Assembly (NCBI RefSeq): GCF_019175385.1
Contig: NC_083344.1
Location: 24,678,231-24,742,230, forward strand
Source of the DNA: Lycium barbarum
Lineage: Eukaryota > Streptophyta > Magnoliopsida > Solanales > Solanaceae
Length of the DNA stretch: 64,000 nucleotides
Direction of reading: 5' to 3'
Position 1 is the first letter of the stretch; every line of letters starts with the position of its first letter. The position numbers were made by a program, and so were the translations under genes. Positions 1 to 64,000 of the stretch are shown in pieces. The notes below the pieces were generated by a model. It made no database searches. It worked only from the letters and a program-made list of their open reading frames with translations, and was not told where the DNA came from.

Positions 1-1540
1 TAAAACAAAACTTTTTGTGCAACACTTGGAAATCAATTGTTTCAAAGACATAAGGGTTCATATTTCATCACATCAAACATACGAATGCCAAGAAATATAT
101 ATAAGAGTCATAACGTGCTCGGATTGCGAATTTAGAATTTCCTAGAGGCTCGTGACATAATCTATTTATAACTAAGGCATGCCAAAAGCAGGAAGGTTTG
201 AGCTTTACATACCTCGTACGCGCTCCAAGCTAGCCCAACTCAAACTAATCCCAACCTACGCCTCGGGCTCCCCAAGGTCTACAAATACGTCAACGAATAT
301 CAAACATTAGACATAGGCACTTAGGCGATTTATTCCAAACTAACACTCAATTCTACAGAAATTTGGGCAGCATTTCCCCTGTAAATAGGCCAACCCCGAG
401 AATTTAACTCGGCCAAATAAACAATCACAACAACAATAACCAACCTAACAACTCCAATGACCAATCTGAAAGGCAATATAACATTAATAACTCTCTTTTA
501 CATCATTCTACAACATTCATAATATTCAATTAGACGGCTTACATTCAAGCCACATTACCGCTCATACATTGAATTACCAACCCGAACCCATATCAACAAT
601 ATTCAAGGACATTTTAAACAATTTACACAATATTTCCAACAATCCAACAATTGCTCCAATTTTCCCGAAAAACAATCCCAAACCCGAAAACACAACCATA
701 ACCCATTCTTGTCATGCAATATGATCTACATTCGGCCACACTACACATATACATATATTGATGATTCTTATTCTTTTCTCCACACTACACAACTAAATAT
801 GCTACATAGAATCAATTCATCAACCCAATCACAACACACACATCTACACGACCATACACACCATACACGACTCACCTCCAACTTACTATATTTCACAAAT
901 TTCATCCATATTAACATACTACAACATGCATAAAACGTTCACAACGCATAAAACAAGATCAAATCTTACCTTTCTTCTTCAACTCCACAAATAGGCTAGG
1001 GTTTGCAATCTACTAGACGGATGGTTTGATCGCTCCAACAACACTTCCACGTTACTTAGGGACCTTCAATTAGTGGATTTGCACCAAAGAAATATTTTTG
1101 GAATGGCTAAAATTGGACTTGGTTTTTCTTAGGCTTGGCCGAATGGTTGTTGTTGTTGCTCTTCAACTTCTTGATTTTTGCTAAGTGTAGAATGATAGAA
1201 GATGACTTAGAAGTCATCTTTTAGGCTCCTAAATGAACCCTCCAAGTGTCCATGGCCCACACATGTGTTGGACCATTTAAAATTGGCCACAAAGTGTGTG
1301 GGATCACTTTCAAAGCCACACGGCCAAAGGGCCTCTTTTGCAAGATTTTTAACTTCCAAATATATGACTTTTGGTCCCAACTTTTCTTAAGTGTTCCATG
1401 CCAACAATTTCATGTACAACCTATGTCTTAAAATGAAATCAAAGGTCAAAAGTCCCGACTTCATGTCCCGGAAAGGTCTTGGCCCTAACTTATCATAGTT
1501 AATCCGGATTGTCCCAATGTATAAAATACGGGACGTAACA
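1..1540 (-). mobile_element. Partial LTR on the reverse strand, related to solo LTR H
   Basis: Read on the reverse strand, the segment begins at 1540 with TGTTACGTCCCGTATTTTAT, which closely matches the start of the solo LTR at 38699. Further in, the stretch around 950-1100 (reverse) matches 39590-39700, including the AAGGTCCCTA run and the GGTAAGAT run. The other end lies outside the window, so I cannot tell whether this is a solo LTR or part of a whole element. The small ORFs inside have no recognisable domain and I treat them as chance. Confidence 0.7.
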
Positions 1541-1599
1541 ATAGTAACCTAGTTGTGTAGCTTGCTTGAGAACAAGCAAAGACTTTAAGTTGGGGTTGT
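1541..1599 (+). other. Polypurine-tract-proximal remnant of an Athila/Tat-like element (G)
   Basis: The short stretch contains CTTGAGAACAAGCAAAGAC followed by TTTAAGTTGGGG. It matches 45720-45757, the sequence just before the right-hand LTR of the same family. In this family it marks the 3' end of the internal region, so the LTR that follows was once a 3' LTR, or an LTR shared in a tandem. Confidence 0.6.
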
Positions 1600-2972
1600 T
1601 GATGTGCCATGAAATTAAGGCACACTTGATGCCTTTTGACGAGAAGTTTTACTTGTTTTTAAGCAGGTGTCGTTTTGATGTGTTTTTGTGTATTTTATGT
1701 AATTTGAGGTTGGAAAGACAAAAACAACGAAAATGCATAAGCTGGCACAAAAAGATGGAGAAGTACGAACCGTACTTATTTGTACGGGTCGTATTATTGG
1801 GTGTAATTGGCATGGCAAGAAACAGAAGCCCATCTTTTGGATGTTGATGATTACGGACTAGTGTTCCGGTCCGTAACTTTATATACGGACCGTATCTTAG
1901 TTAGTAATTTGAAGAGAAGAAGAACTGAAGGAAGAACGATACTGACCGTACTTCTAAATACGGTCCGTATAAGTGGCACGTAAATCTTGACCTAGACAAG
2001 GAGTCAGTGAACGTAATATTGATATACGCTCCGTACTTAATTGTACGGACCGTATCTTATGCCTTCAGGGGAAATTTCGTCAGTTGTAATTTCGTGTTTT
2101 TGAGACCTTATAAATAGTTTCTCGTAGGGTTTTATTTATTATTCATTGTCAGAATTTGTCTTTTGACTGGATATCATTGAATACTTTATTGTTTTGAAGC
2201 TTTTGAGACAGAATACAATTTACATCATCTTCTTTATTCAATACATAAGCCTTATGAATTCTTTAATATTTTGTTGCTCGTTCTTCAATATGAGTAGCCA
2301 AATTTCAAACTAAGGTTGTGAACCCAAGGATGGGTGTTATGTGAATGGGTTATTATTCTTGATATATGCATAATGGGTTGTTAGGGTATTATTTATTCTT
2401 CGTTCTTAATTACTACTTGATGGTTGCAAACATTAACTTAAGCCATAAACCTTACTTTACTTGGGAAAGTGAGTAGGGTTTGGTAGGGATAAATAACAAG
2501 AACTCAGGGCGTTAACCCTTATTTAATAAATTTGCTTAGGAATAAGATGAATTTACTTGGCACATATTAATCGTTCATCATATCCACTCTTTTATACTTG
2601 GGAAAATCATAAAGAGAAATAGTCCTTAATTATTGGGAAATATTAGGGATCAATTAGAGGTTAAGTGCATTCTTATAACAATCCATTAGAAGCGTATCAA
2701 GACTAATACCCATAGCATACACTCCATCTAAAGGGGGACACAACCTTGGTTTCTTTAATCCATTTATTACAATGAAAAGCAAATTAGTTAGTGAACAAAC
2801 AATCCTTTACAACCTTAACGGAATACGAAATTAGACCGCAATAAATTACTTAACTAATTTAGTAACCTTTTCGGACCCTATTCCCTGTGGGATTTGACCC
2901 CAACCTGGTTGAGTTACTATATTTGACATCGTCTGCTTCACGCCATTTAATAGGTGTAATTTGAGCGTATCA
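1600..2972 (+). repeat. LTR of Athila/Tat-like element G (left copy)
   Basis: The LTR starts TGATGTGCC after the polypurine region and ends GAGCGTATCA, an ending I recall for Athila/Tat-type LTRs in Solanaceae. It is 1373 bp long. It carries several TACGG(A/T)CCGTA palindromes between 1860 and 2060. The paralogous LTR at 45758-62499 is colinear but clearly more diverged from it than the LTR pairs of the younger elements are from each other. The sequence at 1683-1690 corresponds to the site where array B inserted in the paralogue, and so shows the empty site. Confidence 0.75.
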
Positions 2973-3720
2973 ACTAGGTTACTCCATATCATCCACAATA
3001 CCCCAATAAATATGGTGTCAATCACCGAGTGGCCACTCCATATCCCCCGGAAACTAGTGGCCAGGTAGAAGTCTCCTATCGGGAGATAAAGAGTATCTTG
3101 GCGAAGACGGTCAATGCAAACAGGACAGATTGGAATCGGAAACTTGATGATGCTCTTTGGGCTTACAGAACAGCATTTAAAACGCCTATGGGGACTTCCC
3201 CTTATAGGCTGGTTTTTGGCAAGGTGTGCCATCTGCCAGTCGAACTTGAACACAAGGCCTTGTGGGCACTGAAGAAGTTGAACATGGACTGGGAAAAAGC
3301 AACCAAGCTAAGGTCGTTTCTAATGAACGAAATGGATGAATTCCGGTACCATGCCTATGAAAGTGCGGCCTTGTACAAGGAGAAGATGAAATATTACCAT
3401 AATGTCAAGATCCTCAAGTGAGACTTCTAGAAGGTTGATGATGTCCTGTTGTATAACTTAAGGCTAAAGCTCGTCCCGAGCATATTGAAATCCAGATGGT
3501 CCGGACCTTTGCAAGTGGTGAGTATTTCACCTAACGGCTCAATGTAATTGAAGTCCAAAGATGGAACTCGAACATTTAGGGTGAATGGCCAGAGTGCGAA
3601 GAACCACCATTGGTGCTTTGATAGAGATAGGATCGTTGACAGACACAGGCTGAAGCATGGCTACACTCCTGACCCGGAGTAAAACGGAAACACTACCGAG
3701 CCGCAACATTAAATCAAGCA
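2973..3720 (+). pseudogene. Integrase C-terminal half of an Athila/Tat-like Ty3/gypsy element (broken)
   Basis: An open stretch up to 3421 encodes the second half of a retroviral-type integrase core followed by its C-terminal region. Recognisable are [17 protein letters not shown] with the catalytic Glu of the D,D-35-E triad just after it ([10 protein letters not shown]), then [12 protein letters not shown], and [19 protein letters not shown], a signature of the Athila/Tat group. The upstream zinc finger and first catalytic Asp residues are missing, because an LTR end abuts directly at 2972. After 3421 the same frame continues through two stop codons (near 3419 and 3428) and another near 3543, into a recognisable integrase tail (DDVLLYNLRLKLVPS, then RWSGPLQVV). 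It is a dead relic. The 393-base ORF begins at GTG, so no real start is implied. Confidence 0.85.
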
Positions 3721-4954
3721 CTGCTTGGGAGGCAACCCAAGGTTTTAAATTCCTGTATTTTTCTTTTGTTGCATTTTGTAGTTTTAGTAGCTTTTGTGTG
3801 GTTTGACGTTTGCTTTGGTGCAGGAAAAGTTAAGTGTGAAAGGCAGAAAAACGATCCATATTTATTTATACGGAACGTACTTTTAAGTCGTATCGATGAT
3901 AAACAAAAAATTTACTCACTGTTTTGTGCAATGAAAGAAATACTATCGGGAAGTACGGACCATATTTCGTTTTACGGTCTGTTTCTATGGGCGTAAAATG
4001 GGAGAAAAGAAAACTGAAAATATGCCCACAAAATGCGGACCGTACTTCAAAAAAGGGTTAGAAATACGGTCCGTACTTCAAAATACGGTTAGAAATACGG
4101 TCTGTATTTATGCTATGCCACATCATTAAAGACCAGGTACATATCTAAGAAATAAGTACGGACCGTATTCCAAGTCGGACCAGTGAAGAGTTTTAAATTA
4201 AAACCCACAACTTTCCCTCTTCCCCCATTTCACAAAACTTTAACACCATTCCCATTTTTCACTCCCACTAAACCCATGAACTTCAATCTATATAACAAGA
4301 AAATCATCCCTTAAATTCCTATACATCCATCACAAAAAGAAAAATCATCCAAATCCTCATCCACCTACTATCAATCGTTGACACGACCCTTTGCTCTGTC
4401 TTGAATTTTGTTTTCCCTTAGTTCTCAGTAACTCGCTCAACAAGTTCATCATCACAGGTATGTTAATGCTCTTATCACCTCTACTTTGCACCTTTTGGTA
4501 TGATTTAGTTAGTAGAATGATTACCATGATTTGAACCTAGGGTTTAATCGAAAAAGAAAAAGAAAAATAAGTGTGGTTAATGAAATTTTGGTTGGGGTGA
4601 GCATATTAATGTGGTTTAAGATTCATGGGGATGAGTAAATCGAAACCCCACAGAGTCTGAGGGCATTTCGATAGATGATTTCTATTTAGGAAATCCGAAA
4701 TTGTTATGCCCGCCAATTTTTTGACAAAATGGGTGAATTTTGAGCAACCCAACCCCAATAGGAAGGTAAGACCATGAAATATGTGTATTGTGTGGTGTGT
4801 GAACTTGGAATGAAGCAAAAAATCAAGTGTTGAAAAGAAATAAGGTCGATAAGGAAATACGACCAAAAACTGGCCCGTATAAAGTTATACGGACCGTATC
4901 CTGGGTCGTAGTTATACGAGCATAAATACGGACCGTACTTTATTGTACGGGCCG
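3721..4954 (+). other. 3' spacer of element G between integrase and the late ORF
   Basis: It begins with the CTTGGGAGGCAACCCAAGG block (3723-3741), which I associate with the sequence just past integrase in Athila-type elements. It then carries a cluster of TACGG(A/T)CCGTA palindromes (3850-4170) and a pyrimidine-rich stretch (4200-4330) that resembles a 5' untranslated leader. It ends at 4954, where LTR F starts with TGTAACGACCC. The continuation appears at about 43456. No ORF of note remains. The block at 4860-4950 again carries the palindromes. Confidence 0.55.
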
Positions 4955-6382
4955 TGTAACGACCCTGTCGGTCGTTTTGAGAACCAGTGCTTTAGTTTGT
5001 GTGTCATCTGTTCTAGAAGCTCCGTTATAATTATTTCGACTTGCTAGCCAAATTTCAAGTCAAACGGATATCATTTGGTCCACTTTGGAAAAAGGTTTCA
5101 CTTTGTAAATTTTTACATTCAATTATTTGGATAAATTGTTTATTGTGGGAAAACATACTCTGATTGGCGATCTGAAGATTCCGTTAAATTTGGAATATTA
5201 TTTATGATCTATAAAAATTGACAAACCTAATTTTAGAATTCGTTTGGTTTGTTTTTGACAATTTAGTCGGTTTTAATATTTAATATGCCTATTTATGGTG
5301 AAAAGATGGTCACGGGAAGAAATAAGACCTGGATCGGAGATTTGTTATTTCTGTTAGCTTCGTTTGATGTTTATGGCTTGTGGGGATGGGTGGCTCCATT
5401 CCCGAGGTGATCGGATGTGAATCGGAAAAGAAAATCTAAGTTTTGGAATTTTGAAGGCTTAAGTTTGAGAAGTTTGACCAAAAGTTTATGTTTGGGTAAA
5501 CATGCCCGTAATCGAATTTAGATAGTTTCTTTAGGTCCAGAATGTGATTTATGACTTATTTGAGTCGTTGGTTCGATTCATGAGAGGTTCGGGTGTGATT
5601 TAGGTGGTTGGTTGAGAAACTAGCTTTTTAGATGATTTGGAGTTGACCACGGTCAAAATCGGGTCAAGACGGTCCCGTTTGGATGTTTTGAGAGTTCAAG
5701 CAGGTTTGTATGATGATTTTGGACTTTTCCAAAAATTTCGGTTAGATTCCGATGAGTTTCGGATGTGTTTGGGTTGGATGGTGTTTATTTTTTGTTTCAA
5801 CATCATTTTGAGCAAAAAGGGTACCATAATGAGCAAACGACCTTCGTATTTCGATTGAACCGTATCCGTATCGTAATTTCGGAGCTATAGCAACAAGACT
5901 CATCGCGTTTCACCATCGTATGAAGGAGATATGGCCATTTTACCAAAGAATTTTACCTCTGATTTCTGGTGTAAATTTTGCTAAAAATTACGATTTTCCC
6001 CCAAGTTTGCCCTTAAAAATTCTGAATTCTTTCCAAAACATGAAAACATCATATCTCTCTCATTTTAAGACCAAATTGCGTGATTCAAAAGGCTATCTTG
6101 GGTGGAATTTCACTAGGATTTATTGGACTGGTCAAAAGTGAGCTTCGTGATCAATCAGTACCTAGTTTGGACTGAAACAACTGTTGCGTTTTCTTTCTCC
6201 ACTTGTTCGGGATTTAGTTACTTTTCTTACAAGTTTGGGAGCTCTGTTTGAGGTGATTTTTGCGGTGTTGTTCTCGTCTTAACGAGGGGGTAAGTATCTA
6301 ACCTTTATTTTGGTGTTTCCCCATGATTATTTTCATTGGTTATCGATTTTATCCGAGTTTGATTGGGGAAAATTGGGGTCTT
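4955..6382 (+). repeat. LTR of element F, first part
   Basis: It starts TGTAACGACCCTGTCGGTCG, a characteristic LTR start. It is interrupted at 6382 by a forward LTR (E) beginning TGTCATGCCC. The likely continuation is at 35266, leading to the LTR end and primer site at 37492. The two parts together give an LTR of about 3.65 kb. The small ORFs at 5637-5858 and 5920-6141 show no domain. The bases before the interruption, GTCTT (6378-6382), resemble GTTTT at 35266-35270 and may be a target duplication with one change. Confidence 0.6.
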
Positions 6383-8252
6383 TGTCATGCCCCTGTTAAA
6401 CCTTGGAAATTTCCCCCGCTAGCGTACAGTGATTAGGCCAATGAAGGGTATGACGTATATGGTGTTTTGACGAGGGACAACGTCCTTTAGACTGGTATTG
6501 AGGTGCTAAGTAATCGTTAAGAAGGTTCCATAAGGATCGGAGGTCAAACGAAATGACGAGAATAAGACTCAGTAAACTGATGGGTTATACGGTCAATTAT
6601 ACGGACCGTATAACATTATACGGCCGTATAATGGACCGTAAAAGAGTCACAGAATGAGGCAGAATGAGGTTGCTGAAGGGATGATTTTACGGTCAATTAT
6701 ACGGACCGTATAAAATTATACGGCCCCCGTATAATGTACCGTCAAGTTGACACAGGAAAAGGATAGTCATTGGAGCAGTTTTACGGTCGATTATACGGAA
6801 TGTATAAATTTATACGGACCGTATAATGGACCGTATAATGATGTTGGGACAGATTTCAATTTTTAAATAAGGACCCAAGTTCATTTTATCTTATTTCCTC
6901 TTCTCTCTCCACGACCCAACATCTCTCTAGAACCTTCCAAAATTCTTCCAATACAAGAATCCAAGTGGAAATTTGAGATCAACAACACCAAATCTATGAA
7001 ATCAAGAGTGTGAAACTCATCAAAAATTCATCTACATCAAGAAAATGCAAAGGAAGTGAAGTAGGGTTTTTAGTATAAAAGAGTATTGCTACTCAAGACT
7101 TGTTCCTACACCATCTAAGGTAAGTTTTATGACTCTCTCATAATGATTGAAGTATTTATACGCTAAGACACTTGGATTATAGAAGAGCGTAGCAAATGGG
7201 TCATAAAATGTGAATAGTGCCATAGTTGAATGATAGTTGGATTGAATCATGAATGTTAGTGTGTTGTGAGTATGAATACGTTATAAATGACATGTAGACC
7301 ATGAGATAAGTGTGATATGTGGGAAAATACGATAGCGAACCTGCAACCATAAATGTGGGAAAAATGAAGAGAAATGGTGGATCGTGGTTATTGTATATGA
7401 ATGATGATTATTGATTGCTATATTGTGATTGTTGTTGTAAGTGTTGGGAGTTGATATGGAAGATGGGATAAGTAGTATAAACAAAGGAAGTACTGCCCAA
7501 TTTTCTCTAGAAATAATAGTGCGTTCTTATAGTTGGTTAACTAACGATCGTATGAATCCTCTTTTTGAAGGTAGAGACTTGATATTGAAGGAGAATAAGC
7601 AGGCGCTAAATTGCTTAAACGAAAAAGGTATGTGAGGCTTAACTCTTCTTTCAAAAGGCATGAATCCTTCAAGCTTTCCACAAATCCTTCTATAAGATGA
7701 AGCTTAAGAGTCCTTCTATATATTAAATCCCCTATGAGCATGATAGTGATGACAATGAGCTAGAGTCTAGAGACTCAAGAAATTGTGGCATGAGGTTCCT
7801 ATAATGCTAATGATGCTATTATTGTCAACACTCGCCTTACGTTTTCTTCCCTTCAAGGCGAGGCATGATACTCATAAATGTTCGTAATACAATCGGGGAT
7901 TCACGACCTTACGTCACCCCGACATAGTATGATTGTCTTAAAGCCTAATGAATACTCTTAATGCTATTGTATGTTATGACAACAAGATGATAAGTAATGC
8001 TAACTTGTAACACTATGGGATACATGGAACTCTAAGAAATGATAACATAATGCTATGGCTTGAGATGTATAATAACGACGTGTTATGATTGATGTTTTGA
8101 TGATAAGATTCCACCGCGCCTATATGGCCGGGCATGTCACCGCTAATGCGGGCTGCGTATGATTCCATCGCGCCTATATGGCCGGGCAAGTCACCGCTAA
8201 TGCGGGTTGTGATGTTTACACCGAGCCGAGAGGGCCAGGCATGATCACCACT
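6383..8252 (+). repeat. LTR E, first part (forward), host of element A
   Basis: It starts TGTCATGCCCCTGTTAAACC. It is split by element A at the CCACT duplication (8248-8252 and 17776-17780) and ends GGGTCGTGACA at 18458. The reconstructed length is about 2.55 kb. A dense cluster of TATACGGACCGTATA-type palindromes lies at 6590-6840, followed by a CCTTCCAAAATTC leader-like region. The family is related to the LTRs of D by its CTAGCTGGGTCGTGACA end. No internal region is attached, so it is either a solo LTR or one end of a rearranged element. Confidence 0.65.
8107..8214 (+). repeat. Two 54-bp direct repeats inside LTR E
   Basis: Two adjacent near-identical units begin GATTCCACCGCGCC (8107) and GATTCCATCGCGCC (8161). 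Each contains TATATGGCCGGGCA and CACCGCTAATGCGGG, the latter a small hairpin. Comparable CACCG...GGGCCGGG hairpin repeats occur in LTR H (41398-41595) and in the B LTRs (47936-48150). Confidence 0.7.
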
Positions 8253-8696
8253 TGTCATGACCCGACTCGGGGCCGCGGGGAGCACCCGGTGCTAGCCCAC
8301 CCAGGCACCCTCTTAGCTTACTCTTATGCTTACATCTAGGTGAGCCACGTAATTAGACATACATTTCCATTCATTCATCAACTAGTCCCATTGGACGACA
8401 ACATCTTTAATCATCATAGGCATCTGTGCCACAACAATGTACATGGGCCGACAAGGCCAACAAAATGACATACAAAATATAGGCCGACAAGGCCTGACAT
8501 ATCTAACCATATACACGTGACTACGAGCCTCTAAGAAGAGTATAACATATAACATGAGCGGGACAGGACCCCGCTATGCCCATAATTACATACACAAAAG
8601 AATAAGTACCCAAAAGTTACGGCTCCGAAAGAAATGGAGCTCTGCTATGCAATCTCTGAATAAGCAGCTATGGATCAAGTCTGTCTCCCTGTGCAC

Positions 8697-8764
8697 CTGC
8701 GGGCATGACGCAGCGTCCACAACAAAAGGACGTCAGTACGAAGAATGTACTGAGTATGTAAAGC
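8697..8764 (-). promoter_or_regulatory. Conserved LTR core with two stem-loops (element A)
   Basis: On the reverse strand this reads CTTTACATACTCAGTACATT, then a CAGTAC/GTACTG inverted repeat, then ACGTCC...GGACGC, then GTCATGCCCGCAGGT. The same layout occurs in LTRs of B, C, D, E and H. The second stem changes by compensating pairs: ACGTCC/GGACGT in E, CCCCCG/CGGGGG in B. I infer a functional RNA element, perhaps near the R region or polyadenylation signal; its function is unknown. Confidence 0.55.
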
Positions 8765-10069
8765 ATGATCAACATCGATATATAAGCATAATGAACAACA
8801 TATGAAATAGCATAGGAGGGGAGACAATAATATCATCGTCATAGTACTTACCTGCCTTTCGTAGGACTTTCCATTTTTTCATACATATTAGTACACCTAC
8901 GTCATCATCTGTATTCCATAATAATGTTCGTACCATACTTGTGCTCATATTCGTATACATGTCCTTATTCGTATTCTTATACATAGTCTTATCACATTCA
9001 TATTCATATTATATACATAGTCATTTCATATACATAGCATTTACATAGCATACCCGACCTCATAGGATCGGTGTTTCATACATACTTGGCCAACCAAGGC
9101 TCAAGGTTACTCATACCTGGCCCTACCAAGGCTTCAGGGTTATCCGTACCATCTGCAGAGGTGTGCGGGGGTTTTGTAATCATATACATACTTTATACAT
9201 ATTCATATACATATATCCTACCCGGCGTTATAAGCTCGGGGTGTCATTATAGCCCTTCATAGGCACATGTAAGTATAATAGCCCGTAGGCACCTTTAGCA
9301 TCATTATTATTATGATCATCATCACTATCATCATCATTTTCGCTACATTTATATCTTATGCTTACTCGTCATATGGGGTGCGTAGTACAATCGTAGCACA
9401 TATCGAGGATCGTGAGCTTATGAGCTCGGAGTGTCAATCATTTTAATACAACATACTCATATAGAGGATTTAAGAGTTTGGCCAAGGAACCATGCCTTAT
9501 GAAAGAAGGGTTAGCCTTACATACCTTTTCGTCGGACTATTCTACACTTGCGCGCTTCCTTCCAATGCTAGCGTCTATACCTTCATTAATATCATAACAA
9601 TGGCCATTAGTCATTCACGTTATCCACATTATTTAGATACCTTAATTTGCCTCTAATTCACCCATATTCATGGTCATAACATCCAACTTCGTCCATTCGT
9701 CTAAAGTGTCTAGTTCATGATCTTAGTACCATTTATAATGCATTCATATCACAACATAACAACATTCATGATTCAATTCAAACTATTCCTCAAAATGTCA
9801 CTATTCATCATTCACGACCAACTTGACCATATTTTATAATCCATGTATTTCAACTCTTCAATACCTTAAACATCACGTAAAAATCATGAATCTTACCTTA
9901 GAAGTTGTAGGAACAAGCTTTGGTTAATAATACTCCACTTTGAGCAAAACCCTAATTTTTCTCCATTTGGATTTCTTGACCTAGATTATCTTTGATGATG
10001 TTCTTACTCTTGATTCACCTTGTTTTATGTTGTTGATCCTCAAATATCCTTGAAAACGTGTATATCCTC

Positions 10070-10109
10070 AAATCTGCCCAGTGGCACTTTACGACCACTG
10101 GGCAGATTT
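10070..10109. repeat. 15-bp inverted repeat at a deletion scar
   Basis: Left arm AAATCTGCCCAGTGG at 10070-10084 is the exact reverse complement of CCACTGGGCAGATTT at 10095-10109, with a 10-base spacer. In the sister LTR (around 17258-17665) the left arm is absent and about 370 bp of other sequence stands there. The arm therefore arose with the deletion. Confidence 0.9.
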
Positions 10110-10225
10110 CAAATCTGCAACTTTTCGTATTTCTTAGACTTCTCATTCTAATCGTCCACATCCATTTGCATGCATTACTAGTCCATTTACTTGCGCTCCA
10201 ACGGGAAATTTTCCGAGGTGTAACA

Positions 10226-10260
10226 TTCTTCCCCCCTTAAGAACATTCGTCCTCGAATGC
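10226..10260 (-). promoter_or_regulatory. Polypurine tract and preceding inverted repeat (element A)
   Basis: On the reverse strand, CATTCGAGGACGAATGTT (10242-10260) can fold into a stem with an AGGA loop. It is followed by TTAAGGGGGGAAGAA directly before the LTR start TGTTACACC. The purine run is the expected plus-strand primer. The inverted repeat recurs at the same place in B, C and D. Confidence 0.8.
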
Positions 10261-10432
10261 TAAAGTACTCGGGAATTCTAAAACAAATTTCGCCAGAGTT
10301 TCGCCTATAATATGGCGCTACCAACCTGTCACCACAACCCATAATATCGATGCCTCACAGGGCCACAACACAATAGCATACCAAATTTGGCCACACACGA
10401 CCCAAAAGCATAAAAAGGGAATTATACATACC

Positions 10433-11800
10433 TTATGATTTTGACGTCTCATCTTGGCCCTCGTCCAAAGGCTGGAATAAATGTGGGTATTTAGATCGCA
10501 TGCTCGCTTCCGCTTCCCACGTCATTTCCTCTCGTTTACTGCTTCTCCATAGAACCTTAACTGAGGCCACTTCTTTGTTTCTAAGCCTCCGTACTTGCCT
10601 ATCTAATATGGCAATGGGTACTTCTTCATAAGTCAATTTCTCTGTCACTTGTACATCATTTACTGGGACGATCCTAGTAGGATCTCCGATACATTTTCGA
10701 AGCATCGAGACGTGGAATACTGGATGAACTGACTCCAATTCGGAAGGTAGATCTAGCTCATAGGCCACTTTGCCTATCTTGCGTACAATTTCATATGGCC
10801 CAACATACCGGGGACTGATCTTCCCTTTTTTGCCAAATCTCATTACGCCCTTCATCGGCGACACTTTCAAGAATACCCAATCTTTCACTTCGAACTCTAA
10901 GTCCCTTCGACGATTATCTGTATAAGACTTTTGACGACTTTGAGCCACTAACAACCGACCTTGTATGAGCTTGACCTTCTCTATAGCTTGCTGGACCAAG
11001 TCTGGCCCTATCAACTAGGCCTCTCCTGTTTCGAACCACCCAATCGGGGATCTACACTTTCGCCCATATAAAGCCTCACACGGTGCCATTTGAATGCTGG
11101 AATGGTAACTATTATTATAGGCAAATTCAATGAGTGGCAAATGATCATCCCAATTTCCTCCAAAGTCTATCATACATGCTCGCAACATATCCTCCAGAGT
11201 CTGAATAGTACGTTCAGCCTGCCCATCGGTATGTGGATGAAATGTCGTGCTAAGGCGCACTTGGGTCCCTAAACCCTCTTGGAAAGACCTCCAAAACTTG
11301 GTTGTAAACTGAGTTCCTCTATCGGAGATAATAGATACTGGAACACCGTGAAGTCTCACTATCTCTTTAAGATAAAGCTTTGCATAATCTTCTGCCACAT
11401 AGGTCGTCCTGACCGGTAAGAAATGAGCTGATTTGGTAAGTCTATCCACGATCACCCATATGGAATCATATTTACGTCGAGAACGGGGTAAGCCTGAAAT
11501 GAAATCCATATTAATCACTTCCCACTTCCACGTCGGGATTTCTATAGCTTGCAATAATCCCCCCGGCTTTTGGTGCTCGATTTTCACTTGTTAGCAATTT
11601 GGACATTGAGCTACAAACTCCGCTATATCTTTCTTCATCCCATTCCACCAATATATGGACTTAAGATCATGATACATCTTCGTCGCTCCAGGTGAATGGA
11701 GTAACGGGAACAATGAGCTTCTCTCAAAATCCGGTGGCGTAGACCTGCCACATCAGGGACACATAACCTGCCTCGGCATCGGAGAACTCCATCTCCTGAA
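10433..11800 (-). pseudogene. Integrase with C-terminal chromodomain-like tail of element A (broken)
   Basis: The reading, on the reverse strand, starts with an HHCC zinc finger (REAH, SIH and CPNC near 11600-11720). The catalytic core follows: [20 protein letters not shown] with the first Asp, [14 protein letters not shown] with the second, and [19 protein letters not shown] with the Glu. Then come the GPF-like region (KGKISPRYVGPYEIVRKIG) and a tail RRLRNKEVASVKVLW plus MTWEAEASMRSKYPHLF, typical of Tekay/Del chromoviruses. Lesions are a one-base deletion near 11690 that shifts the zinc-finger frame, a TAA at 11591-11593 where CAA or CAG is expected (between CPNC and QVK), and a TAG at 11015-11017. 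The last piece, 10433-11014, is open. It ends at the TGA before the polypurine tract. Confidence 0.9.
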
Positions 11801-13449
11801 ATATCAAACGATGACTCCTCTTTCTGAGGGAGTGTATCTCTGTACTGCATTAGGATGGGATCCTCATATTGTCGCTCTTTTACTTCCGCTACTAGCGATG
11901 AAACTGCTGAATTCTGAATAGTAGCTCTGCTGCTACCTGAGTCCACTACTCGGACTCCTAGGCTAGCTAACTGTTGAAGCTCACGGGCCATCTCTTTCTT
12001 TTCTGGTCGTAAATCACTTAGACTTCCCATCGACCTACGGCTAAAAGCATCAGCCACAACATTTGCCTTTCCGGGGTGGTACAGGATCTCAACATCATAG
12101 TCTTTTAGCAACTCTAGCCATCGTCATTGCCGCAAATTCAACTCTTTCTGCTTGAAGATGTATTGAAGACTCTTATGATCTGTGTAAATATCCACGTGGA
12201 CACCATATAAGTAATGTCTCCATATCTTTAATGCATGGACCACCGCGGCCAATTCTAAGTCATGGGTATGATAATTCTGCTCATGTTTCTGCAATTGCCT
12301 TGAAGCATATGCAATCACTTTGCCATGTTGCATCAACACACAGCCTAGCCCAACACCTGAAGCGTCGCAATACACAACGTATCCTTCCAATCCCTCTGGA
12401 AGTGTCAGAACTGGGGCAGAAGTCAACCGACCCTTTAACTCTTGGAAACTACGTTCAAAAGCATCTGTCCATTGAAACTTGGCTGATTTCTGTGTCAACT
12501 TTATGAGTGGTGCCGAAATAGAGGAAAAACCTTCAACGAATCTCCTGTAATAACCTGCTAAGCCCAGAAAGCTCCGAACCTCTGTAGGAGTTGTGGGTCT
12601 TGGCCAAGTCTTCACGGCCTCAATCTTTTGACTATCCACTCGAATACCATCGGCTGCCACAATATGCCCTAAAAATGCCACTAAGTTCAACCAGAACTCA
12701 CATTTGGAAAACTTTGCAAACAATTCTCGAGTTCGAAGAACTCCAAGGACAATACGCAAATGATCCGCATGTTCTGCTTCGGATCTAGAATACACCAAAA
12801 TATCATCAATGAATACGATTACAAATAAGTCCAGAAAGGACCTGAACACATTATTCATCAAATCCATAAATACCGCTGGCGTATTAGTTAGCCCAAATGA
12901 CATCACCCGAAATTCAAAATGACCATATCTCATTCTGAAGGCTGTCTTAGGGATATCTTTCTCCCTAACTCTCACTTGATGAAACCCGGACCTCAAATCA
13001 ATCTTTGAAAACCATTTGGCGTCTTGCAATTGATCAAACAAGTCATCAATCCTTGGGAGAGGATATTTATTCTTAATCGTTACTTTATTCAATTGCCTAT
13101 AATCAATGCACATTCTCAGGGAGCCATCTTTCTTTCGGACGAACAATACGGGTGCTCCCCACGGGGATGAACTAGGCCTAATGAAGCCTTTATCAAGCAA
13201 GTCCTTCAATTTCTCCTTCAACTCTTTCAATTCTGTGGGTGCCATTCTATATGGAGGAATAGATATAGGTGTGGTGCCTGGCAACACATCAATGGTAAAA
13301 TCAATCTCCCGTTCGGGAGGAAGGCCTGGAAGCTCTTTCGGGAACACATCCGGAAATTCGTTCACTGCGGGAACTAACTGAAGAGTCGGCGATTCGGCTT
13401 CTACATCTTGAACTCGCACTAGATGATAAATACATCCTTTCATGATCAT
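11801..13449 (-). pseudogene. Reverse transcriptase and RNase H of element A (one stop)
   Basis: An open stretch of 441 codons (12124-13449) holds the RT with motif [10 protein letters not shown] and its catalytic Asp, the FIDDILVYS catalytic box, and [11 protein letters not shown] downstream. RNase H follows with [26 protein letters not shown] and TDHKSLQYI. The frame ends at TGA (12124-12126) directly after NLRQ, where the C homologue continues [12 protein letters not shown]. The same frame resumes at 12111 with the end of RNase H. All the visible RT catalytic residues are intact, so the loss is one nonsense change here plus lesions elsewhere. Confidence 0.92.
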
Positions 13450-13499
13450 CTTCCTTGCCTTTAGATAGGAAATAAATCTACCTTTTGGTGATGCCGCAT

Positions 13500-13870
13500 T
13501 CCCTTTCCATTCTAAGACTGGTTCTCCCGGAAACTAGAAACGAACCATCTTCATTCGGCAATCAACATTGGCATAACAAGAAGCCAACCAATCCATGCCC
13601 ATAATAACATCAAAATCTACCATTTCTAGCTCATGCAAATCAATCATGGTATGACGGTCACAAATCGTGACTATACAATCCCTATATACTCGGCTAGCTA
13701 TTACCGATTCACCCACGGGTGTGGACACCTCAAAAGGTTTGATCGACTCCGGCTCGACTATAAATTAACCCGCAATATAAGGAGTAACATATGATAACGT
13801 GGAGCCCGGATCAATCAAAGCATATACATCATGAGAGAATACCGAAAATATACCTGTGACCACGTCAGGA
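13500..13870 (-). pseudogene. Retroviral-type aspartic protease of element A (broken)
   Basis: The active-site motif [12 protein letters not shown] is at about 13805-13840 on the reverse strand, preceded by FSHDVY. After YIAG a TAA at 13765-13767 stops the frame. The flap-to-C-terminal part continues in the same frame ([19 protein letters not shown]) until TAG at 13534-13536, where CAG is expected before FPGEPVLEW. Gag, protease and pol are in one frame, as in most chromoviruses. Confidence 0.85.
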
Positions 13871-15240
13871 GAAGACTCCAGATCTTGGCATCTAGCCAAG
13901 GCATAAATACGGTGCTGAGGGCTGCTAGTACTGGGAGCTCTGCCTCTACCTCTACCATGGCCGACTGGCGCATGTGAAACTGGCCCCGTAGGGCGTACAG
14001 ATGCCGAAGATCCGGCTACCGACCCTGATGGTTGGGTCCTACCTCTACCATGTACTGAGGGGCAATCACGCATAATATGGCCTGGTCGACCACATGAATA
14101 GCAAACATCTGAACCCAATCGGCATTGACCCCAATGCGATTTCCCACACTGGGAACATCGTGGTATAGGTGGCCTTGACTGTCCTAAATCACCTCTAAAC
14201 TGGGACCCCGAATAACTCTGACTCGGCCCGGGATGAGTAGATCTATCAAGGCTCTGGCCTGAAAACTGTGGAGGTGCACTGGTTATAGAATAGCCCGAAT
14301 GTCTAGGGAACTGTTGCCTGTATCCGCCTCTGGACTCACTTACTGGGCCCGAAGATCTGGCCCTCTTGCTATGTCCTCTATCCTGTTCACGTTCACTTCT
14401 CCGTTGCTGTAGGCTTTCCTCTAAGTTCTGAGTATGTGCCTAAATGCGTGTAATATCCATACCGTTCTGAAGGGACGCAGTCAAGCATTTATCCATCAGA
14501 TGGGGCCCTAGGCCCTTTACAAATCGGTATACCCTGTCGCCCATATCTGCTACCATGGCCAAAGCATTCCTAGCCAAAGAGTTAAAACGGAGGCTATACT
14601 CTAGGGCACTCATGCTTTCTTGCCTCAAGTTCAAAAATTTATCGGCCCTAGCCCGCCGAACTTCTGGAGTCATATAATGACGGAGCAAAGCATCAACAAA
14701 CTCTTGCCATACCGGGGGAGGTGCGTTGGCTCCCCGTGAAGCCATCCATACTGTATACCACCAGATCGAGACATCTCTCAATCTATATGACGCTAGTTCC
14801 ACCGACTCGGTGTCTGAAGCATGCATCAATCGTAACGTCCTTAGCATACCATCAATAAATTCCTGAGGATCCTCCTCAGGTTTTGACCCAAAGAATTCCG
14901 GAGGGTTCAAAGTAATGAAATCACGGGCCCTTGCACTAACAGCCCTATCACCATGCCCTGAACTTTGCCTCTGAGCCTGGGCCGCAACCAACTGAGTCAA
15001 CAAATTAATGGCCTCTTTCACATCTTGGCCAGAAGCATTCGGTGGAAGAGCTGGAGGTGCTGGAGCTGGGGCTGAGGCTCCCTCATGCTCCTCAATAATA
15101 GACACTGTCTGGGAGGACTGAAATCGAGCCGCACTCTGGGACACACTTTCATCTACTACCGGTGGCGGTGCTCTTTCAGCCCGCTTTTCTGCCACCGTCT
15201 TGCCCTTTTGGGCTACCGTAGCCTTTTTCTTTTTAGGCAT
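13871..15240 (-). pseudogene. Gag of element A (one nonsense codon)
   Basis: The start is the ATG at 15238-15240, reading MPKKKKATVAQKGK, the same N-terminus style as the intact gag of B. The capsid-like domain follows: FITLNPPEFFGSKPEEDPQE, then SYRLRDVSIWWY, then RRARADKFLNLRQESMSALE. A TAG at 14440-14442 replaces a Gln (CAG in D) in the linker after DITRI. Beyond it the frame stays open to a CCHC knuckle (CYSCGRPGHIMRDC) and a Gly/Arg/Ser-rich stretch. The sequence TATTTCAG ends two bases before the ATG. Confidence 0.88.
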
Positions 15241-15362
15241 CTCTGAAATACACAACGCACGATTAAGGAACAAGAATTTCTTACATCATAGCTCTATCGC
15301 ACGATTCTTATGAAGAAAGAAGGTCATTCATTCCTAAAATGTCCACAACTTCTTGTTTATAA

Positions 15363-15380
15363 GTGTGGCGCGCAACACAC
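15363..15380 (-). promoter_or_regulatory. Leader hairpin with palindromic loop GCGCGC (element A)
   Basis: On the reverse strand: stem GTGTG, loop TT-GCGCGC, stem CACAC. It lies between the primer site and gag. The loop hexamer is self-complementary, so two RNA copies could pair loop to loop. Equivalent hairpins occur in B, C, D and F. Confidence 0.65.
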
Positions 15381-15434
15381 CCATAACCAAGACTCTACTA
15401 GACACGGCTCGTAGACACACCCTAGGACTGAACT

Positions 15435-15446
15435 GCTCTGATACCA
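15435..15446 (-). promoter_or_regulatory. Primer binding site, initiator-Met tRNA (element A)
   Basis: On the reverse strand TGGTATCAGAGC lies four bases downstream of the 5' LTR end (TGACA at 15451). It is complementary to the 3' end of plant initiator tRNA-Met and primes minus-strand synthesis. Confidence 0.92.
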
Positions 15447-15450
15447 CTTT

Positions 15451-17775
15451 TGTCACGACCCGACTCGGGGCCGCGAGGAGCACCCGGTGCTAGCCCACCC
15501 GGCACCCTCTTAGCTTACTCTTATGCTTACATCTAGGTGAGCCACGTAATTAGACATACATTTCCATTCATTCATCAACTAATCCCATTGGACGACAACA
15601 TCTTTAATCATCATAGGCATCTGTGCCACAACAATGTACATGGGCTGACGAGGCCAACAAAATGACATACAAAATATTGGCCGACATGTCTGGACATATC
15701 TAACCATATACACGTGACTACGAGCCTCTAAGAAGATTATAACATATCACATGAGCGGGACAGGACCCCGCTATGCCCATAATTACATACATAAAAGAAT
15801 AAGTACCCAAAAGCTACGGCTCCGAAAGAAATGGAGCTCTGCTATGCAATCTCTGAATAAGCAGATATGGATCAAGTCTGTCTCCCTGTGCACCTGCGGG
15901 TATGACGCAGCGTCCACAACAAAAGGACGTCAGTACGAAGAATGTACTGAGTATGTAAAGCATGATCAACATCGATATATAAGCAAAATGAACAACATAT
16001 GAAATAGCATAGGAGGGGAGACAATAATATCATCGTCATAGTAGTTACCTGCCTTTCGTAGGACTTTCCATTTTTTTCATACGTATTAGTACACCTACGT
16101 CATCATCCGTATTCTATAATAGTGCTCGTACCATACTTGTGCTCATATTCGTATACATGTGCTTATTCGTATTCTTAAACATAGTCTTATCACATTCATA
16201 TTCATATTATATACATAGTCATTTCATAGACATAGCATTTACATAGCATACCCGACCTCATAGGATCGGTGTTTCATACATACTTGGCCAACCAAGGCTC
16301 AAGGTTACTCATACCTGGCCCTACCAAGGCTTCAGGGTTATCCATACCATCTGCAGAGGTGTGCGCGGGTTTCGTAATCATATACATACTTTATACATAT
16401 TCATATACATATATCCTACCCGGCGTTATAAGCTTAGGGTGTCATTATAGCCCTTCATAGGCACATGTAAGTATAATAGCCCGTAGGCACCTTTAGCATC
16501 ATTATTATTATAATCGTCATCACTATCATCATCATTTTCGCTACATCTATATCTTATGCTTACTCGTCATATGGGGTGCGTAGTACAATCGTAGCACATA
16601 TCGAGGATCGTGAGCTTATGAGCTCGGAGTGTCAATCATTTTAATACAACATACTCATATAGAGGATTTAAGAGTTTGGCCAAGGAACCATGCCTTATGA
16701 AAGAAGGGTTAGCCTTACATACCTTTTCGTCGGACTATTCTACACTTGCGCACTTCCTTCCAATGCTAGCGTCTATACCTTCAATAATATCATAACAATG
16801 GCCATTAGTCATTCATGTTATCCACATTATTTAGATTCCTTAATTTGCCTCTAATTCACCCATATTCATGGTCATAACATCCAACTTCGTCCATTCATCT
16901 AAAGTGTCTAGTTCATGATCTTAGTACCATTTATAATGCATTCATATCACAACACAACAACATTCATGATTCAATTCAAACTATTCCTCAAAATGTCACT
17001 ATTCATCATTCATGACCTACTTGACCATATTTTCTACAATCCATGTATTTAAACTTTTCAATACCTTAAACATCATGTAAAAATCATGAATCTTACCTTA
17101 GAAGTTGTAGGAACAAGCTTTGGTTAATAATACTCCACTTTGAGCAAAACCTTAGTTTTTCTCCATTTGGATTTCTTGACCTAGATGATCTTTGATGATG
17201 TTCTTACTCTTGATTCACCTTGTTTTCTGTTGTTGATCCTCAAATATCCTTGAAAACTTGTATAATAAATGTAGAGAGAGGTTTTAGAGAGAAGTGGTGA
17301 AATGTTGTAATGAAATAAAACAAGTGTTGGTCCCTTTATTTAATGACTTGCAAAAATCTGTGTTGGGTGAACAGTGGTCGTCTATGGAGGTTTACGGTCC
17401 GTATTCCATTTTGTGGACCGTCCCTCGTGGTCATCTTTAACCATAACAGAACCAGAAAACTCAGGCTGCCAACATGGTGATTTACGACCATGGTTTACGG
17501 GTCGTAAAACACTTTACGGTCCGTCCTCCTAGTCGTATTTTACCACTTCTCAACTGGGCAGATAGTTGAAACCTTGCATGGTAATTTACGACTGCCAGTT
17601 TACGGATCGTATACCAGTTTACGGTCCGTATTTGCACTTTACGACCACTGGGCAGATTTCAAATCTGCAACTTTTCGTATTTCTTAGACTTCTCATTCTA
17701 ATCGTCCACATCCATTTGCATGCATTACTAGTCCATTTACTTTCGTTCCAACAGGAAATTTTCCGAGGTGTAACA
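15451..17775 (-). repeat. 5' LTR of element A
   Basis: This is the complete 2325-bp LTR, from TGTTACACC at 17775 to TGTCACGACC (reverse of the end) at 15451, flanked outside by CCACT. It keeps the palindrome cluster lost from the 3' LTR: TTTACGGTCC / GGACCGT-type motifs at 17390-17640. The conserved core hairpin is at about 15895-15962. Confidence 0.92.
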
Positions 17776-18458
17776 CCACTAGTAGGCGGCATATGAGGAT
17801 TACCCGGATGCGGGTAACGATACAGATTATGATGTGATGAGGTATATGACGACGTACGTGATGATGTATGGGATGTAATAACATGGGTACTATGATTGTG
17901 TAAAATGTGAAATATGATAATAATACGATTGCCTATGACATGTGTGCAGGTTATATCTTTGTCCCATGACTCATGATCTTTCTATTCTGTTTGCTTGTTT
18001 CATTCCTGCCTTACATACTCAGTACAATATTCGTACTGACGTCCTTTTTCTATGGACGTTGTGTTCATGCCCACAGGTAGACAGGGAGGAGATTTTGCTC
18101 CGGATCCTTAGAGGCTGCTTGCTGATTGGAAGCCCTCCATTGTCCCGGAGGTGCCTATGATAATTATTTTGTGTACAGTTGTAGGTGTCATCTCTTAGAG
18201 GCTCGTAGATACTCGACGTGGGTCGTGTGGTTTCATGGCATGGTTATTATGTATATATATGTATATGTGTATATTATTTTGCTAGCCTAAGGGCTCGTAT
18301 GTATAAAAGCATTTCGTTTCTAAATAAAAGTGGATTTTATTATAAATTAAGCATGAATCGGATAAATGATTGCTAAATAAGCTAAATAAGTGATGGCACA
18401 AGCGGTGCTCGGTGGTTAGCCCCGGGTACCCGTCACGGCCCCTAGCTGGGTCGTGACA
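17776..18458 (+). repeat. LTR E, second part
   Basis: The first five bases, CCACT, are the duplicate made by element A. The rest holds the conserved core (CCTTACATACTCAGTACA, then ACGTCC...GGACGT at 18009-18085) and the LTR end CTAGCTGGGTCGTGACA at 18458. No primer site follows. Instead the reverse LTR of C begins, sharing TGACA at 18454-18458. Confidence 0.7.
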
Positions 18459-20007
18459 ACCCCGAACCATGGCCTGGGCGAAACACGGCACTCGGTGCCT
18501 TACTGCATTTGACCGAGCAAATCACATGACTTGCTGAATCATCATGAGGCATAACATGAGCGGAAATATAATGTGAGAACATGATGGGCTTTTAAGAACA
18601 CACATGAAGTCATAAAAATTAATAAAATACTCGTTATAACATGAATGCGGAAATAACATGAGTTGAGCAAAAGATGGCTAAACACCTTGCATGTTAAAAT
18701 AACTAAACTTACTAGTCTATGAAACCTCTAATCATGAGTCTTGACTGGAAAGAGAACTTGCTAGGACAAGGCCCCCAACATACCTTTAAATGCATAACTA
18801 ATAAAGATAACTGACTAAAATCCCTAATGCGATGGGGCTCACCAATAAGCTGATACGAGCGAATCTTACTGAGCAGATGTGGCGTCTTGTAAATCCGTAC
18901 CTGCATCGTGAAATGCAGGCCCCCTGGCAATAAAAGGGGACGTCAGCACATTGAATGTACTGGTATGTAAAGCAACTGAACGAAATAACATGGGACATGG
19001 ATATAACATAATAGAGACTGAATTGAAACATGATCATGAACATAAGTACATATACATATATAACATGTGTAAAGTATCGTGAGTAGCGAGAGCAGTAAAT
19101 ATAACTGACAACATGGTCTGGTACTTGCGTCTTACCAGCAGAACACTCATACCTTGCAAGGGACGTGATATTTAATAATATTATGAAAGGATCCAGTCAT
19201 TATGAGAGATCATCCTAAGCATGGGTGGAGCGATCCTCATCCTACGGTGGCTACGTAGTTTCAGGCTGCTTGAAGCCTTCTCGGTAATTAATGCAACTCC
19301 CAAAAACATGAACATGGAAAATAAGTGGCACTTGCTACCCATGGCTTTTCATGAATCATAACTTGCATGTACATGGATATCATTCGTATTATTCTTGCAT
19401 GAACTTATAAAACATATATAGATTTTATTGAAAATATCATAATAGTTCATAAACTTGCATGTAAGAACCCATGGAATGCAAGGTATGGGTTTTCATGGAT
19501 TACAGACAGATTCTCAATAATCATAATGATGAATCAAGAACACAATAAAGAATTTATAACAATTTAATACATAATATAACATGGGGCATGGACGTAGGGT
19601 TATCATGAACATGGTTAAAAACCCTAGTTTTCATAAAGCTTCATACTTTATGGAAGAAGAAGCGTAGGGAAGAACAATGATGTTCCCACGCGTAGATAGC
19701 AATCCTACATACCTGGTAATGCTCCAAGTTTGAAATAAAAATCTGAACTTGGAAGAAGAATTCCAAGGTTTAAGTCTTGAGTCCTTTAAATGGGTTTTCT
19801 TGAAAACCCTATGTTAAGAACAATGATAGATTATGAGAACATATGTTAGAATTGATTTGGAAGGACTTGGATTGACTTACCTTGATGTTTTGAATTGTTG
19901 GGAGAAGAAAAGCTTCGTTCTAGGGTTTAGGGACTTGTAAAAATAAAATTAGAACTGAAATCAGGTATTAATAGTTTCTAATGCGAAGTGGGAAATACGG
20001 ACCAAAA
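18454..20007 (-). repeat. Element C 3' LTR, first part (split by element D)
   Basis: TGACAACCCCGAACCATGGCC corresponds to TGTCACGCCTCGAACCATGG at 33348 in the right-hand LTR of C. The two LTRs are colinear from there. Element D interrupts at 20007, after CAAAA. The conserved core hairpin is around 18898-18972. Confidence 0.85.
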
Positions 20008-22403
20008 TGTCACGACCCAGCTAGGGGCAGCGACGGGTACCCGGAGCAATTACCGAGCACCGCTCACTCTACTACTTATCTTGCTCATTTAATACTCTTT
20101 TATCAATCTTACATACCAATTGTAGGAAAATCATATTTAATCAAAACATAAATACTTTATATACATTTGCCTCTCGGTCATCAAAATAATATACATACAT
20201 ATGAAAACATCTTGTGAGACCATCTAACCCACACTGCGTATCTACGAGCCTCTACTAACATAATGAATACATAGACGGAACAAGACTCCGTCATGCCCAA
20301 AATATGCATATATGAATGTACATCAAAAGAATAGCCATAAGCACCTCCGAACAATGGAGTGCTAGCTATCAGCTGACAGCTACTGAGGATCTGGGCCAAG
20401 CTCTCCTCCCTGTCTACCTGTGGGCATGAACATAGCGTCCGAAGAAAGGACGTCAGTATAAATATTGTACCGATTATGAGAGGCATACATAATGAAAGGA
20501 GACACCAATGATATGGGAATAACATCAACATGAGACATCTGAATCTGACTGATAATCATAAATGAAGTAATGCATGCTGTCTTACTCATACTCATCATCA
20601 TAACATGTATGCATCATATGCAAGCTGCCCGTCCATGTCGGAACGGTGTGATAATCAATAACATTAGCCCGCGTCCAGGCCTCCCGCGTCCGGGGTACCA
20701 TCTCATGCCACCCACTAGTGGTGTCTGCCCACGCCCGTAGGTCGTGGTGTATCCGTATCGCCACCCGCCGAAGCGGAGTCTGCCCGGCCAACTAGGCCCA
20801 GTGTGAAATGCTCATGACATGCTCAATGTAAATACTCATAGTAATATGCTTATCATAAAATACTTATCTTATCATAATGTGTATATAAGACTCATGATCA
20901 ACTTTACTCTATCGGGGTGACGTAAGGTCGTGATCCCCTGATTACATTATAGAACCATCATGGACATTCTGTCTCACCTTGAAAGGACAAGTACATAAGG
21001 TGAGTGCAGGCAAGGAATAACATCATCATCATTCTAGTGTCATCATATCGTATAACTTATCTCATATAGACATTCATAGGCATAAGCTTTTAACTTCTTA
21101 GAATGTAAGAATTCATGAAAGGAATAGGGATTCAAGCTAAAAGATTCGTGCCATTAGAAAGAAGAACTAGCCTCACATACCTTGGTCGTTTAGCTAAGAC
21201 ATTGCTCACTTGTTCTCCGTCGATATCACATCGTTACCTTCATAAGAGAATTCGTATCAACATTAGTAGCTAGCTATAAGAACGCGTCGCTAATTCTAGG
21301 AGAAGTCGGACAACACTTCCTTCGCTCATACCACTTTTCCCACGTTCTATATCAACAACCAATATTCATAATATTATTCGCAATATCATAATCGACAATC
21401 GTCATTTACGTACATTTGGCAAAATCCATCATTTTCCTCCAATTTTCCCTTATTTCTACTTCTAGCTCATCCTTGCGTTTTCATGCATTTAATGCTTGTT
21501 TCATGATATAAACATCATTTATAACGTATTAGTACTCACAACACTTCAATATTCATAGTTCAATTCCACTATCATTCATTTATGTCACTATTCACTCAAT
21601 AATGACTCATTTCTATGTTCTTCTACATTTCAAGTGTCTAAGCTTTCCAATACTTCAAACAACATGGAATAATCATGAAACTTACCTTGGATGATGGTTG
21701 AACAATCCTTAAGTTGAAACACTTCAATTAGCCAAAACCCTAGTTTCACCTTCTTGGGAATTTCTTGACTTAGAATATCCTTTGATGTGTTCTTACACTT
21801 ATTTTTATGAATTTGGTGTTGTTGGTCTTGATGTTCTTTTGATTCTTTGGGATTTCTATAGATGAAGTATGTGGAGAGGTCTAGAAGTTTCTTGAGTTGG
21901 TTGAATGAATAATGAGTTGAAATGAGGCTTAAGTCCCTTTTAAAAATCACAAATCTGATCTTTAATGAATTCTTGTCGGGATGACAGTGGTCGTAAATTG
22001 CAGTTTACGAACCGTATTGTGGTTTACGGTCCGTCCTCCATGGTCGTTTTTAATCATCCCAGAAACAGAAAGTTTGACTGGGGATTATGGCAATTTACGG
22101 CTGAGGTTTACGGTCCGTAAACCAGTTTACGGGCCGTCCTCCAAGTCGTATTTAACTATTTTCACAATTTACAGAAAGTTGAGATTTTTGACAAGCTGGA
22201 GGACGACTGCACTATACGGTCCGTAAATCACTTTACGGGCCGTATAGTGCCATATACGACCACTGGGCTAAAAAAATTTCCGTCACTTTCTTATTTCCAA
22301 AAATTCTTAATTAGCCATTCCCGACTTAACAAAACATCATACACTCAAACTTTTCATCATTCCATTCATCATACAAGTACGGAGAAATTTCCGAGGTGTA
22401 ACA
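20008..22403 (-). repeat. 3' LTR of element D
   Basis: It is 2396 bp, from TGTTACACCTCGG at 22403 to TGTCACGACC (reverse of the end) at 20008. It contains TACGGTCCGTA palindromes at 22005-22255 and the conserved core at about 20400-20495. It differs from the 5' LTR at scattered bases and small indels. Confidence 0.9.
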
Positions 22404-22440
22404 TTCTTCCCCCCTTTTGGAACATTCGTCCTCGAATGTT
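22404..22440 (-). promoter_or_regulatory. Polypurine tract and preceding inverted repeat (element D)
   Basis: On the reverse strand AACATTCGAGGACGAATGTT (22421-22440) is a perfect 8-bp inverted repeat with an AGGA loop. It is followed by CCAAAAGGGGGGAAGAA and the LTR start. Confidence 0.85.
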
Positions 22441-23882
22441 GACACTTGGGAACCTGTTTTCAACTCTTGGAAGTTATGCTCACAGGCATCACTCCATTGG
22501 AATTTAGCCGACTTCTGGGTTAACTTTGTCAATGAGGCTGAAATAGATGAGAAGCCCTCTACAAATCTTCTATAGTATCCTGCTAACCCAAGGAAACTAC
22601 GAACTTCTGTAGGCGTCGTCGGTCTTGGCCTGGTCTTCACAGCTTCTATTTTCTGAGTGTCAACTCGAACACCATTATCTGAAATAATATGACCCAGGAA
22701 TGCAACAGAATTAAGCCAAAACTCGCACTTTGAAAACTTTGCATACAATTCCCGATCTCGAAGAACGCCAAGAACAATTCTTAGATGATCTGCATGTTCT
22801 GATTCTGTGCGAGAATATACCAGGATATCGTCGATGAACACTATCACAAAAAGGTCCAAGAACGGCCTGAACACATTATTCATTAAATTCATGAACACTG
22901 CCGGGGCATTCGTCAACCCGAATGACATTACTCGAAACTCGTAGTGACCATATCTTGTCCTGAAGGCAGTCTTGGGAATATCTGTTTCCCTAATTCTCAC
23001 CTGATGATAACCCGATCTCAGATATATCTTGGAGAACCATTTAGCGCCCTGTAATTGATCAAACAAATCGTCGATTCTGGGAAGAGGGTATTTATTCTTT
23101 ATTGTCACCTTGTTCAACTGCCTGTAGTCGATGCACATTCGTAGCGATCCGTCTTTCTTCTTTACGAACAGGACTGGTGCTCCCCACGGCGAAGAACTAG
23201 GCCTTATAAACCCCTTCTCTAAATCTTTTAGATGTGCTTTTAGCACTTTCAGTTCTGCTGGAGCCATTCGATAAGGAGGAATAGAAATAGGCTCGGTGTT
23301 TGGCAATACATCAATGGCGAAATCAATCTCCCTTTCTGGAGGAAGGCCTGGTAACACGTCGGGAAACACATCTGGGAATTCATTCACTACCGGGACAGAC
23401 TGGAAAGTTGGTACTTCCGCTTCTGTGTCATGAACCCGAACTAGATGACAAATATAACCCTTGGCTATCATCTTTCTCGCCTTAAGGTAGGAAATAAACC
23501 TACCCTTTAGGGAAACCGTATTACCCTTCCACTCAAGTATGGGCACTCCCGGAAATTGGAATCGAACTACCTTTGTCCGGCAACAAACATTAGCATAGCA
23601 CGATGCCAACCAGTCCATACCCATAATTACGTCAAAATCTATCATCTCAAGTTCAATCAAATCAGCCCTTGTCTGACGATCACATATAATGACTACACAG
23701 TTCTTATATATTTGCCTCGCTATTACAGGATCACCAACCGGAGTGAATACCTCGAAAGGTTTAATCGGCTCAGGTCTCACCCCAACACAACCAGCGATAT
23801 ACGGAGTAATATATGAGAAGGTAGAACCCGGATCAATCAGAGCATATACGTCACGGGAAAATATAGTCAAGGTACCTGTGAC
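22441..23882 (-). pseudogene. Protease and truncated reverse transcriptase of element D
   Basis: This is the pol part of a 683-codon open frame (22326-24377). Protease shows [15 protein letters not shown] and [14 protein letters not shown] shows FIDDILVYS and [11 protein letters not shown]. The first catalytic Asp of RT, in the [10 protein letters not shown] motif, is a Tyr here (codon at 23022-23024), which would inactivate the enzyme. The frame then runs from QELK at the start of RNase H straight into unrelated sequence from the 3' end of the element and ends in the LTR. RNase H and integrase are absent. Confidence 0.9.
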
Positions 23883-25229
23883 GACGTCTGGGGAAGACTC
23901 AAGATCCTGTCGCCCAGCTAAAGCATACACACGGGGCTGAACAGCACCTGAAGTGGATGTTCCCCCTCCACCTCTGCTTCTGCCTGCTGTAGTCTGAGGA
24001 GTCTGTGCGGTTGGACGAGCTGACGAAGAACCCGCTACTGAACCTGTGGGCTGAGTCCCCGCTCTATCTCTCGCTGAAGGGCAATCTCTCATCATATGAC
24101 CAACCTGCCCGCAAGCATAACAAGCATCCGAACCCTGACGACACTGTCCGGAATGTAATTTGCCACACTGGCTACACCGCGGTACTGAAGGTCTCCTCTG
24201 GCTAAAGTCTCCCCTAGACTGCGAATCTGAGGCCCTCGAACTCTGCCCCTGGCCTGACTGAGTAGAACGATCAAATCTCCTATCCAAGAATCTGGGAGGT
24301 GCACTGGTCACTGACTGACCTGAGTGCCTGGAATGCGTGTGTCTCGGTCCCCCTCGGTACTCACAGCTCTCCCCCATAGATCTAGCCCTCTTACCTTGTC
24401 TTCTGTCACCCTCACGATCACTTCTCTGCTGTCATTGTCGTTCCTCGAGGTTCTGAGCATGGGCCTGTATCCGGGAAATATCCATCCTGTCTTGCAAAGA
24501 GGTTGTCAGGCAATATCTGAACAAGTGTGGTCCTAAACCACTCACAAATCTATAGACACGGTCTCCCATGTCAGCCACCATAGTCGGAGCATACCGGGCC
24601 AATGCGTTCAATTGCATACTATACTCTCGGGCACTCATGCTTCCCTATTTCAAATTCAAGAACCTGTCCGCTCTAGCGCGGCGAACTTCAGGTGGCAAGT
24701 AGTGGCAAATAAAGGCATCCAAAAACTCTTGCCAAACGGGAGGTGGTGCGTTCTCTCCCCTTGATATCACCCAATTTTTATACCATAGTACCGCCACGTC
24801 GCGAAGTCTATATGAGGCAAACTCCAAGGATTCGGTCTCAGAAGCATGCATAAGTTTCAGCGTCCGCAACATCTCATCGATAAAATCTTGTGGGTCCTCA
24901 TCCGGCTTCGACCCGAAAAATTCTGGAGGGTTTAGAGTAAGGAAATCACGGGCTCTTGCACTAGCCGAACGATCACTTGGGCCCACATTCTGTCGTTGTG
25001 TCTGAGCGGCAACCAACTGTGTCAATAAATGTATGGCCTTAGAGACTTGTTGACCCGAAGCACCCGGTGGAGGAATCGGAGCTGAGGCTCCTCCCTGCTC
25101 TTCTACATTGGGCACGGCCTCACTTTGCGATTAAATTTCCTCTACATTTGCCGGAGGCTCTCTTTCCGCATGCCTCTTTGTCGTAGCTTTGCCTTTCTGG
25201 GCAGCTGTAGCTTTTCCTTTCGGCGGCAT
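23883..25229 (-). pseudogene. Gag of element D (three nonsense codons)
   Basis: The start is ATG at 25227-25229 (MPPKGKATAAQKGKATTK), with TTTCAG four bases before it. The capsid-like domain has FLTLNPPEFFGSKPDEDPQD and RRARADRFLNLK. Zinc-binding motifs [12 protein letters not shown] and [14 protein letters not shown] lie at residues 68-99 of the downstream frame. Stops: TAA at 25131-25133, TAG at 24645-24647 (Gln in A and B), TGA at 24432-24434. All are explained by single C-to-T changes. Confidence 0.88.
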
Positions 25230-25349
25230 GTTTCTGAAACCATAACGCACTTTTAGGAATGATATAATCCTAAACATGGCTCTATCGCACGATCTCATGA
25301 GAAGAAGAATGGTCATTTTCCTAAATATCCTGTAGCCTCTTGTTTATTA

Positions 25350-25367
25350 GCGTGGCGCGCAACACAC
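25350..25367 (-). promoter_or_regulatory. Leader hairpin with palindromic loop GCGCGC (element D)
   Basis: On the reverse strand: stem GTGTG, loop TT-GCGCGC, stem CACGC, with one G-U pair. Compared with A, the stem has changed but pairing is kept, and the loop is identical. Confidence 0.6.
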
Positions 25368-25419
25368 CATAAACAAAACTCTACTAGACACGGCTCGTAG
25401 ACACTTCCTAGGACGAACT

Positions 25420-25431
25420 TCTCTAATACCA
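25420..25431 (-). promoter_or_regulatory. Primer binding site of element D, decayed
   Basis: On the reverse strand TGGTATTAGAGA lies four bases from the 5' LTR end (25436). It is the initiator-Met site with at least one C-to-T change (TGGTATCAGAGC expected). Confidence 0.75.
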
Positions 25432-25435
25432 CTTC

Positions 25436-27818
25436 TGTCACGACCCAGCTAGGGGCCGCGACGGGTACCCGGAGCAATTACCGAGCACCGCTCACTCTAC
25501 TACTTATCTTGCTCATTTAATACTCTTTTATCAATCTTACATACCAATTGTAGGAAAATCATATTTAATCAAAACATAAATACTTTATATACATTAGCCT
25601 CTCGGCCATCAAAATAATATACATACATATGAAAACATCTTGTGAGACCATCTAACCCACACTGCGTATCTACGAGCCTCTACTAACATAATGAATACAT
25701 AGACGGAACAAGACTCCGTCATGCCCAAAATATGCATATATGAATGTACGTCAAAAGAATAGCCATAAGCACCTCCGAACAATGGAGTGCTATCTATCAG
25801 CTGACAGCTACTGAGGACCTGGGCCAAGCTCTCCTCCCTGTCTACTCGTGGGCATAAACACAGCGTCCGAAGAAAGGACGTCAGTACGAATATTGTACCG
25901 AGTATGAGAGGCATACATAATGAAAGGAGACATCAATGATATGGGAATAACATCAACATGAGACATCTGAATCTGACTAATAATCATAAATGAAGTAATG
26001 CATGCTGTCTTACTCATACTCATCATCATAACATGTATGCATCATATGCAAGCTACCCGTCCATGTCGGAACGGTGTGATAATCAATAACATTAGCCCGC
26101 GTCCAGGGGTACCATCTCATGCCGTCCACTAGTGGTGTCGGCCCACGCCCGTAGGTCGAGGTGTATCCGTATCGCCGCCCGCCGAAACGGTGTCTGCCAG
26201 GCCAACTAGGCCCGGTGTGAAATGCTCATGACATGCTCAATGTAAATACTCATAGTAATATGCTTATCATAAAATACTTATCTTATCACAATGCGTATAT
26301 AAGACTCATGATCAACTTTACTCTATCGGGGTGACATAAGGTTGTGATCCCCCGATTACATTATAGAACCATCATGGACATTCTATCTCACCTTGAAAGG
26401 ACTAGTACATAAGGTGAGTGTAGGCAAGGAATAACATCATCATCATTCTACTGTCATCATATCGTATAACTTATCTCATATAGACATTCATAGGCATAAG
26501 CTTTTAACTTCTTAGAATGTAAGAATTCATGAAAGGAATAGGGATTCAAGCTAAAAGATTCATGCCATTAGAAAGAAGAACTAGCCTCACATACCTTGGT
26601 CGTTTAGCTAAGATATTGCTCACTTGTTCTCCGTCGATATCACGTCGTTACCTGTATAAGAGAATTCGTATCAACATTAGTAGCTAGCTATAAGAACGCG
26701 TCGCTACTTCTAGGAGAAGTCGGACAACACTTCCTTCGCTCATACCACTTTTCCCACGTTCTATATCAACTCCCAATATTCATAATATTATTCGCAATAT
26801 CATAATCGACAATCGACATTTACGTACATTTGGCAAAATCCACCATTTTCCTCCAATTTTCCCTTATTTCTACTTCTAGCTCATCCTTGCGTTTTCATGC
26901 ATTTAATGCTTGTTTCATGATATAAACATCATTTATAACGTATTAGTACTCACAACACTTCAATATTCATAGTTCAATTCCACTATCATTCATTTATGTC
27001 ACTATTCACTCAATAATGACCCATTTCTATGTTCTTCTACATTTCAAGTGTCTAAGCTTTCCAATACTTCAAACAACATGGAATAATCATGAAACTTACC
27101 TTGGATGATGGTTGAACAATCCTTAAGTTGAAACACTTCAATTAGCCAAAACCCTAGTTCCACCTTCTTGGGAATTTCTTGACTTAGAAGATCCTTTGAT
27201 GTGTTCTTACACTTATTTTTATGAATTTGGTGTTGTTGGTCTTGATGTTCTTTTGATTCTTTGGGATTTCTATAGGTGAAGTATGTGGAGAGGTCTAGAA
27301 GTTTCTTGAGTTGGTTGAATGAATAATGAGTTGAAATGAGGCTTAAGTCCCCTTTAAAAATCACAAATCTGATCTTTAATGAATTCTTGTCGGGATGAAC
27401 AGTGGTCGTAAATTGCAGTTTACGGACCGTATTGTGGTTTACGGTCCGTCCTCCATGGTCGTTTTTAATCATCCTAGTAACAAAAAGTTTGACTGGGGAT
27501 TATGGCAATTTACGACTGAGGTTTACGGTCCGTAAACCAGTTTACAGGCCGTCCTCCAAGTCGTATTTAACCATTTTCACAATTTACAGAAAGTTGAGAT
27601 TTTTGAGAAGCTGGAGGACGACTGCACTATACGGTCCGTAAATCACTTTGCGGGCCGTATAGTGCCATATACGACCACTGGGCTGAAAAATTTTCCGCGA
27701 CTTTCATATTTCCAAAAATTCTTAATTAGCCATTCCCGACTTAACAAAACATCATACACTCAAACTTTTCATCATTCCATTCGTCATACAAGTACGGAGA
27801 AATTTTCGATGTGTAACA
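25436..27818 (-). repeat. 5' LTR of element D
   Basis: It is 2383 bp, bounded by TGTCACGACC at 25436 and GTGTAACA at 27818, then CAAAA. TACGGTCCGTA palindromes are at 27420-27665 and the conserved core is at about 25840-25920. Confidence 0.9.
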
Positions 27819-28179
27819 CAAAATACGGTCCGTATTCTGAGTTACGGTCCGTAAACCTGAACAGCAATTAAGCATGTTCAACAGGACAGAAACACTATAG
27901 CACCTTCTTCCCAAATACAACCATCAACTACGTGTCGATTTCAAAATACGGTCCATATTTAACAGTATATATTCCCTAAGCCAAATTCCAGAATGCACAG
28001 TGATTTAATGCCAAATTACGATTTGAAATACGGGCCGTATACTGAAATACGGTCCGCATTCTGGGGCGTGAATCCCCATCTGACAACTGACGAGAAATTT
28101 CCAATTCCCCTATTCTTTATCTGGTTTTCTAAGTCTAGAATCATGAATATAGCCTAGTTCAAAGGTACAGGGTGTTACA
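27819..28179 (-). repeat. Element C 3' LTR, second part
   Basis: It resumes after D with CAAAATACGGTCCG, matching 34904-34918 in C's other LTR. It ends at GGGTGTTACA, the reverse of the LTR start TGTAACACCC. Palindromes TACGGTCCGTA occur at 27824-27850 and 28028-28060. Confidence 0.88.
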
Positions 28180-28215
28180 ACATCTCCCCTGTAGGATCAT
28201 TCGTCCTCGAAGGAT
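28180..28215 (-). promoter_or_regulatory. Polypurine tract and preceding inverted repeat (element C)
   Basis: On the reverse strand ATCCTTCGAGGACGAATGAT (28196-28215) folds with an AGGA loop. CCTACAGGGGAGATG, next to it, runs up to the LTR. Fewer pairs are kept than in B and D. Confidence 0.7.
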
Positions 28216-28436
28216 GGGTCATGGATAAGAATATGGCTGGACATGGCTTGAATACATGAACGTGAAGGAAACTTGACATGAAACATGGAGACTGGATTAA
28301 GAAGACATGGTTACATGGAAACATGGATACCAAAACATGGAATATGGGCACTGGATACATGACATGAGCGTGAAACATGAGACATGACATGACATGGACT
28401 ATGGAAAGTTACCTTGAGCATTCTCTGCTTGCTCTT

Positions 28437-29780
28437 CAAACAAAAATGGGTACTTGGATTTCATGTCTTCCTCGGCTTCCCCATGTAGCTTCCTCAACTT
28501 TATGACTTCTCCATAACACTTTTACTGAGGCCACTTCCTTAGTTCTCAACTTGCGAACCTAACGATCAAGAATGGCTACGGGGATCTCCTCATAGGTGAG
28601 GCTATCCTTAATTGTTATAGTATCTGTAGGAACAACCAACGACGGGTCTCCTACACACTTCCTCAACATGGATACATGAAACACTGGGTGTACAGCAGCT
28701 AAATCAAGTGGCAACTCAAGTTCATAGGCTACTTGACCGACCTTTCGCAGAATTCTGTAAGGTCCAATATATCTGGGACTAAGCTTCCTTTTCTTCCCAA
28801 ATCTCATAACACCCTTCATGGGTGAGACTTTAAGGAACACCCAATCATTAACTTGAAATTCTAAGTCCCTTCGCCTCACATCTTTGTAAGACTTCCAGCG
28901 ACTCTGAGCCATTTTCAAACACTCTTGAATCAACTTGACTTTCTCCATAGCCTGATAAACCAAATCCGTCCCTAACAACTCTGCTTCACCAACGTCAAAC
29001 TAACCAATCAGTAACCTACACCTTCGCCCATACAGAGCTTCAAACGGTGCCATCCCAATGCTAGTATGATAACTGTTATTATAAGAAAACTCAATGAGGG
29101 GTAAATGATCATCCGAATTACCTTTGAAATCTAGGACACATGCTCTCAACATGTCCTCAAGAGTCTGAATAGTGCGCTCTGCCTGACCGTCTGTCTGCGG
29201 ATGAAAAGATGTGCTGAGGTTTGCCTTGGTACCCAATCCTTTCTGAAAGGATTTCCAGAAGTTCGCTGTGAACTGAGCAGCACGATCTGAAATAATGGAC
29301 ACTGGGGTCCCATGCAATCTGATAACTTCATTAGCAAATAACTTGGCATAATCTTCTGCTGAATCTGTGGTCTTGACTGGAAAAAAGTGCGCCGACTATG
29401 TGAGTCGGTCAAAGATTACCCAAATAGAGTCATGCCTCCTAGCTGAACGAGGTAGACCTGATACAAAGTCCATATTGATTATTTTTCATTTCCAGACAGG
29501 AATATCAATGTTCTGAGCCTAGCCACCAGGCCTCTGGTGTTTGGCTTTCACTTGCTAACAATTCGGACACTTAGTCACAAAATCTGCTACATTCTTCTTC
29601 ATATCATTTAACCAATATATCTCCTTAAGATCATGGTACATCTTAGTGGAACCTGGGTGAATGGAATACCTAGAGTTGTGAGCTTCTGACATGATTCGCT
29701 CTCTGAGCCCATCTACATCTGGAACACATAATTTGCCTCGGTACCTGGAAGTACCATCATCTCCCCCTTGTTCAAAAGTC
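28437..29780 (-). pseudogene. Integrase with chromodomain-like tail of element C (broken)
   Basis: Integrase core motifs are seen on the reverse strand: IISDRAAQFTANFWKSF with the second Asp, and [19 protein letters not shown] with the Glu. The GPY/F-type region KLSPRYIGPYRILRKVG follows. The frame stops at about 28556 after AILDR (TAG for an expected CAG). It then continues as VRKLRTKEVASVKVLW, with one extra G disrupting the ATWEAEEDM part. Further stops and a shift occur between 29000 and 29420, and the zinc finger region (29560-29760) is also interrupted. Confidence 0.87.
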
Positions 29781-31270
29781 GTTGTCTTATGCTTGTGAAT
29801 CCCCTCTCTCAGCTACAACAAGTAGGGATCACAAAACTGTTTCTCTTTGACTTCAACCACTAAGGAGGAAAGAGCTTTATTCTAAATAACCACACCGCCA
29901 TCCTCGGAGTCCAAAAGTTGAACTCCAAGACTGGCCAAACGGTGAACTTCCTTGGTCATAACTCTTATCTGCATCAACGTGGGCTAAACTCCCCATGTAA
30001 CGCCGACTAAGAGCATCGGCTACAACATTCGCTTTCCCCGGATGATAGAGAATATCCACATCATAATCCTTAAGCAATTTGAGCCATCTCCTCTGCCTAA
30101 GATTCAGCTCCCTTCGCTTGAAGATATACTGCAGGCTTTTATGATCTGTGAAAATATCAACATGTACTCCATACAAATAATGACGCCATATCTTAAGTGC
30201 AAAAACCACAGCTGCCAATTCTAAGTCATGAGTCGGATAATTCTTTTCATGAGTCTTAAGCTGTCTAGACGCATAAGCAACAACCTTACCATGCTGCATT
30301 AAGACACATCCGAGACCAACTCCCAGAGCATCACAATAAATCACGAACCCTTCGGTTCCTTCTGGTAGCGTCAAAACTGGAGCAGAAGTTAGTCTCTTCT
30401 TCAACTCTTCAAAGCTTCGCTCACAAGCATTTGACCATTGAAACTTAACTTTTTTCTGAGTCAACTTAGTCAACGGAGCAGAAATAGAGGAAAATCCTTG
30501 TGTGAAACGTCTATAATAGCCTGTCACACCTAAGAAACTTCTTATATCAAAAACTGAGGTGGGTCTAGGCTAACTCCTTACAGCATCAATCTTCTGAGAA
30601 TCAACTTTAACACCTTCACCTGAGATCGCATGGCCTAAGAACGCTATTGACTTAAGCCAAAACTCACAGTTTGAGAATTTTGCAAAAATTTTGCGATCTT
30701 TAAGAGTCTCCAACACTATTATGAGATGTTCTGCATGATCAGCCTCACTACGGGAATACACCAAAATATCATCAATGAAGACAATAACGAATAAATCGAG
30801 ATAAGGCTTGAAGACCCTTTTCATAAGATCCATCAAATCAGCTGGCACATTTGTCAACCCAAATGACATAACAAGAAATTCAAAATGGCCATAACGGGTT
30901 CTGAAAGCAGTCTTCGGAATATCAACTTCCTTAACCTTTAACTGATGGTAGCCTGATCTGAGGTCAATCTTGGAATAAGATTGGGCACCCTGAAGTTGGT
31001 CAAATAAGTCATCCATTCTAGGAAGAGGGTACCTGTTCTTAATGGTGACTTCGTTCAACTGGCGGTAGTCAATACACATGCGTAAGGAACCATCCTTCTT
31101 TCGGACAAACAAAAATGGCGCACCCCAAGGTGAAACACAGGGCCTAATAAACCCCTTATCAAGCAGATCTTTCAACTGGGCTTTTAACTCTTTTAACTCT
31201 GTTGGAGCCATTCTGTACGGCGGAATAGATATAGGCTTAGTGCCGGGAAGTAGATCAATTCCGAAGTAAA
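29781..31270 (-). pseudogene. Reverse transcriptase and RNase H of element C (broken)
   Basis: RT (30570-31211) retains [11 protein letters not shown] and FIDDILVYS with catalytic residues intact. A stop near 30567 replaces the Trp of the WPRPTS motif. RNase H (from 30527) shows [34 protein letters not shown] and [18 protein letters not shown] two-base deletion near 29960 shifts the frame, and a further TAG lies near 29875. The upstream connection to protease also carries a stop near 31343. Confidence 0.88.
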
Positions 31271-31343
31271 TCTCCCTGTCAGGAGGGAATCCTGGAAGAT
31301 CTTCAGGAAAGACCTCTGGAAATTCATTTACAACTAGGACGGA

Positions 31344-33115
31344 CTAGAGAGTTGGAGTCTGGGCATATGAATCCTTCACTCGAACTAGGTGGTAGATATA
31401 ACCCTTGGAAATCATTTTTATGGCTCTTAGGTAAGAAATAAATCTACCCTTACGTACTACTAAATTACCCTCCCATTCTATGACTGGCTCATTAGGGAAC
31501 TCGAATATTACAACTTTGATTCTACAATATATCGTGGCATAAAATGAAGCTAACCAGTCCTTACCCATCATCACATCAAAGTCTACCATTTCTAATTCTG
31601 CTACGTCGGCTGTGGTCTTGCGGTGATAAACTAGAACTGGATAACCCTTATAAATACGCCTAGATATGACTAACTCTCCCACTAGGGTGGACACATCAAA
31701 GGGTTCACACAATTTTTCTAGTTCAACACCAAAATTCTTAGCAACAAATGGGGTTACATAAGATAAGGTGGATCCTGGGTCAATAAGGGCATATACGTCA
31801 AAAGTGAAAATTGTTAGTGTACCTATGACAACATCTGTACGACCTTCTGTATCCTGATGATCTGTCAACGCATACAAACGGTTTCATGCTCCGCCTGCTT
31901 TTCCAGACTTAGCTACATTGTGCCCCTGCTGGGACTGATTATTAGAAGGGACTGTTGAATTCGTGGACTGCGCCACGTAACCTCCGGTACCCTATCTAGC
32001 TGAAGGACAATCTCTCTTAATGCGACCCTTCTGGACGCAACCATAGCACGCATCTGTACCCATACGACACTTACCTAAGTGTCTCTTGCTACACTTGCTG
32101 TAAGCTGGAATAGTATAGGCTGACTGACCCACACTAGCCTGAGAATTAGAACTCGATGGTCTGAAGTTCTGCTTCTTGTCATTTCGGAACTTAGGGAATG
32201 GGGCACTTGCTATGGATGGAGCAGGTCTTGCTGACCTGTTCTTAAAGAATTTCCTATTCCCATTACTGTTGAACTGTCCGGTAGACTTGACCCTCTTGTT
32301 GAACTCCTGGTCTTTCTTTTTCTGCAAGGCTTCCTCCTCCTTTAGCCTTGTCTCATTCCCCTGTACAAAAGCAACCATCTTGGAGATAGTCATTCCCTCA
32401 TTTTGTGCAGCAATATTGGCCCCATCGTACAAATGGGGATCCAGACCACCAACAAACCTCCTCACTCTTGCCCTCATGTCCGGTATCATAAGTGGAGCAT
32501 GCTTAGCTAGACTAATAAATTCCAAATAGTAGTCCTGAACTGGCATGTCATTCTGCTTAAGCTTCAGGAATTGCTCAGCCTTAGCTTCTCTGGCTTCTAT
32601 TGGCATGAAATGGTCTAGGAATGCGCTTGCAAATTCATCTCATGTAGCATCAGGTGCATCCTCACCTCGGGATAATACCCAAGATTCATAACAAGTGTTA
32701 GCAAAGCTGTGCAGCTGATGAGCTCCAAATATAGCTACTTCGATTTCCGTTACTGTTATAATCCTGAAGATTTTCTGAAAAGCATCAATGCAGTCCTGAG
32801 AGTCCTCGTCTTTCTTTGTCCCCGTAAAGACTGGGGATTCATCCTAAGAAAGTGCTTAGTCTTAGAAGACTCTCCATTATTCCCTGAACTTGACCCAGAT
32901 TCCTGACGCTGGGCCTGAGCTGCTACCAACTGAGTGAGCATGTTAATGGCGCTTCTAACATCAGTATCATTAGTTCCAGGTGGAGAAACTGGAGTCACTG
33001 TTGAAGTAGTAGTCATTGGTGGCGTAGTCTCTGGCAGAGGTGCCTGATCCGAAGTGGCTCGGATAGCCTCTGTCCTTGCAGCATTAGCAGCTGCTCTCTG
33101 GCTATTAGAAGTCAT
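31344..33115 (-). pseudogene. Gag and protease of element C (frameshift and stops)
   Basis: The likely gag start is ATG at 33113-33115 (MTSNSQRAAANAARTEAIR). A one-base loss in a C run near 32813 shifts the frame. The capsid-like part continues in the other frame (32606-31992), with FLKLKQNDMPVQDYYLEF and a Lys-rich linker. The knuckle is CYGCVQKGRIKRDC, where the His of CCHC is Arg and Gly is Val, so zinc binding is probably lost. Protease (31344-31877) has [15 protein letters not shown] and a VMMGKDWLASF variant. Confidence 0.85.
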
Positions 33116-33248
33116 CCACTTTGCAAGAATGATTCTAAAAATACGTACACACACGAATTAGAAGTCATCCTGAGAGTACTGCTCTAACTGCACGATATAG
33201 AGTATGAAAAAAGTGAGACAATCCTAAATGTCTTGGTGGTCAACTGTT

Positions 33249-33275
33249 TATATGTATGGGGCCCTCACACATATA
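33249..33275 (-). promoter_or_regulatory. Leader hairpin with palindromic loop GGGCCC (element C)
   Basis: On the reverse strand: stem TATATGTGT pairs with ATACATATA (9 pairs, one G-U), with a nine-base loop GA-GGGCCC-C. It lies between primer site and gag, as in A, B and D. The loop layout of two bases, six-base palindrome, one base is the layout known for the HIV-1 dimerisation loop. Confidence 0.65.
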
Positions 33276-33330
33276 AAAGTGACCCCACTGGACATGGTTT
33301 CATAGGATCCATAAAACACTTGAGCCTAGT

Positions 33331-33342
33331 GCTCTGATACTA
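33331..33342 (-). promoter_or_regulatory. Primer binding site of element C (one change)
   Basis: On the reverse strand TAGTATCAGAGC lies close to the LTR end at 33348. It matches the initiator-Met site except G-to-A at the second position. Confidence 0.8.
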
Positions 33343-33347
33343 AGATT

Positions 33348-35265
33348 TGTCACGCCTCGAACCATGGCCTGGGCGAAACACGGCATTCGGTGGCTTACTG
33401 CATGTGACCGTGCGAACCACATGGCTTGTTGAATCATCATGAGGCATAACATGAGCGAAAATATAGCGTGAGAACATGATGGGATTTTAAGAACACACAT
33501 GAAGTGATAAAAATTAATAAAATACTCGTTATAACATGAATGCGGAAATAACATGAGTTGAGCCAAAGATGGTTAAACACCTTGCATGTCTAACATAACT
33601 AACCTGACTAGTCTATGAAACCTCTAATCATAAGTCTTGATTGAAAAACATACTTGCTGGGACAAGGCCCCCAACATACCTTTAAATGCATAAATAATAA
33701 AATAAAGATAACTGACTAAAATCCCGAATGCGATGGGGCTCACCAATAAGCTGATACGAGTGAATCTTACTGAGCAGATGTGGCGTCTTGTAAATCCGTA
33801 CCTGCATCGTGAAATGCAGGCCCCCTGGCAATAAAAGGGGACGTCAGCACATTGAATGTACTGGTATGTAAAGCAACTGAATGAAATAACATGGGACATG
33901 GATATAACATAATAGAGACTGAACTGAAACATGATCATGAACATGAGTACATATACATATATAACATGTGTAAAGTATCGTGAGTAGGGAGAGCAGTAAA
34001 TATAACTGACAACATGGTCTGGTACTTGCGTCTTACCAGCAGAACACTCATACCTTGCAAGGGACATGAGATTTAATAATATTATGAAAGGATCCAGTCA
34101 TTATAAGAGATCATCCTAAGCATGGGTGGAGCGATCCTTATCCTACGGTGGCTACGTAGTTTCAGGCTGCTTGAAGCCTTCTCGGTAATTAATGCAACTC
34201 CCAAAAACATGAACATGGAAAATAAGTGGCACTTGCTGCCCATGGCTTTTCATGAATCATAACTTGCATGTACATGGATATCATTCGTATTATTCTTGCA
34301 TGAACTTATAAAACATATATATATTTTCTTGAAAATATCGTAATAGTTCATAAACTTGCATGTAAGAACCCATGGAATGCAAGGTATGGGTTTTCATGGA
34401 TTACAGACAGATTCTCAATAATCATAATGATGAATCAAGAACACAATAAAGAATTTATAACAATTTAATACATAATATAACATGGGGCATGGACGTAGGG
34501 TTATCATGAACATGGTTAAAACCCCTAGTTTTCATAAAGCTTCATACTTTATGGAAGAAGAAGCGTAGGGAAGAACAATGATGTTCCCACGCGTAGATAG
34601 CAACCCTACATACCTGGTAATGCTCCATGCTTGAAATAAAAATTTGAACTTGGAAGAAGAATTCCAAGGTTTAAGTCTTGAGTCCTTTAAATGGGTTTTC
34701 TTGAAAACCCTATGTTAACAACAATGATAGATTATGAGAACGCATGTTAGAATTGATTTGGAAGGACTTGGATTGACTTACCTAGATGTTTTGAATTGTT
34801 GGGAGAAGAAAAACTTTGTTCTAGGATTTAGGGACTTGTAAAAATAAAATTAGAACTGAAACCAGGTATTTATAGTTTCTGGTACGAAGTGGGAAATACG
34901 GACCAAAATACGGTCCGTATTCTGAGTTACGGTCCGTAAACCTGAACAGCAATTAAGCATGTTCAACAGGACAGAAACACTGTAGCACCTCCTTCCCAAA
35001 TACAACCATCAACTATGTGTCGTATTTCAAAATACGGTCCGTATTTAATAATATATATTCCCTAAGCCAAATTCCAGAATGCACAGTGATTTAGATGTCA
35101 AATTACGATTTGAAATACGGGTCGTATACTGAAATACGGTCCGCATTCTGGGGCGTGAATCTCCATCTGACAACTGAAGAGAAATTTCCAATTCCCACAT
35201 TCTTTATCTGGTTTTCTAAGTCTAGAATCATGAATATAGCCTAGTTTAAAGGTACAGGGTGTTAA
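33348..35265 (-). repeat. 5' LTR of element C
   Basis: It is about 1.92 kb, from GGTGTTAA at 35265 (start of the LTR on the reverse strand; the other copy has GGTGTTACA) to TGTCACGCCTCG at 33348. It carries TACGGTCCGTA palindromes at 34895-34940, 35030-35045 and 35115-35145, and the core hairpin at about 33800-33873. The site at 34900-34915 shows what D's insertion site looked like before insertion. Confidence 0.88.
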
Positions 35266-36349
35266 GTTTTGAACCCAAAAGTTGAAAAGTGGAAAATCAT
35301 GGTTTGGAAGATCAATGTCATGCTTTTTGAATGGGTTTCAAGATCTAGACTAATTAAGCTAGTGTACTAATTTAGACTTAAATTTCCAGTTTTGCCCTTG
35401 CAGGCTCGGGGTTACCTTTTTGGGATCATTTTGGGGTTTCAAAATAAAGTATAGCTATATGGGTATCGTTGGACTCGTTTAAACACGTAGGGTACTATTT
35501 TGACTATATTGAACCCAATTTTTTAATGAAATTACAGTTTTGCCATTGTGGCTGGGTTTGGCTATTTTGTGTTCATTTTTGGATTTTGGGTAAAACTATG
35601 GCAATAGGTATCCATAGATTCGTATTCTAACATAGAATTCATACTTGATAGACGTTAATTATTTTGAGGCTCTCCGAAGAGGAAAGGCAAGGCTCAAGTT
35701 TGATTGTCCGTGGCTTCTGCTCGACTACCAGGTAGGTTACGGCTTACATTTTGGTTAGACTTCGGTTAGCGAATCATATGTAGAGTTAGTGATTGTTCAA
35801 GAAAGCATGTACACCTTCGGGTATGGAGTTGGGATGGAATACTTAGGTTGGTATTGTTGTTGACTGTGGCTTGTCGCCTTGTTGTGTTCTATTGAGTTGT
35901 TGCCTTATTGTGATTTATTGGCTTGTAGCCACGTGAGTGATTCCAGACTTGTTGCTTACTGATTTACCTTATGATTTAGAGATCGTATTTTATCATGTGT
36001 TGATGTTGTTGCAAGGAAACAAAAGTTATGATATTGAGACTGTTATTGTGATATGTGTCCATGTGTGGCACGATTGATTATATATGTTGTCATCATTCAT
36101 TGATATTATGCAGTGTACTCAATCTCATCTTTCATGATACTCTGATAGGAATACTTAGTGACTTATTCATGGTTGTGAACCCGTATCTCTCAGTTATTGG
36201 TTATTGACTTGTGAAGAGGAAGAATCGATATTGATCTTGATATTGGGATATGTGTCCATGTGTGGCACGGTTGTCATTGATATACTCTTGTTGGCATTGA
36301 TATATTTAGTGCATTCGTACTCACACATTTGGATTTGGTTGCATACTGC

Positions 36350-36600
<251 letters not shown>

Positions 36601-37492
36601 CGCGCCATAGCAGGTACATGGACTTAGCGATCCCCCATGGGTCATGACTGTCGAGGCGACGGGATATTTTCGCCTGAAGTATGTGTGTATCATTGCATTG
36701 CATTGCATTCATATTTCAGTCACACATACATCTGATTTCTGGTAGTGTTTATTTATCATATTGTACGGTGCTCATCAACATTGACTTCCTGGTTGGTTAC
36801 TGATTTGAGATCATCATGTGCCTGATTAATATATATTTGGGAATTGATGAATTCGAGGAGTAGAGACTTTCTCCTAGGTTGAGACTTGAGGTTACGAAGT
36901 AACATTATTGGTTGTACTAGTGTTTATGGTTATCCTGAGGAATTGTAGGAAACTTGGCAAGACTTGTGTTTAAGTGTTTCACCATAGGCTATGATTCGGT
37001 TATTGATCCTTACGCACTTCAGTTGTTATTGTTGGACTATGTGGTGTGTATACCTGATTGTGAGCATGTCTATTTTTCAGTCTCTTTCTTTATATATGTT
37101 AACTAACTGTTGTCGGCCTATGATGCCTACTCAGTACATGTTGTTTATACTGATGCTACCTTGCTACACTCCTTTTCGGGGTGTAAAGTTTGAGACAAGT
37201 TCCATTTCCACTTCCTGAGACTGATTTTCGAGGCATGGCTTGCGAGTATCTAGGGTGAGCATCTGATGAGTCGCTGCCCAAAGACTCCTCTATCCCTGTC
37301 TTTACTTTCTTCCATTCAAACAAATATGTTTATCATTTGAGACTTGTATTTTTCTAGACATTACTTAGGTGCTCTTGTACGAGTCAGACCAGTTCCTTGG
37401 GGGTTGTTGAATTGATGATTTAGGAAAGGGTTCTCCTACCGAGGTAGAAAATAGTATGTGCCCGCGTGACTTAATGAAATTGGGTCGTCACA

Positions 37493-37581
37493 AGTTGGTA
37501 TCAGAGCCCTAGGTTACCCGGTCTATAAGTACATGAGCATGTCTAATAGAGTCTTTCGGATCGGTACGATGAGCTCCGTAC
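37493..37581 (+). promoter_or_regulatory. Primer binding site and leader hairpin (element F)
   Basis: TGGTATCAGAGC at 37496-37507 is the initiator-Met primer site, four bases past the LTR end. At 37564-37581 stem GTACG, loop AT-GAGCTC and stem CGTAC form a hairpin with a self-complementary six-base loop. The layout is the same as in A, B and D but with a fourth palindrome. Confidence 0.75.
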
Positions 37582-38698
37582 TTATCTGCGAAAGGTTATG
37601 AGACATTTAGGAAACTTTCAATTCTTTCTTTCCTTCGTGCTACTTCATTCGAATTGGTATCTAGTCGATTCCAATTGGTATCTGAATGTCTTAATCTTAA
37701 TCACCCACTAACTTAGCAATTTATTAGTGGGTTTTGATCATATAGACTTGAATTGTATATTCCACCTTAGAATTTCCCGTTTCACCCTTATGGGCTCGTT
37801 TCCCCAACTTTCATAGGTTGGATTTGACCTAATTTAGAAGCTTACCAATATTGGTATTATTCTTCATGGTTTCTAATCTAGATTACGCTTATAACTAGAC
37901 ATTCAGTATTTGGAGGTGCTACGAAAGGGCAAGGCAAAGGTGTGGTTGTTCGTGGCTCCTGTTCAGCCTTACAGGTAGGTTACGGCTTACCTTATAGTTA
38001 GACTTCGGTTAGTAAAGCATATGTAGAGTTAGTGATTGTCGGAGACAACATGTTATGCCTTCGGGTATTAAGTTGGGATGGATTCTTAGGTTGGTATTGT
38101 TGTTGACTTTGGCTAGTTTCCTTATTGTGATTTGTTGGTTTGTCGCCACGTGATTGATTCTAGAGTTGATGCTTAATGTTTGCCTTATGATTCGGAGAGC
38201 GTATTTATCATCGTTGAGATCGTAGAAAAGGAAAGTAAAGTTATGATATTGATATTGTGATTGAGATATGTGTCCATGAGTTCCATGATTGATTCTTATA
38301 TTCTTGTTGGCGTTGTTATCATGCATACACTCATTTATACATATATTGGGAATAGATGCTTAGTCATCTTATCATGTTTAAGATATGGCTATCCCTCGTT
38401 TATTGGTATTATCTTAGACATAGGAAAGAACTTGACTTGTTATTGATATCGAGAGATGTGTCCATGTGTGGCACGATTGATTAGATATGTTGTCTTCATT
38501 CATTGATATTATGCAGTTTACTCAATCTCATCTATCATAATACCCTGATATGAATACTTAGTGACTTATTCATGATTGTGAACCCGTATCTCTCACTTAT
38601 TGGTTATTGAATTGTCAAGAGGAAGGAATTGAAATTGGGATATGTGTTCAGGTGTGGCATGGTTGTCATTAATATACTCTTGTTGGCATTGATATCAT
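37582..38698 (+). repeat. Leader remnant and truncated second LTR of element F, first part
   Basis: 37582 to about 37850 shows no recognisable coding sequence and no gag start. From about 37850 the sequence matches the F LTR (35640 onward). The LTR start TGTAACGACCC is missing, so one deletion removed gag-pol and the 5' part of this LTR. The last five bases, ATCAT, are the target duplication of solo LTR H. Confidence 0.6.
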
Positions 38699-41600
38699 TG
38701 TTAGACCCCGTATTTTATACGTTGAGTTATTCGCGAAAGAATCGACGTGAGATAGAAACCTCGGATTTTTAATTTCTAAACTAGAACTAATCGGTTATAA
38801 ATTTTACTTAGTATAAAAATGTTATTGGAGATTAGGAACTACTTAATTGTGGTGGTAAGTAAAATTAGTGGCAACAATGAGCCAAGGATGCACATTAACG
38901 TGCAATGGCCAAAAGATGACTCAAAGTCATCTAAAATAAGGCTATTATGGAAGACATACAAATATGCATTTAAATGTTGATTCATCCACTATACTTTCAT
39001 TATATTGTGGACAACCAAATTGGAAGAAAAATACATGTGAGGATTCGGCTAAGGTGGCTGAAATTGGGGGAGAAAAAGTTGAGGCATGCATTTGAATATT
39101 GAAGGTATCCATTATTTTATGAAGGCATGCATTATTTTATGAAGGCATACAAGTTGGATGAGTCATTGCACATTTAAATATTGACCATTCATCTTTGTAT
39201 GATTGCAATGGACAAAGGTTAGTGTATGAATCATCCACTACACATGCAATTGTCTTGTAAACAATTAAATGGAAAGAAGAAGAAAGGAAACAAAGAGTGA
39301 GGGTCGGCCATCTAGCCGAAAGTAGAAGGGAAAAGAAATAAAATTTAAGTGAAAAGTTAATTGAGTGTTCAATGTCATGAGTGGAGCATGTGTTGTGTCC
39401 AACTTGTAGGCATCTTAGTTTAATCAAATGGATGACTAAGAGAGCTCGTCTTTTCATTTCAACTTCACAACACAAAAATAGAAAAAAACTTAGAGCCAAG
39501 GAGGAGAGCTCTCGGCCAAGAGAGCTGAAAATTGAGCTCTTTGTGTGTTAATCAAAAAAATATTTCTTCAAGCATTTCAACCCTTTAGAAGGTCCCTAGA
39601 AACGTGAAGATATTCATTGGAGCAACAAGAACCCTTATCATTTCAATTCACAAACTCTAGCCAAGTTGAGAAGTCGAATTGTCAAGGTAAGATCTAACTT
39701 TCTTTTACATGTGTTAAGGGTGATGTAGATGTGTGAATATAAGTTTCATGCATGAAATGATATGTGTTGATGTTGGAACATGATAGTAGCCATGGAATTA
39801 TATATGTTGATGTTGAAGTATGGTTGTAACTTGGTGAACATGAATTTCATACATAAAATCATGAATGTCGGTGTTGGAATGATTATGTGGCCGTAGGGAC
39901 TGTTTTAGTGGAAATGATGGACTGATTTTCTTTAGTAATTATGGTTGTTGCAATCATAGATTGCATGGTAAAAATAATGAAAATAATTGGAAGGTTAGAG
40001 GTGAAGTTGTGTTAGTATGAAAATAAATCGAATCCATGATTTTATGTGTGTGATGTTGAAGCATAGTTAAGCCGTGTATGGACTGTTTTTGTAGAAGTTA
40101 GTGAACTGATTTTACTTGATATTTTGATTGTTATTGACATGAATTTTATGATGGAAATAAAGGTGTTTAATGGTTGAAGTTGGAACTAAAGTCGTTTGTG
40201 AGTTGTTGTAAGGATTATAGAGATGACGATGTAGCTTAGTTGCGTATGAATTGATGTTGTAGTTGTCGGGTGACTGCAGGTCGTAACCTACTGAAATTAT
40301 ATGAAAAGAAGACATGAAATAATGTGTAAGAATCGTATGTGGGTTGCTTAGTATGTTCGTAAACGTTTGCAAGAATTCCGAACATCTTTATGTCGTTGGT
40401 TAGGGATTGTTTTGGGACGTGTTGTTGTTGTTGTTAAGTTGGAAAAACTAATTATAATTAAGAGTATACATCATGTTGTCATAGTAATTGGGCTGCTATA
40501 GAATCATTTTGATGAAGTATTACGACTATAGACTAATGAGAATAAAATAGAGGTGTCATAATCGCATGTAAACTATTATCGAATGTTGTAAGGTATGGGT
40601 TGATTTGAAATTGCAAGCGGGATGTTTTGACATGTTGTTGTTGTTCTTATTGAGCTTGGAAGATTATTGATAATTATGATTATGCATTGTGTTGTATGTT
40701 GGATGGGCTGTTATAAAGTTGTTACATGCAAACGTCAAGGCTACGAACTATTAGGAATAACTTGAGAATGTAGTAGCCGTATGTGAATCGTTATTGCATG
40801 TTGTGAATGTGGGCTATTTGGAATGTTGTGTGGGCTGTCCGGATTGGTGTTGAACATATAATTATTGATGTTGGATTGGTTTTATGTAGTTGTTTGGATA
40901 CAAGAGAAAAAGTCGTCTAAACATCTAGAAAGGAGTTACTAACGTTAGAATACGTTTTGAATCTCCCCGTAGCTTAACCGTAGTTGTTGGTGTCTTAATA
41001 TAGGTTGAAGTATTATTGGGCAGCGTATACATATTGTGTGACAATAAGCGCTAAAGGTATGTGAAGCTAACCCTTCTTTCTTTTGGCATGATCGTTGTGA
41101 AATGAATATACGATATATATATATACGATTCCAAAGGAATTCCTATTCCTAGAGCCACTAGGATGGCTATTGATCTTGATTCCCATAACTTATGTTTTGA
41201 TATATATATTGATATGTACATATGATTCAAAGTCCCATTTTGATATAATCCACAGGGACATCCGAAAGGTATATGATATGACTATTATTTGAACTTGCGA
41301 ACGATGGTTCGTGTTGACTATTCTATTGAGTCCTTAAAAGTGTTTTGAATTGCATATAGTTCTCACTACTTTTCTCGTGCATACCTCAATAAATCTTTCA
41401 CCGAGTCCCGGGCCGGGTATGTTATCGTGCACAGTCTCACTGCATTGTTCACCGAGTCCCTCACTAGAGGGCTGGGTACGGTATATATATATATGATGAT
41501 ATGATGATGTGATGATATGATGACATGTCATGGCGGCCAGGAGGGCATATGATGATCTTATTCACCGAGTCCCTCATTAAAGGGCCGGGTACGGTATATA

Positions 41601-42315
41601 TACATGTATACGATATATGATATTGACAAGTATGATTATGTTACAAAGGCAAGTGTTTTGCTATTCTGGATATTGTACACATTTACTGTACTCCATATTT
41701 CAGTTATGATCCTTTTACACTTCACGCTTTACATGCTCGGTACATATTCCGTACAGACCCCCTTTCTTCGGGGGGCTGCGTTTCATGCCCGCAGGTACGG
41801 ATAAGCGTTTTGGTGAACCGCCAGCTTAAGACTTCCCTTCTGCTATCTTGAAGAGTTCGGTTGTTCCGGAGCCCATACTTTGGTATAGATCCTTTTTTAT
41901 CTAAATATATGCATATGTTATTTAAGGGTACGACGGGGCCCTGTCCCGTCATATTTCACTGTTGAAACTCTTAGAGGTCTGTGGACATATGTGTGGGTTG
42001 TGTATGGGTTCTGTTCAGTTGTGTCTATACGATGTACTGTGGTATGATGTTCGTCTATATTGGCAGCCGTGTCGGCTTGCATATGATATTGATATGTGAT
42101 GGCAGCCTCGCCGGCTTGCAGATATTATCATGTTGTGGTAGTAGCCTTGTCGGCTTGCATTTACATGTATATTTATGCGACAGTTCCGAGACCATGGTTT
42201 GGTCGTTATAAGTTCCATATTGTGTTTGTTGTGAACTGAACATCTAGCTAAAGAGTGTGTATACAAGTGCCCAGTTCGGGTACTTAATCACGGCCTACGG
42301 GGTTGGGTCGTGACA
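38699..42315 (+). mobile_element. Solo LTR H, 3.6 kb
   Basis: It starts TGTTAGACCCCGTATTTTAT and ends GGGTTGGGTCGTGACA, with perfect ATCAT duplications at 38694-38698 and 42316-42320. No primer site or polypurine tract is attached, so LTR-LTR recombination removed the interior. Three CACCGAGTCCC...GGGCCGGG hairpin repeats lie at 41398-41595. The conserved core at 41720-41800 has a CCCCC/GGGGG stem as in B. It is related to the reverse LTR at 1-1540 and more distantly to the B LTRs. Small ORFs inside have no domain. Confidence 0.92.
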
Positions 42316-42364
42316 ATCATGCATGGATTCATACTCATATATTTGGATCGGGTTGTGCACCGCA

Positions 42365-42413
<49 letters not shown>

Positions 42414-43455
42414 TTGGACTAGGTTGCACGTACCGCAACACTGACTGGGATCGGGTTGCATATTCCGCAACACTAACTTGGATCGGGCTGTGAACCACAG
42501 CAAGTAATATACTTCGCAGGTGCCCCATGGGTCATGATTGTCAGAGCGTAGACATCATCCTCCCGAAGCGTGTGTGTATCATGGCATGGCATTGCATTCA
42601 TATTTCATTCACTCATATATCTGATTTCTAGTAGTAGTTATTTATTGTACCGTACGGTGTTCGTGATGATTGACTTCTTGGTTGGTTACTAATATGAGAT
42701 TTTCGTGTGCCTGATTAATATATATTTTGAAATTGATCGGATACGAGGAGTAAAGACTTTCTCCAAGGTTGAGACTTGAGGATTATGAGTGACATTGTTG
42801 GTTGTGCTAGTGTTTATGGTTATTCTGTAGAATCGTGGAAAAACTTGGCAAGACTTGTGTTTGGGTGCTTCACCATAGGCTATGATTCGGTTATTAATCC
42901 TTATGTACTTGAGTTGTTATTTTTGGACTGTGTGGTGTGTATACCTGATTGTGAGCATGTCTATTCTTCAGTCTCTTTCTTTATATATGTTAACTAACTG
43001 TTGTTGGCCTGTGATGCCTACTCTATGTGTTGTTTGTACTGATGCTACCTTTCTACACTCCTTTTTAGGGTGTAGAGTTTGAGACAGGTTCTGTTTCTAC
43101 TTCCGAGACTGATTTTAGAGGCTTGGCTTGCGAGTATCGAGGGTGAGAATCTGACGAGTCATGGCCCGGAGACTCCTCTATCCCTTTCTTTATTTTCTTC
43201 CATTTAGACAAATGTGTTTAGTATTTGAGACTTGTATATTCTAGACATTACTTAGTTACTCTTCTACGAGTCAGACTAGTTCCATAAGGATTTATATTCC
43301 GCATTTATGATTATTTATAATTTCAAGCTTCGACTTATTCTGCTCTATTTACTTTATTATGGTTTAAATTGATAATTTGGGAAAGGGTTCGCCTACCGAT
43401 GTGGGAAATGGTAGGTACCTGCGTGACTTAGCGAAATTGGGTCGGTCGTGATATG
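42316..43455 (+). repeat. Second LTR of element F, second part
   Basis: It resumes after H with ATCAT and matches 36300-37492 of the first F LTR, including the shortened microsatellite and the TGCAC-CGCAAC tandem units. The end is degenerate, GGTCGGTCGTGATA near 43450, where GGGTCGTCACA is expected. No clear target duplication with 4950-4954 (GGCCG) is visible. Confidence 0.65.
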
Positions 43456-44220
43456 CACCGACTTCGTCGATTGTTCCTCCACCGGCAGCACAGAAAGGGT
43501 TTGATCCCTTCGCATTCACCAGAGAAAACTTCCAGGACATAGCCATCTAAGCAACAAAGGTCGAGATGCAGGTTGGCATTATCATGGAACAGATCTGGAA
43601 GTTTTTGGCAAAAGAGATTAAGGTGGCCATTGAACCAGTAAAGGTAGCGATTGAGTGGTCTCATGAGGTTATCCAGACGAGACTTGATGGTTTTTGAGAC
43701 GAGATTAGCTGCAGTAGAGATGGAAGGATCAGGAGGTGATAAAGGCTAACTTCAAGATGAGCTTGCTAGGTTGAAATTAGAGGTGCAGACACTGACAGCA
43801 CGAAAGCAGGTTGTGTTGGAAAATCCTATTCCGACAACTCAGGTTAACTATGAGGATCTCATACAGGTTGAGAACTTGATAGATGAGGATGATGATGATG
43901 ACTCCACAATACCGAACAAGGGAAAGAAAAAGTGGGATGACGTGGATTCATCGGGTGAGGATCCAGAGAAGGTGACTCTGAGATGCATAATGGAGGATAA
44001 GAGTTTGCAGGTGGTTGTGCATAACTCTATGCTTGACAGTTATCTTGATCCGGCTGGTGCCTCATCCAGTCACCCACTAGTGGAGTCGACGCTGCCCGGC
44101 CAGCCCATCTTACCAGCTGAGGTAATTGTTCCTGCTAATGAGGAGACAACTACAACTGAGGCTGGTGCTGCAGCTCTATTTGTGGAAGCGGCACAGTCTC
44201 AAGATGATCATAGCACCTAG
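43456..44220 (+). pseudogene. Tail of a late ORF of element G (coiled-coil and acidic region)
   Basis: Translated piecewise, the region reads PPPAAQKGFDPFAFTREN, then VGIIMEQIWKFLAKEIKVA, and from 43741 an open stretch with a heptad-like DELARLKLEVQTLTARKQ. An acidic run (DEDDDDDS), a short basic run and a Ser/Thr/Glu-rich end follow, with TAG at 44218-44220. Stops at about 43548 and 43696 break the upstream part. I associate such proteins with an extra ORF downstream of integrase in Athila/Tat-type elements; function unknown. The TTG at 43771 is not a real start. The upstream half should be at 4400-4954, beyond insertion F. Confidence 0.5.
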
Positions 44221-45757
44221 TGCGCCTCAGGTACCCTTACCCTTACTTATGCTTATTTGATACATTGGGGACATTGCATAGTTTTTTAGTTGGCGGTGGG
44301 GATAATGGATTTGTTGTATGTTTATATATGTGTTTAGGACCCCCTCAGCTTTTCTTTGTCAGAGTTCTTTTCCTGAGAGGTTTAGTTCTGTTGAAACTGG
44401 CATGTTTAGGTTGTTGCTTAGATAGAGTAGAGTAGTAATGACTTATATAGTAGTGGTTTTGAACTTATGGCATGTTTTGTATAGTTGGTTGAAATTTGTA
44501 GACCCCTCAAAAGTTTTGATGCGTACTTAGGAACTACTAGTGATTGACGTGATTGATTCTTTTTATGACATCATGGTTATTGGGGTATTGTGGATGATGA
44601 ATGATCGCTAGCTGGTTGTATTTGCATTAGCAAAAGAGATTCTTATGCCATTGTGTGTGTGAGTTGTTAGTTGTGTTCATGCTCTGCATTTACAATCTAG
44701 AACTTTCCCGGTTTGTCATGCTTGAATTCTAAGGATAGTTTGGTTGTTGAGATGATCTTAGGCTTTCTTTGTATAAATTTAAGTCATTTTGCCTTATAAG
44801 CCTGACCTGTTCATGTGTATATGATCTCTAGTTTTTCCCCTTTGAGCCTTTGACCTTTTCCTTGACTAGCCGCTAACCAACCCATACCCTTATTTGAAAT
44901 AATTCAATCTTTGCACTCATTCCCTCCTTGACACTATAAGAGGCTAAAAGCCTAAGTTGGGGGTGAAACTTGTGCAAAAGAAGAGGCCTAAAGCCTAAGT
45001 TGGGGGTGGTATGAGTTACCTAGTAGAGGATTCGATGTGGTTGCTGTAAAAAAAAAAAAAAAAAAACAGGAAAAAAAGAAGAAAAATCAAAAAATCGTTG
45101 CAAAAAAAAGATAGTTAATTTTTTGTTTACACCACATCGAGGTTGAACGAGTAAAGAGAGGGGGGAGAAAGGTAGATAAAGGAAAAGAAAAATGTAGTGT
45201 TCAACGAGGGTGAGTCACTAATACCCAAATATCTATCCTGCCCATCCCTAAGCCTACATTACAAGCCCAGAAAAAGTCCCAGTGTGATCACAACCGAACA
45301 GTACGAAGTTGAAGGAATCGAAAATAAGGGCAAGCATATGGCATTTGCATTTGTAGTACATGAACTTCTTTGTGAGTGTGAGTGTTTCTCTTCTCTTTGT
45401 CTTTGTCCCGTTTATTCGTATACATATGTGTGTGGGACATTCTTTGGTCTGTGAGGGCATAAGAGTTGAAAATGTGAAATGTGGAATGACCAACCAAGGT
45501 GGCGTTTGTGTGTCCATTGATATTTCCGGTAATGTGATGTCATATATTGAAGCTTCACTGTGAGTCTTAGCAGTCTTGAGTCATGTATCATATCGTTGAT
45601 CCTAAAATGAGGTGGTTAGCTGTGAGAAACATGCATGTCTGTAGTTCGGAGTCAAAACCATTGTAGACATTGTTACTTTGTTGTATCTAAGTCTAGTTGA
45701 GTCATTTGTGTTGTGTTTCTTGCTTGAGGACAAGCAAAGACTTTAAGTTGGGAAGGT
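44221..45757 (+). other. Noncoding 3' region of element G up to the polypurine tract
   Basis: No supported ORF. GCCTAAGTTGGGGGTG occurs twice (about 44950 and 44995), with a 19-base poly(A) run at 45048-45066. The block GAGGACAAGCAAAGAC plus TTTAAGTTGGGAAGG just before 45758 is the family's polypurine region, equivalent to 1568-1599. Confidence 0.6.
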
Positions 45758-45850
45758 TGATGTGTCGTTAAATTACGGCACAATTGATGCCTTTTGACGA
45801 GAAGTTTTACTTGTTTTTAAGCAAGTAAGTGTCATTTGGATGTGGTTTTG
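45758..45850 (+). repeat. Right LTR of element G, first part (split by array B)
   Basis: It starts TGATGTGTCGTTAAATTACG and matches 1600-1690. It is interrupted after TTTTG (45846-45850), the target duplication of array B. It continues at 61270. Confidence 0.88.
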
Positions 45851-48800
45851 TGTTACATCCGACATTTTTGTTTATTCGAAAAATTCAAGGTGAATTGACT
45901 TGTGATGAATAAGGCCACAATTGGACCTTACTTTGTATGCATGTTTAGGTTATGAATTCAATGGGGTGGAATTACGAAAGGTGGCCAAGGGCAAAATTGG
46001 AATTTTGGAAACTTTTCCCATGGATTACAATATGTAGCCACCAATTTGGACTCAAAAATAATAAAACAAGGCCCAATAATGGAAGGCCCAACCGGCCATA
46101 GAGTGCTACAAATGGCCCAAATCCATTATTTCATCATGTGACATTATATACTAATGTATATCCTTAGAAACTTCAAGAAAGAGAAAGAACAAGCAAGAGG
46201 AAAAAGAAGAGAGGGCATTTCGGGTGAGAAAGAAAGAAAGAAAAATTGTTGGAGCCTAATCTTGGGTTCAAAAATCTTATTCTTGTGGGAATACTACTAA
46301 GTGCAAAGTCCTCTACAACTTGGTACAATTATTTTGGCAAGAGGACAAGTTTGGTGGCAAGTGAAGAACTTGAGGAAAAGGTGAGAAACAATTCATTTTC
46401 TTATGTTATGGAGTTTGATTTGTGTTGTAGTATGTATAAATGAGAAGAACTTGTAAAAATATGGAAGTTTGCAAGTAGGTGTGTTTGCATTTGTTTGGCC
46501 GTATGCATATATATAGATTGCATGTCTATGGTGACTTGAAACTATGTTGAAATCTAGCTGTAGTGTGGTAGGAATTGTATTAGAAATGAAAGTTGAATGA
46601 ATTAAGGAAAATTGAGAATTTTAAGGTGTGGCCGTGTGGTGTGTGTTGGTGTTGGAAGGTGAATTGAATCTTGTTAGCATGTTAATTGTGTTGTTATGGA
46701 AGATTGGTTATTAAGTTGTTGAAGGAAATTATTTAACTTTGTGATGATTTGTGTATAAGTGAAAATGAAAGTGTTAAGAGGAAAATTATGCTTACGACAA
46801 TGAACTTGGAATATAAAAATGTGTTGATGAGCTTGCATGTTGAAAGTTAGGAAGGGATTGGAAAAGTAGTGACTTGATGGAAAGTTGAATGTTTGTGAAT
46901 TTTATGAATATCTTGTGAATATTATGTGTACATGGTATGGATTCCTCCGATGTGTGTGTCGTAATGATTTTGATGGATAATGGATAGGAAAATAATAAGT
47001 TTTGGTTGGAAATGCAAGTTTAAAACGAAAAATAACTCGTTGTGTCGAAAGATGGCTAATAATGCCATAGTGTATGAATTAGTGTTTATTGATGTTTGCT
47101 GTTGTTTGGATGTTTTCTCTGGGCTGTTGTGTTGAGGAATTGAGCCGAGCTAAGTCTCGGGGATGTCGTATATACAGAGGAAATGCTGCCGAAATTTCGG
47201 TAGGCAATTATGTGTAAAGATAGAGTATTGAAAGAATGAAACTAACCAAATGGTAAACTTGACCATTTCCAGATTTTGGACGAAATTTGGATTGACGCCG
47301 AGCGAGCATAAGGCGCCATCGAGGTATGTGAAGCACTTCTATACGCTCCTAGGCATGTTCTGGATGTGGTAGGCTCGGCCGCGAGCCCTAGGTCCGACTC
47401 CGTTCCCCGGAATTCGAGACGGAAAACCGCTCCAATTCCTTCAATTCAATTGAACCTATTTTCTTACAAATAGCCCTTAAAGTGAGATTTTGTACAAAAC
47501 TTCCCCAAACGGAGTCGGAACACTTCCGAATGAGTATGGGTGACCTCATAAGGTCAATCATCAGTAATTTACGTATGTAGCCTCGGGTTGGTCCGAGGTG
47601 GGCCCACAAGGCCCGATACTTCCGGTACGATTTTTAAAATACTTCTGTTTTGGTCCGATCTTCTCCAAAAACTTCTGAACTATTATTTTGTGAATATTAT
47701 GGATATTTTTGTGTAATTTATACAATATTATTTCTGAACATCCGAGCATCCCATTCTGATAATCTGTCGTGCCTTCCTAACTAGGATATGAGCGCGTGCT
47801 ATGCATACTATCTGGATATTCTGATTTTGGCTCGCCGTTTGGCACCCTTCAGTTTGATCGAGTCTATATGTTGAGTCTGTAGGTAGGTGGTTTCTCATTT
47901 ATCGATTCGTGTCTGTCTCAATGCATTCCTTCACTGCGACCCGGGCCAGGTTCTGTTATCGTGCATATTTCTCTGCATTGTTCACCGCGTCCCTCGGCGT
48001 ACGGGCCGGGATCTGTATGTCTGTATGATCTGTGTATGGGGATGGCGGCCAGGATGGCATATGATCTGATATGATTCTGTCTGTCCACCGCGTCCCGTAC
48101 TAAGAGGGCCGGGTTCTGTTACCGCGCCCCCAGACAGGGCCGGGATCCGTATGAATATATGCGTGTGCCATCTGTATTTATAAAGCACACGCCTTTGTAT
48201 GATTTTGTATGACTCTGTGCTACTCTGCATGCATAATTCTGTCCGTCATACTACTGTCTGTCTGTCCGTCTATGTTACGACTATTTCTGTTTGTCCGTAT
48301 GGCTTCTGCTTCTGTATGTCCGTATGGATTCAGATTCTGCTCGTCTGTCCGTATTATGATTTCGTCTGTCTGTCCGAACTATAATTCTGTCCATTTGTGT
48401 GTAACACGATCCTGTATGTCTGTCTGGATCATAACTCTGTCCGTCAGTTTGACTTATGATTTTGCCCGTTATATTTCTGCGACTCTAGTTCGGACTATGT
48501 TTATATCTGTTACGTTTCTGCTTTACATACTCGGTACATTTTCCGTACTGACCCCCGTTCTTCGGGGGCTGCGCTACATGCCCGCAGGTACAGACGCACC
48601 AGGTGATACGCCGCCCGCGTAGGTTTCCGACTCTGCTACTTGAAGAGCTCCTTTGACTCGGAGCATATATCTTTGGTATATATATCTTCTGTCTTTGTGT
48701 ACTCCGTATGTCTGTATATTCTGGGTACGGCGGGGCCCTGTCCCGTCATATGATTCTGTATGTCTGTAGAGGCCTGTAGATAGATATGTGGGTTACGGGT

Positions 48801-49022
48801 TCCGTCTGTATGTTAGCCCTATCGGCTTATCTGTAAATGTCTGTGTGTTCAGGTATATGTATATATATATATGTATGTTACGCGCACGCCGTATTTGTAT
48901 CGGCCTACTTCTGTACTTCTGTTTTGAAAAAAAAATCTGTATGGTTCGAGTTCGATCAGGTAGGTACGTATGGGTGCCCAGTTAGGGTACCAGTCGCGGC
49001 CCACGGGGTTTGGGTCGTGACA
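45851..49022 (+). repeat. First LTR of array B
   Basis: It starts TGTTACATCCGACATTTTTG and ends GGGTCGTGACA. It differs from the other two by A5 for A6 and a 13-bp shorter GAAA run near 46196-46245, C at 46558 and A at 46782. It has CACCGCGTCCC/GGGCCGGG hairpin repeats at 47936-48150, a CTGTCCGT-rich stretch at 48190-48480, and the core hairpin at 48521-48590. The 137-codon ORF over the CTGTCCGT stretch is low complexity and not credible. Confidence 0.95.
48521..48590 (+). promoter_or_regulatory. Conserved LTR core with CCCCCG/CGGGGG hairpin (array B)
   Basis: CTTTACATACTCGGTACATT is followed by a GTAC...GTAC inverted repeat, then CCCCCG-TTCTT-CGGGGG (48552-48568), then CTACATGCCCGCAGGTA. 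The same core is present in the other B LTRs (offset 6123) and, with compensating stem changes, in H, A, D and E. Confidence 0.55.
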
Positions 49023-49225
49023 AAAGTGGTATCAGAGCGGTTAGTCCTCGGTATGTCTACAGGCCGTGTCTAGTAGAGTCTTGTTTATCGATGTGTTGTG
49101 CACCACATCTATAAACAGGAAGCTACAGGGCATTTAGGATGTTACCCTTCTTTGGATTCTTAGATCGTGCGATAGAACTGTATTAGTAGGATGATCCTCT
49201 CCTAACGATCTGCTATGTTTCAGCG
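49023..49225 (+). promoter_or_regulatory. Leader of B copy 1: primer site and palindromic-loop hairpin
   Basis: Primer site TGGTATCAGAGC at 49027-49038 follows the LTR. At 49090-49109 stem GATGTG, loop TT-GTGCAC and stem CACATC form the leader hairpin, with a six-base self-complementary loop. The leader ends CTATGTTTCAGCG before the gag ATG, which resembles a 3' splice site. Confidence 0.85.
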
Positions 49226-50656
49226 ATGCCTCCGAGGAAGGCAACAGCCGCCCAGAAGGGCAAGGCGAGGATTGAAGCAGGAGAGAATAGCCAGGCCCCG
49301 AGGGTTACCAGGGCCAGTGTACAGCCTGCACTCGAGGATGTGCCCCCGTCGTCTGGGTCTGTTACACCCCCCTCGCGAGAGGATATCAGAGCAGCAGGAG
49401 CTGCTAATCGGGAGACGGCTCCACCGCAAGCTCCTGAGGTTCCAGCGCCCGAGCCTCCAGCTCCACAGGCAGGGGCGGAGGGTGGGGCCATGCGAGATGC
49501 GGTTCAGCTATTGACCACATTAATGGCGGAGCAGGTTCGCAGGCATGGATTTGGGGGCGGTCGTACGGACAGGTATGAGAGCTCCAGGGCTCGCGAGTTT
49601 CTGACATGTGGTCCTCCAGAATTCTCCGGGACCAAGTCTGAGGAAGACCCCCAGGAGTTCATTAGAAAGATGGAGAGCACACTGCGATTGATTAAGGCTT
49701 CGCCGACTGAGTCTGTGGAGTTGGCTTCGTATCGACTGTATGAGGTGGCAGCAAATTGGTATGAGTCTTGGCAGCTCTCCAGGGGTGCCGACGCGCCCGC
49801 AGCGGTATGGGCCGAATTTACTAAGGCCTTTCTTGACCATTTTCTACCACCAGAGCTACGAAGAGCTAGGGTTGATCGGTTCTTGAACTTGAGACAGAAT
49901 GGTAGAAGTGTTTGCGAGTACAGCCTAGAGTTCGACTCACTGGCTAGGTATGCACCCACCATAGTAGCTGAGATGGCCGACAGGGTGCACAGGTATGTGA
50001 TGGGACTGGACTCTTATCTGATTGATGGTTGTTTGGCTGTGGCTGCTCAGCCAGGGATGCATGTAGCCCGGGTACAGGCACACGCCCAGGGCATGGAGGA
50101 CCGACGTAGGGAACGTCGGCCTGATAGGGGTTACGACAGGGGCCAGCCTAAGAGAGCCAGATCGGCTGGGTATTCAGAGGGATTTCAGAGCGAGCCTTCC
50201 CAGCGGCAGAGAAATAGGTATTCGTCCCAGCCAGCCTACAGTACGCCCCCACAGTTCGCAGGACAGAGCTCCAGAGGTCCCGGTCAGTCGAGGCCACCCA
50301 TAACCCCGTGTTCTTACTGTGGGAGGCCCCACCCGGGGGAGTGTTACCGCGCTACGGGCGCTTGTTATTTTTGTGGGAGCCCAGACCATCGAGTCAGAGA
50401 GTGCCCACTTAAGGGCAGTTCGGGTTCAGCCCGGCCTGCTGGGTCCGTTGCAGGCTCATCTTCTCCTTCAGCAGCCATGCGCCCTGCGGGGCGAGGAGCA
50501 CCAGCACCAGCACCAGCGCCAGCGGGTCGTGGCAGAGGACGAGGTGCAGCTTCTGGTTACAGCGGTCCTTCGAACCGCGTGTTTGCTTTAACCGGCCGGC
50601 AGGATCCAGGAGCGTCTTCGAGTGCACGCCCAGGTACGCCAGCCAATCCTTTTTGA
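49226..50656 (+). CDS. gag: Gag polyprotein, B copy 1 (intact)
   Basis: This is the structural protein of the retrotransposon particle, which packages the element RNA. The 476-codon frame starts at MPPRKATAAQKGKA, the N-terminus also seen in D. Order: basic N-terminus; Pro/Ala-rich linker; capsid-type domain at about residues 110-260 (FLTCGPPEFSGTKSEEDPQE, ELASYRLYEVAANWYESW, RRARVDRFLNLRQNGRS); Arg/Gln-rich linker with RRRERRPDRGYDRG; CSYCGRPHPGEC; CCHC knuckle CYFCGSPDHRVREC at about residues 383-396; Ala/Pro/Gly-Arg tail. It ends at RVFALTGRQDPG plus 14 residues, exactly where protease begins in A and D, so pol was lost just past gag. It is the only intact retroelement gene in the window, and the second copy has the same protein. 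Confidence 0.95.
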   Translation: MPPRKATAAQKGKARIEAGENSQAPRVTRASVQPALEDVPPSSGSVTPPSREDIRAAGAANRETAPPQAPEVPAPEPPAPQAGAEGGAMRDAVQLLTTLMAEQVRRHGFGGGRTDRYESSRAREFLTCGPPEFSGTKSEEDPQEFIRKMESTLRLIKASPTESVELASYRLYEVAANWYESWQLSRGADAPAAVWAEFTKAFLDHFLPPELRRARVDRFLNLRQNGRSVCEYSLEFDSLARYAPTIVAEMADRVHRYVMGLDSYLIDGCLAVAAQPGMHVARVQAHAQGMEDRRRERRPDRGYDRGQPKRARSAGYSEGFQSEPSQRQRNRYSSQPAYSTPPQFAGQSSRGPGQSRPPITPCSYCGRPHPGECYRATGACYFCGSPDHRVRECPLKGSSGSARPAGSVAGSSSPSAAMRPAGRGAPAPAPAPAGRGRGRGAASGYSGPSNRVFALTGRQDPGASSSARPGTPANPF

Positions 50657-50887
50657 GAAATGTATGTATGGATAATTTTGTATTTTGTTGAATCACGTGA
50701 TCTCATACTTCTGGGTATTAGAAATAGTAAGATAAATGTTAATTTGGTAGATACCGAGATTCAGAAAGGCAATATGGTAATGGTATGACTTAGCCGGGGG
50801 TGGGACCCGCTACCAAAATTTTTCCGAAAATCTGCGAAGACCCCGATTTACTCTAAAATTTCGTGACAAAGGTCGTGAGGGGCAATC

Positions 50888-51005
50888 GGCGATATTATAT
50901 TAGCCCTAACGCGTCAAAATGCATGAAAGTTTCGGAGTTAAGCGTGCTCAAGCCAGAGCAATTCTGGGATGGGTGACCCCCTGGGAAGTAATGCAAAGTT
51001 TTGCA
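50888..51005 (+). repeat. 5S rRNA-derived module in B, copy 1
   Basis: About 118 bp align end to end with plant 5S rRNA, from GGCGAT to TTTTGCA. The internal promoter regions are best kept: GAGTTAAGCGTGCT (box A region) at 50935-50948, and GGATGGGTGACC plus CCCTGGGAAGT (box C region) at 50967-50990. Between and before them it is diverged, including the intermediate-element area, where CAAGCCAGAGC replaces TTGGGCGAGAG. It is not a functional 5S gene. It could be a captured pol III promoter. Comparable 5S capture is known in Cassandra elements, but there it lies in the LTR. Confidence 0.85.
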
Positions 51006-51359
51006 CAAGTGCAGGTATGACTGATATAAATGAAAATTTGGGGTAATTTAAAGGAAAAGAGAATGTATGGAGTAATTAGCGCCTTTACAGACACCACATA
51101 GTCCGACGCGGATTAAATGGGCAAAAAGCAAAGGGTGCGATACCACTCGGAAAATTTAGCGAATCTGGGTAACAGTCAGCAACGACCCGAATGTTATCAG
51201 GGGATAGAAAACGCCCAATTACATCATAAGTTAGTCTGGTATGGCGATGGTTGTAAAAGGAAAGAGTGTATGGATAGTAGGGAAGAAGAGAGATAAAAAG
51301 GGCAAATAAGAAGAATCTTTGAAAAAGTCAATAAGCGACACCCAAGACGATTTGTATGA

Positions 51360-51604
51360 TTGATTCTGAATACGTTCCTGTCTGACATATCTCTGTACAA
51401 TTAACTCCGATTACGACTCTGTCTGACACACCTCTGTATGTCTGACTCTGGATATAAATCTGTCTGGTGTGCCTCTGTACGCCTAATTTTGATCACGCAT
51501 CTGTCTGATACATCTTCGCATGTCTGATTCTAAGTACGACTCTGTATGATACATTTCTGTAAGTCTGATTCTGATTTCAAATCCGTCCGATATGCTTCTA
51601 CGCG
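51360..51604 (+). repeat. 41-bp minisatellite, six units, B copy 1
   Basis: Six diverged units (five of 41, one of 40 bp) follow the pattern TCTGATTCTGA, then TACGACTCTG, then TCTGATACATCTCTGTATG. Their CTGT/TCTG-rich composition resembles 48190-48480 of the LTR. Confidence 0.85.
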
Positions 51605-51922
51605 TCCGGTTCCAGTCCTGAACCTGTTGGTAAGAAGTGTCTGGTATGAAGTGGGATTATATTGATGTGGTAGAAATCTCCGGAGGGTAACAAGAAATGA
51701 TACGGACTATGACGTCTGGAAAGCGTTTGTCAGTTACAAGAATATAGCTTATGGTTCGGCGATTGCGTGGGGTGCAAGAAGATATATTATGAAGGCATCT
51801 GAATCAATGATGAAAAATTTTCACCCCATAATGATGGTAAAGAAGCCATGTCGGAAAGTCGGTGAAGGACAACCACAAAGAGGACCCTCCCGAAGTAGTA
51901 TGACACCCCATAAAGTCAATTT

Positions 51923-51959
51923 AACATTCGAGGACGAATGTTTCTAAAGGGGGGGAGGA
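51923..51959 (+). promoter_or_regulatory. Inverted repeat and polypurine tract, B copy 1
   Basis: AACATTCGAGGACGAATGTT (51923-51942) is a perfect 8-bp inverted repeat with loop AGGA. AAAGGGGGGGAGGA (51946-51959) is the plus-strand primer, directly against the LTR start at 51960. Confidence 0.9.
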
Positions 51960-54900
51960 TGTTACATCCGACATTTTTGTTTATTCGAAAAATTCAAGGT
52001 GAATTGACTTGTGATGAATAAGGCCACAATTGGACCTTACTTTGTATGCATGTTTAGGTTATGAATTCAATGGGGTGGAATTACGAAAGGTGGCCAAGGG
52101 CAAAATTGGAATTTTGGAAACTTTTCCCATGGATTACAATATGTAGCCACCAATTTGGACTCAAAAATAATAAAACAAGGCCCAATAATGGAAGGCCCAA
52201 CCGGCCATAGAGTGCTACAAATGGCCCAAATCCATTATTTCATCATGTGACATTATATACTAATGTATATCCTTAGAAACTTCAAGAAAGAGAAAGAACA
52301 AGCAAGAGGAAAAAAGAAGAGAGGGCATTTCGGGTGAGAAAGAAAGAAAGAAAGAAAAGAAAGAAAAATTGTTGGAGCCTAATCTTGGGTTCAAAAATCT
52401 TATTCTTGTGGGAATACTACTAAGTGCAAAGTCCTCTACAACTTGGTACAATTATTTTGGCAAGAGGACAAGTTTGGTGGCAAGTGAAGAACTTGAGGAA
52501 AAGGTGAGAAACAATTCATTTTCTTATGTTATGGAGTTTGATTTGTGTTGTAGTATGTATAAATGAGAAGAACTTGTAAAAATATGGAAGTTTGCAAGTA
52601 GGTGTGTTTGCATTTGTTTGGCCGTATGCATATATATAGATTGCATGTCTATGGTGACTTGAAACTATGTTGAAATCTAGTTGTAGTGTGGTAGGAATTG
52701 TATTAGAAATGAAAGTTGAATGAATTAAGGAAAATTGAGAATTTTAAGGTGTGGCCGTGTGGTGTGTGTTGGTGTTGGAAGGTGAATTGAATCTTGTTAG
52801 CATGTTAATTGTGTTGTTATGGAAGATTGGTTATTAAGTTGTTGAAGGAAATTATTTAACTTTGTGATGATTTGTGTATAAGTGAAAATGAAAGTGTTAA
52901 GAGGCAAATTATGCTTACGACAATGAACTTGGAATATAAAAATGTGTTGATGAGCTTGCATGTTGAAAGTTAGGAAGGGATTGGAAAAGTAGTGACTTGA
53001 TGGAAAGTTGAATGTTTGTGAATTTTATGAATATCTTGTGAATATTATGTGTACATGGTATGGATTCCTCCGATGTGTGTGTCGTAATGATTTTGATGGA
53101 TAATGGATAGGAAAATAATAAGTTTTGGTTGGAAATGCAAGTTTAAAACGAAAAATAACTCGTTGTGTCGAAAGATGGCTAATAATGCCATAGTGTATGA
53201 ATTAGTGTTTATTGATGTTTGCTGTTGTTTGGATGTTTTCTCTGGGCTGTTGTGTTGAGGAATTGAGCCGAGCTAAGTCTCGGGGATGTCGTATATACAG
53301 AGGAAATGCTGCCGAAATTTCGGTAGGCAATTATGTGTAAAGATAGAGTATTGAAAGAATGAAACTAACCAAATGGTAAACTTGACCATTTCCAGATTTT
53401 GGACGAAATTTGGATTGACGCCGAGCGAGCATAAGGCGCCATCGAGGTATGTGAAGCACTTCTATACGCTCCTAGGCATGTTCTGGATGTGGTAGGCTCG
53501 GCCGCGAGCCCTAGGTCCGACTCCGTTCCCCGGAATTCGAGACGGAAAACCGCTCCAATTCCTTCAATTCAATTGAACCTATTTTCTTACAAATAGCCCT
53601 TAAAGTGAGATTTTGTACAAAACTTCCCCAAACGGAGTCGGAACACTTCCGAATGAGTATGGGTGACCTCATAAGGTCAATCATCAGTAATTTGCGTATG
53701 TAGCCTCGGGTTGGTCCGAGGTGGGCCCACAAGGCCCGATACTTCCGGTACGATTTTTAAAATACTTCTGTTTTGGTCCGATCTTCTCCAAAAACTTCTG
53801 AACTATTATTTTGTGAATATTATGGATATTTTTGTGTAATTTATACAATATTATTTCTGAACATCCGAGCATCCCATTCTGATAATCTGTCGTGCCTTCC
53901 TAACTAGGATATGAGCGCGTGCTATGCATACTATCTGGATATTCTGATTTTGGCTCGCCGTTTGGCACCCTTCAGTTTGATCGAGTCTATATGTTGAGTC
54001 TGTAGGTAGGTGGTTTCTCATTTATCGATTCGTGTCTGTCTCAATGCATTCCTTCACTGCGACCCGGGCCAGGTTCTGTTATCGTGCATATTTCTCTGCA
54101 TTGTTCACCGCGTCCCTCGGCGTACGGGCCGGGATCTGTATGTCTGTATGATCTGTGTATGGGGATGGCGGCCAGGATGGCATATGATCTGATATGATTC
54201 TGTCTGTCCACCGCGTCCCGTACTAAGAGGGCCGGGTTCTGTTACCGCGCCCCCAGACAGGGCCGGGATCCGTATGAATATATGCGTGTGCCATCTGTAT
54301 TTATAAAGCACACGCCTTTGTATGATTTTGTATGACTCTGTGCTACTCTGCATGCATAATTCTGTCCGTCATACTACTGTCTGTCTGTCCGTCTATGTTA
54401 CGACTATTTCTGTTTGTCCGTATGGCTTCTGCTTCTGTATGTCCGTATGGATTCAGATTCTGCTCGTCTGTCCGTATTATGATTTCGTCTGTCTGTCCGA
54501 ACTATAATTCTGTCCATTTGTGTGTAACACGATCCTGTATGTCTGTCTGGATCATAACTCTGTCCGTCAGTTTGACTTATGATTTTGCCCGTTATATTTC
54601 TGCGACTCTAGTTCGGACTATGTTTATATCTGTTACGTTTCTGCTTTACATACTCGGTACATTTTCCGTACTGACCCCCGTTCTTCGGGGGCTGCGCTAC
54701 ATGCCCGCAGGTACAGACGCACCAGGTGATACGCCGCCCGCGTAGGTTTCCGACTCTGCTACTTGAAGAGCTCCTTTGACTCGGAGCATATATCTTTGGT
54801 ATATATATCTTCTGTCTTTGTGTACTCCGTATGTCTGTATATTCTGGGTACGGCGGGGCCCTGTCCCGTCATATGATTCTGTATGTCTGTAGAGGCCTGT

Positions 54901-55145
54901 AGATAGATATGTGGGTTACGGGTTCCGTCTGTATGTTAGCCCTATCGGCTTATCTGTAAATGTCTGTGTGTTCAGGTATATGTATATATATATATGTATG
55001 TTACGCGCACGCCGTATTTGTATCGGCCTACTTCTGTACTTCTGTTTTGAAAAAAAAATCTGTATGGTTCGAGTTCGATCAGGTAGGTACGTATGGGTGC
55101 CCAGTTAGGGTACCAGTCGCGGCCCACGGGGTTTGGGTCGTGACA
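51960..55145 (+). repeat. Middle LTR of array B (mosaic)
   Basis: It serves as 3' LTR of copy 1 and 5' LTR of copy 2. Its left part matches the third LTR (A6, longer GAAA run, T at 52681, C at 52905). Its right part matches the first LTR (AAATGG at 53371, 12-base TA run near 54983). It has one private change, G at 53694. Confidence 0.93.
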
Positions 55146-55348
55146 AAAGTGGTATCAGAGCGGTTAGTCCTCGGTATGTCTACAGGCCGTGTCTAGTAGA
55201 GTCTTGTTTATCGATGTGTTGTGCACCACATCTATAAACAGGAAGCTACAGGGCATTTAGGATGTTACCCTTCTTTGGATTCTTAGATCGTGCGATAGAA
55301 CTGTATTAGTAGGATGATCCTCTCCTAACGATCTGCTATGTTTCAGCG
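55146..55348 (+). promoter_or_regulatory. Leader of B copy 2: primer site and palindromic-loop hairpin
   Basis: Primer site TGGTATCAGAGC is at 55150-55161 and hairpin GATGTG-TTGTGCAC-CACATC at 55213-55232. I saw no difference from copy 1. Confidence 0.85.
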
Positions 55349-56779
55349 ATGCCTCCGAGGAAGGCAACAGCCGCCCAGAAGGGCAAGGCGAGGATTGAAG
55401 CAGGAGAGAATAGCCAGGCCCCGAGGGTTACCAGGGCCAGTGTACAGCCTGCACTCGAGGATGTGCCCCCGTCGTCTGGGTCTGTTACACCCCCCTCGCG
55501 AGAGGATATCAGAGCAGCAGGAGCTGCTAATCGGGAGACGGCTCCACCGCAAGCTCCTGAGGTTCCAGCGCCCGAGCCTCCAGCTCCACAGGCAGGGGCG
55601 GAGGGTGGGGCCATGCGAGATGCGGTTCAGCTATTGACCACATTAATGGCGGAGCAGGTTCGCAGGCATGGATTTGGGGGCGGTCGTACGGACAGGTATG
55701 AGAGCTCCAGGGCTCGCGAGTTTCTGACATGTGGTCCTCCAGAATTCTCCGGGACCAAGTCTGAGGAAGACCCCCAGGAGTTCATTAGAAAGATGGAGAG
55801 CACACTGCGATTGATTAAGGCTTCGCCGACTGAGTCTGTGGAGTTGGCTTCGTATCGACTGTATGAGGTGGCAGCAAATTGGTATGAGTCTTGGCAGCTC
55901 TCCAGGGGTGCCGACGCGCCCGCAGCGGTATGGGCCGAATTTACTAAGGCCTTTCTTGACCATTTTCTACCACCAGAGCTACGAAGAGCTAGGGTTGATC
56001 GGTTCTTGAACTTGAGACAGAATGGTAGAAGTGTTTGCGAGTACAGCCTAGAGTTCGACTCACTGGCTAGGTATGCACCCACCATAGTAGCTGAGATGGC
56101 CGACAGGGTGCACAGGTATGTGATGGGACTGGACTCTTATCTGATTGATGGTTGTTTGGCTGTGGCTGCTCAGCCAGGGATGCATGTAGCCCGGGTACAG
56201 GCACACGCCCAGGGCATGGAGGACCGACGTAGGGAACGTCGGCCTGATAGGGGTTACGACAGGGGCCAGCCTAAGAGAGCCAGATCGGCTGGGTATTCAG
56301 AGGGATTTCAGAGCGAGCCTTCCCAGCGGCAGAGAAATAGGTATTCGTCCCAGCCAGCCTACAGTACGCCCCCACAGTTCGCAGGACAGAGCTCCAGAGG
56401 TCCCGGTCAGTCGAGGCCACCCATAACCCCGTGTTCTTACTGTGGGAGGCCCCACCCGGGGGAGTGTTACCGCGCTACGGGCGCTTGTTATTTTTGTGGG
56501 AGCCCAGACCATCGAGTCAGAGAGTGCCCACTTAAGGGCAGTTCGGGTTCAGCCCGGCCTGCTGGGTCCGTTGCAGGCTCATCTTCTCCTTCAGCAGCCA
56601 TGCGCCCTGCGGGGCGAGGAGCACCAGCACCAGCACCAGCGCCAGCGGGTCGTGGCAGAGGACGAGGTGCAGCTTCTGGTTACAGCGGTCCTTCGAACCG
56701 CGTGTTTGCTTTAACCGGCCGGCAGGATCCAGGAGCGTCTTCGAGTGCACGCCCAGGTACGCCAGCCAATCCTTTTTGA
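55349..56779 (+). CDS. gag: Gag polyprotein, B copy 2 (intact)
   Basis: It has the same 476-residue product as copy 1: capsid-type domain, CCHC knuckle CYFCGSPDHRVREC, and a C-terminus that stops at the protease boundary. The two copies encode the same protein. The duplication is therefore very young, and no decay has yet occurred in either, unlike all other gag genes here, which carry stops or frameshifts. Confidence 0.95.
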   Translation: MPPRKATAAQKGKARIEAGENSQAPRVTRASVQPALEDVPPSSGSVTPPSREDIRAAGAANRETAPPQAPEVPAPEPPAPQAGAEGGAMRDAVQLLTTLMAEQVRRHGFGGGRTDRYESSRAREFLTCGPPEFSGTKSEEDPQEFIRKMESTLRLIKASPTESVELASYRLYEVAANWYESWQLSRGADAPAAVWAEFTKAFLDHFLPPELRRARVDRFLNLRQNGRSVCEYSLEFDSLARYAPTIVAEMADRVHRYVMGLDSYLIDGCLAVAAQPGMHVARVQAHAQGMEDRRRERRPDRGYDRGQPKRARSAGYSEGFQSEPSQRQRNRYSSQPAYSTPPQFAGQSSRGPGQSRPPITPCSYCGRPHPGECYRATGACYFCGSPDHRVRECPLKGSSGSARPAGSVAGSSSPSAAMRPAGRGAPAPAPAPAGRGRGRGAASGYSGPSNRVFALTGRQDPGASSSARPGTPANPF

Positions 56780-57010
56780 GAAATGTATGTATGGATAATT
56801 TTGTATTTTGTTGAATCACGTGATCTCATACTTCTGGGTATTAGAAATAGTAAGATAAATGTTAATTTGGTAGATACCGAGATTCAGAAAGGCAATATGG
56901 TAATGGTATGACTTAGCCGGGGGTGGGACCCGCTACCAAAATTTTTCCGAAAATCTGCGAAGACCCCGATTTACTCTAAAATTTCGTGACAAAGGTCGTG
57001 AGGGGCAATC

Positions 57011-57128
57011 GGCGATATTATATTAGCCCTAACGCGTCAAAATGCATGAAAGTTTCGGAGTTAAGCGTGCTCAAGCCAGAGCAATTCTGGGATGGGTGAC
57101 CCCCTGGGAAGTAATGCAAAGTTTTGCA
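57011..57128 (+). repeat. 5S rRNA-derived module in B, copy 2
   Basis: Same as the module at 50888, offset 6123. Box A and box C regions are equally preserved. Confidence 0.85.
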
Positions 57129-57482
57129 CAAGTGCAGGTATGACTGATATAAATGAAAATTTGGGGTAATTTAAAGGAAAAGAGAATGTATGGAGTAATT
57201 AGCGCCTTTACAGACACCACATAGTCCGACGCGGATTAAATGGGCAAAAAGCAAAGGGTGCGATACCACTCGGAAAATTTAGCGAATCTGGGTAACAGTC
57301 AGCAACGACCCGAATGTTATCAGGGGATAGAAAACGCCCAATTACATCATAAGTTAGTCTGGTATGGCGATGGTTGTAAAAGGAAAGAGTGTATGGATAG
57401 TAGGGAAGAAGAGAGATAAAAAGGGCAAATAAGAAGAATCTTTGAAAAAGTCAATAAGCGACACCCAAGACGATTTGTATGA

Positions 57483-57727
57483 TTGATTCTGAATACGTTC
57501 CTGTCTGACATATCTCTGTACAATTAACTCCGATTACGACTCTGTCTGACACACCTCTGTATGTCTGACTCTGGATATAAATCTGTCTGGTGTGCCTCTG
57601 TACGCCTAATTTTGATCACGCATCTGTCTGATACATCTTCGCATGTCTGATTCTAAGTACGACTCTGTATGATACATTTCTGTAAGTCTGATTCTGATTT
57701 CAAATCCGTCCGATATGCTTCTACGCG
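57483..57727 (+). repeat. 41-bp minisatellite, six units, B copy 2
   Basis: Same units as at 51360-51604. Confidence 0.85.
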
Positions 57728-58082
57728 TCCGGTTCCAGTCCTGAACCTGTTGGTAAGAAGTGTCTGGTATGAAGTGGGATTATATTGATGTGGTAGAAAT
57801 CTCCGGAGGGTAACAAGAAATGATACGGACTATGACGTCTGGAAAGCGTTTGTCAGTTACAAGAATATAGCTTATGGTTCGGCGATTGCGTGGGGTGCAA
57901 GAAGATATATTATGAAGGCATCTGAATCAATGATGAAAAATTTTCACCCCATAATGATGGTAAAGAAGCCATGTCGGAAAGTCGGTGAAGGACAACCACA
58001 AAGAGGACCCTCCCGAAGTAGTATGACACCCCATAAAGTCAATTTAACATTCGAGGACGAATGTTTCTAAAGGGGGGGAGGA

Positions 58083-61000
58083 TGTTACATCCGACATTTT
58101 TGTTTATTCGAAAAATTCAAGGTGAATTGACTTGTGATGAATAAGGCCACAATTGGACCTTACTTTGTATGCATGTTTAGGTTATGAATTCAATGGGGTG
58201 GAATTACGAAAGGTGGCCAAGGGCAAAATTGGAATTTTGGAAACTTTTCCCATGGATTACAATATGTAGCCACCAATTTGGACTCAAAAATAATAAAACA
58301 AGGCCCAATAATGGAAGGCCCAACCGGCCATAGAGTGCTACAAATGGCCCAAATCCATTATTTCATCATGTGACATTATATACTAATGTATATCCTTAGA
58401 AACTTCAAGAAAGAGAAAGAACAAGCAAGAGGAAAAAAGAAGAGAGGGCATTTCGGGTGAGAAAGAAAGAAAGAAAGAAAAGAAAGAAAAATTGTTGGAG
58501 CCTAATCTTGGGTTCAAAAATCTTATTCTTGTGGGAATACTACTAAGTGCAAAGTCCTCTACAACTTGGTACAATTATTTTGGCAAGAGGACAAGTTTGG
58601 TGGCAAGTGAAGAACTTGAGGAAAAGGTGAGAAACAATTCATTTTCTTATGTTATGGAGTTTGATTTGTGTTGTAGTATGTATAAATGAGAAGAACTTGT
58701 AAAAATATGGAAGTTTGCAAGTAGGTGTGTTTGCATTTGTTTGGCCGTATGCATATATATAGATTGCATGTCTATGGTGACTTGAAACTATGTTGAAATC
58801 TAGTTGTAGTGTGGTAGGAATTGTATTAGAAATGAAAGTTGAATGAATTAAGGAAAATTGAGAATTTTAAGGTGTGGCCGTGTGGTGTGTGTTGGTGTTG
58901 GAAGGTGAATTGAATCTTGTTAGCATGTTAATTGTGTTGTTATGGAAGATTGGTTATTAAGTTGTTGAAGGAAATTATTTAACTTTGTGATGATTTGTGT
59001 ATAAGTGAAAATGAAAGTGTTAAGAGGCAAATTATGCTTACGACAATGAACTTGGAATATAAAAATGTGTTGATGAGCTTGCATGTTGAAAGTTAGGAAG
59101 GGATTGGAAAAGTAGTGACTTGATGGAAAGTTGAATGTTTGTGAATTTTATGAATATCTTGTGAATATTATGTGTACATGGTATGGATTCCTCCGATGTG
59201 TGTGTCGTAATGATTTTGATGGATAATGGATAGGAAAATAATAAGTTTTGGTTGGAAATGCAAGTTTAAAACGAAAAATAACTCGTTGTGTCGAAAGATG
59301 GCTAATAATGCCATAGTGTATGAATTAGTGTTTATTGATGTTTGCTGTTGTTTGGATGTTTTCTCTGGGCTGTTGTGTTGAGGAATTGAGCCGAGCTAAG
59401 TCTCGGGGATGTCGTATATACAGAGGAAATGCTGCCGAAATTTCGGTAGGCAATTATGTGTAAAGATAGAGTATTGAAAGAATGAAACTAACCAATGGTA
59501 AACTTGACCATTTCCAGATTTTGGACGAAATTTGGATTGACGCCGAGCGAGCATAAGGCGCCATCGAGGTATGTGAAGCACTTCTATACGCTCCTAGGCA
59601 TGTTCTGGATGTGGTAGGCTCGGCCGCGAGCCCTAGGTCCGACTCCGTTCCCCGGAATTCGAGACGGAAAACCGCTCCAATTCCTTCAATTCAATTGAAC
59701 CTATTTTCTTACAAATAGCCCTTAAAGTGAGATTTTGTACAAAACTTCCCCAAACGGAGTCGGAACACTTCCGAATGAGTATGGGTGACCTCATAAGGTC
59801 AATCATCAGTAATTTACGTATGTAGCCTCGGGTTGGTCCGAGGTGGGCCCACAAGGCCCGATACTTCCGGTACGATTTTTAAAATACTTCTGTTTTGGTC
59901 CGATCTTCTCCAAAAACTTCTGAACTATTATTTTGTGAATATTATGGATATTTTTGTGTAATTTATACAATATTATTTCTGAACATCCGAGCATCCCATT
60001 CTGATAATCTGTCGTGCCTTCCTAACTAGGATATGAGCGCGTGCTATGCATACTATCTGGATATTCTGATTTTGGCTCGCCGTTTGGCACCCTTCAGTTT
60101 GATCGAGTCTATATGTTGAGTCTGTAGGTAGGTGGTTTCTCATTTATCGATTCGTGTCTGTCTCAATGCATTCCTTCACTGCGACCCGGGCCAGGTTCTG
60201 TTATCGTGCATATTTCTCTGCATTGTTCACCGCGTCCCTCGGCGTACGGGCCGGGATCTGTATGTCTGTATGATCTGTGTATGGGGATGGCGGCCAGGAT
60301 GGCATATGATCTGATATGATTCTGTCTGTCCACCGCGTCCCGTACTAAGAGGGCCGGGTTCTGTTACCGCGCCCCCAGACAGGGCCGGGATCCGTATGAA
60401 TATATGCGTGTGCCATCTGTATTTATAAAGCACACGCCTTTGTATGATTTTGTATGACTCTGTGCTACTCTGCATGCATAATTCTGTCCGTCATACTACT
60501 GTCTGTCTGTCCGTCTATGTTACGACTATTTCTGTTTGTCCGTATGGCTTCTGCTTCTGTATGTCCGTATGGATTCAGATTCTGCTCGTCTGTCCGTATT
60601 ATGATTTCGTCTGTCTGTCCGAACTATAATTCTGTCCATTTGTGTGTAACACGATCCTGTATGTCTGTCTGGATCATAACTCTGTCCGTCAGTTTGACTT
60701 ATGATTTTGCCCGTTATATTTCTGCGACTCTAGTTCGGACTATGTTTATATCTGTTACGTTTCTGCTTTACATACTCGGTACATTTTCCGTACTGACCCC
60801 CGTTCTTCGGGGGCTGCGCTACATGCCCGCAGGTACAGACGCACCAGGTGATACGCCGCCCGCGTAGGTTTCCGACTCTGCTACTTGAAGAGCTCCTTTG
60901 ACTCGGAGCATATATCTTTGGTATATATATCTTCTGTCTTTGTGTACTCCGTATGTCTGTATATTCTGGGTACGGCGGGGCCCTGTCCCGTCATATGATT

Positions 61001-61269
61001 CTGTATGTCTGTAGAGGCCTGTAGATAGATATGTGGGTTACGGGTTCCGTCTGTATGTTAGCCCTATCGGCTTATCTGTAAATGTCTGTGTGTTCAGGTA
61101 TATGTATATATATATATATGTATGTTACGCGCACGCCGTATTTGTATCGGCCTACTTCTGTACTTCTGTTTTGAAAAAAAAATCTGTATGGTTCGAGTTC
61201 GATCAGGTAGGTACGTATGGGTGCCCAGTTAGGGTACCAGTCGCGGCCCACGGGGTTTGGGTCGTGACA
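58083..61269 (+). repeat. Third LTR of array B
   Basis: It ends GGGTCGTGACA at 61269, followed by the TTTTG duplication. Private features are the loss of one A in the AAATGG run near 59493 and two extra bases in the TA run near 61104-61120. Confidence 0.95.
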
Positions 61270-62499
61270 TTTTGTGTACTTCAGGTAATTCCAGGTTGAA
61301 AGGACAAAAAAAATGAAATTGCACAAGCTGGCACAAAAAGATTGAGAATTACGGACCGTACTTATTTGTATGGGCCATACTCTTGGGCGTAATTGGCATG
61401 GCGAAAAACAGAAGCCCAACTTTTGGATGTTGATGATTACAGACAAGTGTTACGGTCCATAACTTTTTATACGGACTGTATCTTGGTTCATAATTTGAGG
61501 TGAAGAAGAACTGAAGGAAGAAAGATACGGACCGTACTTCTAAATATGGTCCGTATAAGTGGCCGGTAAATCTTGACCTAGCCAAGGAGTCAGTGACCGT
61601 AATATTGATATACGGTCCGTAGCCGTCAGGGGCAATTTTGTCAGTTGTAATTTTATGTTTCTGAGACCTTATAAATAGTTTCTTGTAGGGTTTTATTTAT
61701 TATTCATTGTCAGACTTGTCTTTTGACTGGAGAGCATTGAATACTTTATTATTTTGAAGCTTTTGAGACAAAATACAATTTACATCATCTTCTTTATTCA
61801 ATACGTAAGCTTTATGAATTCTTTTTTGTTGTTCGTTGTTCAATATGAGTAGCTAAATTTCGTACTAAGGTTGTTAACCCAGGATGGGTGTTATGTGAAT
61901 GGGTTTCTATTCATGATATATGCATAATGGTTTATTAGGGTATTATTTATTCTTCGTTCTTCATTACTAGTTGATGGTTGCAAACATTAACTTAAGCCAT
62001 AAACTTTACTTTACTTGGGAAAGTGAGTAGGGTTTGGTAGGGATAAATAACAAGAACTCGGGGCGTTAACCCTTATTTAATAAATTTGCGTAGGAATAAG
62101 ATGAATTTACTTGGCACATATTAATCGTTCTTCGTATCCCCTCTTTTATATTTGGGAAAATCATAAAGAGAAATAGTCCTTAATTATTGTAAAATACTAG
62201 GGATCAATTGGAGGTTAAGTGCATTCTTATAACAATCCATTAGAAGCATATCAAGACTCATACCCATAGCATACACTTCATCTAAAGGGGGACACAACCT
62301 TGGTTTATTTAATCCATTTATTACAATGAAAAGCAATTTAGTTAGTGAACAAACAATCCTTTGCAACCTTAACGGAATACGAAATTAGACTACAAGAAAT
62401 TACTTAACTAATTTAGTAACCTTTTCACACCCTATTCCCTATGGGATTCGACCCCAACCTAGTTGGGTTACTATATTTGACATCATCCGCTTTACGCCA
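61270..62499 (+). repeat. Right LTR of element G, second part (3' truncated)
   Basis: It resumes with TTTTGTGTACTTCAGG and matches 1684-2945. TACGG(A/T)CCGTA palindromes lie at 61345-61625. It breaks off after CATCATCCGCTTTACGCCA, 26 bases short of the expected GAGCGTATCA end, so the junction with the next segment is a deletion or rearrangement. Confidence 0.85.
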
Positions 62500-62945
62500 G
62501 TACAGGTTCATAGTAGACACGTGTAGAATGTAGTCCATCCCAGTCGAGACAGGGGCATTACAACCAGCTAGTGTGGTATGCTTCATGTCATTCGGAGTTG
62601 CCTGGTCCCGAGTTTTGCGTATATACAGATGATGGGTAGGTCGGGGCCTTGTCCCGACCATAGTACAGTCACTACTCTTTAGAGGCTTGTAGACGTTTCC
62701 TGTGCGTCCAGTATTGTCAGTATGGTGGCCTTATCGGCCCTTGTATATATTCCCTTTTGGCTTTTGTTGTTTGTAGACTTGCGTGGTGGCCTTGTCGACC
62801 CGCGTAGCGGTACTTATGTTCTATATGACGAGATGATCCCGCTTTGGTTGAGTTGATCGTTGTTCACAGATGTGTTAGCATATGGCCTTGTCGGCCTAAG
62901 TTTATGATACCACGCTTATAGATAACGATAACACAGACTCCCTGT
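62500..62945 (+). repeat. LTR fragment of an H/B-related family
   Basis: It contains GGTCGGGGCCTTGTCCCGAC, then TTAGAGGCTTGTAGAC and repeated GTGGCCTTGTCGGCC-like words. These match the order of motifs in LTR H (41935-42170). Both ends are truncated. Confidence 0.5.
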
Positions 62946-63368
62946 AATATTATTATTTAATTAATAAAATTTATATTTTTGGACGAACAAAGCAAAGAAG
63001 AGCCAAGAAGTCCTAATCTAGGAAAACACTTTTCTCAGTTACCACCCATTTTCCCCTCATAATCTTCATTTTAATCTCATGTAACTTCATAAAGTGTGGA
63101 CCTCGAGAAAGGAATGGTAGTTGCAATTGCAAGAGCAAATATAAATTTAATGAAATACAATGACACGACATGATTACATGCTGCAGATGTAGAAATCATT
63201 TTTGGTTATGATATTTGAATTTTAGGTCAGTTAAATGTTTAGTGCTTTTTCTTGATCAATTTACAATTGATGCTATAATGAAAAATAACATATTGGAAAA
63301 AGTTCTATTTTAAGGAATACACTATTAATTCCTTTTTATTTTTGAATTAGTTGAGGAAGATACTATAA
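62946..63368. other. AT-rich intergenic sequence
   Basis: No ORF, repeat or RNA gene is recognised. Confidence 0.5.
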
Positions 63369-64000
63369 CTAGTGAAATGGTCCGCGCTTCGCGCGGTTGT
63401 GAAGTATAATTTTTCGTTACAATTATAAACATCGAATATAAAAAAAAAATATCGCAGATAAGTAAATAAAGTTATATATATTATGTTTACATTTATTTTA
63501 ATGTTTCTACCAAGAAAATGGAAAAATACAACATAAAACATAAAAAATAAACTAACGTGCTAATAAATATAAAAACTATAGATTTATTGAGAATAACTCT
63601 CTTTCTCTCTCTCTTCGGATACTCATCGACCTGATACCAAAACCAAAAAATAAATGACCCAATAATTTGCCATTAGAAAAACTAAAAGAGAAAGAAAGGA
63701 TAACGTAATATAAAAATAATTTTACTCCAGTAATAAATAAAATCATTATTTTAAAACATACCAAAATTTCTTGAAACCTCGCAATCCATTTGGAGTTTAA
63801 TTACATGCTTTATGAACTTTTGCAAATTTGTGCTCTTTATCTATAGCGGTACTCTTTTCTATTTTTAAGAGATTTAGGATCTAACCATATATATTGTCTA
63901 AAATTGCATATATAATTCTTCTTTAAGATATAATTTAGATATTTAACAAATATACCATTAGTTATAAACTGTTGTTTACGCATTTATTTCTTCTCTTTTT
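63369..64000 (-). mobile_element. Probable Helitron 3' terminus (rest beyond window)
   Basis: On the reverse strand CCGCGCGAAGCGCGG forms a GC-rich hairpin (63381-63395). After nine bases comes CTAG (63369-63372), followed by T. A hairpin a few bases before CTRR, with insertion before T, is the Helitron 3' signature. The remaining sequence is AT-rich with a CT run at 63597-63615 and no recognisable Rep/helicase coding. The 5' TC end would lie outside the window. Confidence 0.5.

Follow-up and report, generated by a model that had tools for sequence, protein, structure and literature searches.

A conserved leader hairpin with a self-complementary apical loop in Ty3/gypsy retrotransposons of Lycium barbarum, a probable kissing-loop dimerisation signal

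The leaders of chromovirus-like Ty3/gypsy retrotransposons in Lycium barbarum are predicted to form a long hairpin with a self-complementary hexamer in its apical loop of 7-8 nt. The hairpin is conserved between families and its stem covaries. The loop is exposed in predicted folds, and the hexamer changes in a compensatory manner and stays self-complementary. Judged from sequence and structure models, intermolecular loop-loop pairing at a dimerisation initiation site is very likely the best explanation. The elements have sequence features expected of a dimerisation site of the retroviral type: a leader hairpin near the primer binding site (PBS), a self-complementary exposed loop and self-complementarity kept under change. 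A kissing-loop dimerisation signal had been proposed in a preliminary description of this DNA, and the long conserved hairpin, the loop exposure in the predicted folds and the compensatory loop changes argue for it.

Retrotransposons of the window

The window, the whole stretch of 64,000 nt that was analysed, consists largely of nested Ty3/gypsy LTR retrotransposons (Table 1). The superfamily was judged on element A, which has the order gag, RT-RNase H, integrase and an iMet primer site. Its gag, RT, RNase H and SH3_Tf2-1 domains scored above the cut-off, the integrase core slightly below, and a Chromo match reached 20.1 bits (cut-off 25.1 bits). Gag, RT and integrase-end domains are present in elements A and C, and a protease domain was detected in D and C. 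The elements are possibly Tekay-like chromoviruses. The LTRs of A and D are about 75% identical where alignable. Within the 3.0-kb interior of D (22404-25435), the RT frame continues into the LTR; the leader hairpin is nonetheless intact.

The tandem B array is enclosed as a whole by a single 5-bp target duplication, and its units are 99.4-99.8% identical by self-comparison. The best named protein matches of the B gag are from Solanaceae, with Lycium barbarum first. A tblastn search with the A and D proteins detected no RT in B, which is thus gag-only; two later frames of at least 80 amino acids had no Pfam match. Element F gave no tblastn match to the A and D proteins, and its five frames of at least 80 amino acids had no significant Pfam domain. 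The F interior is partly duplicated upstream of the F 5′ LTR (35649-36303 versus 37896-38695, 73-88% identity); the covariance model found no hairpin in the upstream copy. Another repeat is present in two copies of 87-90% identity, 1552-2945 and 45710-45853 plus 61270-62499, the second being split by the B array. The sequence preceding this second copy resembles the end of a Tat/Ogre-type element.

Table 1. Coordinates of retrotransposon features in the window and, in the last row, of a related subfamily in the genome
Element	Feature	Position	Strand	Remarks
A	LTRs	about 8,242-10,225 and 15,449-17,775		self-comparison of window
A	RT + RNase H frame	12127..13533	-	
A	gag frame	14440..15285	-	
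A	leader hairpin	15334..15405	-	loop TTGCGCGC 15368-15375, hexamer 15368-15373; 76.1 bits
A	tRNA-iMet PBS TGGTATCAGAGC	15435..15446	-	exact
D	LTRs	20,008-22,403 and 25,436-27,818		inserted into LTR of element C; CAAAA on both sides
D	leader hairpin	25321..25391	-	loop TTGCGCGC 25355-25362, hexamer 25355-25360; 86.5 bits
D	PBS	25420..25431	-	2 mismatches
C	leader hairpin	33224..33295	-	loop AGGGCCC 33259-33265, hexamer 33259-33264; 69.3 bits
C	PBS	33331..33342	-	1 mismatch
F	PBS	37496..37507	+	exact
F	leader hairpin	37539..37610	+	loop ATGAGCTC 37569-37576, hexamer 37571-37576; 83.7 bits; no coding domain found in element
B	tandem array LTR-interior-LTR-interior-LTR	45851..61269	+	TTTTG on both sides
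B copy 1	PBS	49027..49038	+	exact
B copy 1	leader hairpin	49066..49137	+	loop TTGTGCAC 49096-49103, hexamer 49098-49103; 92 bits
B copy 1	gag frame from first in-frame ATG	49226..50656	+	Retrotrans_gag, CCHC zinc knuckle
B copy 2	PBS	55150..55161	+	exact
B copy 2	leader hairpin	55189..55260	+	identical to copy 1; loop 55219-55226
GTTAACTA subfamily	four genomic rows	C1:26397465, C5:138430360, C6:47445712, C8:92206763		four different apical loops; one hexamer palindrome (TGGCCA)

Leader hairpin

A PBS search of the window with up to two mismatches gave 11 matches, where chance alone would give 4.7. Element primer sites account for six (four exact, C with one mismatch, D with two), and each of these is followed by the hairpin. 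The remaining five comprise four inside the gag reading frames of B and an isolated one at 63628. Measured from the first PBS base, the hairpin starts at 39-47 nt and the loop at 69-77 nt in all five families. The 231-nt leaders of B copies 1 and 2 are identical and were therefore counted once. All six hairpins lie where the preliminary description had placed them and read as given there, letter by letter; the stem, which it had put at 5-9 bp, is about 26 bp long. A covariance model built from the five window families (A, B, C, D and F) recovered the six leaders, and its other matches in the window were their own reverse strands or had E values of at least 0.4. Rfam gave no match in the window at the gathering score.

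Unguided RNAalifold folding of the five leaders yielded a hairpin of 26 pairs. Nine of these have changed on both sides, a number reached in none of 500 shuffles; slid stems had at most three such pairs. The stem cells are paired to 90%, versus 39-56% when slid, and none of 500 shuffles reached 90%. The covariation score was equalled by none of 500 shuffles and the number of pair types by 4 of 500. With bulges put aside by hand, 127 of 128 stem cells pair, a figure fitted to the structure. The minimum free energy (MFE) folds range from -22.5 to -31.5 kcal/mol (z -2.2 to -5.3). In those of B, D, F and C, the basal TGTC is paired, and so are the TAG, the six apical base pairs and the mid stem; the MFE fold of A deviates at the hairpin base.

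The leaders of A and D are 83.9% identical (205 bp), versus 72.8% for the coding DNA (2,613 bp). A and B share 80.5% in the leader (190 bp) and only 46% in the gag proteins. The hairpin is retained in B, which lacks pol, and in F, in which no coding domain was found. A leader that is better conserved than coding DNA and is retained in such elements is as expected for a cis signal that an element needs in order to use the proteins of another.

The leader has other features. A block that by eye resembles a 3′ splice site precedes gag in B (49200-49226, CCTAAC...TTTCAG) and A (15243-15260, CCTTAAT...TTTCAG), and the same branch-point-like and pyrimidine-AG block occurs in D (25234-25250, CCTAAAA...TTTCAG) and C (33135-33150, TTCTAATT...TTTTTAG). 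A conserved splice donor for it was not seen. If used, the site could allow splicing to strip the hairpin from gag mRNA and keep it in genomic RNA. Located 3′ of the hairpin, the 10-mer ATCGTGCGAT is identical in B (49164-49173), A (15296-15305) and D (25284-25293); C has ATCGTGCAGT. As RNA, ATCGTGCGAT is self-complementary if two central U-G wobbles are allowed, and it is a possible second contact. A, D and F have a second palindrome near the PBS, CCTAGG, which begins at base 21, 20 and 13, respectively, counted from the PBS start; B and C lack it.

Apical loop

The apical loops are UUGCGCGC (A and D), UUGUGCAC (B), AUGAGCUC (F) and AGGGCCC (C). One or two nucleotides and a palindromic hexamer make up the 7-8 nt, and the palindrome is present in all six window copies: GCGCGC in A and D, GTGCAC in B, GGGCCC in C and GAGCTC in F. 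In predicted folds with contexts of 150 to 550 nt, the hexamer has a mean unpaired probability of 0.83-0.99, and the apical stem pairs form with a probability of 0.82-1.0.

The background set comprised 348 apical loops of 7-9 nt from the window, each on a stem of 5 bp or more. A palindromic hexamer is present in 21 of them. Ten of the 21 are the leaders or their reverse strands, which leaves a background of 11/338, and only one of these 11 has four or more G/C. The distinct leader loops are palindromic in 4/4 cases (Fisher p=2.4e-6 against the background). The hexamer columns of the window pair in 15/15 cells; this was equalled in 10/500 shuffles, close to the lowest value that five rows, one state being repeated, allow.

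Positions 2 and 5 of the hexamer had been described as covarying through four base pairs. All four states are seen, but A and D share a loop, so the five elements are not five independent cases. Hexamer positions 2 and 5 enclose only two nucleotides and cannot form an intramolecular pair; their coupling therefore points to pairing between molecules. The outer G/C and the central GC, described as constant, are so within the window, but not genome-wide: the further palindromes GCCGGC, GCATGC, GGCGCC, GACGTC and AAGCTT reveal that self-complementarity is kept and not a fixed set of G and C.

Genome-wide survey

The 13-mer GTGGTATCAGAGC occurs 38,926 times in the 1.67-Gb host genome (19,421 + 19,505; reversed control 29). 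The PBS followed after 80-110 nt by CATTTAGGA, the 3′ end of the hairpin, was found at 18,383 sites (9,166 + 9,217; reversed control 0). All of the first 100 exact 13-mer PBS sites on contig 1 (171,831,605 bp) were taken as a sample. The exact 13-mer is the A/B-type PBS, so C- and F-type leaders with their other primer sites are excluded from it. The model, trained on the window only, detected a full sense hairpin at 72 of the 100 sites (E ≤9.3e-15). It found none at the other 28, which comprise 16 leader clusters, one of them (L014) with a broken hairpin. The hexamer is palindromic in 64 of the 72 (GTGCAC 35, GCGCGC 28, GCCGGC 1); the others have GTACAC (2), ACGCGC (2), GCACAC, ACGCAC, GTGAAC and GCGCTC (1 each). 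Among the matches listed for the PBS with CATTTAGGA, 57 more loci were analysed. A hairpin is present in 56, 46 of these being palindromic; the remaining locus (L143) had no match at 1e-10 and was dropped. Together with the five window families, the enlarged set has 133 rows (72 + 56 + 5), 116 of them palindromic.

In a 56-row, sense-only alignment, which was fitted to the model and whose related rows may beat shuffles without structure, the stem is paired in 96.9% of cells versus 37-57% when slid, and neither this value nor the covariation score was reached in 500 shuffles. The five two-sided pairs were matched in 7/500. The hexamer is paired in 95.2% of cells, with 0/500 shuffles as high; slides gave 3-93%, the high one being the -2 slide (92.7%, two pairs counted). 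In a mixed-strand alignment of 115 model matches, the stem was not above shuffles (500/500 as high on paired cells and covariation score). This alignment was left out of the pair statistics because 43 rows are reverse-strand matches.

Scans of viral contigs for outside relatives gave no plant element, and at the 13 viral-contig loci (L001-L013) no such leader was seen by eye in the sequence after the match or in the fold. Scans of other genome contigs and PLSDB for relatives found nothing.

Coupled change in the loop

A tree was built from 77 leaders after excision of the loop. Position 2 of the hexamer changes five times and position 5 eight times. With consistent ties, each of the five position-2 changes falls on a branch on which position 5 also changes; with inconsistent ties, four of the five do so. 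A Pagel-type likelihood ratio test, in our own implementation and with some rates at the bound, favours dependence (77 rows: LR 16.4, p=0.0025; 133 rows: LR 35.7, p=3.4e-7). Parsimony on 133 rows placed only 2/9 (inconsistent ties) or 3/9 (consistent ties) position-2 changes on a shared branch, perhaps because deep forks are unresolved. The strict independent-pairs test had only two pairs, on starred branches (median p 0.5). Recombination of leaders is possible and would distort the tree. The covariation of the two positions is thus supported by the Pagel-type test and more weakly by the stricter ones.

Loop decay and switching

The other families were searched with CATGTC, 45-72 nt and AGACATTTAGGA, a pattern that preselects the stem foot and leaves the loop unconstrained. 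It matched 124 times in the genome (73 + 51; control 0). The matches listed (100 of 124) included 99 distinct ones. One of these (h056) is a chance match without hairpin, which leaves 98 rows. After reassignment of row h028 (GTGCAC), which the rule had placed in the F group, to A/B, the rows divide into 52 F-type, 24 A/B-type and 22 C-type. The following counts apply to these listed matches. F-type loops are palindromic in 28/52 (GAGCTC 26, AAGCTT 1, GACGTC 1) and the remainder mostly one substitution off. A/B-type loops include GTGCAC (18) and GCATGC (2). C-type loops are palindromic in 13/22 (GGGCCC 11, two of them shifted versus the alignment; GGCGCC 1; TGGCCA 1, shifted), or 10/22 in the aligned columns only. 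Overall, 61/98 are palindromic, 58 of them at aligned columns. The old F- and C-type copies have decayed: once inserted, an element does not retain the loop. The F-type loss fits neutral decay of dead copies (11% per site). In a C-related subfamily with GTTAACTA in the 3′ arm, three of the four listed copies have no palindrome, which counts against universality.

The switches between palindromes do not fit neutral decay. Pairs of complementary transversions (GCCGGC, GGCGCC, GACGTC) were observed three times versus 0.07 expected (p=6.5e-5), and complementary transition pairs in three copies versus 0.81 (p=0.049); the expectations rest on assumed groups and an assumed transition share, made after the palindrome types had been seen. 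The intact count of 128 rows entered as 110 and is correctly 109 (GCCGGC had been included), which hardly alters the expectation.

Mechanism and alternative explanations

Two element RNAs would meet via their loops in a 6-bp kissing complex, which may convert to an extended duplex. In cells, loop pairing would start the dimerisation of two genomic RNAs, and the dimer would help the RNAs to be packaged into virus-like particles and reverse-transcribed. A caution comes from the title of a 2020 paper, 'Rous Sarcoma Virus Genomic RNA Dimerization Capability In Vitro Is Not a Prerequisite for Viral Infectivity' (PMC7291142).

The hairpin might be kept for another role, as a Gag-binding packaging signal or in translation control or RNA export, with palindromes inherited from one ancestor and no intermolecular pairing. 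Leaders of this kind typically have a packaging role, and the stem of about 26 bp is conserved irrespective of the loop. GTGCAC or GCGCGC occupies 112 of the 133 sampled leaders (exact A/B-type PBS sample), so most palindromes would be inherited. Inherited palindromes should, however, decay to single mutants and not jump from one palindrome to another. Nine types of palindrome occupy this place in the loop alignment, positions 2 and 5 change jointly, and the double complementary transversions far exceed their expectation. We regard this explanation as unlikely.

Very improbable is a second one, by which GTGCAC is a CpG-decayed GCGCGC and the covariation at positions 2 and 5 is false. In its favour, the two changes are CpG transitions, transposons of plants are methylated, and GTGCGC, the intermediate, is present with 258 copies genome-wide in one 19-nt context. 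The intermediates are rare in the sample, however (TA 68, TG 0, CA 5, CG 56 in 129 scorable rows), and 157 fetched loci in the 19-nt context hold GCGCGC 14 times and GTGCGC never. GGGCCC, GAGCTC, GCCGGC, GGCGCC and GACGTC require transversions. CpG decay could account for part of the T-A versus C-G difference.

A palindrome acting in the DNA, as protein-binding site or cruciform and with no RNA signal, is the least credible reading and was set aside: palindromic hexamers are typical of DNA-binding sites, but here the sequence changes yet self-complementarity stays, the hexamer tops a hairpin in which G-U pairs and compensatory changes occur, and for B the RNA model is strand-biased (35 bits for the reverse strand versus 92 bits). 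A reading of the hairpin as an artefact was also set aside.

Partner choice

The preliminary description suggested that the variable pair could limit dimerisation to members of one family. In silico, the best loop duplexes have -7.9 to -12.9 kcal/mol with self and -2.0 to -4.1 across families. The exception is A or D with B, at -7.1 kcal/mol in a shifted register (B self -7.9). Cofolding of whole hairpins gained -10.7 to -20.5 with self, -11.1 for A with D, and -7.8 and -7.2 for A and D with B. The gain was 0 for F with any other and -1.8 to -2.5 for C with A, D and B. In these models F and C look isolated in pairing, and A, D and B do not. The family restriction is weakly supported: F and C barely pair with others in silico, but A and D share GCGCGC, both can cross-pair with B in the models, and two loops serve most of the sampled leaders. 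The common loop of A and D and the genome sample weaken the idea of one loop per family. The modelled energies lend slight support to family-specific partner choice as a hypothesis.

A further idea, which we consider rather doubtful, is that the hexamer serves as a tag for mate recognition and evolves as such. Lineages within one genome would then fall into groups able or unable to pair their RNAs, and a two-sided base-pair switch would found a new group. Candidate pairing groups are GTGCAC, GCGCGC, GGGCCC and GAGCTC, plus GCCGGC, GCATGC and others.

Comparison with known systems

The palindrome of the HIV-1 dimerisation initiation site (DIS) has purines on both sides. Natural HIV-1 DIS diversity is limited mainly to GCGCGC, GUGCAC and GUGCGC, and the central G-C pairs are critical, as stated in the available text (PMC5874298). 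GCGCGC and GTGCAC, named earlier as HIV-1 loops, are thus two of the three prevalent ones. HIV-1 SL1 is likewise a leader hairpin with a GC-rich 6-nt palindrome in the apical loop, and both sequences are common to virus and plant. The predicted plant loop has one or two unpaired 5′ nucleotides and none at the 3′ side, unlike the purine-flanked HIV-1 palindrome (PMC5874298); the stem is also longer (about 26 bp), and the host is a plant.

Yeast Ty3 belongs to the same superfamily. Its DS/PAL6 site has a palindromic hexamer apical in a short hairpin near the RNA 5′ end and is proposed to start kissing-loop dimerisation (PMC11381356). In contrast to the plant hairpin between PBS and gag, this site is part of the GAG frame (CUGCAG, nt 391-396, number six of the six palindromes listed); the hairpin is another one, and the available part of the paper reports no multi-family loop diversity (PMC11381356). 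The RNA dimerisation of the LTR retrotransposon Ty1 of yeast is also proposed to begin by loop-loop pairing (SL1a/SL3a), but Ty1 is a Ty1/copia element and uses two different complementary 7-nt loops and no single palindrome, according to the accessible text (PMC5454406). In barley, signals for dimerisation and packaging are described as conserved in the parasitic BARE2; BARE1/BARE2 are plant LTR retrotransposons as well, but of the copia superfamily, and the accessible portion of the paper gives no structure or covariation (PMC3735527). A review on LTR elements of plants published in 2025 uses no word starting with 'dimer' in its main text (PMC12786077). No paper on this hairpin in plant Ty3/gypsy elements was found in the literature covered, to which most subscription journals do not belong and which was partly accessible. 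A search by sequence string returned unrelated papers only.

Significance

As far as the searches show, the pairing and choice of genomic RNAs by plant LTR retrotransposons are hardly known. The leader hairpin very probably represents a kissing-loop signal in a host group for which none was found described, with unusually many natural loop variants. A hairpin of 72 nt with several natural loops in one genome is a ready set of compensatory variants. Short RNAs would make it possible to test dimerisation, the cross-pairing of autonomous with non-autonomous families, and recombination between families. GCGCGC and GTGCAC, main loops of HIV-1, are used again here, which suggests that kissing loops of plant and animal retroelements follow common physical rules. 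If the loop were a mate-recognition tag, it would shape co-packaging and recombination between autonomous and non-autonomous families.
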